From positions 13,924,827 to 13,988,826 of the forward strand of contig CM037476.1 of assembly GCA_021014325.1 (NCBI GenBank): DNA of 64,000 nucleotides. The letters run 5' to 3'. The position numbers were made by a program, and so were the translations under genes. The notes below the pieces were generated by a model. It made no database searches. It saw nothing but the letters and a program-made list of their open reading frames with translations, and was not told the origin of the DNA. Positions within the stretch are counted from its first letter, which is position 1, and every line of letters starts with the position of its first letter. The stretch comes from Plazaster borealis (lineage: Eukaryota; Echinodermata; Asteroidea; Forcipulatida; Labidiasteridae). Below are positions 1 through 64,000 of the stretch, piece by piece.

Positions 1-1569
1 GCAAACACCCCAGAAGATGTAATACTCCATGTGACATTTTGGTATTGACCCCCTACACAATGCGGAACGCACCTTCTGCAAAATGCACGCCTCCATCTTT
101 ACCGTTTAGGGAGTCCATTCCTTTGTGTACATTTCGACTCCCAAAATGGCGGTCAGGATAGGCACGTGTAAGTGCGCTGCACGTTGTCCGTGGGTCAATA
201 CAGTTTGTGTCAATAGGAAAGTTTGAAATAGTTGGAAGTTAGTTGGATCACAAGCAAATACATTTCATACTGGAATTGCAAGTCGTGCATGGACGGCAAT
301 GCCTTTAATTGCCCAGATGATACACACATTCATGTGGTTCTTTTGATATGCCTTCATTTCCTATATTGAGCTTTTCCCATCTGATTCTAAGTAGCATCAC
401 TTAACCTTTAAAGCTCCAATTTTAGATACAACCTGTGATCACATTTTGCAAACCACCATCAACTTTTCAGCACAAACCTAATTTAAAACGTGATGGCGCC
501 TGCCACAAGACTACTGTACAGCCTGGGCAAAAAATCAGCACAAATATGTAGCAGAAAAATTCACAACTAAAGGTAGGGTCATAGATTGGGTTTTGCCAAC
601 GTAATGCTGATTTATAGGCAAAATTATAAAGAAAGACACAATAAAAGTCACATGTAAAAGTTTAAGCTGAATACTACTTGCTGAGAAAACAGCAACAAAA
701 ACTGTCACAGTATTTATATCACAAGAATGTCAAATCCATCCACATTTTGACAGTGGGTACCAACGGCATCTCTGGCCGCAGCATTCACACACAGACACCA
801 ACCCTCAAAAATCTGAGAAACAATTCATGCATGAATCATTTCTCAGATTCAAATGTTTTCAGGGTGAAAATTTTTCCAAACCATATTACTTCTAAGGGAA
901 TCCTTTTTCAAAATAGTTTATACCATCAACAGCTGCAGTGCTTCTCACACCAACTAAGTTTTTATGATCAATAAGTTTTTTAGTAATTACCAATCTATGA
1001 CCCTACATGTAATTTGAGTGCATTGTGCTCATGTGTACTTTTCAGTACTAAAAACATTTCTTCCTTTACAGAGAATGTGCAGATATTTGGCACCAACCCT
1101 GCCAACTAAGTGGTGAATGCAAGAGCAGAATTGCATGGTAACTAGGCCTAATGGTAACCAGAAACATGACATTGAGCCCTCGTATTTCCTCTGGCATTTT
1201 GACAATGGGTTCTTTTTTTGTGGACCACCGGGTCACAGGTCAAATTATTGATATATACACTCACCTCTGAGCAGACATAAAAGACATGCTAGAACTCGTA
1301 ACACAGGGGAAAAAAATATATGCAAATCAGCATGATTTACATTGTCATTATTTATAGCAACAAGGAAAACATCACATGTACTGTATAAAAAAAGTTAATC
1401 GGTTCTTAATATTTAAATTGTATTTAAAAACGAAAAAGACATCTAGCAAGTTTTAAAAATCAAAACAAAACCACTAAAAAAGAACAACTTACGGTACAAA
1501 GCACTTTTAAGCTTTAAGTTTGTATGAATGTAAGTCCTCAAAATCCTTGAGGTTAAAATGATTTAGATT
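1..1569. other. Region downstream of snrnp70, including its 3' UTR
   Basis: The snrnp70 stop codon is at 1570-1572 (minus), so the 3' UTR must lie here. I found no canonical AATAAA or ATTAAA on the minus strand between 1000 and 1569, so the polyadenylation site is not placed. Apart from the repeat at 567-1010 I recognise nothing; positions 1-560 have no convincing ORF. Confidence 0.5.
567..1010. repeat. TTAA-type MITE, family D (copy 1)
   Basis: Both ends show the inverted repeat AGGGTCATAGATTGG / CCAATCTATGACCCT. The interior matches the copies at 31808-32263, 51467-51910 and, inverted, 53356-53706. In the last two the element is flanked on both sides by TTAA; here the flanks have decayed. 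Non-autonomous: no transposase ORF. Confidence 0.75.
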
Positions 1570-4500
1570 CTATTCTTTGAAACCATTGGCAGCTTCAACA
1601 TCACCGTATCCCATATCAAGCTTTTCCTTCTTGATTTTAACATCTTCCTCATCTTGAGGCACCTCTTCTTCATCGTCAGCTGGATATGAGACCAGGCCAA
1701 CATCCTCACCACCAACTCCTTCAATCTTAACCTTGACATCTGGCGGCTCCTCGTCTCCGTAATCACCACCACGGTCACGCTCTCGCTTACGGTCACGTCC
1801 ACGATCCCTGTCCCTGTCCCGTCTGTCACGGTCACGGTCACGATCCCTGTCGCGATCTCGCCTCCGTCGGTCACGGTCTTTGTCACGGTCCTTGTCACGG
1901 TCCTTTTCACGGTCTCGTCCGCGGTCCCTGTCACGGTCTTTCTCAATGGCTTCTTGGAGGTCCTTGTCCTGGTCCTTATCATCATTTTCTGCTTCAGCGC
2001 CATCCTTTTCGACTTCTCGTTCACCCTCTCGCTCTCGATCACGGTCCCTCCTGCGCCTTTCCCGATCGCGGTCCCTATCACGATCACGATCCCGATCCCG
2101 ATCACGATCACGGTCCCGGTCCCGGTCGCGATCACGGTCCCGATCACGATCTTTGCGCTCTCTGTCACGATCCCGATCCCGGTCCCTATCCCTATCCCTA
2201 TCCCTTCTACCAGAACGCTCCACAGGTTCCCTTTCTCTATCACGCTCTCGGCGGCGTTCCCTGTCCCGATCATGACTCCTGCTGCGATCTGGCCGTTCGT
2301 GTCGATCTTTGTCTCGATCCTCTTCATCTCTGTTTAAAAACAATTACAAGATTGGGTTTGTTGACTATAACAAATAAAAATAAAAAAATGGCAAATCACA
2401 CTAAAGTTCATAGTATTTTTCAGCATTTTCTTTGGCATTCTTGTTATTTAGGAAGAGGAAATCAACTGATCAGCTGAAAAGTTGAATGCCTTAATAACTA
2501 ATAATAATAATTAGTATTTATATAGCGCCTTTAACAAGAACGAAGCGCTTCACAGTGAACCTAGGACATTAACAGAAGCTAAACAGAAACAGAAAAAGGT
2601 TTTAAGAAGTTTTGTTGAATGTCTGAATTGAAGGAGAGTCTCTGATGTGAACAGAGTTTGTTCCATTCCCTATGGAAAAACCCTTGTCTCCCTGTACTAC
2701 GAGATTTGATGCCAACATGTTAACGGGAAAGTATCAGATGAAGACCGAAGCCCCTGCCTACCTGGGACATAAAATGACAGTAGGTCAATCAGGTAGGGAG
2801 AAGCTACGCCATGCTGGCACTTTTATAGATTGAGTAATAATTTGAATACAATGCGATGTTTGGCTGGTAACCAGTGTAGTTGCTGCAGGAGTTCCGGGGC
2901 AATAATTGTTTCTGTTTATAAATTTATTTGATATTAATGCAAAGGACTCACCTTGCCGCAGCTGCTTGCGATGGTTCCTCTCTTCCAGAGTGACGGACAT
3001 TGTTATCAGGGCCACCCCGTCTAGTTCCTCCCAATCCACCACCTACCGATAATAATGATAATAATAATAATAATAATAACAGTGGCTTAAATAGCGCTCA
3101 ATTCCGTCAAGCAGTAACGCTCAACAATTTGCAAAAGACTGTGGACAAATAGGTTTTGAGTAATTGTTTGAAAGAACTAGCTGATGAGGCTTGACGGAGG
3201 GCAAGTGGAAGACTGTTCCAGAGATTAAAACAAACACTTACAGTTGTCAGACAACACAGCATCAACTGTTTTGAATTTGGTGTTTTGATAACTATCAACA
3301 TGGACCCTGTTCAACAGTAAGCTTTTGCTTAAAAAACAATTTATTTGTCGTAAAATAGGGCAACAGTTTTGCCAAGGGGAAAAATCTAATAATGTGTTAA
3401 ATTGGTTCAAGCACAATCAGCTCGAGAGAAACTGAGCATAACAATTCTCTCCTCTTCAAGAAAAAGAAGACTAAACACTCCAAAGTAAAAAGAAATGCCT
3501 GCACTGCAACTGTTGTCAAGATTTTACAAAACAAAAGAAATGCACCTGTATTTACAGTTTTTCTAACAGATCAATTGTTCACAGACCAAGAGGAAAACTA
3601 GGCCTAATTTCATGGCACTGCTTACCACAGGAGTCTGCGCTTACGACCCAGAGAATCACACACTTCACAGGGCACTATAAACTCAGAATTTTATGTGGTA
3701 ATCAGATCCATCAGGGCCCAATTCCATAAAGCCTGTAGGCACAAAAACTTGCTAAGCACAGAAAAATTATGCTTAGCAGGAGCAGGTTACCGGCCGAAAC
3801 TCTATAAAGTTTACATTGTTGTGACTGGTGCCCAACTCATTTTTGGCTTAGCAAAGAAAAGTTATAAGCAGTATATTCTGCTCAACAGCTTTATGGAATT
3901 GGGCCCTGTACATGGAAGTGCAGCATTCTGTGGTAAGTAGCGCCATGAAATTGGAACCTGCTTTTGAATGCATTTTGGTTTTCTTACCTAGTCTCCGTGG
4001 CAGCCATCCCTTGACCGTCCCCTCCCTCATGACGTCTACCAAGACTCTCCGCCCATCAATCTTCTTGCCATCAGCATACTTGTAGGCATCTACGGATTAA
4101 AGAGAATTAAAACGTCAGAGCATAACGCCTAGGAATCTGCTTTACGGTGCTGAAGTGTCCAAAACATGCAAACTACTGCCACAACAAAATCACAATATCA
4201 CCTGCAAGGGTTGAAGGTCATTTGAGGTGTGTCAAAGGTCATATCACTTCTGATGACATCGTGTCTTAAGCTTGATGACTATGTGTTGTGTGGCGCGAGA
4301 GAAGAGAAGCTTTCCACATCTTGAAGTTTGACCATTATTTATACTTACAACTTGACCCTGTTATTTTTAAAACTTTTTTCTCTTTTTTACAATGGAGGAA
4401 AGCTATAAGTAAATTCATTACGTACATCTGTAAACACAGGAAAATAACAGTTTGGGAAGTCTAGAAACTTAAGATAAAACTAGTTGACAATCCTTGAGAA

Positions 4501-7500
4501 AATATAGTAGTGTATAGATTCTCTGAATGTCAAATATAATGGGTGGTTGGTAATTTTCTTTAGCTACTTCAAAACTATGGAATAATTAACCACCTGTGAA
4601 ACTCAACACCAAAAATCCACTGACATTTTAGGGCTATGTCAAATGAGGCAATCTACAGGCAGCCAATTCCAGGCATCTTCAAAAAAAAAAAATAATAACT
4701 CTCACATGTGAGTTTTCACACAATTTTCTTTGGGGTAGTAAGACATTAGAAAAATGTCCCTTGTGATACTGAAGTGTCCCTTTGTGCAAGCAGTGCAGTT
4801 GCTTGCCTCCATGTTTTCTGTAAACATTGCCTCATGTGACAAGGCCATCTAACCAAACTTAATTGTTCTTTTGCAGTTCAAAATATTTTTAAAATTCAAA
4901 TCCATTTTTACAGTTGGATGTATTTTTATGGAAAAACTGATGACACGATTTTGAACCAGCATTACTAATTTGTCAATTACTCAACTATCATATTAGAGGA
5001 ATTATGCCAACAAAATGGCAAAGAATACAAGCTTGCAAACCGGTTGTTGGAGGACACTCTGTAGTCAGGCGTCTTTATCAATTGAACAGTCTTTTTTGCT
5101 GGCACTCCGGCCACTCCATAAACTTGGGAGAATATTCTCCACATTTCTTATGAGTCCATTCAACGAGAGCATTAGAATTTAGCATGGCGGTGTATCGTCG
5201 CAGTAATAAGTGGTCCTGGGATTTTCCTCTAAACCTTTTATTATGGTGCACCCACCTTTTTTGTCAACTGTTCAAAACCCTGTCATGATATTGAGACTGG
5301 TATGATGGGATTTTGACAAGTATGGTTACAGCATAATAATGGCTTATTGGTAGGAAGTTCGCCGTTTATTATTGCATGGGTGAAAGTCATCGCTGACAAA
5401 AAGGTCTGAAACTAAGATTCAAAGCTTAGGTAATCCAAGAACTCAATTTCACAAAGAGTTAAGATTGATTTTCAACTGCAAATCAATCTTAACTGCTAAG
5501 CAAAGTGTGGTGTAACAATACAAGTCACTATGGCAATTACTAACAACTCATCTTAAGATGAATCTTGGTGCTTTGTGAAATCAACCCCTGGAGCTATAGA
5601 TTGCAAGGAGCTTCTGGGAACAGTTTCATCAGCACCAGAGATGCAGATCAAAGAGAATGAATTACTTATATTTGAAGAAAACAAAAGCTGTTTTTTTTTT
5701 TCACTAAACAGACACAAAAATGCTGAACTCGGATTTAAAACACTGAAATTTCGAATCCCTGGTAATGAACGAACTTGAAACCAGGGCTTGGCCTTCAAAT
5801 GTCCATTAACCAGGCAAGAAAATTACAATGCAGGTAGGATTTTAAATAATCCGATGGCGAGAAGTGAGATTTTTGGTGGCAAGAGATGAATTTCCTTTCA
5901 GTTGTAGGATTGACAATGTCTGCTCCCCGGCTTGGTCTCCGGCTTAGGCTCCATCAGTTATTTTGAAATCGAACACTTTTCAAACAGGTAGACGAGCCTA
6001 AGCCGGAGCCACAGTTTCAAAAAAGATGCCATTAGTCATACATTGATCCACAAATATTTCTCCATGTTATAATAATTGATCAATACATGTTCCAGTTTTT
6101 TGTAACCCCCCCCCCCCAGTTGGGAACAATTTCATAAAGCCTGTAAACACAAAAACTTGCTGAGCAAAAAACAAAAAACATGCTTAGCAGAAACAGATTA
6201 ACAGCCAACATTCCATAAAGTTCACATTGTTGTGACTGGTGCCCCACTCATTTTGTACTTAGCAATTTTCTAATCAGTATTTTGTGCTGAACAGTCTTTA
6301 TGAAATTGGCTCCATTCCACAGTTTCATACCTACACTGCAAGAACAATGGGTTTACCAGCTAAACAAGAAATACACAAAACCTAAAGAGGACAAATGTCA
6401 CCAATACTATCGTTACCATTTCTGCTGCCGTCATTTGTAATATTTGACGCAAATGGGCTTACCACCCCAGCAAGCTTTTCACGGAAGAACTTACAACAAT
6501 TAACATAGCCACAATGACTACCTTACAGGTTGCAATCACCAATATTACCTGCATCCATGTTAGAAACTCACCGTTAAAAACTTACAAAGATTTGATGGAA
6601 GGTATCTTATTGTCACCAAAATTAGTTCTGTCCTTCGAGTTGAATACTTACAACAAGACTGTTTGGGCTTACCAACCCAGTGTAAATCAGACACTGAAAA
6701 ATGTATAATTAAAAAAACATACGACCAATTCACAGAGACCACTATACATGTACCCGTTTCCCAATGAGTTAAAATTTTTTTTTTTAAATAAACAGTCGGC
6801 CAACCAACCTAAGAACTCACACTCCCCATCCGTAATTTCTTCATCCATAACTTCTTCATACATGTACGTATCACCGTTACCTTCAGTCCAGAGTCCTGAT
6901 AAACGCAATTTTGTAATCAGGCTTGAACTTTTCATCAGTGTTTGCAGTTCTCTAGAGACATGTAGACACCACGTTGGGCTTACCGACCCATCAACCATTT
7001 CAGACTCTAAAAACCAGCTTACCCCAGCCCTCCCCCTTCCCCTGACAAATAAAGCAAACCATAATAAAATGCTTACTCCGCTCCCTACAACTATTTTTGA
7101 ACATCACTTGCATCGTTGACTCCGCCGAAAACTTACAACACTCGAAAGAACCCAGGTTCCACTTCTGCTGTACATGGTCCACCAACTATGGGGCTTACCA
7201 AACCCGACGACAACAATCACTTACATGTACGCTTACTCCAGCTAACAGTGTTTGTAAGTCAATCAAATAGGAAAAACATGCTTCTAGTTTCTTAAGAGCA
7301 AAGCACTTACGTAAAAGGGGACATCGTAGAAACCTCCAAACGGGAAAAGACAAATGCAGTCAAATCTTTCCAGTAAAGTACTTCCAAGATGTTCAACAAA
7401 TCATGGGCTTACCAACCCGGCAGATTTACATACGACAAAAAAAATTACGAAGTACAAATTGTTCCTTAATACAGCACAGGTCTTACCAGCCTGTCATCGG

Positions 7501-10500
7501 TATGATTTATGAAAATGTTTTGTAACAAAGTACTAAGTCTTGTCAAAAACAGAAAACTTTTTCATTAGATCTTAAAACGATTTAAAAAAAAAAAAAAAAG
7601 ACTTTGAAAAAAAGTTAACATGCATTCTTTGGTGAAACTTTCCCCCACTTGTATTTCAAATAAAATGTTAGTTCAAAAAGTGCAGTTTCTTTTCATAATT
7701 GAAAGCAAAAATCAAATGCATAGTTCGACACTTGAGTGTGAAAAAAAAAAAAAGACACAAATTTACCTGGCACCTTACCAAGTCTTACCAAAACACTTCG
7801 CACGCCAAGCCATCACGATTGGAAACAGTGTTGACACATTCCAGGTATGAGGTTGTAACGCTGGGTAACTTACCCGGAACATGGCACATACCAGGGGTCC
7901 AACAATTTGGGCACAAGAAATAATGGAGTTTCTAAAAAAGGTTTGAGCTAATTAGCTGATCACTAAAACATTAAATGATTGGTACTACCGTACATGTACT
8001 TATCATTGTTTGGTTTTTGTCAATGATGATTCATAGGCAAAATTATCAAGAAAGATACAATAAAAGTCACATGTGAAAGTTTCAGTTGAATACAGTGACT
8101 ACTTGTTGAGGAAAACAGTAAAAACTGTCACAGCATTTTCACCAAGAATGCCAAATCCATGGTTATTGTTTTTATTTGTTAACAGGATCAAACAAAGTGC
8201 TATCGTTGGACGCCTGGTATGGTCTGCACTTCTTACTTTTTAATTCCTTACTTTGGTTTCTGTTGTTACGATAATTTTAATGACTGCAGATGTCTGTTGT
8301 TGTTTGTGGTATGACTGAAGAGTCTGATATTGATTTTTGTTTTGTTTTAAAACTTAAGATGATGCAATTCTTGAATGTTATCTTAAAGAAAACAAAAAAA
8401 CTTTCAGATTTGTGAAACTAAAGCGATTCCACTTCAGAAATTAGGTGAACAAAATCACACAAAATATAGCTTGATGTTTCTAAATTTTTGGTTGAACAAA
8501 GACAAATTGACTAGAGCAGGACTTGAACCTGCAACCTCCAGATTAACACCCCTTGTGGTTTATTACTAAATGTTTCTTGTTGGTGTTGTTGTTACATGTA
8601 TTGACTTTAAAGAGAATATTTGCTCAAACATGTTCTTGTTGATTTATAGTGTAATAAGCAGAACAGTGCGAACACTGTTCTACCAACTTTTACTACATGT
8701 TCATGTACTGTGTGACACCCCGACAGGAACTTCAGCACAGCTAGCATTCTGACCCCATTGAAGTGAGTGTTCTTCCACAGCAAGGTTCCCCCCAAGTTTT
8801 TTTCAAAACTGTGGGGCATTCTGGACCCTAATTTGTGGATGTTTGGCCGAAGCACGCTGAATTGAAACAAGGTCTTTGGAATGTTTTCTACTTGGTGTTT
8901 ATCTTAGTTTTAAAAGCCCTCTTGTGCAATCTGGAGCATTCTAGATGGTTTTCTCTTGATGTTTTTTTGTGAAATAAAACAACAAAAATTAGTTTGCGTA
9001 TCAGCCCGATAGGCTAGCTTGTGCATGGGGAGAACCCTGAACAGCTACATACTATATGTCTTTTCAAAGGTTAAACATTTTAGTGTCTTGTGACTATGAG
9101 ATAGAATGTTTTTACTGTATGGTTGTTAAAGCGAAACCCCTTCCCCCTTCTTCACCCACCCACCCCTCCCTCATTGGCCCATTGGGTATGTCTGTGTGTT
9201 GAATATGGGAGGCCAGTGTACCGCTTACCATATCATATACAAACCCATCCATGAAATGGATTAATGACTAGGCTTAGAGAGACAGCAAGGCTGAGGCTTT
9301 GTCATGCCAGGCCGACTGACTGAGTGGGGGCAGCACACTATGTGTGGCTGTATTGAAAGGGTGACAAAAAGATACAGTTACGTCAGTGTGTGGTAAGGCT
9401 AGACTATGTGGGTATAAATTACCCTTAAATACATGTAAATCCTTATATTTATAACAGTTTAGTTACTAGGAATTACGAACTACTCATAAATACAGTAACT
9501 TTGGTATTAAATATCAAACTCCTTGAGCTTACGGGAGTGCCCTTGTGGGGCCTTTACACAATGGACCCCACCAGGGAATTCTTTGTTCAACCTGGACCCC
9601 ACAAGGAAATTCTTTAGAAAAGGGAATAACAGAATAACAATAGTAGGACCCCACAAACCCGATCCGTAAGTTGTGTGTTCCTACATGTACATGTGTGTTA
9701 TAACTCTTACAATCCTCAAGATTAGACCCTTCCCATGAAATATTATGTAAATTGCACATCGTGGGTGCGTACTGACGCTACTGCAGGGCAAAATGAGGGG
9801 AACATCGCGCCTTTTTTGTATGGGGCCGATGGTGGCGTGACGCATGCGATTGTCCATCTGCCTAGTGCACAATTCAGGGGCATTTGCCAACTAATAGTGT
9901 CTTGGCCCATGCGTGAATATAATCAGCATATTTCATAGGAAGGGCTAATTCACATAGGGGTAACAGAGGCCCTGGTTTTGATTTTGGAGAATCTCAAAAT
10001 TCATCCCTTTGAATTTTTTTTTCATCTGCTCTTTCAGGTTGATTACAAAAAGAGGGGACCTTATGCACTCTATTTTATGGCGAACAAGATACATACTGGT
10101 CAAACTGTGTACTGTAAAATTTCACATTTTGCAATTTTGTACGTAAAAACAACAGCTGAACAAATTTTGAGATCTGCCTCCTTTCTTCAAAAAAATAAAC
10201 GAAAACAAACCATACACAGGCCTGATGCTTCATTCTTGAAAGGGCAAGAGTACCAAGACATTTTCTCCTAATGCAAAGGGCGCGTCTCCGAGGAAATTGT
10301 AAATTTCTATTAAAATGTTTTTACGACACCAAGGCAATGACCAGATGGCCTACGTTGCCTCCACGAAGCATCAGGCCTGCATATGGTGCTATCTCCATAA
10401 AATGCAACATTTTGTTTTCAACCATTGAGCTGTGTACAAGTCCAGGCTCTTTTTTTTTTTTTTGCAAACGTGTGATAGTCACATGTGACGCTCAATGCCA

Positions 10501-13500
10501 AAACCAGGCGCTTCCTGCCAGAACTCAAAACTGGGTTTTACTTGCTGACCAAAAAGACGAGAATAAACCATTTCAACATCTATAGGGCCTAAAGAGTAAG
10601 TAATTATCGATATACAGAATGTTTCCGACATCACATTGATGTCATGGCCAATGTTTCAGTTGTTCTCACTTTTCATGCCATTGAGAAGTGCCTGTTTTTG
10701 GCACAGGCGTCACACACATTGCTCAACAGACCCCTTACTTTTGGCCGCCATTGCTGAGATCAAATAATGGAAATGTGCAAGCGCGTACGTGCCATGCACA
10801 ACTCTCAGCCAATGAGGGGTATTTCTTTGACCTTAGTGAGGGCACTGTTTGAGCTTGTGACATCACTAAGCAAGGGGGTCTATAGAATTGCTCTTAATTT
10901 TGGAAACATTGCCAATGATAATCAAGTTTAAGGCCAGCGAGTGCAACTGGTTTTCAAGCTTGATATCTAGAAAACATCTGCAAAGTACAAGTTTACACTA
11001 ATCAGTATTGGATCCAGTGGAGGGATGTCGAAGGGGATCCAAAGGTCATTGGTAGTCGAAGGGTATCCAAAGGTCATTGGTAGTCGAAGGGTATCCAAAG
11101 GTCATTGTAGTCGAAGAGTATCCAAAGATCATTGGTAATACTTACGGATACATACAAACCTATCTCTACTTACCGTAGAAACACTCTTACAGTCAGCTTA
11201 AATGATTAGGTGTCAGTGCAAAAAAAGCTGTTTCAACAAAAATGGCCTCTATGTGTCTCCATTTTTGAAATTGCAACAATGTTTTTTTCATACAGCGCAA
11301 AGATATCTTCTTTTTTTTGGAACAGAACCTTTCTAACTATTGCTAAATTCATTGTAACAGAATTGAGTTCTGACGATTTTGCACTGACAACTTATTTTTA
11401 CTTTTAAAAAATCCCTGAACACAATTTTGGAAACAGGAGACTGCAGTTTCAAGTCCTAAATTTATCTTGAAACTGCAGTTTCAAAACTACCTTTATTAGT
11501 ATCTAATACCTATAAAAATGAGCATCCAAAATGTATTCGCGAATCTCATACCAACACCAAGTCTGAAAAATTGGTACTTCAATATCTGTGTACAGCCTAC
11601 GGAATCAAAAGCCATGAGAATTCCAGCCTGTTACCGGCTAAATGCTTCTGAAGCTGAGATAACAGGACTTGCCTAAGGAAGTGTATATCATTTAAAATTT
11701 TGTTTTGGGTTAAACGGAACCACCAAATTTGATGAAATCTCCACAGGTCAGTCGTATAGTGTGTTGCTTGATAACTTTTGTTTGAAAACTTTTGTTTGAT
11801 AACTACAGGATGGGAGTTAACTTCAGACCCTATACATTGTTCTGGTAAGGGCAGGGCAGTTTTTCTTTAGTAAGGGGCACCTCTACGAGAGAAATGTAAA
11901 TTTCTACTGGAACATTTTAAAAGGGCAAGGCAACGACCAGGGGCATGGAGGCAATTGCCTTCATTGCCTCTGTGAAGTATCAGGCCCGCAAAAACCCATT
12001 CATGATGTATTTTCTCTTCATGTTCTGTTCTCGAGTCAGATGAAAGGCACTTTATGTGCAGTGTTTATAAAATACACGAGGAACTAGAGGGCGTAAAAAT
12101 AGTGTCTCAGCCCGACAAAAAGCATTTTTGGCCATTGAGAAAATGATGCTGATCCAACAGATGTATAAAGCAGGTCACGCACCGGTTCACAAGACCAACA
12201 TTTTGTAAGTGGGCATTTTTATGTGTGTTACCCATAAGGATTTGTGCTCATGGTGGGACAGCCCGGTTACGTGAGTGTCACAACAAGTACTCCCTCTAGT
12301 TCTATTAAATAACTCTAGGATCCAGAATTGCGGGATTTAAGTTTACTAGACGATACCATTGTTTATGGAGGGAGGGAAATTGGTACTTACTGTGCATGTC
12401 TCTCTCATGTTCATACTCAATGAATGCGTATCCTCTTGGCTTGCCAGACTTCTTGTCATGAACAACGTGGATCTGGAGATAAATCAGAGGTAAGAGTCAT
12501 TCCTGAGAAAATAATTCTGAATCTAGGTAACCTCGTTCCCAGTGGTGTACGATTTCGCCGCGCCGTTTGTTTTTCCCCAAAAATGCCTTGCTCGATCGTA
12601 ACCCCTGGAAGTGTGACTATAAAATATCCAAGTTGAGACACACACAAAAAATTGGGAAGTTGAACTTGTGTGTGCCTTGACCGCTTTTAGACTTTTTTAC
12701 CTACAATTTATTTTTAAAAAGTAGTAAATTACAGATAACATGGCATTAAACGTATTATAATTTGAGCACAGGGCGCTGCTACAATAAACATGATAAAGGA
12801 AACTACAAAACAACATACCATCTTGATAGGTCCGTAGGATTCAAACTCTCGACGAAGCTTAGACTCTGATGTGTCGTAGTTCTGCAAAAGAGAAAACAAA
12901 CGTTATAAAATTTAACAACTGAGCAACTTCAGGCAAACAAAATTCAAAACCATAGCCGGGGGTTGTAGTCATGAAAGAGACAAGGCCACTAGAGAAAAAA
13001 ATAGCACCCGCATTGTACGCAAGAGCATTGGGAACTGTACATGAACAAGGCACCAAAGCTAAGAAAGGTGCATAATGGACCTCTGAAACACATGGTAAAT
13101 ACATCATCATAGCTGGGTTGTCCCCATGCACAAGCTAGCGTATCATGCTGATACATGCGGCAGGGTTCTCCCCAGGTATTTTCAAAACTGTGGGGCATTC
13201 TTGACCCAAATTTTGAAAGTTTAGCCGAAGCGCGCTGAATTGAAACAAGGTCTTTGGAATGTTTTCTACTCGGTGTTTATCTTGGTTTTTGAAGCCCTAT
13301 CAGTGCACTCTGGAGCATTCTATATGTTTTTTCTTGATATTTTTTTGCATATCGGCCGATACATGCGAGTTGCGGGCCGATACATGCGAGTTGCTGGCCG
13401 ATACATGCGAGTTGCAGGCTGATACATGCGAGTTGCGGGCCAATACATGTGAGTCGCAGGCTGATACATGTGAGTTGCGGGCCGATACATGTGAGTCGCC

Positions 13501-16500
13501 GGCTGATACATGTGAGTTGCGGGCCGATACATGTGAGTCGCCGGCTGATACATGCGAGTTGCGGGCCGATACATAAAAGCGGGCCAATACATGCGAATTA
13601 GGGCAGATACGCAACAACAACAAAAAGGGGGGGGGTCTTGAGATTACCTGATTCACATAACACTTTTTAGAATGCCCAAGATTGCACAGTAGGCTTTTAA
13701 AACCAAAGATAAACACCAAGTATAAAACATTCAGAGGACCTCGTTTTAATGTAGCGTTCTTAGGCAAAACTTCCCAATTTTGGTCTAGAATGCCCCCCAC
13801 TTTTGAAAAATCTTGGGGAGAACCCTGCATAGTGAGGCAATTATAATTTTGCTTTATAACATAAATTTGTATATAAACATTATTTTAATATCATCTTATA
13901 GGCCTATAAATCGGAGTTGAGAGCTCAATCGTTAGGTTTTAATCCATTGGTCATAATGGGACACAGATAGAACCTGAGTACTCGTGATTTGAGCCATGTA
14001 AAACTTCTGTACAGGTTTAGTTTGCAAAAAGGCAAGATTGACTATTTAATTATAAAATACTTACAACCCTCGCGATGAAAAGCGTCTTGAATGGGTCACC
14101 GTTAATGGCTGCTGCAGGCTCCCCTGTACAAAAAGAGCAAACATTGAATAAGGAATTGGTGGCTATCAAGATTTTAGCCAGGATTTGGTAAAAGGGTGTC
14201 CAAATTTGCTGGAAATTTAAAAACTGGGTGTCCAAATTTGTTCACTTACAATACATGAAATTTACATGTAAATGACAGATAAAACAGGGTGTCCAAATTT
14301 AAAACAGGGTGTCCAAAAGACACCCCGACATTCCTCTGGCTAACACTTTATTATTATTATTTTATTTCTCTCCACAAATCCAATAAAAATTTACACATAA
14401 AAGATATACAAAGGATATGGAGAAGGCTAGACTGAGGAGGAAAATAAAATTTCCCTATAACCTAAAGGTTCAGTCTGCCGATGGCAACACTATGGCTGTG
14501 GCTGCAACTGTTGAACTAAGAGTATTGCTAAGGATGTCCTATACTTCAACGCATGATGACACGGTGATCAAGCCATAGCCATAGCTGCAGCCGCTAATTC
14601 GGACACGGCCTAAGGCCCTATCTGAATTGGCGGCTACAGCTATGGCTACGACTGTTGCCTAGGGCTTTCTTAAGGACATCCTATACTTCAACGCACGTTG
14701 ACGAGGCAATCCAAGTGTATACAATAACAGGGATTGCTTGTTTCTGATGACTTTGTGGAATCAAATCTCCATTTCATAATTGATTCAGATCAAAGATATA
14801 CAATGTTAAGTGTTCTTGTTACTTCTTTCTGTAAACCACACAAGTTGTATTTAATACATGTAGTTAACGGCAAGAAGCGACAAGGTGTTTCTGTACCTGG
14901 CGTTTACTACAGAGTAGAGTATTAGCCACTCAACCCTGTGAAATCACCAGGAAAGCATATCATATGCTTTAATATGTTTTAATATGCTTTACTTGATCAA
15001 TTCTATTTTTCACTGAAAACATTTTTCAAAGAATTATTTCTCTGAACAAATTTTAACAGATGTTTGAAAAACGTACAAAAGCTTTCGCATTATGCCATGG
15101 ACAATGCACAAAATACATGTGACATGGCTGATGGACGTGAGATAATATTGGGATCCCAAAAATAATTCATTTTTAGTTTTTAATTAACTGCCACTTATCA
15201 TTGGCGGAGTTTGTCTTGCCAGTTTAAACGAAAGCTTATAACCGTCTCAAAACTATTTAAAATTAAATCTGAATTTTTGGGCAAAATCAGCCAAAAAACG
15301 GACCTAGCATCTTTTTACTAATATGGAATTATCTACCAATCTCCATCCAGAATGCTTCATCTCTTGAACAGTTTAAACCCGTATTTTTTTTTACAAAAAT
15401 TCCAACTTACAGTCTGTGATTGCGGCTTCTGACTTGGCTCTGTGAGCTTCCTCTTTCTCTTTTCTCTTTCTGTCCTTCTTCTCTTCTTTAGTCTCGACAC
15501 GTGTTGGAGGAGGTGTGTCTTTTGGGTCCTGCGCATACGTAAGTAAAATTCAGACTCAGTGAAAATTAAAACAGCTGTTCGCATTCACCACTAAGAATCA
15601 AACTTACTGTTAGTAAATTAATACATGAATACATACTGCTCCCCAGCAAAGTCGCCCCTAGCAAAGCCGCACCTCACAAAGTCGACCCCAACAAAGTCAC
15701 CCTCGACACAGTCGTCCCCCCCCCACAAAGTCGCCCCGTGTAAAAGGTTGTGAGTGATTTAAAGCCATATCACAAAGTCAGGGCGCCCCAAGTTATGGAT
15801 TTAGATTCACACAAACTTTTGTTAGCAGCCTGACGGTTTGACTCTAGCAGAGTCTCTCTCGAAGGCTAAAGCTTTTGCGAAAGCCTCTGCAAGGGTTGGA
15901 ACAAATTTTTGCGTGAATTTAAATCATTAACATGGGGCGCCCTCTCACTTTGTGAAGCTTCTAATAATCGCTCACAACCTTTTACACGTGGCGACCTTGT
16001 GGGGAGGGGGGGTGGGGCGACTTTGATGGGGGGGCGACTTTGTAGTGGGTGACTTTGCTGGGGGTGAGTTGACTGGTTGCGAACAATTCAACGGATGTTT
16101 TATCTGAATATAGCTTGGCGAGTATGCGACGTTATTAATTTAGCCTGCGCGTTACTGTAGGTGTCGCATAAACTATCCGTTGAATTGTGCGCATCCGCAT
16201 GACCCTCACTCTGCCCACAGCCCAGACAGCCGATGACGTCGTTACAATTGATTGGCATGATTGGGATCTTTCCAAAATGGCAGCACTCAGTTTACATTAA
16301 GGGGAGTAATTCGGAGGAATTTTTTTTTTTCCATTTGAAATATCTTTTTAAAAGGTTATTTATTTAAACATCCAAAGCACACAGGGCAGGTAGAGTTAAG
16401 TGAACACATTTAGTTGGTTTAAACCGCCGAACTGTTCGTATAGGGAATGGGCCTTGGATCGTCGATCGCTTAGCTTAACAAAAAATTGGTTCGGACGTGT

Positions 16501-18122
16501 GGCTTCGTGTGGCCAACCAACCATGGAGGTACACCAACCAAGGATTCAGATCTTGGCGGTCCTACTAAAAGCCGACAATGCCAACAACAAGTCCAGTGTG
16601 CCGACAACACGCCGACAACAAGTTTTAAATACCTCAAAAACAGCAAATAAACCAAGGATTTATTAGAAATATGTGTACTATGTAATATTAACAAAAATGC
16701 AATGGCATAACTTCACAAAAAGTCTGAATTTTTAACCAGAAAAAACCCCCGAAGTTACACGGAGTGCAGTCTGACGCCATCTTGGCCTAAAAACCGTGTC
16801 TCGACCATTCCACTATGATACAGGTAAGATGAATTTAGCAAAACAACAGAGGACGGGCGTCATGTGAAGACCTTCACAGTATACCAAGTCTATAGAATTA
16901 GAACTTACCCTAGCCCAGGTTGGACTCCTCCGTTGCATACAACGCGACGGAGTCCAGGGTATAAAGGTCCTCAGGCATTGCGAAAAAATTTATAACCATT
17001 TTTTATCATATTTTTACCTTTTTGAGGAAGCTGAAACGTGACTCACATGTTCCTTGTATCCTGAACCTTACGCCTGCTCTATTCAGAATTGCCAATTTTA
17101 TCCTTGGATGACATTATTGTGAAAATAAAATGGAAATTGACGCATTCGTTGCGACAACCTCAACTGACATGGAACCAAGTCCACAAAAGAGGGCGCTGTC
17201 TAACCCGTAACACTGAACGCTTTTTCTTTCGGGCGGCAACACGACGGAGTCGCAGCGCCAGTGCACAACTTGGACTTATTTTCGGAAATAATGTCATTCA
17301 TGGATGTATTTGATAGGTTTTGAACTCAGCAAAAGTGTAATTAAAGGCACCAAGAATAAGTGAATGGAGTTTCAGCTTCTCAAATTAGGTAAAAATATTT
17401 TAAAATGTTACTCAAAATTTTGTTCGCATTGTAAAGGATCTTTATACCCAGGACGTCAGTGCAGTGGCACTGACTGACGTCCTACCAGGGCTAGAACTTA
17501 CCCTAATTAAATTAAATAAATAATTTCATGTAAAAAACGAACAAGTTTATTTGGTGACCTCTCATTGGCAGTGTATAGTGAAGGTCTTCACATGACGCCC
17601 GCCCTCTGTTGTTTTGCTAAATCCATCTTACCGTATCATAATGGAATGGTCGAAACACGGTTTTTAGGCCAAGCAAGATGGCATGCGACCGCACTCCGTA
17701 AGTTCGGTGTTTTTTTTCTGGTTAAAAATTCAGACTTTTTGAAGTTATGCCATTGCATTTTTGTTAATATTACAAATACATGGTACACTTTGTTTCTGAT
17801 AAATTCTTGGTTTATTTGCTGTTACAGGTGCAACACAAGGACCAGACTGTGTGAACATTCTGAACTAAATTAAAAACTTAGGCCTAGGCCTAAACATCAT
17901 TTAATCAATCACTGGCTTCTCATTTAAATGTTTAACAAAACTTCCACCTTTATGTTGTTAAACTACCCTTCAACTCACCTCAAAGAGACGACAATACTCT
18001 GCCATTCCCATGTAACCATCGTCTTTTTTCTCATGCCGCAGTTTGTCGTTCGGTGGCATGAACCGCAGCGGGTCGCGTGGGGCGAACAACGCCAACAAAT
18101 TTGGTGGTAAATACTGCGTCAT
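1570..18122 (-). CDS. snrnp70: U1 small nuclear ribonucleoprotein 70 kDa (U1-70K), complete, 8 coding exons
   Basis: Core U1 snRNP protein; binds U1 snRNA stem-loop I through its RRM and helps recognise 5' splice sites in the nucleus. Coding exons, 5' to 3' on the minus strand: 18122-17979, 15528-15411, 14123-14065, 12881-12819, 12472-12391, 4089-3988, 3042-2952, 2329-1570. They sum to 1419 nt (472 aa), all with GT-AG introns and compatible phases; human is about 437 aa. The N-terminus begins [20 protein letters not shown], the conserved tail that wraps the Sm core. The RRM spans about residues 100-180, with RNP2 LFIARV (102-107) and RNP1 RGYAFIEY (141-148). A Gly-rich linker ([11 protein letters not shown]) follows. 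The C-terminus is a long Arg-Asp/Arg-Glu repeat, then an acidic tail with two SUMO-consensus-like sites (VKIE, IKKE). Purine at -3 of the ATG. Intron 5 (8.3 kb) holds the decoy 5' splice-site cluster. Confidence 0.97.
2494..2575. repeat. Fragment of a dispersed repeat tail (TTATATAGCGCC type)
   Basis: An AT-rich (AATAAT)n run is joined to TTTATATAGCGCCTTTAAC and AAGCGCTTCACAGTG. The same short motif next to simple repeats recurs near 39400, 54230 and 63305, which suggests a common SINE or LINE 3' end. Lies in snrnp70 intron 7. Confidence 0.45.
3047..3083. repeat. (TAA)n microsatellite at a splice acceptor
   Basis: About nine imperfect TAA/TGA units immediately upstream, in gene sense, of the exon 7 acceptor of snrnp70. 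Read on the minus strand it is (TTA)n and may serve as part of the pyrimidine-rich tract. Confidence 0.6.
3605..3958. repeat. Compound foldback: family A element inside a family M element
   Basis: The outer parts carry the family M inverted ends (AATTTCATGGCACTGCTTACC at 3607; GGTAAGTAGCGCCATGAAATT at the right). Within them, 3714-3906 is a complete family A element bounded by GGGCCCAATTCCATAAAG and its inverse. The right end lies only about 30 bp from exon 6 of snrnp70. Confidence 0.65.
5441..5592. repeat. Foldback MITE, family C
   Basis: A 150-bp element with inverted ends ATTTCACAAAG / CTTTGTGAAAT and internal ATCTTAAGAT. A close copy lies at 40455-40603. A third, at 60541, is interrupted by a TTAA-type element. 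Confidence 0.7.
6120..6312. repeat. Foldback MITE, family A
   Basis: About 190 bp with inverted ends around CAATTTCATAAAGCCTGTA and TTTATGAAATTGG. The interior motifs TTGCTAAGCA and CTTAGCAGAAAC are shared with the copies at 3714, 19573, 25555, 32469, 40607, 44991, 45188, 48040 and 58369. Confidence 0.75.
6455..7873 (-). promoter_or_regulatory. Cluster of decoy 5' splice-site motifs in snrnp70 intron 5
   Basis: CTTAC (GTAAG in gene sense) starts at 6458, 6490, 6522, 6581, 6647, 6668, 6979, 7018, 7072, 7132, 7194, 7220, 7232, 7306, 7408, 7482, 7774, 7784 and 7869. That is 19 sites, where one or two are expected by chance. The other strand has one (near 7254). Five sites lie in a longer shared motif, GGGCTTACC followed by an A-rich base pair and CCC, at 6455, 6665, 6976, 7191 and 7405; the spacings are 210, 311, 215 and 214 nt. 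The sequence between them is not visibly repeated, so this is a recurrent motif and not a tandem duplication. The likely role is binding U1 snRNP to control splicing of its own subunit's pre-mRNA. The motif is observed; the function is inferred. Confidence 0.6.
8014..8160. repeat. Truncated family D MITE
   Basis: Matches the left third of family D (GGTTTTTGTCAATG through ACTGTCACAGCATTTTCACC). The right part is missing. Confidence 0.65.
8490..8562 (-). repeat. tRNA-derived SINE fragment
   Basis: On the minus strand a B-box-like GGTTCAAGTCC sits in AGGTTGCAGGTTCAAGTCCT, followed by GCTCTAGTCAATTTG. The same arrangement occurs at 45950-46046 and 59563-59640. The A-box part is missing, so this is not a tRNA gene. 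Confidence 0.45.
8785..9036. repeat. Family F repeat (CAGGGTTCTCCCC ends)
   Basis: It ends in GGGGAGAACCCTG and its left part matches the left arm of the foldback at 13161-13827. It includes one degenerate GTATCAGCCCGATA unit, where the other copy has a minisatellite. Confidence 0.65.
10728..10882. repeat. Short MITE with GACCCCTTACTT-type ends
   Basis: Inverted ends AGACCCCTTACTT and AAGCAAGGGGGTCT bound a roughly 155-bp, GC-richer interior with GGCCGCCATT and AGCCAATGAGG. It resembles family K at 40849 and 44453 in layout but is clearly diverged. Confidence 0.5.
11027..11138. repeat. Tandem repeat, 28-bp unit, four copies
   Basis: Four consecutive units of GTCGAAGGGTATCCAAAGG followed by TCATTGGTA. 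The third has lost one G and the fourth has two substitutions. Lies in snrnp70 intron 5. Confidence 0.85.
13161..13827. repeat. Foldback element of family F with a minisatellite loop
   Basis: The left arm (about 13161-13330) and right arm (about 13660-13827) are inverted copies; both end in CAGGGTTCTCCCCA. They pair through segments such as TGGAATGTTTTCTACTCGGT. The central 230 bp is an expanded 21-bp minisatellite. Lies in snrnp70 intron 3. Related copies without the expansion are at 8785 and 55787. Confidence 0.8.
13356..13590. repeat. 21-bp minisatellite, about 11 units
   Basis: Unit GGCCGATACATGCGAGTTGC plus one base. Variants alternate (CCGATACATGCGAGTT against CTGATACATGTGAGTCGC), which suggests that pairs of units have been amplified. 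A period divisible by three keeps several frames open on both strands, giving repetitive spurious ORFs. Confidence 0.9.
14463..14720. repeat. Family E repeat, two adjacent diverged copies
   Basis: Segments of the type GCGGCTACAGCTATGGCTAC, then ACTGTTGC, then GTCCTATACTTCAACGCA occur twice, at about 14475-14612 and 14613-14720. Single copies are at 35105-35217 and 43087-43202. A terminus reads TTCGGACACGGCCTA. Confidence 0.7.
15633..16078. repeat. Foldback element with CAAAGTCGCCCC arms (family G)
   Basis: The left arm is a run of CAAAGTCGCCCC-like units ending in GTGTAAAAGGTTGTGAG. The right arm is its inverse (CTCACAACCTTTTACACGTG, then GGGGCGACTTTG units), ending GGGTGAGTTGACTGG. A second copy is at 33790-34310. 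Lies in snrnp70 intron 1. Confidence 0.8.
16634..17826. repeat. Large foldback (about 1.2 kb) beside exon 1 of snrnp70
   Basis: The left arm (about 16634-17085) and right arm (about 17315-17826) are diverged inverted copies. Examples are AACAGCAAATAAACCAAGGA against TTGGTTTATTTGCTGTT, and CGGGCGTCATGTGAAGACC against GGTCTTCACATGACGCCCG. Each arm also contains its own smaller palindrome: GGACTCCTCCGTTGC with its inverse near 16930, and GGACGTCAGTGC with its inverse near 17450. No transposase is encoded. It ends about 150 bp from the U1-70K start exon, within intron 1. Confidence 0.75.
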
Positions 18123-19572
18123 TTTTCAATAGTTTTGGTCCGAATGGACGAAAAACTGACTTCAGAATGATCCTTACCTTTTCCTGGCACTACAAAGTTA
18201 CTATAAATTTCATAATTTACGGAAAGATATACCAACTTGTGATTTTTCAGTAATTTTCATTTCAGAATTTTCTGCAGCTTGCCCTTTCTTCTGGTTCAAG
18301 AGACGTGTGCGTGGTACGGTGTGGCTGATGCGTGTGGCGCGGATGCGTGCAACAACCTCGTGCACATTTTTGTTTGTTATACAGTACACACTCTACCTAA
18401 TTGAAAGGAAGGGAGCGAGCGAAGCTGTAGATGTCCAAGTCTGAGGTCGAAGTATTATCAAGATAAATGAACCACAAGGGGGCGCTGTTTACTTCCACAT
18501 GAACTTTCTTTCACATTCTTTAAAAAAAATCTATGAATGATATAAAGTTGTGTAAACTTGTTTTCTTCGCAAAATCAAGCATTTAAATGTAACCGTCAAC
18601 ATGAAACGCAAACAACAGTGACGTAACAATTCAATGAATAACTTGACAAAAGTGTATCATGTAACTGTAAACAAAAATAATCATAATTAAATTATCACCT
18701 CAAAGGTTTTCATACAACAGTCAAAATTAACCCTTATTTAATTGAACTGGGGTATCCGGGAGGCTCTCTCTGGGGTATCTTCCTGGGATTTGTTCCCCTC
18801 CCTTAGCTTGGTCATTATGTGGATTTTGAGCCCTGGTTTTAGGGCTTTACCCTGGGGGGGGGGGGGGGCTCTCGAATGAGTTCTCCCTGAGAGTGAGGAC
18901 TCTTCCTGGGGCCCTGAAAGGAGTTTTTCCTCAAAAAGTCACGCACAAAAAAAGCCAAATCTTATTTTGTGCATGATAATGATTTCCATTCCTGTCTAAA
19001 AAATAATCACCAACATTGTAATTTATTTATTATATATACACATCCAACAGCACAATTAGCGCCAATAAGATGACGAATAGGATGAAGGAACAGTTTTAGA
19101 TGTGGAAGGGAAAACCCAAATGGGGAAAACCCTAGATATCAGGTAGGAACTGAAAACCCAATCCACGTGCAAATTCGGGATTCAAACCCAGGGTCCACAG
19201 AGGTGAAAGGCAGGGAAAGAAACCACTGAGCCAACCTGCCCAAAATAATACAAACAAGCTTCAAATATATCACTTTGACAAAATACGACCACATTGTTTT
19301 CATCAACAGTAAGCTTTATTGTGCATTGGCAACATTTACTGCAACAAAAAATACTATAATTAATCCATACATTGTACATCAGATCACAGCCTCAACATGT
19401 ATGTGTATCGAACCCACACCAATAATCAGGTGTTTAACAGCGTCTTTAACAAAGCTGTTTGTTTTTGTTTGTTCACTTTTTGTAGCTCTAAAATCTAGTC
19501 CACTCCAAGTTTTAAGAACTGTATCTTGGGACTGGACCGGATTGTGAAAGAGAACCATGTAAAGTTTAGATC

Positions 19573-19734
19573 TGGCCCCAATTTTATAAAGCCTGTAAGC
19601 ACAAAAACTTGCTAAGCACAAACAAATCTTGCTTAGATGAAACAGGTTACCAGTCAAAGTTTCATACAGCTTACATTGTTGCCACTGGTTCCCAACTCAT
19701 TTTTGGCTTGGCAGCTTTATGAAATTGGGCCCTG
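19573..19734. repeat. Foldback MITE, family A
   Basis: Bounded by GGCCCCAATTTTATAAAGCC and ATGAAATTGGGCCC. A stretch near the right arm is shorter than in the other copies. Confidence 0.75.
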
Positions 19735-19829
19735 TATTTACCAAGTTCTTAGAATACTGTCTGGATCTGAATCTGAATTATTTAGTCGGCAAAGCATCCT
19801 ATAAAATAAAATAAAAATACACTTTTTAA

Positions 19830-20190
19830 AGGCAAAGTATACCTTTGGTTTTTGGAACCAATCGCCATTGTTGTAAACCTATATAATTTGAGATTATACA
19901 ATAAAACTAACCCGTGAAAATTTCATTTCAAAAGGTGGTAGGGTTCTTGAGACGATGCCGAAAATCTGGAGCAATAATGTCCACACAGGAAGAATAACTC
20001 GTAATTGGAATACACAATCTGAGAAATGTTTCTCCTTTAAATGTTTTTGAATCCCTCTCTCTAAAACCACATTTCAAGGGAATTGTTTCTCAAAATGTTA
20101 TACATTATCAACAGCTGCAGTGCTTCTTACCAAGTAAGTTGTTATGGTCATTAATTTTTAGAGCAATATTACCAAAGGTATACCCTCCTT
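19830..20190. repeat. TTAA-type MITE, family B
   Basis: Inverted ends AGGCAAAGTATACCTTTGG / CCAAAGGTATACCCTCCTT are flanked by TTAA at 19826-19829 and 20191-20194. The interior (GTGAAAATTTCATTTCAAAA, AATACACAATCTGAGAAA) matches the copy at 61051 and, inverted, that at 60049. Confidence 0.85.
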
Positions 20191-21662
20191 TTAAAGAAGA
20201 CAATGAAGAAACTTCAGTTTTAGACATGGGAGGAAAACCCCTAATAGGAAAGGAAGGGTGCATTTGATCACATCCCATTATTGACATTAAAAAAGAAAAC
20301 AGTGAACTGTCAATTGTGTTTCAGGGATGTGATTGGACGAATGTGAAAATTACTGACAAGTGGCTTGCGGGTCTGGGTCCCCCTTTTTTCTAGAAACAGA
20401 ATCTCTCTGATGTTTACAATTAAGGAGGTTTACAGACTGGTTGACAGAACTGTGCATCACCAGAAATACAAAAGTAAAGGTTTGGACGAAATGTGGACTA
20501 TTTCTTTCTCCCTTTGGTGGTTTCTTTACTTCTCTCAAGAAAATTTGAAGGCTCAGGGAAGTTTTAAGAAAAAACCTGTAATCAGGAAAAATCCTGAGCA
20601 ATCATACTCCTGGTAGCAGTGCAACCAAAAACAGCACAGCCTATTAAACCTTTCTTTAAAGATGCTATCTGGTTGAATACCCTATATACCTTTGAACAAA
20701 ATGAGGCTCAAAAACACCACATTGAGCTGGTGGAAGGCGAGCATACAGCATCTCTGACAAACTGTGTGATCATTTGAACTAATTTTATGCGCAAATATTT
20801 AGTTTTAGGGCAGGTCAAAGGTGAATGTTGCATAAAACCATTTCAAAACTATATCAAACAAAAAACTAAACTGCCACAAGATACAGGCATGATTTTTGGC
20901 CTTTGAAATAAAAAAGTGGTAACCTACATGACCTACATGTACATGTACATATAGCATAGGCTTTTATAGACATTTCAGGCTATTTAATAAATATTTGCTG
21001 ATTTTTCTGAAGGCAATCAAAATCAGAAATCAGATTTAAATCGGAAGAGTATCATGCCCGAAGATACATGTATGCACCATAGAAATGAATGAAATCACAC
21101 CATATACATACGCAGGTGAGAGAGAATAATATGATAAATTTGTACATGTAAAGTTGCCACGATTTAAAAAAAAAAATCTTAAGTCTTAGAACTTTGGTTG
21201 TTTCTAACGATACTCATATTTTCTTTCTTCAAAATATACAGCTATCTGTACAATGAAATCTATAATGTGCCTTTTTCGTACATGACATTTAACACATTAA
21301 CAAACATTAATAATCTTCTATCAAAAATATGATTTACGGACACTACAATGAAAGCAAATACTGGTAATGTACAGCTGTTTCCTGTTGACAAGTACAGAGA
21401 CACAAAATAGCTACAAATAAATAGTCAAACTGTATAACACAGAGTTTTATCAGATTTCATGATTCAATTTCATAAAAGGAAAGGCATGAGACAATTTATG
21501 CCCTGATCAGGAGAGTGGGGAATCCGTCAGAGTAAAGAATAGTCTAATCAGGATACGTTAATTGAGACCTGTTGGCGACGGAACCCAAAAGAAAAAACAA
21601 AACCAAAACCCAAATGTTGAATTATTGATAATGAAGATCTTCCCTACATGTAGCCATTTTAA

Positions 21663-21961
21663 CTCTTTAGAGACTACCAGTATTCATTTCTTCATAATCA
21701 TCATCACATGGCCACTATTGTTGATTTTTGTACTGTATATTTTCAGCAAAAATGTCACACACAAACTAAAGAAATCAGAAATTCTGTTTTGTATTACAAA
21801 ATAGTATATCAACATTGGAAACATTGGAAAATGTCAATTCTGGGCATGACTTGCAGTTTAACCTCTCTCTGTGAATGGGTGTAGGTCAAATCTTGCGGCT
21901 GTTTGCGGTAGCCATGGGCATTCTGGTCAAGTTGCTTGTGGCCACTGTGGTCTCTAAAGGG
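21663..21961. repeat. TTAA-type MITE, family H (copy 1)
   Basis: The ends CTCTTTAGAGAC and GTCTCTAAAGGG are flanked by TTAA at 21659 and 21962. The interior (AGGTCAAATCTTGCGG, GGGCATTCTGG) is shared with 46774-47082 and 47358-47665. The CCC start and TTAA target resemble the piggyBac superfamily. Confidence 0.85.
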
Positions 21962-22530
21962 TTAACAATATTAACAAAAATTAATAACTAATTATTTTGT
22001 ACTCAAATATTGTAAATTTTTGTATAGAACATCCTGATATCAATGCGAACAAACAGGACAAATTTCAGTTGTCAGAGAAACTTTGTTCAGCCTGTTCAGC
22101 TGTGTGAATACTTGAACCCAATGCTTTTGTTTACAAATCCCTGGGGCTCTTACCACAGCTAGCCCCCCCGATATAAAATACAATTTCTTTCAGTCAAATT
22201 TGTTTTACATTTTTGTTTAATGATTGATATCTGTAGACCCTTTGAAGAGACAATAACTTCAAGAAGGTGTAAAAATATTGTTTTGATAAGTGCAAACAGC
22301 GTGTTTTCCTTCTGACTGTCGGCAAAAGCTACCCCACTATAGTGAAGTTTGATATCGTTATTCTTGCAGGGTTTTAAAGCAGTAAAACATGTGGCCCAGT
22401 ATACACTGTGCAAGTCTGGCATGTATTGTATTCAAACTTCTGGGACCAAGTTTGTCCAAACCATGTTGAGTTTTACCTGCCCTCAATTCTGTTTCTTCAA
22501 ATACTTTAGTTTAACCTAGTTTATGGCTTT

Positions 22531-22957
22531 AAAAATTATATCATATTGTTGGGAAAGTAAAAATTATCCATGAAAGTAAAAATAAATTTACCAAATCCAC
22601 AAAGAAAACTTGAGAATAAGACTAGACCTCCTGTTTCCGGTTACTTGTAAACAATTAAGAATTTTGCCCAGCTGACCTTTAAGTTAGCATTAAACCTATG
22701 TAATGGTCGCACAAATTCGGCGTGATTGGCAAACAGGGTTTCTAAAATCTTGTCCCAAGTTTGAATTGTTTTCAATGTTAATTTTGACTAATTTAAAATT
22801 TGAAATTGAATTTATAATAACAAAATGATATGGGATTTTTGTTTTCATGAATATTGTATAAATACAATTTAAAAAGAAGATTGATTTCTTTGAAAACTAT
22901 AGTCATCATTCAAGTTATTTTCTCATTTTGTATACACGTGAGACTTGCACTGTCTAT
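22531..22957 (+). repeat. Dispersed repeat, empty-site copy
   Basis: Alignable over about 400 bp, same orientation, with 48456-49101. Shared blocks include CGCACAAATTCGGC, AGACTTGCAC and TTTTGCCCA. This copy lacks the 196-bp insertion present in the other. Confidence 0.75.
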
Positions 22958-23224
22958 TTATCAATCTTTAGTAAACTCATGAACAAGATGAATGGTACCC
23001 CGTGTTAATCAAACATCCAAGTCATTATGTCTACTATCTACATTAGACATCATGAATACAAATTATTTGTATACCAAGTATAGAGGCCCGACTACTCTCC
23101 CTTCCAGCCTCTACATGGTACATTGGCCCTTTTTGAAAACCTTGGCTACAGCTCGTGGGCTCCACAAGTCTGTTTGAAGCCCTCATGAAAGCGCACTCTC
23201 TCTAAATAACCGACAGAGCCTTAA

Positions 23225-23578
23225 AGGTATCGTACACGTTTGGTAATGACTCAAAACAAATATTAGCATAAAAACTTACTTGGTAACAAGCAACGGAGAG
23301 CTGTTGATAGTATAAAACATTGTAGGAAAAGACTCCCTCTGAAGTAACATAATTTTTGAGAAAGAGGTAATTTCTCACTAAAATAACATAACTTCTTGCA
23401 AGAAGTTTTTATTCCTATCTGAAAGCACACAAATTTGTAAAACAAGGGTGTTTTTTCTTTCATCATTTTCTTGCAACTTCGATGACCAATTGAGCCCAAA
23501 TTTTCACAGGCTTGTTATTTTATGCATATGTGAGGATACACCAAGTGAGAACACTGGTCTTTGACAATTTCAGTGCCT
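23225..23578. repeat. TTAA-type MITE, family B
   Basis: TTAA flanks at 23221 and 23579. The interior motifs CTTGCAACTTCGATGACCAA and TGAGCCCAAATTTTCACAGG are shared with the copies at 32511, 43321 and 60578. Confidence 0.85.
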
Positions 23579-24422
23579 TTAAGCCCAAGCTCAAGCCATG
23601 GTTTCAAAAAGGGCCATTGTTTTGAAGGGAAGACAAAAAGATGGCTCTCTTCCAAAAGTTGTGCCATCCATGTATGATTTGTTTCTTCAAACCGAGTGTT
23701 TGTACATGACTGTACTATTCCTAAAAACCAAGTGATGAAATTTCAAAGCCATGTGGTCAATACATAATGACTACGCTTTTGTTATTTTAACATTTTTTGT
23801 GTGACTGAAAACAAATTCAACATTTTATTAATAAAACATGGGAAACTGACTGGTTGTGTTTTACTGTTATCATCGGTTATAATTTTCATTAGACATTGTT
23901 GGACTACACAACTTTCAAAACAGTATATCATAATATTGCACATAAAATCAAAAGTGTCCGGGTTGTTTTTGTTTTTTCTTAATCTTAAGAACGTAAACAA
24001 AAGAGTCCCATGTATAAAACAAAAATGGTCAAAGTAAACACTTGGCTTTGTGGGTGCACTCATAAATATTTTTTTTAAATCACAGGGTCTTTAATAAAAA
24101 TGAAATTAATTTACAGTATTTATCTATCTTTGGTTTCTGGTCATAGCACAATGAGAAAGTGTAGATACTTTCAGTTGACAGCTCAAGACTAATCCCAGAC
24201 ACACCCTTAGCCCAGCTTAACCCAGATACACAAGCTGCATTAACACATTCTTATCCCAGCTACACCCAAGTTTACTGAGTAGGTAAACAATTCTGCTGAA
24301 AGGGCTCAATGTCATGATGCCTGTGTCTTCCTTCATTCTGTAGCCACTATGTAAAATAACATTGTAGGATCATCATTTCCTGTATCAATAGACAGTTCCT
24401 GATATACGCCATCTTTACAGCA

Positions 24423-24615
24423 GAGCTGCCAACATTTGCATCTTGCAGTCACAGAGATTTTATACAACAATCAGGGAGATATTTAGAATTACATTCAACG
24501 GGAAAGGGAATGTTTCCACGATCAGGAAGATTTTCAAATTTGTTTATCAGCACGTGAAAAGATTGGTATATTTTCAGGAAACTTTCTGCAGAATCAGGGA
24601 GAGTTGGCAACTCTG
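24423..24615. repeat. Short MITE with GCTGCCAACATT ends
   Basis: Imperfect inverted ends AGAGCTGCCAACATT / GAGAGTTGGCAACTCT bound about 190 bp containing two CAGGGAGA-type motifs. Confidence 0.5.
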
Positions 24616-24988
24616 TTACAGGCAACTTTGTTTTGGCTTTGAGCTGCATCTACGCAGTCGAGTGGTTCACCAACAAGTCATGCAAGGAATTTAATCAAAC
24701 TCCAGTGTGTCGCGTGCGGTATTTACTCATAAAACGCATAGTTGTGCGTTAAAAAATGATGTATCAAAGATGGTGGACTTTACACAATGTCATGTCACGT
24801 GGGAACAATCCACAAAGTGAGGTGACAAAGCAATTCTGTTTTCCTTTAAAATAGGAAATAACACAAATGCTAATTGGTAGAATTAATATTTTCTTGAACA
24901 GGGAGTATTATTTTTGTACACTTACAAAAAACTATTGTCGCATAATTTACAAATAGAGTGACATTGTGCACACACTAATCTGAGGAGC

Positions 24989-25028
24989 GGTGGGGTGGGG
25001 GTGGGGGTGGGGGTGGGGGGGGGGTGGG
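24989..25028 (+). repeat. G-rich (GGGGGT)n run with G-quadruplex potential
   Basis: Six or more G-tracts of at least four G separated by single T. The plus strand meets the usual quadruplex pattern. Confidence 0.8.
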
Positions 25029-25431
25029 TTAAGAAGTGCATATGCAACAAACGTTTGCCTGAAAGAAAAGTGCCAGTTACAGCAAGACTTGGGATTTTCA
25101 ATGTTCACTACCACAGTTGAGAAACAAAACCCAATAAAATTAGCTGATGAGCTGAAAGTTGCATGCCTGGTAAAATCAATTTGATTTCACAACATACAGA
25201 GGGAGAACGACCAACTTACAAATAAATTATATGATTATTTCAATATTCCGATTCTTACTCAATAGGCCTATCTTTAATAAATAGAATTTATTTCAACTTA
25301 AAATTATTTTCCTTTCTGTTCTGGGCGTTACTTGATCACAATAATTATTCCAGAATAATTTTTCGCTAAATTTCAAACAAAACCTTTCAGGTCACATAAT
25401 CATATTTAAAATACTTCATTTAAGCATACAG

Positions 25432-25881
25432 CTGGGCCAATTTCATGGCTCTGCTTACCGTGGAATTCTGTGCTTACAACGCCCTTCTAAAGCACATAAT
25501 TCCATTAGCCCATAGCACAGAATTTCGCAGTAAGCAGAGCCATGAAATTAGAACCAGGGCCCATTTTCATAAAGCCTGTAAGCATAAAAGCTTGCTAAAC
25601 ATAGAAAAATCTTGCCCTAAGCACAGATTTTGCGGTAAGCAGAGCCATGAAATTAGGCCCAGGGCCCAATTTCATAGAGCTTGTAAGCGTAAAAACTTGC
25701 TAAGCACAGAAAAATCTTGCTTAACAGAAACTGGTTACTAGCCAAAAGAAATTCCATAAAGTTTACATTGTTGCAACTGGTGCCCCACTCAGTTTTTGCT
25801 TAGCAAAGGAATTTTCTTTTGCTTAGCAAAGGAATTTTCTAAGCAGTATTTTCTGCTTAACAGCTTTATGAAACTGGACCC
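25432..25881. repeat. Cluster of family M and family A foldbacks
   Basis: A family M element (CCAATTTCATGGCTCTGCTTA to CAGAGCCATGAAATT) is followed by a truncated family A copy and then a fuller one, ending in TTTATGAAACTGGACCC near 25880. A 17-base segment (AGCAAAGGAATTTTCT) is duplicated in tandem near 25800-25840. Confidence 0.7.
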
Positions 25882-27581
25882 AGGTGATGATACATTCAAC
25901 AGATACGAGTACAGTAGCTAATATGGCTATGATATAGATTGACTTGTTAAACAAGAGTTTCTGACAAATTGACACTTGGGTGCCGTACATGTATGTTGTA
26001 TTAAAACTATTAAAAGAACCTGGGGTACACTTATCGCTAAGAGAAGGGGTTTGCCCCGTTGTTTCTGGCGTCCGGTGCATATGCCTTAACTTGGCCCAGC
26101 ATCGTACACATCTAAATCCAGATGGAGAGAACAGAATTTACCTAATAAAATTTCATCTAAAATCAATGAACCACAACAATTAATGCCAAACACAATTTTT
26201 AAGCCGCTTACAGAAAGGAAACGATAGACTCACATGACAAAGAAAATAGATTTGACTGTAGACATGGTAGAACTATCATTTCAGTTTTTCACTGTTTTTA
26301 ACACACATTGTACCAATAGCACTGAGTTTGTAGGCACAGCTGGCTGGCTGCCTTAAAGGTTTACATGTCTTGAAAAAAGAACAGATTTATAATTCGTGTG
26401 TTCATTATAAGTTTTGGTTGGTAGTTATTTTGTAGACAGACACTGGTGCGCTTAGAAACAACCGTATTATGCCCCTAATAAATGTTGTGTATTATTATTT
26501 TTATTATTAGAAGTCTGAGCATAATTTACACGCCAGGCCTGGCAATACACACAGGGCACCGAGGCCATGACCTCTGCTGTTCCTGTTCTTGGCCTTGGTG
26601 CCCCTTCAAAAGCTTCCTATAGACTTAAAATTTTCCCAATGGAAGTGCCCTTTGCAAATTCAAAATTTGCCCACTCAAAGATGAAATCCCAGACCTGCAC
26701 ACACTATACATTCTTCACTCTTGTAATTTTAAGATGGTTTTTGCTAAACCAAGGAAAACAGTGCAAAGTTACATTTTAAAACCACATTTTGAAAATATGG
26801 AATTTGGGGATCGTTGAAAATGAAATTCTAAACTTTAGTGCATTTTTCTGCGAAGGAGAGTTGTTTGCGTTGCAACAGTCCCTGCATTTTAACAGGATTT
26901 TTTATTTTTTCAGACTTTTCTGCATATCATACAGTGTTGGTTAACTGGGGAAAAAGGGCAAAAAAACCTGTACATTGTAATTTGAGTAATGCCTTGTTGA
27001 TATTGTTCCCAAAATATGAAATTAAAAAACCTAATTTTCAATTTGAAATCATAAGTAACTTAGACGTTCAGTGATTGATTCTTACTATATTACCAATGAA
27101 AAACTAAAAATCAATTGAATACAATTTTTTTTGATTGACACAATTTCTATAATTTTACAGACACACACATTCACAGGCTGGTCTTACTGATCAGTCTTGG
27201 ATCACATTAAACACAGGTCAAATTCATAAACCTCTAAACCAACGCTCAGCGTTTTTTTGGACGGGACCATTCCCCACATCCATTGGAAATGTTTAGCACT
27301 TGGCAACTTTGTGAATCATCTTTAACCTTTGGATTCTGTTGTAGGGCTGTGCACTACTACATTAAAACTCATTCAAATCAAAAACAATCTGAAGAAGAAA
27401 AACAAAATCTGGAGAATTTGGGGCAGTTAGGGTTTAAGATTTCTACCAAATTTCCTTTCCTCCTAATGTCTACTACTTTACAAGCTGCCACTGAAGATGG
27501 GATAAATGAATGAAATCAAAATGCGCTTGGTTCCTGTGAATATTAAGCAAGACTTACAAATGTGTATCACATAACACTCAA

Positions 27582-28082
27582 GGCTGGTTCATACTCTCTG
27601 CGTTTTCACTGCATATGCAGTGCGCAGGTCCCATTTATCACAATGCGTAGTGTGTAAATGGAAGTGCAGTGCGTAGTCATACTGCGCTTCTGCGTCCGAA
27701 TTTAAAACACATGAAAACTAGGTCGTACACACAAGTCGGATGCAAAGTCGGACAAATTGCAATATTTTAACGTTTGTCGGATGCGTATACGCAGTGTCAG
27801 TGAATGATGGCAAGAATCTGATTAGAGAAGATGAAAACCGTACGGCGATTTCCAAATCTGTGTAAGTTTGAAGTAATAATGAGATGTACAGAGAGGAAAA
27901 TCTGCGATAAAGATTGGAAGGAGTGCAAGGATAACTCAATCAATTTATGAAAAGATCCTTGCACTGCACGAATGTACAGAATAAACAAAAGAACGCAAAT
28001 TTTTAGCGCATCTATTTTTTTAAATTCAAATTTGCATTGTCGGGTGCAGGCGCGCACTAGCAGCAAGTATGAATCGGCCTTC
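27582..28082. repeat. About 500-bp element with GATTCATACT-type inverted ends
   Basis: The left end AAGGCTGGTTCATACTCTCT is the imperfect inverse of the right end GCAAGTATGAATCGGCCTT. No target duplication is evident. Lies just downstream of the SOBP stop codon and may be part of its 3' UTR. Confidence 0.6.
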
Positions 28083-28257
28083 AACCAGGGGTACTTTGAA
28101 ACAAAGTTTTACTTGGCAATAGGCAAGATAGGCAGAACAGGGTAAGAGGTGGGATTTATAACCAGCATACCTGGTCAGAAACCCTGTACAGTAATTACTG
28201 AAATTAAATCTGTGGTGCTGTGATAAACTTCTTGTTACCCAAAAGGCGGCCTTATAA

Positions 28258-31200
28258 TCAGATATGATTTAAACACTGCCGTTTGCTCTCCGGTTCCTTG
28301 GCATCTTCGTCCTCTGACTCGATGACCAGAGCCTGTGACTCGCCTCTTTGAGGTGAAGGCTGCTCATCCTCATACCCTTCCTCTTTCCCTGCCTGATTCC
28401 TACAACTTCTCTGAGTGTTGGAGGAGGTGGAGGAACAGTAGCTGGGCGAGGAGTAACCGTCGGTCAACTCCGGAAGCTTATCCATGTGATTTGGCTCGGT
28501 GTACCGAAGCCTGCTGAGGCTTTGGCAGCGACGCAGATCATCCTGCAGGTTTGGAGCTCTCCCGACCTCCGTGAGGTTGAGAGCTGACTGGGAGAGACGT
28601 TTCGTTAAGTGGCAGCGCAGGGCTTCACGCACCTTGGCGGAAGACTCGCCGCTGAGATGTGGATGCTCGTCGGATCTCAAGCTTCCTTCTTGGTGGGTAC
28701 TGATGTTGTTGCTGCTCTGACTGATGCAGTCCGGATCTCGCTCCATCCTGGATACTCTGTGAACTGATTTGGAAGTGGATTCCTCTGGCGGCCTGGCAAG
28801 GCTAAGGTCCATGCTGGCACTACGCTGCAGCGTCTTGTACTTAAACAAGGGCTGCCAGGCCTTATGTCTTCTGTCTGTATAGCTGGATGGTTCATTTGTC
28901 CTGGTGCAGTTCAATGAATCCCCTCGCAAAAGTCCTTGTAAATGTTTACTACCAGTGGTTGCTGCGCTCATCAGAGTTGGTTCAGCTTGTTTATGCAGTA
29001 ACGATTCATGAAATAGTGTATGAGGATATCTACTAAAATCTAGGCTGCTGGATGTAACCCCTGGGGTTTGAGTTGATGAACTGCTTGCAGCGTTTTCTTC
29101 AGAACCTGAGGTGCATGTGCTTGAGTTTGCCTTGTTTGGGCTACCAGCAGCCATGGCAGCTCTCATGGCATGAAATATGTCTGCTGGCACTGGGATCGGT
29201 ATGGGTATGGGAAAAGGTACAGGAATAAAAATTGGTTGAGGTACCATAACTGTTACGGGGGGCAGAAGGTGACTCGAGTTAGCTCTTGGCGGCTGGAAGC
29301 TTTCATGTGAGTTCACGTCCGGGAGTTTCTGAGGAAATACTGAATTACTTGATGATGAGGTTGTTGAAGCTGAGGGATTCACGTTTGACGACGAGGCTAC
29401 TGGAAGGACAAGTTGCGGTGCCTGGGACCCTTGCAATGGGTGCTGCTGGCGCGGAATGACATACCCTGGAACCTGTCTCACCACGGGAGGCCAGTGCGTG
29501 CCCCTGACCACTACCGGTGCTCGGGCAACAAGTTGTGAATTTCCAACCCCTGGCTGAATAATAGTCTGTAATCCATACACCTGCCCTGCTGGGGGGTTGG
29601 ACGGGGACACCTTGCTTGAAAAAGTATTCGGTGAAGTTACGCTTGCTGTCACAGTGCCACCTTTCTGGCGTTGACTGGCTGACGTAACTTTTGGAGCTAT
29701 AGCGACATGCTGCACCCCAATTATAGTTCGGTTAGAATGATGCTTTGATTTCGTAGTTTGGATCAGAGCCATGGGCAACTGCTTCTCCTGTCGTGCAGCA
29801 GCGGGTTGAATTCCGTTTCCGAGAACGTGTGATTGTGGACTGCTGTCCACTGCCACACTCAGCATCATATTCCCCTCGCCTCGTTCAGATCCTCGCTCAG
29901 TCTCGTCTGAGCTGTTCCCCGCCCCTGCACCACCCTGCTCGCTACCTCCTTGGTCAGCAACCGAGCTGGACTCCATCGACGAGAGGCCAGGGGAAGACCC
30001 CAAGACATGAGTTTCGTGACAGAAGACGTCCATCTTGTACTGGTTCAGACACTTCTCGCTGCAGAACTGGAGCTTTCGCTCCCCGTCTTGAAAATCGATG
30101 TACTCCTTCGTGTGGCGGATGTGGCGACACCAGTAGCACATTTTACTCCGTTTGAAGTACGCCCTGCGACAGGCAGCGAAGCATTTCTCACTGCAGAACG
30201 CTTTGGATTCGGTGGCAGTGTTGAGCGTGTAACGTTTGAAGCCAAAATGCTGGCACCACGCGCAAACAATCTCATATTCAGATGCTGGATTTTCTGCAAA
30301 GCAGGGAAGAAATATAAAACAATTTAAAAATAAGTTTTGGACATACCTACATATAACCGCTTACGAAAAAACAAACAAACATGTCTTTGTGTAACAAACT
30401 CAGGCATCCAGATGTAAACAGAACACAAATAATTATTCTTCTTATTGTTATTATATATTTCTGGTAATAAAACCAAGGATGCTCCACAAGTGAACTTAAT
30501 CACTGTAGCCAGAAGCCTGAGGAAACCTGTGTACAAAAGGGTGCTTGCTATGTGAACCAGAAACATCGGGGTTAATCCCTACTCTTCAACAATAAGTGTT
30601 CTGGGTTCTTTTACGTGCACTACCAATCCTAGAACACCGGACCTATGGCTTAATGTCCCATCCAAAGGACAAAGCAATTATGGTGAAGTATCTTAATCGG
30701 GGACGCAAGTGCCACGAACAAGACTTGAACCCACGCTCTGCTGATCAGAAACACTTGAGTTGCTCTTAACTGCTCGGCCATGAATGGAAACTGAGACCAG
30801 AAAAACACCTGGACTGCCATCAAAAATTGCCTGGCAACTGTACTGTTTGACAAATGGTTTCCACAGGCCCATGACAACCCCCTGCAACACCTCATCAACC
30901 TTATTCCCAGTGGTGTATGATCTCGCCGTGCCATTTTTCCCCAGAATACCTTGCTCCACAGTTACCCCTGGAAGTGTGACTTTGAAATATCCAAATATAT
31001 TGGATATTTTAATTAGTCCTGTGGTTGATCCATTCTGTGTTAGATTTAGAGGCATCAAGTCATAAAGCAACTGGTCCCCTCATATTCTTCTTTGATCTTG
31101 TGATATGTCTTACTGTTTGTAGTTTCGGGTGACCGTGTACAAACCATTTGAAGTGGATTGCGTCAAAATACTTACATTTTGATACTCGCGTGCTTAGCGA

Positions 31201-34200
31201 CATAAAAGTGCTCAAAAGTTTTTAACAAGCATGGGCACAGAGCAGTCACTTTTGGTTAGCCAATCAGCATTGTTTTTTAGCACTTCCCTTCCAGGGGTAA
31301 GTGATGAAAGGTATCGATACGGCGCGCTGTCCATGGTAGCGAGGCTGGTACAAGGCTGCCACCTCATCCCCCTCCCTCTGTTTCTTGACAACACACATGT
31401 TTGTTTGTACCTACCTCCGTCACTGCATTCCCAGGCTGTGTTAACAGCCGTGCCAGAGTTGTTACTGTGGTCGTCCACAGTGGGCGAGTTGGGTCCACTG
31501 TACTGGTTGTTACTACACCCAGGGGGAGGTTTCGTGTCAGTTAGGCTGTCGTCCACCTCTTGCTTGATGCTGATGACATCCTCATTGGATCCCGCTACCA
31601 AATGCAGAAGTGAATGATCACGATTAGGGTCTGTTTCCAAACTATTTATGCGATGGAAAGTTTTGTAACTGAAAACATGCTGAATTTTCTGTAAAGCAGA
31701 GAGATGGGTCGACACCATTTCTCTTCATTTGCTCAGAAAATATCATTATTTTGACACTATGATGCAAGATGAGAGGTTAGAACTTTTATTATGACAGAAT
31801 AATTTAAAGGTAAGGTGATAGTTTGGTTTTTGTCAATGTAATGAAGATTTATGGGCAATATATTATAAAGAAAGATACAATATAAGTCCAATGTGAAAGC
31901 TTCAGCTGAATACAGTGTCTACTTGATGAGAAAACAGCCAAAAACTGTCACGGTGTTTTCACACAAATATCAAATCCATCCATTTTTAACGAGGTGACAG
32001 TAGGTACCAACCGCATCTCTGGCCGCAGCATTCCTGAACGGACACCAGCCAACAGATATCTGAGAAACGATTCATGAATGAATTGTTTATCAGATTCAAA
32101 TGTTTTAGGGTGAAAAAATATCCAAACCATATTACTTCGGAGGGAATCCTTTCTCAAATGAGTTTATACTATCAACAGCTGTCAGTGTTTCTCACCAAGT
32201 AAGTTTTTATGGTCATTAATATTTGGGGTACTTACTAATACCAATTTATGACCCTACCTTTGAGAAACACAACATTGTTGCAATAACATGTTTCAGGGTT
32301 CAAATCCGGGGACGTCTAAGTTTTTTTGTCACATTACTCGGGAAAATACTGAGTATACAGTGCTTTAGACAAGTCAGTGTAAGGGTAAAACTAAATACTA
32401 TTCTTTATCCCCAATACATATTTCACATCTACTAACTAAAATTTCGCTCAATTGCAATCTGGGATGGGACCAATTTCATAAAACCTGTGAGCACAAAACC
32501 TTAATATTAAAGACACTGGACACTATTGGTAATTGTCAAAGACCAGTCTTCTCACTTGGTGTATCTCAACAAAATAACAAACCTGTGAAAATTTGAGCTC
32601 AATTGGTCGTCGAAGTTGCGAGATAATAATGCAAGAAAAAACACCCTTGTCACACGAAGTTGTGTGCTTTCAGATGCTTGATTTCGAGACCTCAAAATCT
32701 AATTCCGAGGTCTCGAAATCAAATTCGTGGGAAATTACTTCTTTCTCGAAAACTACGTTACTTCAGAGGGAGCCGTTTCTCACAATGTTTTATACTATCA
32801 ACAGCTCCCCATTACTCGTTACCAAGTAAGGTTTTATGCCAATAATTATTTTGAGTAATTACCAATAGTGTCCACTACCTTTAAGCACAGAAAAATGTTG
32901 CTTAGCTGAAACAGCACACCAGCCAAAATTTCATAAAGTTCACATTGTTGCCACTGGTTCCCAACTCATTTTTTGCTCAGCAAATTTGCTAAGCAGTATT
33001 ATCTGCTTTGTAACAGCTTTATGAAATTGGGCTCTAGTCTTAAATGCCAGCACTAAAAGTCAAACAAGGTTGGAATGAGAGAAAGAGAGAGAGAGATTTG
33101 GGAAAATAAGAGACAAGAACCCTGGATGATTTGTACATCAGTAGAAACCAACTATTGTTTAGACATTAGCCCAAGTTAGGACGTGACATTGAAGGTACAC
33201 TTTGACATCTAGATGCAAATTGGATTACGTTTTTTTTCTTTCTCCTGGGCTTCATCTTCCTTGTCAGAGAAATGATGCAAGTGCAGCTCTCTTGTCACCC
33301 CTTCATCAACTTTCTCATATCCGTAGATAGCAAGCAACTCATTCATCGTGTCTTCTGCATAGTCCTGTGGAGTAAGGAAAAATATGGAAAGAGTCTTCAG
33401 TTATAATCAATTGATCAATCACATCAAAAGTTCTTGAATTCAAATTCGTCATGTATGTAAATACCATGGCGCCGACAATATGTTTTATCGAGTGATTGTC
33501 ACCTCCGAGATTTTTCATAAAATTACACCAAAACGAGGGTGCACATATAGTGCTGTCCACAATTGTGCAACATGGTAAATGACAAGTTGCTGGGGGGAAA
33601 ATCTCTGCAAAAAATTGATGGGTTTCTATTTGAAAAATAATTTCACCTCATGATGATAATGTGGGCGTAAAACCAGGCATAGTCTAGACACTAAGCGGAG
33701 GGAGTCCAGCGCATACTATTATTAATTGGCACTATTTATGGGGCTATCCATGCTTTGCCGACTAGCATCCCTATACATTCTGTATGAATACCAGTCAACT
33801 CACCCCCCAGCAAAGTCGCCCACTACAAAGTCACCCCCTAGCAGAGTCGCCCCTTCACATACAAACTCGCCCCCTCTCAAAGTCGCCCACTACACAGTCA
33901 CCCCCTAGCAGAGTCGCCCCTCACATACAAACTCGCCATCTCTCAAAGTCGCCCCCCGACAGATTCGCTCCCCGACAAAGTCGCCTTCCGACACAGTCAC
34001 CCCCCTACAAAGTCGCCCAGTGTAAAAGGTTAATAAAGGATAATGATAATAAAATTGGGTGCTATCCCATTCAGTGACGCTGTATCTGTTGACTTGTTGT
34101 AATTTGAAGGCGCCCTCACTTTGGCAAATTGCTCGGGGCGACTTTGTATTGTAGGGGGCGACTTTGTCAGGGCATGCAGGGGGCGACTCTGTCGGGGGGC

Positions 34201-34934
34201 GACTTTGAGAGGGGGGCGAGTTTGTAAGTGAGGGGCGAGTTTGTAAGTGAGGGGGCGACTTACATGACTTGGGGGCCACTTTGTAGTGTATGCGACTTTG
34301 GTAGATTCAGATTCAGAAATCATCATGATCATGTCTTCAATTCAATGACTTAGTTTTTGTTGTGTGTCCTTTCTCTATGGATAGGTTTGGTGTACACTGA
34401 CTGCTGACGCTGACAGCTATTTCATTTGTGATTTCATGCCGGCAGGAATTTTCAGTGCTTTGCCTTTCAAGTTTCAATTCAAACCGTCAAGGTTTCAGTC
34501 ATGTCAATTCAGTGCAATCATATTGACATCCCTATAAACTAAAAAACGCTCTACTATAACTATATGACAGACAGAACGTCAGAAGAAATCGTCGTAAAAT
34601 ACTCCTAAGAATAGATCTGATGAGGTTTATTCCGCTATCGTCTCCACGAACGATTGCGGAACGAACCTCACAAACGATGCATGCCGTGAACGAATAAATC
34701 AACGTTGGCCGCGCCGATGCGTCAGTTGGTCAGCACGAATACGGCCAGTCGGTCGTCTTACACTGACTGTGACTGCATACGATTATTTGTGGTACACACT
34801 ACACAGCCCACTCACTCAGCAGCTAGCTCAGGTCAGGGGATCAGGTCATGTAAACTTACCTTCATGTCTTCCTGTGGTTCTGTTTTCACCTGAATTTTTT
34901 CTCCGGAATCTTCAGAAATGTTTTGTGGTTCCAT
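28258..34934 (-). CDS. sobp: Sine oculis-binding protein homologue (SOBP/RAI2 family), complete, 4 coding exons
   Basis: Nuclear cofactor family that binds Six-type transcription factors; mutated in the Jackson circler mouse. Exons on the minus strand: 34934-34860, 33364-33229, 31594-31415, 30293-28258. They sum to 2427 nt (808 aa; human about 870), phases all compatible. The N-terminal [20 protein letters not shown] and GYEKV match the vertebrate N-terminus (AENTMNELLGWYGYDKV, from memory). Two MYM/FCS-type zinc fingers follow, about 141-172 (CAWC ... [17 protein letters not shown]) and 183-212 ([13 protein letters not shown] ... [13 protein letters not shown]). Later come a low-complexity Ser/Pro region, a Pro-rich [17 protein letters not shown] stretch typical of SOBP/RAI2, and the C-terminus [14 protein letters not shown]-consensus sites VKTE (16-19) and IKQE, and a SIM-like LVIESEDED, are visible. 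The exon 2 donor (C|GTAATC) is weak but is the only frame-compatible one. Start ATG in good context. Confidence 0.93.
30560..30785 (-). repeat. tRNA-Ser-like SINE, minus orientation
   Basis: On the minus strand the head reads CATGGCCGAGCAGTTAAGAG (A box) and, about 40 nt later, GTGGGTTCAAGTCTTG (B box). The body contains the GGGTTCTTTTACGTGCA motif in plus orientation, also present near 54440. Lies in SOBP intron 3. Confidence 0.65.
31808..32263. repeat. TTAA-type MITE, family D (copy 2)
   Basis: Left TTAA at 31804. Ends AGGTAAGGTGATAGTTTGG and CCAATTTATGACCCTACCTT. The right TTAA is mutated. Lies in SOBP intron 2. Confidence 0.8.
32469..33036. repeat. Family A foldback split by a nested insertion
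   Basis: The left part (32469-32506) and right part (32885-33036) together make one family A element bounded by GACCAATTTCATAAAACC and TTTATGAAATTGGGC. It is interrupted by the family B element at 32511-32880. Confidence 0.8.
32511..32880. mobile_element. TTAA-type MITE, family B, nested in a family A element
   Basis: Inverted ends GACACTGGACACTATTGGTA and TACCAATAGTGTCCACTACC are flanked by TTAA at 32507-32510 and 32881-32884. Removing it with one TTAA restores a continuous family A element. Confidence 0.88.
33790..34310. repeat. Foldback element with CAAAGTCGCCCC arms (family G, copy 2)
   Basis: The left arm (33790-34025) is a run of CAAAGTCGCCCCC/CAAACTCGCCCC units after CCAGTCAACTCACCCCCCAG. 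The right arm (34130-34310) is GGGGGCGACTTTG units. The spacer near 34030-34130 is unique. Lies in SOBP intron 1. Confidence 0.8.
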
Positions 34935-36218
34935 GATTCTTTAATTTGTCAACTCAATCCGTTTCAAAAATGGCATGTGTAGGAAAAAATACCAACACAA
35001 TTTATGAACGTCAGACTCCTGATCCGTCCTGTTCGTCGGCCATTTTCTTTTGCGATTTTTCAGTAAACAACTGTTTGTTTGATAAATTTCTCCAGTAATG
35101 TCAATACTGCGGCTACAGCTACGGCTACAACTGTTGCTAAGAGTGTTGCTAAGGATGTCGATGATCCAGCCGTAGCCGCTAGCCGCTAGCTGCCTTCCTT
35201 CCGGACACGACCTATGGTGGCTCTGAAGGGACATCACACATACTGAAATATATTTCCTTCATGGCTTTGGTGACCGGTGGGTAGCCGCAAGTTGGAAATA
35301 TTTCCGTAAATATTTCAGTAAATATTTGCAACTTGGGGGAAAGACTGGGTTTCATAGTTCATCATTATATCAAAGAGTTATACAAATTGTTCCCGTTCAT
35401 AAACTCATTTGCCTTCCTCATATTATGCCCCAGGTTCAAAAAATGCAAACCTTTGCTGTACTATACTGTATGCAAATATTTATGGATATTTCCATATACA
35501 CTCACGGTCTCGGCCACCTTTTAAAAACCTCAAAACACTGAGGAAACAAAATTGTTTTGTCTCGACCCGCAGTTGTCCTCCCCTTTGATCCCCACGTGTG
35601 GGTCAACTCATGGAGGAAATGGTCAACTCTTCTGAAACAAAAATATCTCGGTGAACTGCTGAACAACAGACGGGAAAAGAATATTAAATTAACTTCCATT
35701 GTTTCCAAGAACAAAGGGTGATAAAATGTTTGACAGGTTAATGATCAAGCTTGTGACCTGGATAAGGAATTTGTTTTTGAGATGTTATGGTTATTCCCCC
35801 CCCCCCCCACCTTTCTTCACTGTTGGGGGGGGGGGGTCCTTCTCACAGACATAACATTACAGTCTGTGGTCCATCTTCTTTCCCGTCGCGTGTCGTCACA
35901 CGCGTCCAGCAGAGCTGTATGGCGCCCTCTACGTTTGCTTAATCTTCAACAACAATCGGGGAAAGGCCACTGCATGGTACCAGCGATTCTCGACTGCGGG
36001 GGAATTCCTATTGAGTATTGCTTCACCATTTAGGCACCATTGTACTGAGCTAAATGAACCTCACGCAGTATGGCTTACGTGTTAGCTGTGTTATGGTGTA
36101 AGTTACACTGAGATTTAAAGCAAATTTTCTGCTAATGGTTAAAATAATTTACATTATCAGAGACTATCATGTGTTGCCTACCGACGTTTACTCGTGTGTA
36201 AACGTTCCCAACTGAGTT
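34935..36218. promoter_or_regulatory. Divergent intergenic region between SOBP and TAB start codons
   Basis: 1284 bp separate two divergent ATGs, so 5' UTRs and core promoters of both genes lie here and could be shared. No TATA box or CpG island is evident to me. Visible structure: a family E copy (35105-35217), a small palindrome at about 35288-35335 (GGAAATATTT repeated and inverted), and a C-run/G-run hairpin at about 35798-35837. Confidence 0.5.
35105..35217. repeat. Family E repeat
   Basis: GCGGCTACAGCTACGGCTAC through CCAGCCGTAGCCGC and TTCCGGACACGACCTA; matches 14463-14720 and 43087-43202. Confidence 0.65.
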
Positions 36219-39200
36219 ATGGCCATCGCTGGAAGAGGTAGCAAAGGGGTGATCTTCATGGATGAGAAAGGCGATATCTTGACGGTGCTCCAACGACGAT
36301 TCCCAGAAATTCCCGTGGATGTTGTTTCCGGTATCTTGCAGACGGTAAGTAAAGTATTGCTGGGACTATGTGTGTGCATGGCACCTTGTGACACGATGGT
36401 AATATATCATGCAGCAGTAGCAATTTCGATTGATTCTTGGTTAGGATAAAGGCAAATGATCAAGACAATAAATATTTTTCTTTTACATTACAATGACTGT
36501 GTTTGTATATATTTTTAAACTTTTTTTTCAGTAAGTCAGGCTTGTTGTAAATTAAACTATGTTACTGTTATGTTAAGTAAGTTTATAAATAATGGTATCG
36601 TTTTTTTCAGGCTATGGGACTACGTACATGCGACATGTGTGTGGAACTACATTCTTATTCTTAAAAACTCCACAGTCTACTAATACTAAGTACTATGGTA
36701 CTTGGTGGAAGTGGAATTTATGTTTTTCTATCTCGCACACATCATGACATGACTACTTTAGTAGATACTCCTAGAACTATGAGGTTCGTTCCACTATCGT
36801 CTCCACTAGCGGAACGAACCTCAATAGTTCTAGTAGGAGTAGACATGACATGTTCTACTACAAAGTTCCACAATCTGCTGTGGAATTAATACGTGGAACC
36901 CACCTAAGCTGTTAGAGTAGTACATATTTTCTTCAAAATTTCCAAGCTGTAAAGTTTTGTGAAATAAAGTGGCTCTGGTGAAAAGTGTATTGATTGAAAC
37001 AAAAAATGTTTTTATTTCTAGAATGATGGCAACATGGCTCGGAGTATTGAAGATCTTGAACAGGCCAGTGCTATGTACATGTACGGTGACTTTGAAAGTA
37101 GCGATCAACAACCACACATGGTGCACACGACCATATCGGGAACTAACAACAATGTTATAGAGGTGTCCATGACCCATTCACCTGCCAATGAACGAACAAG
37201 GGCAGACTCACAGAGTAAGGATGGTCAACTGGTAGTTGATGTCGACCTGGAAAGGACGCCCCAGTCTAGTTTCACCAGCTGGGCTTCGTTAGACACAGGA
37301 TTCCCAGATGAGGAAACACCAACATCGTCTGCGCAAAACTCTTTGAGTTTCTACAAGGAGCCAAAGCATTTATCATTGGTCACGGTCGATATGAAGGAAC
37401 CGACACAAAAGACTGAGAGCCCATCTGTGGTTTCCAAACCATCTGAAGTCGATGCCACTCCTATGCAACACAGTAGCTCTCACAAACGGACCACCAATGG
37501 TTTTAAACCAATTGTAAATCCGCAAGACTACCCATTTGAGCCGCGCCCAAATGCTGCAGATAGTCCCACTCCCACACTGTGGCATTTGCCGACCAGTACC
37601 CAACGGACTCTGACCCATATCCAACCAGCAGAGTTACACCCAACAACTCAGATTGCCACCTCCTACCAGCTTGACCCGCTTAAACCGTCCAGCCCCGCAA
37701 CTCACCCCGCAAAGGGCAGCCGCAGTCCTGCCCCTTCCCGTAGTTTGGCAACATACAACAAGGCCAACGACAGTACCATAGTTTCAGTCAGCAGAGAATC
37801 TCCTAGTCCTAGGACATCAAAGAAGTCATCCGTTTCAACTTGCTTGGAGGACGACGCTGTACCTTTAATCCAAGATCCTCCAGAGGGACCCAGTCACTCC
37901 GGAGTTGACCCAAATCTTCAAGATGCAAGGAGGAAATCAAGGGTGAAAAAGAACAGAAATCTTTTGCCTTCTGAACCAGGACGATCGCTATCTAAGGAAG
38001 AGGTTGAGAAATCGTACACAGAATGTAAGCCTCATTTTACCTCAAAATCAACTTTTTGTCTTAAAATTAAATTTCATTGGCATAAACAAAAACACTTTAG
38101 CTAAAAACAAGACTCTGAGTTTGCTTGTATTTACCATGTTTACAGTGCACAACATTTGAAAACTATTTCTTATTCCTTTAAATTTTTTATGTATTACATC
38201 TTGACCTTGTATGTAGTACATGTAGAAGTTTTCATTTTTACTACACACATTGTAGATGTGACCAAATAAATACAGTGTGATCTTTTAGACTAAAAATTAT
38301 TTACAAAATGACAAATCACCAAAATTGAGGTACACTTATTAAAGGGTCTTTATACGCTACATGTAGGTAATGACTCTGAAAATTAATGTACATAAATGTA
38401 TTTCATGTTTTACAATCTATGCTTAAACAGGTTGTTTATGACTCATCTATCCACAGCTTTATTGATGCACCAGAAAGCTCGCTTTGAACGGCTTTGCAAG
38501 GAGCTAGAGGAAGAGAGACGCAATCTCAACGACATGAAAATCCAGACGGCCCAAATGGAGAGGGAAGTGGGAGACAAACACAACCACAGGTCACCATATC
38601 CTAAGGTATTTGATTTGCAGTTCTTTTCCAGGCCTGGGTTTCCATTCTTACAGAGGCAAGGCCACTGTGCATGAGAGCGGGCCTTAAAAACTAGAACCAA
38701 TTAGAGCGTTCCTACCGTTCTGACTTTTGAAAACGCCATCCAACCCTCACAGACTTCTGAAGGCATTTGTGCTAGCATGTGGCCTCAATCCTCTCATATC
38801 TTCTCCTATAACCCTCCACACCAATTGTTTGAACTTGGATAAGATTGTAGGGTGTCATGTCCAAGTGGTTTAGAGCATCGAAATCAAGTTCTGGTGGTTA
38901 AGTCGTTGGGGTGTGGGTTCGAATCCCGGTCATGACACTTGTGTCCTCACATGTAAGCAAGATGCTTTACTATAATTGCTTTTCTTCACCCAGGGGTATA
39001 AATGGGTACCTACAATGTACAATGGTAGAGGTTGATATTGTGGTTAAGAAAGCCTTCGGAGTGCCACGGCAGTCCGGGGCTGTATACTCCCTAGCCCACC
39101 TTGTTGAGCTGTAATGGCTCTCTTTTAACATCGGTCTCATAACACTCGCCATTACAGCCCACCATCCATACATGTCTAAAACGACTTGCTCGTACTTTTA

Positions 39201-42200
39201 AAACTTCGCGTTTTAGACATGTATGGATGGTGGGCTGTAATGGTGAGTGTTATGAGACCGATGTTAAAAGAGAGCCATTACAGCTCAACAAGGTGGGCTA
39301 TATACTCCCCTGGGAGCTGAGAAAGATTAAAGGAATGTTATTGGCCAAATGACCAGTGTACTACGTGAAGCGCATTGATTGATACGTTATTGTAAAATGC
39401 GCTATATAAGAACTAGTTATTATAGATTGGCATGCCTGACCCTGTGATAAGCACTTGTTGTTTGGGCCTACTGGCCCCAGTCTTTCTGAATCCTTTATTG
39501 TGGTAATTGTATAGAAGGATTTTGGTCTGAGTGTTTTTGTTTTTTTTAATACTTTTGTCCCATTTATGGTAGCCTGAGGAAATAAGCCGACTACGAGAGC
39601 AGAAGAGACAGCTGCAGATTGACATCGAGTGTATGAATCGAGAAATAGATCTCCATAAAAGCCAAGGTACTTAACTGCCGAGACACTTTTCAACTTCTCT
39701 CTTAAAATTCCTAAAAAAACTCAGAAAGGAGTTGATACTGTAGAGACACAGGAAGGAGGCCGGTCCTCTATTTAAAAAGGACGAGCATTCACCAAAATAC
39801 AGTAAAAGTAACAAATTCTATAAGACGACGTGTAAAATATAAAATGATCTCCTGTACTGATTTAATACTTCAATGCAATACAAAACATTGCAGACAAAAT
39901 AGCATTCACTCAATAAAACAGTCCCTTATGTAAAGACTAAAGTCAAAGGTCAAAAGGTCAGTACAACACGAGGCTGGCTACTTACACACAAGTTTACAAT
40001 ATACATGTATACCGATTGAAATAGCTCTATAAATGTCAATGTTTCTTGAAACAGAATATAATTTAGGACAAAATAATACTCAGAGAGTTCTAGAAACCTA
40101 TCCCTCCCAAATGAATAATAGGTGGAGCATGGCCAGAGCCATGCTCCCCACAAAATGTAGGGAAATACAGAGCGAAAATAATGTGCTCTCTCGTGCTCAA
40201 GGCTACAAAAGGAAAAGAGAGCGAGTACACAGGTCGCGACCCCAAAGTTAACTTTTTACAGTTTGTAAATCACAAAAGTTGAAGTACTGATGTGAACACT
40301 GAGGGCGCACTTGGGTTCCCTACAATACTTTCACATCCTCCTGTGTCCATTTACAGACTGGTCACGCATATACATGCATGTAGCCAGTAGTAATTGCCAA
40401 AAAGTTGTGCTTGTCTTCACAGAACCAAGACATGAGGTGCAATTGATATACCCTGGTCTTGATTTCACAAACAGCTAAGATTAATCTTGAGTGTGAATCG
40501 ATCTTAATTGCTAAGCAAAGTGTGATGTCACAGAACAAATCAATATGGCAATGCGGACAACTCATCTTACAGATGAATGTTGGTGCTTTGTGAAATCGAG
40601 CCCTAGGCCCAATTTCATAAAGCATGTAAGCTAGGCCTAATGTAAGCACAAAAACTCAGCTAAGCACAGAAAACTCTTGTTTAGAGAAAATAGGTTACCA
40701 GCCAAAATACCATACAGTTACCATCGCTGTGACTGGTACCCCACTTATTTCTTGTTAGCAAAGAAATTTGGGAGCAGAATTTTCTGCTAAACAGCTTTAT
40801 GAAATTTGGCACTGTCATCTTGGCTGCCTTCGCTGTGCAGATTAGAATAGACCTTATGCATTGACGTCATCCAGCCGCCATCTTAGAGGTAAAAATATGA
40901 CTAAACAATTGAAACGCAGAGACTTTTACGCGTTACGCACAGGTTTGGCCAATGAACAACCTCCTTTTGACCTCTGGGCGAGGGCGCCCTACTGAAATAA
41001 CATCATGTGCATAAGGTCTGTTCATCGACAAAATCAGGTCAAACTAAAGATGTGGGATTTGGGAGGCTGTTGCTATGGCGACTGATTGCCTGATCTGTTG
41101 ATGATTATTTTCTCGATATCTTTTGTGATTTGCAGGTTTGATGGATCTGGCCCAAGCCAATAACTTCTATGGCAATATGGGATCAACTGGAGCACCAGGT
41201 CCAATTCCACCGATGTCACCCATCAACACATTCTCTGAAAGTAAGTGAGACATTTAAAACCATTTAAAACATGAATTGCTTGTTAGCACCATGTACACCA
41301 TGTACAAGTGTTACCAGATTCACAAACGGAGGGAGCGGGAACATTTCACTTTTCGTCGGCTCAGTGCTATTGTAGTCATCACAATAATAATGATTGGGCC
41401 ATTCTGGGATTCATTGTCCCTGTTTGTTATTACAGTGTAGCGCGCATTTTATGTGATGCACCGTTTACACGCCTACCATTGACTCCCCGAAATGGCAAGC
41501 GTGGCAGACAATAGCGCGTGTGACATTGGTGCAAGGGGTCAAAAAGGTCGTTAGTGGCAATTTCACATCCGTAATGATCAAAAGGGCGTTAAATGAAAAA
41601 TGCTAATAAATCTGGAAAAACAAATCCAAATAGTATGTTTTTCTCAGAATGTGAATGTTTCTTTTTGCCTAATAATTACTTTGGTGGCAACTCTTGATCA
41701 ATAAACTCCATTTACCAGGAGCTCCAAAATATGTAAAACCAATTTTATGACATTCAAACAAACTGCACTAATGACCTTAGTCCAAGTAAGAAATACACTG
41801 GTCAGTTGATCATCCTGGTTTTTTTAGAAAGAGGAGAATGAGGGCCTTTTTATTTATTTTTATAAAATTATTTCTTTCAAGGAGGAAAGAGCCAGACTAA
41901 AAATTTGCTGGATTTGTAGAACTTAGAAGTCTAAAATATGGGTAAATTAAAATTAATTGTCGAAAGAATGGTGTCAAGATGAAGCGAAAATACATGAACA
42001 GTTGAGTCTTTTTGTGGAAAAAAAGAAAAAGGGATGTGTCTTCAAAAAAGGATGAGGGCAGTACAATCAACTGTTTATTTATACTTGCCTTTGCTGAAGA
42101 TTTTGTTGATGTTGACAATTACTACATTATGTGAATCACCCATTAAAACCTATGACAAACTCAGCTGGTACTCACCGGTTTGGGAAAGAGCAGTTTTCAA

Positions 42201-42811
42201 CATGATCTTTCTTATCTGATCAAAAGTTCATGAGGCGTAAACTTGTGGTTTTGGGTGTCACTGTCTGTGAGTTTACTAACACAAATACTGACAACATTTC
42301 ACAGGTTCTTGTTTATAATGTGAATTATTGGGAAACAGTGTTAAACGTATGAAAGTAACTTTGAATCATAAAAAAACGACCAAATATGTCTTGAGAAATC
42401 AAATAAGAAACAGTAGAACTTTCTCTCTGCTCTTCAGCATTTCTGTTATTTGACACCAATAGTAGGCCTGGGGTTCAGGATCAATGGCCTTGGGGAAGTG
42501 GGTTCCAGGGTGAATGTTTATATTACAATTACTTTACTGATAACAGCTGATAAGAGTTACAGGGAAACTGGTGAGTAGAATTCAGAGATTTTGGCTAATG
42601 GGAAATTCACGTAATGCATTTCTCTATTCCACCATTAACATTTATTTCATTTGCTTCTTGTATTTCAGGTACCTCGCCTCTCTCCCCACCCTACACTCCG
42701 TTGGTCTTGGACACCGAAGAGGCACAAAAGTGGAGCTGCTCTGCTTGCACATTGCTGAACCACCCGGCACTCGACAAATGCGAGTGCTGCGAAATGCCTA
42801 GGGATAAGTAG
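36219..42811 (+). CDS. tab2/3: TAB2/TAB3 homologue (TAK1-binding, K63-ubiquitin-reading adaptor), complete, 6 coding exons
   Basis: Adaptor that links K63-linked ubiquitin chains to the kinase TAK1 (MAP3K7) in cytosolic NF-kB/JNK signalling. Exons: 36219-36344, 37022-38024, 38457-38605, 39573-39666, 41136-41240, 42669-42811; 1620 nt, 539 aa (human TAB2 693). All junctions are GT-AG with matching phases. Residues about 21-68 are the CUE domain ([20 protein letters not shown] ... MYMYGD). Residues 69-375 are a Ser/Thr/Pro-rich, probably disordered region. Residues 377-457 are the coiled coil that in mammals contacts TAK1 ([35 protein letters not shown]). Residues 514-533 are an NZF finger, [20 protein letters not shown], ending EMPRDK. 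A single gene appears pro-orthologous to vertebrate TAB2 and TAB3. AATAAA at 44751 is one possible poly(A) signal. Confidence 0.95.
36764..36842. repeat. Near-perfect hairpin in TAB intron 1
   Basis: TACTCCTAGAACTATGAGGT ... and its inverse ACCTCAATAGTTCTAGTAGG form arms of about 30 bp around CACTATCGTCTCCACTAG. A one-armed relative (ACTCCTAAGAAT ... GGAACGAACCTCAC) is at about 34600-34670. Confidence 0.8.
38848..39423 (+). repeat. tRNA-derived SINE with nested hairpin, TAB intron 3
   Basis: The head contains TCCAAGTGGTTTAGAGCATC (A-box region) and GGGTTCGAATCCC (B box), and folds with GTGTCATG/CATGACAC ends. The body ends GCGCTATATAAGAACTAG and TTATTAT. Short direct repeats AGATTG at 38842 and 39424 are probable target duplications. 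Interrupted by the element at 39092-39300. Confidence 0.75.
39092..39300. mobile_element. Full-length palindromic MITE with 9-bp target duplication
   Basis: Arms of about 92 bp pair almost perfectly around a loop of about 24 nt; the ends are TAGCCCACCTTGTTGAGC and its inverse. TATACTCCC flanks it on both sides (39083-39091 and 39301-39309). Excision with one copy restores the SINE sequence CTGTATACTCCC followed by CTGGGAGC. Confidence 0.92.
40455..40603. repeat. Foldback MITE, family C
   Basis: TTGATTTCACAAACAGC ... GCTTTGTGAAATCGAG; matches 5441-5592. Lies in TAB intron 4. Confidence 0.75.
40607..40813. repeat. Foldback MITE, family A
   Basis: GGCCCAATTTCATAAAGCAT ... CTTTATGAAATTTGGC; immediately follows the family C copy. 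Confidence 0.75.
40849..41019. repeat. Short MITE, family K (copy 1)
   Basis: Inverted ends AGACCTTATGCA / TGCATAAGGTCT; interior TTGACGTCAT, GCCGCCATCTTAGA and TTGGCCAATGA. Copy 2 is at 44453-44621. TGACGTCA-like sites are potential CREB/ATF sites. Confidence 0.75.
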
Positions 42812-43086
42812 ATCAATCTACAAATATCTGGTTCTGATGTTGCCGACTGTGTTGCTGCCCAGTGCGGTAGTAATTGTGAACCGGTTTATAATGTATTGTA
42901 AATTTACCTTTTGACTCTTGCCCACATGTTTCCTATGCATAATTTCTATCGGCTATGACCGTGTCTGAAGTGATCATACTCGGCTATGGCTAGCTGTTGC
43001 CTTCAGTAGGAGTGAATTGAGCGCCATCTTTAGCCAAAGTGGTGGTGTAGAGCACGACCTTGGACTCAATCAATCCACTGAATCTT

Positions 43087-43202
43087 AGGCTGTGTCCGAA
43101 TCGGCGGCTACAGCTGCGGTTGTTGCTATGGGGGGTTGCCATGGGCATCATATGCTTCAATGCATGTTCACATGATGATCGAGCTCCAGCCGCAGCCCAA
43201 AC
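43087..43202. repeat. Family E repeat
   Basis: GTGTCCGAATCGGCGGCTAC ... GCTCCAGCCGCAGCCC; matches 14463-14720 and 35105-35217. Confidence 0.65.
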
Positions 43203-43320
43203 TTTGCCCAAGATTGATTCTGCCCTCTAGTGGTGAGATTGTGTATTAACCAATCATTTAAGAATTATATAGAAGCTGACAATACATCACTATGATCATC
43301 CATGCATGTCAATGGCTTAA

Positions 43321-43655
43321 AGGCCCTGTACACTATTGGTAAGATCGAAAAACACAATTATGTTCACAGATTTACACATAACTTACATGATTTAAAGTAA
43401 GTAATGGTTGAAAGGGTTTCTTAAAATGTTTCTGCCTAAAATGCTATCGTTTCGGAGAAATGAGTAAAACAATAGTTTTTATCACGCGCGATATTTTGAA
43501 AAAACAGAAAACACATAAGGTCTCTTTTCACTATTTTCTTGTGATTTCGATGACCAATTGAGCTCAAACTTTCACAGGTTTGTTTGTTCATGCATGTTGA
43601 ATCACACAAAATGTGGACTCTGATTTTGAGCTGTTACCAAAAGTGTACATTACCT
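43321..43655. repeat. TTAA-type MITE, family B
   Basis: TTAA flanks at 43317 and 43656; ends AGGCCCTGTACACTATTGGTA and ACCAAAAGTGTACATTACCT; interior GATTTCGATGACCAATTGAG. Confidence 0.85.
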
Positions 43656-44452
43656 TTAAACACTTGGTTACCAGCTTTACATTTTGGGGCTAATTTAATA
43701 GAGCTGCTTAAGCACAAAAAGTGAAGGAAAAAGTACTGCAGGGGTTCCTCACTTTCTGTTGTCAACCTTTGGACACTTTTTTGTCGGCCATCTTGTAGAA
43801 GTACAAAGTGTACTTCATCAGCTGCTTGCAAGCATTTTGGGGATCACTTTTCAGGGACGTGAACTTTCAAACTTGTATGTGAATTCAGAATGTTCTTATG
43901 TCGGCCTGGGGAAGAAAAACAGCCGTTATTTTTCCACATACATGTATAAAGAAATCCTGCTCTTTGATCTACTTCTCTAGTGCTGAGGACACTGTTCCCA
44001 AAAGCTCTGTGAAATCTTTACCCCAGGGGTTACCAAAAGGTGGAGATGTCATCATTTCAACTTACCTCCTAAAATTTGGATCCTGGTTTCAGTCTTTTTT
44101 TGTCAGCAATGACTCTTTATGTATATTAATTCAGATGTATGCCAAATGTAACAAAAATATGTACATTTATAAGGTTGGTGCGTTAGGCCAATCACAGTAA
44201 AGAAATGTAATTTACGTTGAGGTATTTTTGGGTGGTCATCCGATAAACTTCCACATCAAGCAGGTGTTTATAATTTAAAGAAGTGACAGAATAACTTTCA
44301 TCAGTGTCCGCAGGTTTACTAATTGCAATGTGATACGGACTGAATACTTTTGGATTATTGTAGATATTTTAAAAGGTTCTAAAAAATTCTAGCAATGGTC
44401 AGGGGGGTTGATTTAGCGAGACAACATTGCTTAGGTACACGTACAAGTGTAT

Positions 44453-44621
44453 GGACCTTATGCACTGACGTCATCACGGTGCCATCTTAGACGTAAAACG
44501 ATAATGAAGCGGGAAACGCACAGCTATGTACGCGTGCAAGGGATTGGCCAATGAGCAACTCTATTTTGACCTCTAACCAAGGGTGCCCTACTCAAACGAC
44601 GTCATGTGCATTTATAAGGAC
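44453..44621. repeat. Short MITE, family K (copy 2)
   Basis: GGACCTTATGCACTGACGTCA ... ATGTGCATTTATAAGGACG; interior aligns with 40849-41019. Confidence 0.7.
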
Positions 44622-44856
44622 GTCTATTTGTATGGTACCTGCTGAGCATACCAACAACCCAATTTTTATAATCGGTTAATAACTGTTTAGAGCACATGTT
44701 TTTGTTGAGTTGGTGACAATCACCAGTCACTTACTATGGAATGCCACTTTAATAAAATGTTTATCTCTCAAAAAATTCAGCTTACAAATCTGTGTTATGC
44801 TGACCTTTGACCTTTATTGTACTCTGCAAATAAATCTGCATAAATCATGAAGATCC

Positions 44857-45377
44857 GGGCCCAATTTCATGGCTCTGCTTACTGCGGAATTCTGCGATTA
44901 TGGCCCATAGAATAACATGCTTTACAGGGTGCTGTAAGCGCAGAATTATGCGGTAAGCAGAGCCATGACCTTGGACCCTGGGCCCTATTTCATAGAGCTG
45001 CTTAAGCACAAAAAGTAGCTAAGCACAACAAAATTATGCTTACAAAAATATGTTTACCAGCCAAAATGCCATTTCTCATGTACAATCTGTGACTGGTATC
45101 CTGCTAAATGTTGCTTAGCAGAAACTTTTTAAGCAATATTTTCTGCTTAAGCAGCTCTATGAAATTGGGTCCTGGAAACAACCAAAACCCAATTTCATAG
45201 AGCTGCTTAGTCATACAAAGTTGCTAAGCACAACAAAATTATGCTTACCAGAATAAGGTTACCAGCCAAATTACCAGGTCACATGTACAAATTGTGACTG
45301 GTAACCTGCTCATTTCTACTAAGCAAAAGAATGTTAAGCAATATTGTCTGCTTAAGCAGTTTTATGAAATTGGGCCC
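44857..45377. repeat. One family M and two family A foldbacks in a row
   Basis: Family M at about 44857-44985 (CCCAATTTCATGGCTCTGCT ... AGCAGAGCCATGA). Family A follows at 44991-45176 and 45188-45377, each from CAATTTCATAGAGCTGCTTA to ATGAAATTGGG. The two A copies are about 11 bp apart and in the same orientation. Confidence 0.8.
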
Positions 45378-45949
45378 AAGCATGTCACGTTCAGAGTATT
45401 AATTCAATTATTTGAGTCACATGAATTTGTTTCACCACACTGCAACAACGGTACAAAATCATTAAAAGCAGTAAAGAACAATGGGTTGGGTACCAGGGAG
45501 TTCAAAAAACAATGCTATCAAAGCCGGTCCCCTTTCAGAGGTCAAACAAGAGGTAGTATAACTACTTACTTAATAAACATGAGACTGAAAATACTTCAAA
45601 TAACTGATTAAACTAAAATTGATGTACAGCAAGTCACTGGTTGCAGAAAAAAAGTGGAGGGAAATTTACAACAAGATACATATAATACACGTATCTCTGA
45701 ATTATATAGCAACCTAAAGACCCTTCCTGTACCAAAAATGTACATGTAACGACGTGTATTTTTCCCTGTTTTATGACATTTTGTACGTGTTGCTTGAAAC
45801 ACTTAAAGTTTTGAATGAAGTACACTTCCACTACCAATCCTGTACAGGTACTTGCCCTTGTGACAGAAAACACAATAAAGTAGACCACTTTTCTACTGTC
45901 ACATTAGCAGTTTTAACAATGATTGTGTCTTTTTTATTTGGGGGGGGGG

Positions 45950-46046
45950 GGTTGAACAAAGAAACAGTTACTAGGGCGGGATTTTAACAAACGACCTCCG
46001 GTTTAATGTGCAGGCGCTCTACCAACTGACCTATCTAGCCCTACAT
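45950..46046 (-). repeat. tRNA-derived SINE head, minus orientation
   Basis: On the minus strand GGTCAGTTGGTAGAGCGCC (A box) is followed by GTTAAAATCCC in the B-box position. The B box is mutated and the acceptor stem imperfect. Related to 59563-59640. Confidence 0.55.
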
Positions 46047-46773
46047 GTATGTTGGCGGTCTCCCTATTTTGTCAATATGTTTGTTCAGGGGGTGCCAGTC
46101 AGAAGCCATACAACCATTAACTGCCCTGTAGCCAGGGATCACACCCAAGTTTACGATACAACCTGGGAAGCGGCAGCAGAGGGATCATCTTAAGGGGATG
46201 CAACTTTTTTATTTCAAAAATCAAGTTGTAAACCACAAGGGAAACTGGGTAAATTCCTTCTTCTTTTTTAAGTACATGAAACCAACCGAAAGTGCTTCAA
46301 CATGTGAGTAGACATGCAGATACTGAAAATAATTATTTGAGTTTAGTTACCAATTGATTAATTACTCTCAAATTTTATACAAAGAAAATTGACAGAAAAG
46401 GCAGGTATCTTTTTCTGTCTATTTTTGATGGAAATTTGAGTGTGATAACAAATCTAAGAAAAAAAAACCATGAAAAGAATCAACAAAAATTATTTTCAGT
46501 GTGAGCCTGCATGTCCAATTCACATAATTTTTGGGTGGTTTCAGGTTCTTCAAATATTGTTTACAACTGTTGGGAAAACTGCTTATTGACGGTAGAAAAG
46601 TGGTACACTTTGTTGTGTTTCCTGTCTTATATATGAAAATGTATGACTGCTGTAGAAATGGAAAAGTTAAAGAAATTAAATTTCCCCCAAATTTTTCATC
46701 AAAAACATTTAATGAAGTTGTGTTTTTTCATAGAGCAGAAGTATTGCCTAACCTGTAATGCCATGCATTTTAA

Positions 46774-47082
46774 CCCTTTAGAGACCATTCATTTCTGTAT
46801 GATCATCACAAAACGCCCAGACATTGCTAATATTGTTCATTTCTTTAATCAGATTTAGTCAGTAAAAATGTCAACAGAAATAAAACGAAACAAAAAATTT
46901 AGTTTTGTGTTTAGAAATTAGGATACTATGGTAACATACTTCATTGGAAAATTTCATATCCGGACATGACCTTTACTTTGAACTCTTTATGTGAATGGAA
47001 GTAGGTCAAACCTTGTGGACGTTTGTGGCCGCTATGGGCATTCTGGGACAAGCCACTTGTGGCCGCTATTGTCTCTAAAGGG
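46774..47082. repeat. TTAA-type MITE, family H (copy 2)
   Basis: CCCTTTAGAGACC ... GTCTCTAAAGGG with TTAA at 46770 and 47083. Confidence 0.9.
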
Positions 47083-47357
47083 TTAAGCTGTAAATTACCT
47101 TTTCTTTTAGATATTGAAAATAAAAATTCTAGAAACAATGACTGCAGTCGAGGCATGCACAAGTTCAAAGCCAACTTCCCAAAATTTTGTTTTAGTCATA
47201 ACTCAAACTTTCACAAAGGTCATTAGAGGTCCTGTGGTGTGTTGTAACCAGTACAAATGCATTATAAACAGGGCCGATTTAATCTGCCAATGCACAGTTC
47301 GAAAACTGGGCTGCTTTAATTGGCCTGGAACACTGCTAGGGTTATGAAGTTTATTAA

Positions 47358-47665
47358 CCCGTTAGAAACTGTTCATTTCTGTATAACCATCACCATACGC
47401 CCGGAAATTGCTAATCTAAAGATTTTTTGCCCCATTATTTTCAGGAAAAGTGTCAGGAAAATTAATAAGAAACACAAATACTTTGTTTTGTTTTAGAATT
47501 GTTGATTTTATGTTAACATCAAAAAATGTCAATTCAGTCTGATACATGTACCTTTTCTTTGACCCTCTGGTTTGAGTGGAAGTAACAGTCAAATCTTGCA
47601 GCCGTTTGCAGCCGCTATTGGCATTTTGGTACAAGCCGCTTGCGGCCGCTTTAGTCTCTAAAGGG
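47358..47665. repeat. TTAA-type MITE, family H (copy 3)
   Basis: CCCGTTAGAAACTG ... AGTCTCTAAAGGG with TTAA at 47354 and 47666; same orientation as copy 2, 275 bp away. Confidence 0.9.
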
Positions 47666-48039
47666 TTAACATCGAATCATCCACAACTATTTAGCTGGTT
47701 AAATTTGTTGTGGGTTCTGCAAATTAGTTGTGCTTAATATGAGCTATCCTTTTGGTAAGCCATTGCGTCACAAGCGCTGCTGCACACCCAACATTTTTGC
47801 TACTTCTGGCTCCAAAGCTGGCATACATGTGTGTGTAATTTTAGTTGCCCAAAATCACCCGTTTCATCGTTCAATGGCATTTCTTATGACAGAATCTTTT
47901 AATTCTGAGAAGACCCCAAGTCTTTGGTTGAAGAACCATGTAAAAGCCAAGTTCAATTTTAAAACTTTTCTTGCATAAACGGTCATAAAAAAAACTAGCG
48001 CAATGCAACTCCTATGGGCTTCTGGTAATCGTTGGAGCG

Positions 48040-48235
48040 GGCTCAATTTCATAGAGCTGCTGAAGCAGAAAATATTGCTCAAACAGTTTCTGCTAAGCAA
48101 ATATTAGCAGGATACCAGTCACAGAATGCACATAGTGAGAAATGGCATTTTGGCTGTTAACCATATTTTGGTAAGCATAATTTTGTTGTGCTTAGCTAAT
48201 TTTTGTGCTTAAGCGGCTCTATGAAATTGGGCCCA
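48040..48235. repeat. Foldback MITE, family A
   Basis: GGGCTCAATTTCATAGAGCT ... GGCTCTATGAAATTGGGCCC, orientation opposite to the copies at 44991 and 45188. Confidence 0.8.
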
Positions 48236-48455
48236 GTTTGTGTGAAGTGGGCGTGGCTAATGGTGGAATGTCGTCAAACTTACGAACAGGATAGATGAGA
48301 TGTGGCTCTGTAGGCTACACAGACACTTGTTGTATATATTGATTACTTAAAAGTGAAAAACTTGGGGAATATGTAAAGTTATACAAGTGGGGCCAAGCCC
48401 AATCTGTTCTTGCTGAAGAAATGAACTCAATTTAGACTGTCTCGCAAGTATTCAA

Positions 48456-49101
48456 ACAAATTATATTGTTTGGAGAGTAAAACTCGGTCATGAAATGTAT
48501 GAAAGGGTGACTGCTCTATATTCCAACACCCCTATGTTCCCACAACCCTATGTTCCCACAACCCTATGTTCCGAAAAAAACCTTGTGATTTACATGCTAG
48601 GGCTAGGGTTAGGGTTAGGGTTAGGAATAGGAAAATACACTAGGGGTGTCGGAACATAGGGGTGTCGGAACATAGAGGTGTCGGAACAAAGGTGTGTAAC
48701 CGTATGAAAGTAAAATAAATTAATCAACAAAGAAATTTCTGAGAGTAAGACTTGACCTCCTTTATGGTTATTTGTAATTGTTTATGATTTTTGCCCAACT
48801 GACATTCACGTTATCATTAAACCTATATAATATTCGCACAAATTCGGCTGTGATTGGCAAAAAATAAAAAATAAGGATCCTCGTTCCAAGTTTTAATTTT
48901 GTTTCAATATTAATTTTTCACAAAAATGTTTGTATTATGTAAACAATTGAAATTTGTATTTATAACAAACTGTGATGGTTATTTTGAAATTTTGCTTTCA
49001 AGAATTTTTTTGAATAGAATTTAAATAGAAGATTTTATTTCATACTAAAATATAATCTTCGTTCGAGTTGTTTCGATACGCACAAGACTTGCACAGTCTA
49101 T
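48456..49101 (+). repeat. Dispersed repeat carrying a 196-bp insertion
   Basis: Second copy of the repeat at 22531-22957 (shared GCACAAATTCGGC, TTTTGCCCAACTGAC, AGACTTGCAC). The match is continuous except for 48506-48710. Confidence 0.75.
48506..48701. mobile_element. MITE with 9-bp target duplication and internal telomere-like repeats
   Basis: GTATGAAAG occurs at 48497-48505 and 48702-48710. The element begins GGTGACTGCTCTATATTCC and ends with the inverse-like GGAACAAAGGTGTGTAACC. Each arm has two or three short units of the CACCCCTATGTTCC type. The centre has four AGGG(C/T)T units (about 48598-48622), matching the TTAGGG telomere motif. The copy at 22531-22957 is the empty site. Confidence 0.88.
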
Positions 49102-49409
49102 AAAGTAGACTCCGACATGACTGTAATCCATTACATTTTTTCTCGAAATTTGTTTATGTTTCGGCAAATGATTTTTAAATATATTTTTTACATGTGCCTT
49201 CCTTTAGTGAAATATAAATCATTTGTCATCATGGTCAGAAATGTTAGCTCAAAGGTTTTTTTATATTATTATATTGTAACCATCAATATAATTTGTGTAA
49301 CTATGAGAATTTGAAAAAGGTTACCACTGTTTGATTGTTTTTATTCAAGAAACACATTTTTTGTTGATTTGTCTAAAATTCTGCTTAGTTATTTAACATT
49401 TTCTCTTCC

Positions 49410-49937
49410 ATGATGTTAAGTATGAAGAGTTTTTCATTTGACAAGATTGCAAAGCAGTTTCACCGCCACTTATGTTCAAAGGAAACTCCACCCCAGTTGA
49501 CAACAGCACGGTCCAAAGATTATAGAGCGCTGAAGGCGCAAGATAGGAAACTGGAGCTCTATCTTTTGTTGGAACGTGAAATACGCATGAGAGCAATTTC
49601 AGCAAGCAAATGTTTTGTTATCATTGATAGCAATGGTCATTGTCTGCACCGATCTAATGTTGCATCAAAAGAGTTGCTTGCTGAAATGGCGTCCGGTGCA
49701 CATTTCACATTTCAGTCCGAGTTCCCCATCTTTCCCCTTCAGCGCTCTATAATCTTTGGTACGGGCTTATTAATTGGGTGTGGAGTATTGTGGGGAATGC
49801 CTAAACACCTTGGCATTCAGGTTTCTGCAGAAAAAAAACCCTTGACAGGCACCGCAGGTGGGAATGGAACCATTGACCTTTCACATTCTAGGGCAGTTGT
49901 ACAAACTGCTAGACTTCCAAGCTTGCCCAGTAAATAG
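49410..49937 (+). CDS. Unrecognised 175-codon intronless ORF
   Basis: Starts MMLSMKSFSFDKIAKQFHRH and stops at TAG 49935-49937. I recognise no family. Visible features: a basic N-terminal half rich in Arg and Lys (ALKAQDRKLELYLLLEREIR), a possible single membrane segment (IIFGTGLLIGCGVLWG, about residues 112-127), and a Ser/Thr-rich tail. No poly(A) tract or target duplication marks it as a retrocopy, and I found no convincing flanking exons. Part of it (about 49630-49762) has a diverged, frame-broken relative at 58565-58692, so it belongs to a repeated family. It could be a lineage-specific gene, one exon of a larger gene, or part of a mobile element. At this AT content a 175-codon ORF is unlikely by chance, but expression is unproven. 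Confidence 0.35.
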   Translation: MMLSMKSFSFDKIAKQFHRHLCSKETPPQLTTARSKDYRALKAQDRKLELYLLLEREIRMRAISASKCFVIIDSNGHCLHRSNVASKELLAEMASGAHFTFQSEFPIFPLQRSIIFGTGLLIGCGVLWGMPKHLGIQVSAEKKPLTGTAGGNGTIDLSHSRAVVQTARLPSLPSK

Positions 49938-52338
49938 ACAGCCCTGTCTTGCATTCAGTCTATTCTTGCAAATTTGTCCTGTTTTAATGCAGGGGTTAAT
50001 GTAGCTTGGTATATTTTAGTGTAAATAAGTGATGGAGAGACTTGATCAAATCTAATTAGGCTACCTTGCCAACACTTTAAGTGATTTTCTTCTTGCTCAC
50101 AATGTATAGTTATGCTGACGAAAACCTTATTAACTTAACGCCTTAACATCGTTATCAGACTGGTTGTGCTTAATTTTTGGTCTAATTTAAAGATTCATCT
50201 AATATTATGAGAAATATTACCATTTATATTATGCCAAACCTCAAATAAAAAACACCCAAAATGCAATATTATGATTTGAATATCGTAAAGAGTGTGGTTT
50301 TCTTATTTTCGTAGTGTCAGTGCACAAATGTTGTATCTCCAAAAATACCACTTACATTATGCGCGAGTTTGAAATTGTCAAAACGTTGTATCTCTCTTAA
50401 TATAGCCGGGATGTAAGCACAAATCAAGTACACCAAGATACAGCGTTTTTGCACGAAACATTTTCGTTGAGATAGGTTTTTGCACTGATCGGCGATTTCT
50501 GTGTTTTAATGAGCGAGTTGACCCCATAAGGAGCGATTATGGTAGAAGAGTAAGGAAGAAGGCAGTGGAGCCATATCTCGATTAAGACTAAGGCAGGCAA
50601 GTACATTTACAGCGGATAAGAGCAAGTTCCGAGTGGACTAGACTTAACAGACGATCTAGATGTTAGCCGAACACTGCATGGTTTGACCAGCTAGTCCACC
50701 TGGATCAACCTAGCCTCGGAGCACTGTTTCTCTATTTAAATTCACAAGTTATGTCACAAGTAATTAGTAACTGCATGATAACAGTAGGTTTTGTTCAATA
50801 TTACAAAAGTTTTTCTTTGCAGTGAGATAACTGATTAATAAATGAACTTAAGTAGAGAAAATAGTCGGGTCGAGGTCAAGTCTACAAAATGCACAAAGGT
50901 GGTTACAATTTAATTTTAACTCTTGCACACAAGTTGTAAAGATTGAAACACAAGAGTTTTATTGAGCACAAAATCTCCATCTAAAATACTCACAAGAACA
51001 GTACTAAACGAGCCTTTTACAAAGGTAAAAAATTGTCACTTTTTTCTAAACTAATAAGGCAACAAATTTGCAGGTAGAATTTCCCACCAGGACCAGGCAT
51101 AGTGCTCTTAAGTAAAAATATTGCTGAACAAATTAATGAGCTAGGTAAGATCTGGCACCAGCCCCAAGAATTACACATGTATTCACGTGTAGGCTGGTAA
51201 AGTGTGTCTGCTAAGCATGTTTGTTCTGTCCTTAGTAAACTCATGTGTTTTATAACATCATGAAAATAATGTGATTTTTGGCCAGTGCTGTTTGATTGTA
51301 ATGCGGGTAATTAAGTATTGCATGAATGCAAGTACGGAACAACTTTCCCTCCTTTGTATTGGAGAAGAAGAAAAAAAAACAAGCAAACAAAAGAAACACC
51401 AAAAATGCATTCAAGAACGTGAAGATGAACACTAAATTATGACAACATAAGAGTACCCGACTTTAAAGATAGGGTCATACATGTAGATTGGTTTTTGTTA
51501 ACGTAATGCTGACTTATAGACCAACTTGTCAATACAGATACAATAAAAGTAACCTGTGAAAGTTTCAGATGAATACAGTACATAATGAACAAACAAAACA
51601 AGAAGAGCAAATTTTCATCAAGAATGTTGAACCATCCATGTTGAGTGAGGTGACATAAGTACTAACCGCATCTCCGGCCACACCATTAACAGACACCACA
51701 GAATTTTGAATCTCCAAAACTCGCCTTGAGATGAGTTTTTGAGATTCAAATTGTTCATCATACTTTTATTGATTTCTAATCAATGGGGGTATTTCAGATG
51801 AAACAACTTCGCAGGATGCTTACCACCATTACCATCTTTATGGCAAGTAAATTTTCCGATGGAAATTACACATTTTTTGTCTGGGTCATTACCAAAGTAT
51901 GACCTTACCATTAAGTCCTGCACAAAATGCACATGCATGTGAGCAAAACCACCCCCACCCCAGATTTGGCTTTTAAATGTTCAAAGAAGGGCTTGGACCT
52001 CATCTTTTCATTTCAAGATAAACAACACATCATGGTTTACAAAAAAACTAATTTTGCAAATTACAAACTAGACTTGTTACAAAAACATGCAGAAACTGAG
52101 TTCCACTTTTCGGCTCTGCATATTGATGACAATATTATTTGTTCCTAATTCCCAATTAAAATTTGCTTTGAGTGGTTTAACAAAAAATCAAGCTGTTAGG
52201 TTTGATCAATCAATCAGTCTCTTCGAGAACAAATAATGACAACAGAGGCTGCTCAGTGCAGTGACAGAGACAGAAAAAGCAAAAGAGACTTGTAGCAAGT
52301 CTAATTCAGAACAACTGGTGTTCCCGTTCCACAGGGTT
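49938..52338. other. Gap between the 49.4-kb ORF and prdx4
   Basis: Contains the prdx4 3' UTR at its right end (TTTATT at about 51765 and 50958 are minus-strand AATAAA candidates) and a family D MITE. I see nothing else I can name. Confidence 0.45.
51467..51910. repeat. TTAA-type MITE, family D (copy 3)
   Basis: TTAA at 51463 and 51911 on both sides; ends AGATAGGGTCATACATG and AAGTATGACCTTACCA. Confidence 0.85.
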
Positions 52339-55300
52339 TTATTTATCCTTCTGTTTGCTAAAGTACTTCAGTTTGTCCTCTGGATGGGGAATAATCTGGT
52401 GAAAAAAAGAAGAAGAAAAGTACAAGTTTATCAATTGGTTGTCAAAAGTGTGTTACATCACAGGGCTCGAAATTTACACTGGACAGCAGGCCCGAGGCTA
52501 GTGATTTTAGCATTCGGAAGGTAAAGTCTTGACTGGACAAGTCTGGCGGTCTTGTGTTTTTGTTTAAATGCTGACTGATAAATATCTTTCAATTCTATTG
52601 AGTATTGAAGAATACTTACCCACAATACAAATGAGATAAATCTTCTCTTAGCTCTTGTTCGAATTAAAACAGTTAAAAAGTTAAACAGTGCACCGGTAGG
52701 TTTATTTTTTTCTCATTTCAATGCTGGTCTTGTAAAAACAATGCTGGTTCTGTAAACATTTTAAGCTGCAAGCTTGTGGATTTTCCCCCCAAATTCGAGC
52801 CCTGCATCATTGTATTTTTTTGTGGGACAATTAAATCAAACATGGGAGCAATCCCTCCTTAGACCCCAAGCTTTGCATGCGTAAATATTATAGAGAGTGC
52901 CAACAGTTATATTGGCGCCTGACTATTTCGGACCCAAGCCTCAGTGTGGACCTCATAAGACTTCTCCAGTGCAGGATCAACTAAGATGGCAGACAACCAA
53001 GCCTCTCATGGAACTCGAATGAGGTTGTGTGTCCCGCCAAAATAAAACTTCCAAGTGTGTGACATCACCACGCACCTTGCAAATTATCTTTACTGACATC
53101 CTATTATTTTCACTTACTGTGTCGCTGCCTGGCTTCCAACCTGCTGGGCACACTTCACCATTTTTGTCTGTATACTGGAAAGCCTGCACCAATCTCAAAG
53201 TTTCATCAACAGATCGGCCAACTGGTAAATCGTTCATTGTAATTTGACGTAAAACACCATTGCCATCAATTATAAACAGGCCCCTGAACATGAAAAGTAA
53301 CAACAAGATGAAACTTATAGCAAAGATTAACAGCACTGATACTGTTGAACATTAAAGGTAGGGTCCTAGATTGGTAAATACTCCAACAACTAATGACCAG
53401 GAAGCTTGGCAAGAAGCACTGCAACAATTGAAAGTTTAAACTTAAAAAACTTGACCAAATTTCACTCAAAAACATTTGAATCTGACAGATTTTTGAGGGT
53501 AGGTGTCCGTTCACGAATGCTGCGGTCGGAGATGCGGTTGGTACCCACTGTCACTTCACTAAACGTGCATGGATTCAACGCTCTTTTGAAAATACTGTGA
53601 CAGTTTTCAAGTTGACACTGTATTTAGCTGAAACTTTTACCTATGATTTTTTTTGTACCTTTCTATATAATTTTGCCTATAAATCAGCATTATGTTGACC
53701 CTACCTTTAAAACAAAAACTTTTGTGGGGGATTACCTGAGAGTATGACCCAAGTCCTCCAATAGCACGCCATAATCCTTAGAGATCTGGTGTGTAAGATC
53801 AGATAGAAGCGGGATTGCTATTGGTCCAAGGCCGCCTGCCTTCCGTGGAGTATTCATCCTATTAGAAAAAACAAACAAACAAACAAACCAACTTAGATTT
53901 TAGCTGAAGAGATGATAATGTACTTCAGTATTTAATAGTACGGCAGGCAGGTGAAGGGATTGTGCCTTTGATGATACAAGCATGTAATTTGTCAGAGTAT
54001 GTCATTAGAAAGATATTTAACTATAGGGCCATCGCAGATTTGTCCTTTAATATAACAAGCAATTTTCAGTCGCCACCCCCCCCCCCCCCCCGGCCTAATG
54101 ATGAGAAAAACAATCAACTGAAATCAATAAAAACTCTAACAGAGAATGGAACAAAGGAATTGTGATAGTGAGTTGTCCCTGGAATTGAGGCTACAAAGTC
54201 CTGACCTAATGAACTAATAATAATAATAATACACCGTTCTTATATAGCGCTTTATACTCCCGGTGGGTGTCTCAAAGCGATCAGTATTTTTCTTATAAGG
54301 TAAGTGGAGTTACGTGTTGAGGTATGAGACCTATTCCTTTGCATAGCATCATGTAATGGTTTACAAGGTGCTGTGGCGCAATATGCAGCCAATCAAACCA
54401 GGAACACCGGGGCGAACCCTTTCTCTTTACGATAAGTGCACTGGGTTCTTTTACGTGCATTACACAACACATGATGGTAATATCCTCATTAGGGGAAACA
54501 TACTCTAAATTCTCTAATCTAGATATAAGACCCCATTCGGAGTAGTATAGGAACAAACATACCATGCCAAATGGGTGAACTGAGAATCAACAGACACTGC
54601 AACCACATCTGTGTTGATTTTGTTGAATTCACTGACGTGGTCACTGAAGGCAATGATTTCTGTTGGGCAGACAAAAGTACTGAAAGAAAAAAAATGTAAT
54701 AAAAACAGTTAGAAAACAGATTAGCTCTGCGGAATATTGTAGAAAAATTCTCATTTTTAATCCGCTGTAAATCTAACATTATTCTTCTCATAGTTAATTT
54801 GACCCCAAATTTCCACATAAATAGAAACAAATTGCAAAATAAATATTGAAACTTTATTCAAACTTGTATAATTGTAAACCAGAAATCTGCATTATTAAAG
54901 GAAAATCAAGGCAACAAAACAGTAAAAATTAAGGTTCTAGAACAAAAACATTAATTGACTGTAACCACAACAAATATTATATACATTTGAAATGTTGAAA
55001 AGGCAAATTTGGAAACTAAAATCTGAGATCAAATAAATCAATCTAAATTTACACTACACATTATGAACATCAAATGAAATTTTGCATAATTTGAAACGAT
55101 AAAAAGGCAAGTTTGGAAACACAATCATGTCACTCAGTGATCAAATAAATACATCTTAGTTTAAACTGAACGTGAGGAAAACTAAAATGAAAATTTTGCA
55201 TAATTGATTTCAGGCTGACCTTAAACATGTTAAAAACTGAGAAACAAACTAAATTAGCAAAATCTGATAAAATTACAACAATAAGGACCAATCAAATGAA

Positions 55301-57642
55301 AACAGACGCAGACTTGACTATCGTTGTAGAAGAGTAGGGGTTAACCCTGGTGTTTCTGGTTCACATAACAAGCACCCTTGTTCATAGGTTTCCTGAGGCT
55401 TGCGAGCAACAGTAATTTAGTTTATTACGAGGCATCCTTGTTTCATTACCAGATATAACAATAGTAATGATTAGTAATCAAAATAAGGTTATCAAGACTT
55501 CTACTCAAGAGGTCATAAATATGGGTGAAAAACAGGGAAGACCTTTTGCTGATTGGGCATTAATAGTGGGGACGGAAGTGGGAATTAAGGAAGGGGTTCT
55601 TACAAGTCTAGAGGGTAGAAGACAAGCACAAGATATCTTCCAGTGTAGTCGGACAACTTCAACTCTTTGAATTCTCCATTGACCACCGCAGTCCCCTCAA
55701 AGTTGGGGGCTGGTTTGGAAACTGCATGAAAAGTTATAGAGTAAGAGAAATAAACAATAATTATCAATTAATCCCCTTGAGTGACGCAGGGTTCTCCCAA
55801 TAAGTTAGTGTATCGGCCCGATACACACGATTTGCGTTCCGATATGCGCAAATTTTGGCAGATATACAACAATTTTTATTATTTTTGTTTTACATTTAGG
55901 CCTATAATTTCATCAAAAAACCCCATGAGAAAACCATTATAGAATGCTTCAGATTGCACAGTAGGGCTTTTAAAACCAAGATAAACAGCAAGTAGAAAAC
56001 ATTCCAAAGAGCTTGTTTCATTCAGCGTGCTTTGGCCAAACTTCAAAAATTTGGGTCCAGAATGCTCCAAAGTTAAAAAAAAAAAAACTGGGGAGAACCC
56101 TGTAAAATTTTGTACCCATAATTATCAATTATAATGCCCTACATGTACTTGTTTGTGTACTGTCAGGTCTTGTAATATCAGTGTCCGAACAGTTAACAAA
56201 AAATACCCAAAAGGATGCATGCCTTATTTTTCCTTTGAACCAGGCTAACTCAAACTGCCTATAATAGTGCGTAATCTAAACATGGTTGTAAGTGCAAGTA
56301 TAGAAGAGTAATCACAAAGAAAATATGGCACTTGATTCAACAACATAGAGAGCAAGGCCACCACGGCTAGCTGAGGGCATTAACAAGCTTGTCAAGTGGA
56401 TAATGACAACGTAACTGAAGTGGGTACAATCATTTCAATTGTAAATTGAATTATAAATTGAAAGCTAGCCAGCTGAAAAATTTTCTAAAATGATTTGATT
56501 TAGTCTCCCACATAATACGCACTTTTACGGTTATTATGGGCAATCTTGTTCTTTTAAGGGGAAGATTTGTTTAAATTTCAAATATGTATTGCTGCCTCCG
56601 ACTCAGCGCTAGAACTTCAAGCATGAGTCTGGATTCCTGAATCTTAGAAGTTCGAGCACCGAGTCGCAAACGGCAATGTGTGTTCGAAGTAAACAAATCT
56701 GCCCCTTGCCCTTGAACAAGATGGCGCATATTGCTGTGAAGGGGCTTTTTGAACATTTTGGGGAGCCTTGGCCAAGGGGGTCCTTACATATATAATATTA
56801 TTGAATTTATTGCTTTGTGCGAATGGGAAATAATTCAAGATTTAAAAACAAGAGGTGTTCCGGGCTGTATGCCCGAACACCTAATCCTATAAAATGTTCA
56901 AACAAGTGTACATCCAGCCTCCAGACCATGAATGATCCCCAAGCAAATACAATTTGCAGTATTTTTGACCGGGTGAGGGCGTGTGTGTGTAAAATGAATT
57001 TCTGTGAATTGTAAAACAAAAGTAGTAAAAACTAAATTAAAAACAAAACTGTTTTTACATTGTTTTAATTTTTTGCCAATTAATTGATACAACTTTACAA
57101 GAAAAGAAACAGGCAGTCAAAATAAGATAATTGTGAATCAAGATAATTCGCTGTTAGTGTTAAAATTGCAGCAGTATATAATTATAAAGTTTTAAAATTA
57201 AAGTTTAAACGCTATAAAAAAATTATAAAAAAGTAATACAGGGCCTACAGTATTTTCTCTATTTTCACCTGAGAAAGGATCCCATGTAGCATGTATTTGC
57301 TCTAGTTGAAGGGTACTGTTGAACTCCAAAAGCCATTTTATTATTTGAAAGCCAATTAAGTTTACCCATCCCACTTTTTCAGGTGTGAGCCCCTGGCCAC
57401 GCCTACCCCTTACATTTACAAACTAACGTACTGAGCCTGCTAACTGTGCTAGTTTTACGTTCCATACTTTGTGCTTTGCTCCAGTGCACAGCATGTTCTG
57501 AGGACTTCAGTCCCTCTCCAGGATATACGTGCCCCCCTCCGTAGCTGTAGCAGGCCTCTTCAGCCCCGGACGGCAAAGAAAACGCCAACACGAAGAGAAA
57601 ACTGCACACGCTAACCGCAACGAAAGACAACAAACGCGCCAT
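52339..57642 (-). CDS. prdx4: Peroxiredoxin 4 (secretory-pathway 2-Cys peroxiredoxin), complete, 6 coding exons
   Basis: Thiol peroxidase that reduces H2O2 and feeds disulfides into ER protein folding. Exons on the minus strand: 57642-57468, 55721-55604, 54679-54563, 53858-53736, 53283-53118, 52395-52339; 756 nt, 251 aa (human 271), phases consistent. Residues 1 to about 25 are a signal peptide ([20 protein letters not shown]). The PRDX4-type N-terminal extension follows with Cys31 ([15 protein letters not shown]), which in mammals links dimers. The peroxidatic Cys is C102 in FTFVCPTE, Arg142 supports catalysis, and the resolving Cys is C223 in [12 protein letters not shown] (145-148) and a C-terminal YF (244-245) mark the hyperoxidation-sensitive type. 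The last exon encodes only 18 residues ([18 protein letters not shown]). A/G context at the ATG is good. Divergent to pex7. Confidence 0.96.
53356..53706. repeat. TTAA-type MITE, family D (copy 4, inverted)
   Basis: TTAA at 53352-53355 and 53707-53710; ends AGGTAGGGTCCTAGATTGG and ATGTTGACCCTACCT. It lies 26 bp from the donor of prdx4 exon 4, within intron 4. Confidence 0.88.
54210..54520. repeat. Dispersed repeat with TTATATAGCGCTTTATA and TTCTTTTACGTGCA motifs
   Basis: (AAT)n, then CTTATATAGCGCTTTATACT, and later GTGCACTGGGTTCTTTTACG. The second motif is also at about 30600-30625, linking it to the tRNA-SINE body there. Lies in prdx4 intron 3. Confidence 0.55.
55787..56102. repeat. Family F repeat (unexpanded)
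   Basis: CAGGGTTCTCCC at the left and GGGGAGAACCCTG at the right. It has a single GTATCGGCCCGATACACACG unit where 13161-13827 has about eleven. Lies immediately upstream, in gene sense, of prdx4 exon 2. Confidence 0.75.
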
Positions 57643-58368
57643 GTTGGACTGAGATAGTCAGGTGTCCTCCCAAATTTCTAAAGACAGATAATCGACTGGT
57701 TGACGTCTGGGTAACTTACCAACAATCAATCTCGTTTTTGATTTGGACACATGCAGTCAGAAAGACACGTACAATTTTAGACTGGCAAACTTATCTAGTG
57801 ATGTTTAGCTTTAGGTTTTCCCCCCATAAATGTGTTCATTTATCTCAAGATAAAATGTATATTAATCATAACAGATGTAGTGAAGGAAAATATATTGCTC
57901 TATGTATGATTTAACCAGGGGGAAAAAAAAACATTTTAAAGTTCTTATTGAACCTTATGAGTTAAATGTTAATTTTAAATAAAGAAAGACTTGACAAGTT
58001 TATTACACACAATTCTTAATCAGGTGTAAAATGATCGGGCACTTGTGGAAATTAAAGGTCAACGAACTTCTGATGGTCGTGTTGTGATTTTGTAAGCAAG
58101 AAGAGACGACATGTATGGGGTAACCACCATTAATGATGAAACCACGTTAATCCTGATCTGTCTAGACTCATCAAAACAATAGAATGGTATGTTCAATAAA
58201 TGCAGAAGTAGAACTACGGACTTGTTGTTACAGCAGGCCTGCTGTGCCTTTACGACACTGTCTGAGCTGGGGTTTTTTGACACCTGACATGCCTGAAAAA
58301 AACTGAATTTTTTGCTTTTATTCCTATGACTCTTTTTTAGATAACTGAACACTGAGCCTCTACTGAGG

Positions 58369-58556
58369 GCCCAGTTTCATAAAGCTGTTCAGTTAGCAGA
58401 AAATACTGCTAGTGCTTAGAAAATATCATGGCTGAGCAAAAAATGAGTGGGGCCCCAGTCGCAACAATAAAATTAATGGAATGATAGCTGGTAACCCGTT
58501 TCTGCTAAGCAAGGTTTTTCTGTGCTTAGCAAGTTGTTGTGCTTACAGTAACTGTA
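58369..58556. repeat. Family A foldback, one end lost
   Basis: GGGCCCAGTTTCATAAAGCT ... AACCCGTTTCTGCTAAGCAA and CTTAGCAAGTTGTTGTGCTTA. The terminal GGGCCC on the right is missing, and the 49.4-kb-like fragment begins within about 10 bp. Confidence 0.7.
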
Positions 58557-58564
58557 CACTTCTT

Positions 58565-58692
58565 ACAGGCTTAATTGTCTGCACTGATCTAATGATTGTA
58601 CAAAAAAGTAAGTTGCTCACTAAAATGGCGTCCAGTGCACTAACATCACATCAGCCCGAATTGCCAATCTTGCTATGTTATGTGATCTTTGA
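58565..58692 (+). pseudogene. Decayed fragment related to the 49.4-kb ORF
   Basis: Aligns with 49630-49762, including ATTGTCTGCACTGATCTAAT against ATTGTCTGCACCGATCTAAT and AAATGGCGTCCAGTGCA against AAATGGCGTCCGGTGCA, with several indels that shift the frame. The flanks do not match. Confidence 0.6.
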
Positions 58693-59284
58693 TAGGAATA
58701 GTCTAATCATGGAAGAAAACCATGGAGGAAGAAAAAACAATGAAGTAAGATTACTGAAGACGAGCAGAGTATACTGTTCAAAATGTCGAGACCACACTGG
58801 CTCTTTTCAGAGCCACCACTCCCACATTAAAGAGATTTTACACATTGTAATTGTTATACCCGCAAGTTAACTATTTATTTATACTAGTTACTCCTTATTT
58901 TTCCACACCATGCAAAGCTTCAAACACCACTTAGATTACTCAGAATGAATATAAAGATTCAAAGGTTCAATGTCTAGTGTAGCTCTCTCGTTGCGATAAT
59001 CGTAACCTTCCATTCTCCCGATAGAGGGTTACGATTATTGCAAGTGTAGCCCCACATAGTGTAGTCCAAGTTAATTGACCCAACAACTCCCAAAGATTTC
59101 AGGTTTTTAGTTGTGATGATCATAACAGAAGACAAAACTTGAATTAATCATGTTTTAAATTCTAAAACTGAATTAATGTAAAACAAGTATTTTTTATCCC
59201 CAGAATCAGAATGGATGCCTTTGATATGTCCCATCATTTGCCATTGAAGTGTTGATTGAAGACACTACTATATGATCAAGTACT

Positions 59285-62200
59285 ATGTTCAGGCCACCAG
59301 TAGCTTTTCGGTCTCCGGGACGTCAGGGATATGCAGTAGAGTTCTCGCCGTACCTCCCGCAAAGATTAGCCGTAGCAGCATCTCAGCATTTTGGCATCGC
59401 AGGTCAGTTTTGGGTCACGCTGCTTTATTGTAACGACAGACAGAAAGGCCAATTTGATCAGGTTTTGGTTTAAAAGTTTTAACTATTGAGACTTGATGGG
59501 CACTGATATTGAACTCATCCCAAACAAAGACATTGACAAAATAAAGCCGCCAACATAAGGGCAGGATGGCTCAGTTGGTAGAGTGCCGGCACGTTAATCC
59601 GGAGGTCGTATGTAGGTTCAAGTCATTTTCTAGTCAATTTTTCTTTGTTTGTCAGAAAAGTTATATTTAATAGTGTGGAAATTCACTTTAAATTGTTATT
59701 TCAAATTTTAAAAAATAGTAATAACATAGGCCTAAATACCAGTTAGTAAAGCGCCTTCTATCTATGACCAAACATATTCCGAAGCGCTGGAAAAATCACA
59801 AAATTTTAGGAACTACATTTACAAAGTACATAAAGAGCACACTATAGAGAGAGATTTACAGGCACTAACAAAATCAAGTGCATGTAAATCTCTCTTTATT
59901 GTGCTTTTTATGGTATTGTATATACTTGTATTTGTAGAAGTATTTTGTGATATATACATTGTTCAAATGTTTCGCAATCCCAGCTGAATTTGGTTTGAAA
60001 GTAGTGTATAAAAATACTTTGTATTGTAAAAATCTACCTTACTCTTAAAGGGTCTGTATACGTTTGGTAATTACTCATAACATTAAGGGCAATACTTGGT
60101 AAGAAGTGCAGCAGCTTCTGATTGTATAAAGCATTTTGAGAAACATTTCACTTTGAAGTAATGTGATTATGGAAACAGATATCAACAAGTTTGAATTTGA
60201 GAAGCGATTCTGTCAGAAATGTTTCTCATATTGTGTATTCCATCCTGTCCATATACGGATTTTTTTCATGCGTGGACATAACCGCTCCAGATTTTTGGCA
60301 ATATCTCAAGAACGCTTCCACCTTTTGAAATGAAATTTTCACGGGTTAGTTTTATGGTATATCTACAACTATATAGGATTGAAACAAACATTGGGTTCCA
60401 ATTACCAAATGGCAATCCCTTTAAAACAGGTTCTGTGTTTTTGTTTTCCCTCAATCTGTGCAGGTAAAGGTAGCTTGTTTGTTATTGATGTTTTACCAGC
60501 CGGTGCCGTACTATTAAACAGGTATGTAATATAATATTCCAGGGCTCGATTTCACAAAACATTAAGATTCATCTTAAAGGGAGGGTATACTTTTGGTAAT
60601 TACTCAAGAAACTAATGACCATAAAAACTTACTTGGTAAAAAGCACTTGAGAGCTGTTGATACTATACAACATTGTTAGAAATGACACCCTTTGAAGTAA
60701 TGTAGTTTTAGAGAAAGAGGTAATTTTTCACACAAAATATTTGAATCTGAGAAAGGCTTCAGGCATGAAGCCTTTCTCAGGCATCTGAAAGCACAGAATT
60801 CTATGCAACAAGGGTGTGTTAATTTCTTTCATTATTTTCTTGCAACTTCGATGACCAATTGAGCCAAAATGTTTACAGGTTTGTTATTTTATGCATATGT
60901 TGGGATACACCACGTGAGGATACTGGTCTTTTACAATTACCAAAAGTATACCCTGCCTTTAAGTTGAATTGACAATAATTTGTTGACATGATTATTTGCC
61001 ATTTTGGTAATTGCCTTGGTGCCCTTTGAACTATTCCAGTGCAATTTTAAAGGGATTGTATACGTTTGGTAATTGGAACCCACTGTTTGTTTCAATCCTA
61101 CATAGTTGTAGATATATACCATAAAACTAACCTGTGAAAATTTCATTTCAAAAGGTGGTAGAGTTTTGAGATATTGCCGAAAATGTGGAGCGTTTATGTC
61201 CACGCAGGAAGAATAATCTGCAAATGGAATACACAATCTGAGAAACGTTACTCTCAGATTCAAATTTTTGGGATTAAAAGTGATATCTTTTCCATAACTG
61301 CAGTACTTCTCATATACATTATACTATCCAAAGCTGCTGTACTTCTTACCAAGTAAGTTTTTAAAGCCATTAATTTTCAGAGTCATTACCAAACGTATAC
61401 AGACCCTTTAAACTCCCCCAGGGGTGCACCTTTTATTTAGAAGAAAAAAAATGCCTTGCCCAGTTTGCCCGGATAAGACTGAAATATCTGGCTTGAGAAT
61501 ACATATTTTTTAATGTATAATTTGATGACTTTTTTTTGTCTGTAGTTATGAATGGAGCGAAGGTCTATTTGACCTAGCCTGGTCAGAGTCTAACAAGAAT
61601 ATCATTTTATGTGGCAGTGGAGATGGATCTATACAGATATGGGACACGACACAGGCACAGGTTAGATTTCTTTCTTATTCCCCTGACAAAAATCAAACCA
61701 GCAAGTTTGATATGATTTTAATGGACTCAGTTCCATACAGCCAAACCGTCTTGACTGCTGGAGCATACATGATTAATTCCTAGCATTCGATCGTGGCGTG
61801 TCGTGGCCGAGCAGTCTAGTTCACCGAACCCAAGCTCTGGTGTTGTCAGCAGCAGAGTGTGGGTTCGAATCCCGGTCATGACACTTGTGCCCTTTAGCAA
61901 GGTACATAACCGTAATTGCTTCGTAAAAAGTTGGGAAGGTACACTGTAGTGCACTCTGCTCTACCAGCCAGGCTCCTAGTCGGTTATACCCATGCCTGAA
62001 TCTTCACGGACTGTGAAGGGGGTAACCCTGTTTCAGCCCTAGGAGTAGGTGGCAACATGCCCCTGGTGACGTTGATTTTGGTCAGTAAGTGTAGCCCTCA
62101 CCTTGAAGTGGCCGTCCGGCCTTGTGATGTTAGGGGAAATCTCATAGAAAAAATACAAACATTAGTTAAGAATGCAGCAGGCTAGTGAGACTGGCCTCTT

Positions 62201-64000
62201 GTGGGCTAACCAAAAATGAGCAGCCTGTTTGTGTAGATCTATGTTTAATTTATCACACAGGCTTGTCAGACTTTATTCGTTCAAGTGAAATGAACAGGTG
62301 ACAAGCCCTGTGGGCTAGTTTAACCCTGTCATGCACCATTTATTTTAGTGATAAATTGATCATATGGACACATTAATTGTTTACTCGTTGTTTTGAAAAT
62401 GGTAACCCCCAAAAAACAGGTCACAATAACACCCTCAAGAGTCCTCTTTCCCATTCTGAAAACAGTGTGTGGTCGTGCGATCTTTATTTTTTTCGTTTTA
62501 CAGCTATTTTTCCAAAGGGATTTAAACCAGTCGCTAGCGACCGGTCGGCGTGTGAAAGAGCAAGTGAAAGTGCAAGGCCTGCTCAGAAAGATACATAAAC
62601 CCCAATCCCCTACTATCTTTGGATATAGATCCTGCAAAAAACCACTCCATTCTAGGGCACTCAACAACCAAATGTGTGAATGCTGATATGATTGGTATGC
62701 CTGGCCAAGTGATATGTATGCATTTGTTATTTTGGTCTGCAGCACCATATCCTGCAAAATTAGACAACTTCCTGAATAGGATTTAATCCACTGCTCTGCA
62801 CTTGGCAAGGGTCAGCGAGATGCGGCCAGCTGACCCTCGGCGGATTGTGGCGGGCTGATTAAGATACTTTCAATGTTGTCCCTAAAGAAATGTGCGCTGG
62901 TTTTTGTTCTTCAATATTAATATGTCGGCGTATAAGCCGCCCAGCGTATAGGCCTAAGCCGCAAGATTTTATTTAAGGGCCACAATCAACTTATAAGCCA
63001 CGGCTTATATGCCGAAGATTACTGTAAATGGATTTGTGACTATTTGGGTTGTACAAGCTTTATCAGAGTTTTGTTTCTGAATCATCATTTGTGTGTGTGT
63101 TTTTTTGCATCCATCTTAAACAGAAACACAAGTTTTGCTTGTCTTTACATGATTCCATTTCTCAATCCTGTTTTGATAGAGTGTTTCTCTTCCCATACAG
63201 GGTCCAGTTAAAGCATTTAAGGAACACACCAAAGAGGTAAGATTGAAGTTGAAGACACTGTGCAACCTTTGTGGTTATAATCATAATATAAAAATATATA
63301 GTCTTATATAGCACTTGTATATACCAATAAGGTACTCAAGGCACTTGAACAGACAGAAACATTCTAAGAAGAAGAAGAACAAAATAACACTTCTTAATTT
63401 GAAATCCTCCATGGTATAGATTAAAGGACTGAAATGACCCCATCTTCACAAATATTTGTTATAAAAATCAAATCTTTACATTGCATTTCAAGTAAAGTAA
63501 AGTATCCTTGTTTTTCGCCTAAACCCCACAATCACTTGCCCTCTAGGTTCAATTTTATGGGGGTTCTTAAGCAGACCCAATTGCCCAACAATTTTCTGCA
63601 AAGGAAAAATAAGCTGGAGACCAGTCACAAATGGTGTGACATGGTATTTTGGCTGGTAACCTTATGGTAACCTTACAGTGTCTTGCTCAAGGTTATAATT
63701 GTCATGAACGGGACTCGAACCCACACCCTGATGATTTAATAGCCACCAGAACTCGAGTCCGATGCACTAAGCCGCTCAGACATGCCACGACACATTATAT
63801 TGTTAAGTGTCTTGCTCAATGACACAAGTGTCGTGATCGGGATTCGAACCCACACCCCGATGACTGTAGGTCATCAGAAGTAGGTCATCAGAACTTGAGT
63901 TTGGTGTACTAGACCACTCGGTCATGACACGCAATAGAAGAAACAATAAAGGTTTCACAAGTGATTTAATTGGAGTGTGTATTTTGGTGGCATTTCAGGT
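59285..64000 (+). CDS. pex7: Peroxin-7, PTS2 receptor (5' part: exons 1-4 and first 2 bases of exon 5)
   Basis: WD40 receptor that recognises the PTS2 signal of matrix proteins in the cytosol and delivers them to the peroxisome. Exons: 59285-59402, 60464-60521, 61546-61660, 63201-63236, then an acceptor TTTCAG with exon 5 starting at 63999. The first four give 109 codons in one frame. The protein begins [20 protein letters not shown], matching vertebrate TPGRHGYAAEFSPYLP. Later segments are [47 protein letters not shown] (first complete WD repeat) and [12 protein letters not shown], the start of the next. Human PEX7 is 323 aa, so roughly the N-terminal third is here. ATG has A at -3. Introns 1 and 2 contain three family B MITEs. 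Confidence 0.95.
59563..59640 (+). repeat. tRNA-derived SINE head
   Basis: GGATGGCTCAGTTGGTAGAG (A box) and AGGTTCAAGTC (B-box position), then TCTAGTCAATTTTTC. The acceptor stem does not close, so it is not a functional tRNA gene. Lies in pex7 intron 1. Confidence 0.6.
59827..59915. repeat. Imperfect hairpin in pex7 intron 1
   Basis: CATAAAGAGCACACTATAGA with GAGAGATTTACA on the left pairs with TGTAAATCTCTCTTTATTGT and GCTTTTTATG on the right. Confidence 0.65.
60049..60420. repeat. TTAA-type MITE, family B (inverted)
   Basis: TTAA at 60045 and 60421; begins AGGGTCTGTATACGTTTGGTA. The interior is the inverse of that at 61051-61407. Lies in pex7 intron 1, ending 43 bp before exon 2. Confidence 0.88.
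60578..60958. mobile_element. TTAA-type MITE, family B, nested in a family C element
   Basis: Ends AGGGAGGGTATACTTTTGGT and ACCAAAAGTATACCCTGCCT; TTAA at 60574-60577 and 60959-60962. The left flank (60541-60573, GGGCTCGATTTCACAAAAC ... AAGATTCATC) is the end of a family C element, whose consensus has CATCTTAAGATG at the insertion point. Confidence 0.88.
61051..61407. repeat. TTAA-type MITE, family B
   Basis: TTAA at 61047-61050 and 61408-61411; ends AGGGATTGTATACGTTTGGTA and ACCAAACGTATACAGACCCT. Lies in pex7 intron 2, 92 bp after the nested copy. Confidence 0.9.
61787..62160 (+). repeat. tRNA-Ser-like SINE
   Basis: TGTCGTGGCCGAGCAGTCTA (A box) and GTGTGGGTTCGAATCCCGGT (B box) with CATGACAC. 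The body includes AGCAAGGTACATAACCGTAA and a diverged 3' part. Lies in pex7 intron 3. Confidence 0.7.
63680..63942 (-). repeat. Two tRNA-like SINE heads in tandem, minus orientation
   Basis: Minus-strand B boxes GGTTCGAGTCC (near 63715) and GGTTCGAATCCC (near 63845), each with a downstream CATGAC-type stem and an upstream A-box remnant. Lies in pex7 intron 4. Confidence 0.65.

What the first reader, a model, noticed from the sequence alone, without database searches (positions are those of the whole stretch)
6455..7873. Array of 19 decoy 5' splice sites inside the U1-70K gene
Seen: 19 GTAAG motifs on the transcribed strand of snrnp70 intron 5 within 1.42 kb, against one on the other strand; about 1-2 per strand are expected. 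Known, from memory: in human U1-70K pre-mRNA a cluster of regulatory 5' splice sites binds U1 snRNP and drives a U1C-dependent alternative 3' splice site, giving a nonsense-mediated-decay isoform (Rosel-Hillgartner and colleagues, PLoS Genetics 2013). Inferred: this invertebrate gene carries the same kind of U1-sensing autoregulatory cluster, either ancient or convergent. If the intron is homologous, the feedback loop predates vertebrates. The intron splits the RRM right after the EHERDMH segment.
Basis: partly seen in the sequence, partly recalled or inferred. Interest (0 to 1): 0.92.

Follow-up and report, generated by a model that had tools for sequence, protein, structure and literature searches.

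The report
U1-binding-site array in U1-70K intron
In what is probably an echinoderm, the gene for a core splicing protein carries a dense one-strand array of sequences that its own splicing particle should bind, in the very intron where human cells use a small cluster of such sites to turn this gene down, so it looks like an enlarged self-sensing switch that still needs RNA evidence.

Summary
In detail: 19 GTAAG on the transcribed strand and one on the other within 1.42 kb; shuffles give about 2 (maximum 7 in 1000), and outside the cluster no 1419-nt stretch of the window has more than 6 on one strand. The gene is U1-70K; the cluster lies in coding intron 5 (8.3 kb, phase 1, right after EHERDMH). 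New here: (1) human intron 7, site of the published U1C-dependent poison exon, has the same codon and phase. (2) Database proteins that leave the U1-70K reading frame at this junction come from insects, ticks, decapods, a mollusc, an annelid, amphioxus, vertebrates and a holothurian-like sequence. (3) The array is exact: one-mismatch neighbours are at background, five sites share GGG-N(2-3)-GGTAAGCCC, and their flanks are unrelated. Human site sequence does not align above background. Best reading: an enlarged U1-sensing unproductive-splicing switch that works like the human one. U1 binding, alternative splicing, decay and feedback are inferred. No DNA of related species and no RNA data could be examined.

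The parts
6458..7873 (-). Array of 19 GTAAG (5' splice-site-like, U1-complementary) at 7873, 7788, 7778, 7486, 7412, 7310, 7236, 7224, 7198, 7136, 7076, 7022, 6983, 6672, 6651, 6585, 6526, 6494, 6462 (5' G of each)
7404..7419 (-). Extended core GGG-N2-GGTAAGCCCA, copy 1 (site 7412)
7190..7206 (-). Extended core, copy 2 (site 7198; N3 between GGG and GGTAAG, CCCC after)
6975..6990 (-). Extended core, copy 3 (site 6983)
6664..6679 (-). Extended core, copy 4 (site 6672)
6454..6469 (-). Extended core, copy 5 (site 6462)
6348..6359 (-). Degenerate sixth copy (CTGGTAAACCCA), 106 nt beyond copy 5
4090..12390 (-). U1-70K coding intron 5, 8301 nt, phase 1, between EHERDMH and AYKYADGKK
12391..12472 (-). 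Exon E5 (ends after EHERDMH plus one base)
3988..4089 (-). Exon E6; its 3' splice site is weak (score 1.6 with recalled weights; two other constitutive acceptors score lower)
7874..7931 (-). Candidate alternative exon: acceptor ..ccttttttag|AAACTCC at 7931, 58 nt to the strongest array site (7873); in-frame TAA lies inside that site. Prediction only
6984..7041 (-). Candidate alternative exon: acceptor at 7041 (score 5.3), donor 6983; in-frame TAA inside array site 7022. Prediction only
1570..18122 (-). U1-70K coding region: E1 18122-17979, E2 15528-15411, E3 14123-14065, E4 12881-12819, E5 12472-12391, E6 4089-3988, E7 3042-2952, E8 2329-1570; 473 aa

Best explanation
The array is a cis-acting U1 sensor in the U1-70K pre-mRNA. 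Intact U1 snRNPs pair with its many short U1-complementary sites. Most of these are poor for splicing, so bound U1 marks the intron rather than completing a splice. When U1 snRNP is plentiful this promotes an upstream cryptic 3' splice site by exon definition and/or leaves the intron retained, giving an RNA with an early stop that is decayed or held in the nucleus. When U1-70K (and with it U1C) runs short, the sites empty, E5-E6 splicing resumes and more U1-70K is made. This would be the same kind of loop as human U1-70K exon 7a, in the homologous intron, with a much larger and more multivalent array. Shown: the array, its strand bias and exactness, the gene, the homologous intron position, and truncated database forms at this junction in other animals. 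Inferred: U1 binding, the alternative splice, decay and the feedback.
For: Statistics and strand bias. Only the exact pentamer is in excess: one-mismatch neighbours 26 against 28.7 expected (region 6300-7890). Sites pair better with U1 than 135 GTAAG elsewhere (P=0.018), more often have G at -1 (10 of 19 vs 36 of 135, P=0.023), and strong pairing sites (-8 kcal/mol or better) number 14 sense and 0 antisense in the cluster. Five extended cores kept while 70-nt flanks are unrelated. Intron at the same codon and phase as human intron 7. Truncated forms at this junction across phyla, including a holothurian-like read-through form P0138. Human mechanism shown by experiment (PMC3798272); U1-C effect in Arabidopsis (PMC11489095 passages).
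Against: No RNA or binding data. No sequence similarity to the human site region above background or to vertebrate exon 7a peptides. Layout differs from human. The U1-pairing advantage over other GTAAG is modest (P about 0.02), T at +6 is not enriched and A at -2 is depleted. U1 pairing does not explain the CCC of the extended core. Acceptor candidates are not outstanding: the one at 7931 scores 0.1, within the range of constitutive sites but near its bottom. Conservation in related species was not testable.
Confidence: 0.58

Rival explanations
1. Telescripting or nuclear-retention array: U1 bound along a long intron suppresses premature cleavage and polyadenylation, or holds unspliced RNA on chromatin, without any feedback on U1-70K.
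For: The intron is long (8.3 kb) and holds five sense AATAAA (11497, 8564, 8176, 5370, 5242), none inside the array. U1 is known to protect long introns (PMC11489095 passages).
Against: No other stretch of the window has a comparable array. The array is far denser than the scattered sites needed, its nearest downstream AATAAA is about 1.1 kb away, and the gene and intron are exactly those of the human U1 sensor.
Confidence: 0.14
2. Remnant of an old tandem repeat whose unit contained GTAAG, without function.
For: Five cores with spacings 214, 215, 311, 210 that fit multiples of about 106 nt (as good in 0.8% of 512 random draws; test made after seeing the spacings), plus a degenerate sixth copy 106 nt on.
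Against: Flanks of the cores show no similarity (P=0.44 and 0.62 against shuffles), one-mismatch GTAAG are not in excess as decay would leave, and 14 of 19 sites lack the core.
Confidence: 0.1
3. The sites bind something other than U1, for instance an RNA-binding protein that recognises the GGG..GGTAAGCCC element or its hairpin.
For: The extended core is shared on both sides of GTAAG (GTAAGCCC in 5 of 19 vs 0 of 139 elsewhere) and can fold with GGUA in or near the loop; U1 pairing accounts only for GGUAAG.
Against: Hairpin energies of the five copies are only modestly below shuffles (z -0.3 to -2.2) and there are no compensatory changes to speak of; 14 sites lack the core. Rfam finds nothing in the intron up to E=1.
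Confidence: 0.1

Closest known systems
Vertebrate U1-70K exon 7a / U1C cross-regulation (PMC3798272; outline, passages, sections 7 and 12, part 1 of sections 9 and 11 read)
   Same: Same gene, same intron by codon and phase, sense-strand U1-complementary sites inside the intron, candidate upstream acceptors with in-frame stops.
   Different: 19 sites over 1.4 kb, 4.5 kb into an 8.3-kb intron, against three sites within about 40 nt downstream of an acceptor at +642 plus site D in a 3.2-kb intron. No sequence similarity. Extended GGG..GGTAAGCCC core not seen in the 40-nt human segment.
Plant U1-70K sixth-intron retention, reduced on U1-C knockdown (PMC11489095, passages)
   Same: U1-70K expression tied to U1-C through one intron with an unproductive isoform.
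   Different: Intron retention in a plant; whether that intron is at the homologous position was not tested here (PMC8211703 passages say only that three RRM exons are the same in human and Arabidopsis).
USSE of the U11-48K and U11/U12-65K genes (PMC5473595, passages)
   Same: Repeated, normally unspliced 5' splice sites recruit an snRNP that activates an upstream 3' splice site in a gene for that snRNP's own protein.
   Different: Two U12-type sites for U11; here 19 U2-type GTAAG in a U1 gene.
SRSF5 alternative exon conserved to sea urchin (PMC4379411, passages)
   Same: Ancient unproductive splicing in a splicing-factor gene reaching echinoderms.
   Different: Different gene and an SR protein; no snRNP-site array described in the passages seen.

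Membership tests
Vertebrate U1-70K exon 7a switch | Lies in the U1-70K gene, on the transcribed strand | tested here: met
Vertebrate U1-70K exon 7a switch | Lies in the intron corresponding to human intron 7 | tested here: met
   Human A-C segment translates to CMVGIRVCIMGKI; P0171 has 11 of these 13 residues after EHERDMH plus the exon-7a stretch
Vertebrate U1-70K exon 7a switch | Several U1-complementary 5' splice sites close together | tested here: met
   19 sites, far above chance; layout differs
Vertebrate U1-70K exon 7a switch | Alternative 3' splice site upstream of the sites, with an early stop | tested here: inconclusive
   Candidate acceptors at 7931 and 7041 with in-frame stops; use not shown
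Vertebrate U1-70K exon 7a switch | Sequence conserved with vertebrate exon 7a region | tested here: not met
   No alignment, k-mer or peptide similarity above controls
Vertebrate U1-70K exon 7a switch | U1 snRNP binding, U1C dependence, decay of the isoform | not testable with these tools
   needs RNA-seq, pull-down, knockdown
USSE (U11-sensing element) | U12-type 5' splice-site repeat in a U11-48K or 65K gene | tested here: not met
   U2-type GTAAG sites in U1-70K

The most novel reading that the evidence does not exclude
Self-sensing of U1 snRNP through this one U1-70K intron is a pan-animal homeostatic switch (possibly older, given the plant data). In this lineage it has grown into a multivalent array of about 20 sites with its own GGG..GGTAAGCCC element, so that the number of bound U1 snRNPs, not one splice site, sets how much U1-70K is made.
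Probability: 0.35. Interest if true: 0.78.

Novelty: new variant of a known kind. Interest (0 to 1): 0.64.

Why it matters
If true, feedback between U1 snRNP and its own 70K protein is not a vertebrate invention. A 2021 survey of U1-70K genes (PMC8211703; [quoted passage not shown] The truncated forms at the same junction in arthropods, a mollusc, an annelid, amphioxus and a holothurian-like sequence put that in question and make the age of the loop testable with existing RNA-seq. A 19-site array also offers a natural test of dose sensing by multivalent snRNP binding.

Tried and rejected
Chance: rejected. Base composition alone: rejected by dinucleotide shuffles and by one-mismatch neighbours at background. 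Recent tandem duplication of a longer unit: flanks of the cores are no more alike than shuffles or random stretches of the same intron. My first version of that test was flawed, since masked letters matched each other and two units overlapped, and is not used.

Sequence homology with human: the 40-nt human site region scores at most 25 in the cluster but 28 elsewhere in the window. Shared 7-mers: 14 in the cluster; P 0.056 (0.22 without GTAAG) against shuffles of the cluster, 0.048 (0.088) against shuffles of the human segment. Vertebrate exon-7a peptides against every acceptor reading of the intron: best score 29 sense (325 peptides), 34 in the antisense control (326). Known RNA families: none in 4000-12500 up to E=1. 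A 138-aa open frame inside the array (6687-7103, -): no Pfam match.

Literature: nine searches answered; none of the listed titles or abstract openings reports an invertebrate or echinoderm U1-70K switch (aimed at it). Only the papers named as seen were opened, and the library lacks most subscription papers.

Limits: the own-genome search did not complete (19 calls), so how rare such arrays are genome-wide, and whether other U1 genes carry them, is unknown. No collection with related eukaryotic DNA was available. The truncated forms are the best 120 of 722, selected by the tool's length limit (86-273 aa) and by a query cut at EHERDMH; they show where such forms leave the gene, not how often compared with other junctions. 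Some are gene predictions.
Full report
What is there. The minus strand of the window's first 18 kb carries a gene for the U1 snRNP 70-kDa protein. Eight coding exons with GT/AG borders give a continuous 473-aa frame. The first 247 residues match human U1-70K (PDB chain 3pgw_S, E=1.2e-99) and carry U1snRNP70_N and RRM_1. The best relative listed is a crinoid (P0001, 70% identity over 97%; best 120 of 3428 listed), with other invertebrates close behind. That makes an echinoderm likely, but the species is not identified: proteins longer than about 432 aa were outside that search, and a wider one could not be run.

The array. Coding intron 5 (12390-4090, 8301 nt, phase 1, right after EHERDMH) holds 19 GTAAG in the sense direction between 7873 and 6458 and one antisense. 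Dinucleotide shuffles give 1.9 on average and never more than 7 in 1000. Outside the cluster no 1419-nt stretch has more than 6 on a strand. The surplus is confined to the exact pentamer: its 15 one-mismatch neighbours total 26 against 28.7 expected in 6300-7890. GTAAG is the complement of part of the U1 snRNA 5' end (recalled; consistent with the antisense oligo in PMC3798272). Ten of 19 have G at -1 (36 of 135 elsewhere, P=0.023); 16 of 19 have G at -1 or T at +6 (79 of 135, P=0.024); computed U1 pairing is stronger than for the 135 others (P=0.018). Against optimised splice sites: A at -2 in 2 of 19 (30% elsewhere), T at +6 in 7 of 19 (54 of 135 elsewhere).

A longer element. Five sites (7412, 7198, 6983, 6672, 6462) share GGG-N(2-3)-GGTAAGCCC; 0 of 139 GTAAG elsewhere in the window are followed by CCC. 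A degenerate sixth copy lies 106 nt past the last. The spacings 214, 215, 311, 210 fit a unit of 106 nt as well as or better than all but 0.8% of 512 random draws, a test made after seeing them. The 70-nt flanks are no more alike than shuffles (P=0.44 and 0.62). Either the cores arose separately, or they descend from an old tandem array in which only the cores were kept; both point to selection on the cores (inference). The copies can form small hairpins with GGUA in or near the loop, but energies are only modestly below shuffles, z -0.3 to -2.2.

The human paper prints two morpholinos over regulatory sites A-C. Joined by their overlap they give 40 nt of human intron 7, whose second frame reads CMVGIRVCIMGKI. 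A protein search with residues 1-155, cut at EHERDMH, returned 722 shorter forms, 120 listed. P0171, 96% identical to platypus up to EHERDMH, continues STIVMAIATAGLQLNLMLPFTTSHCMVGIRVCMMGK and agrees with the human segment in 11 of 13 residues. The hagfish form P0162 begins alike (STIVRA..) and agrees with the third human frame in 6 of 12. Human intron 7 therefore interrupts the gene at the same codon and phase as the window's intron 5.

Truncated forms across animals. My script sorted the 120 listed forms as 18 canonical, 51 reading through the 5' splice site (nGT AAG or nGT GAG after H), 41 continuing in other sequence, 7 ending there and 3 unparsed, which look like read-through by eye. The 41 are mixed: some look partial (P0148, P0189, P0193) or like exon skipping (P0136). 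Twenty fall into recurring families, grouped by eye: vertebrate ST.. (7), lepidopteran Y(P/S)AV (4), FRAAGN (3), YLAMPDG (2, one a tick), SDLPCWLVCSR (2, one a decapod), SAAS (2). Read-through forms include Aplysia, Capitella and Branchiostoma. P0138 is 89% identical to the sea-cucumber protein P0053 up to EHERDMH and then reads GKW, suggesting a retained intron in an echinoderm. These are database sequences, some of them gene predictions. They fix the intron position widely and suggest, without proving, unproductive splicing there outside vertebrates.

What does not match. The human 40-nt region does not align with the array above background, shared 7-mers are not convincing, and no acceptor in the window intron yields a peptide like vertebrate exon 7a above the antisense control. 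The layout also differs. So the window is not shown to carry the vertebrate element; it may carry a separately evolved one in the same place.

Mechanism. In human cells, U1 bound at the cryptic sites activates an upstream 3' splice site, the rest of the intron stays largely unspliced and the RNA is removed by decay (PMC3798272). In smooth muscle, both non-productive Snrnp70 RNAs showed some nuclear retention (PMC5062968 passages); those authors also report that there the event is not mainly driven by the feedback loop. [quoted passage not shown] An array of 19 sites in the homologous intron of the same gene is best read as such a sensor with more sites. Candidate acceptors exist at 7931, 58 nt before the strongest array site, and at 7041; both are followed by in-frame stops lying inside array sites. 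Acceptor-like sites scoring 2 or more number 5 sense and 0 antisense in the cluster plus 100 nt either side. The E6 acceptor is weak (1.6), though two other constitutive acceptors score lower. These points rest on recalled splice-site weights.

Verdict. Observation confirmed. Interpretation partly supported: strengthened on intron homology, weakened on sequence homology, untested on RNA. New variant of a known kind.

Noticed in passing
4019-4030 (E6, minus strand): The RRM end reads [12 protein letters not shown] where the eight U1-70K relatives aligned have VDVER(G/S/A)RTVKGW; a local departure in a near-invariant stretch, or a sequence difference of this assembly.
   Followed up: no
P0126, P0132, P0134, P0137, P0142, P0144, P0154, P0161, P0165, P0182, P0208: Arthropod U1-70K forms that switch to other, lineage-recurring peptides (YLAMPDG, FRAAGN, SDLPCWLVCSR, Y(P/S)AV) right after EHERDMH: likely poison exons in the same intron that the literature seen here does not mention.
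   Followed up: partly
13354-13574: Tandem array with a 42-nt unit (5.3 copies, 94% matches) inside U1-70K coding intron 3.
   Followed up: no
28258-30360 (-): 700-codon open frame matching SOBP (Pfam E=8.1e-33), a sine oculis-binding protein.
   Followed up: no
52977-53351 (-): Exon-sized frame with a 1-cysPrx_C match (E=1.4e-10), probably the end of a peroxiredoxin gene.
   Followed up: no
59560-59636 (+): One tRNA match just above Rfam's threshold (33 bits, threshold 29), possibly a tRNA-derived repeat.
   Followed up: no
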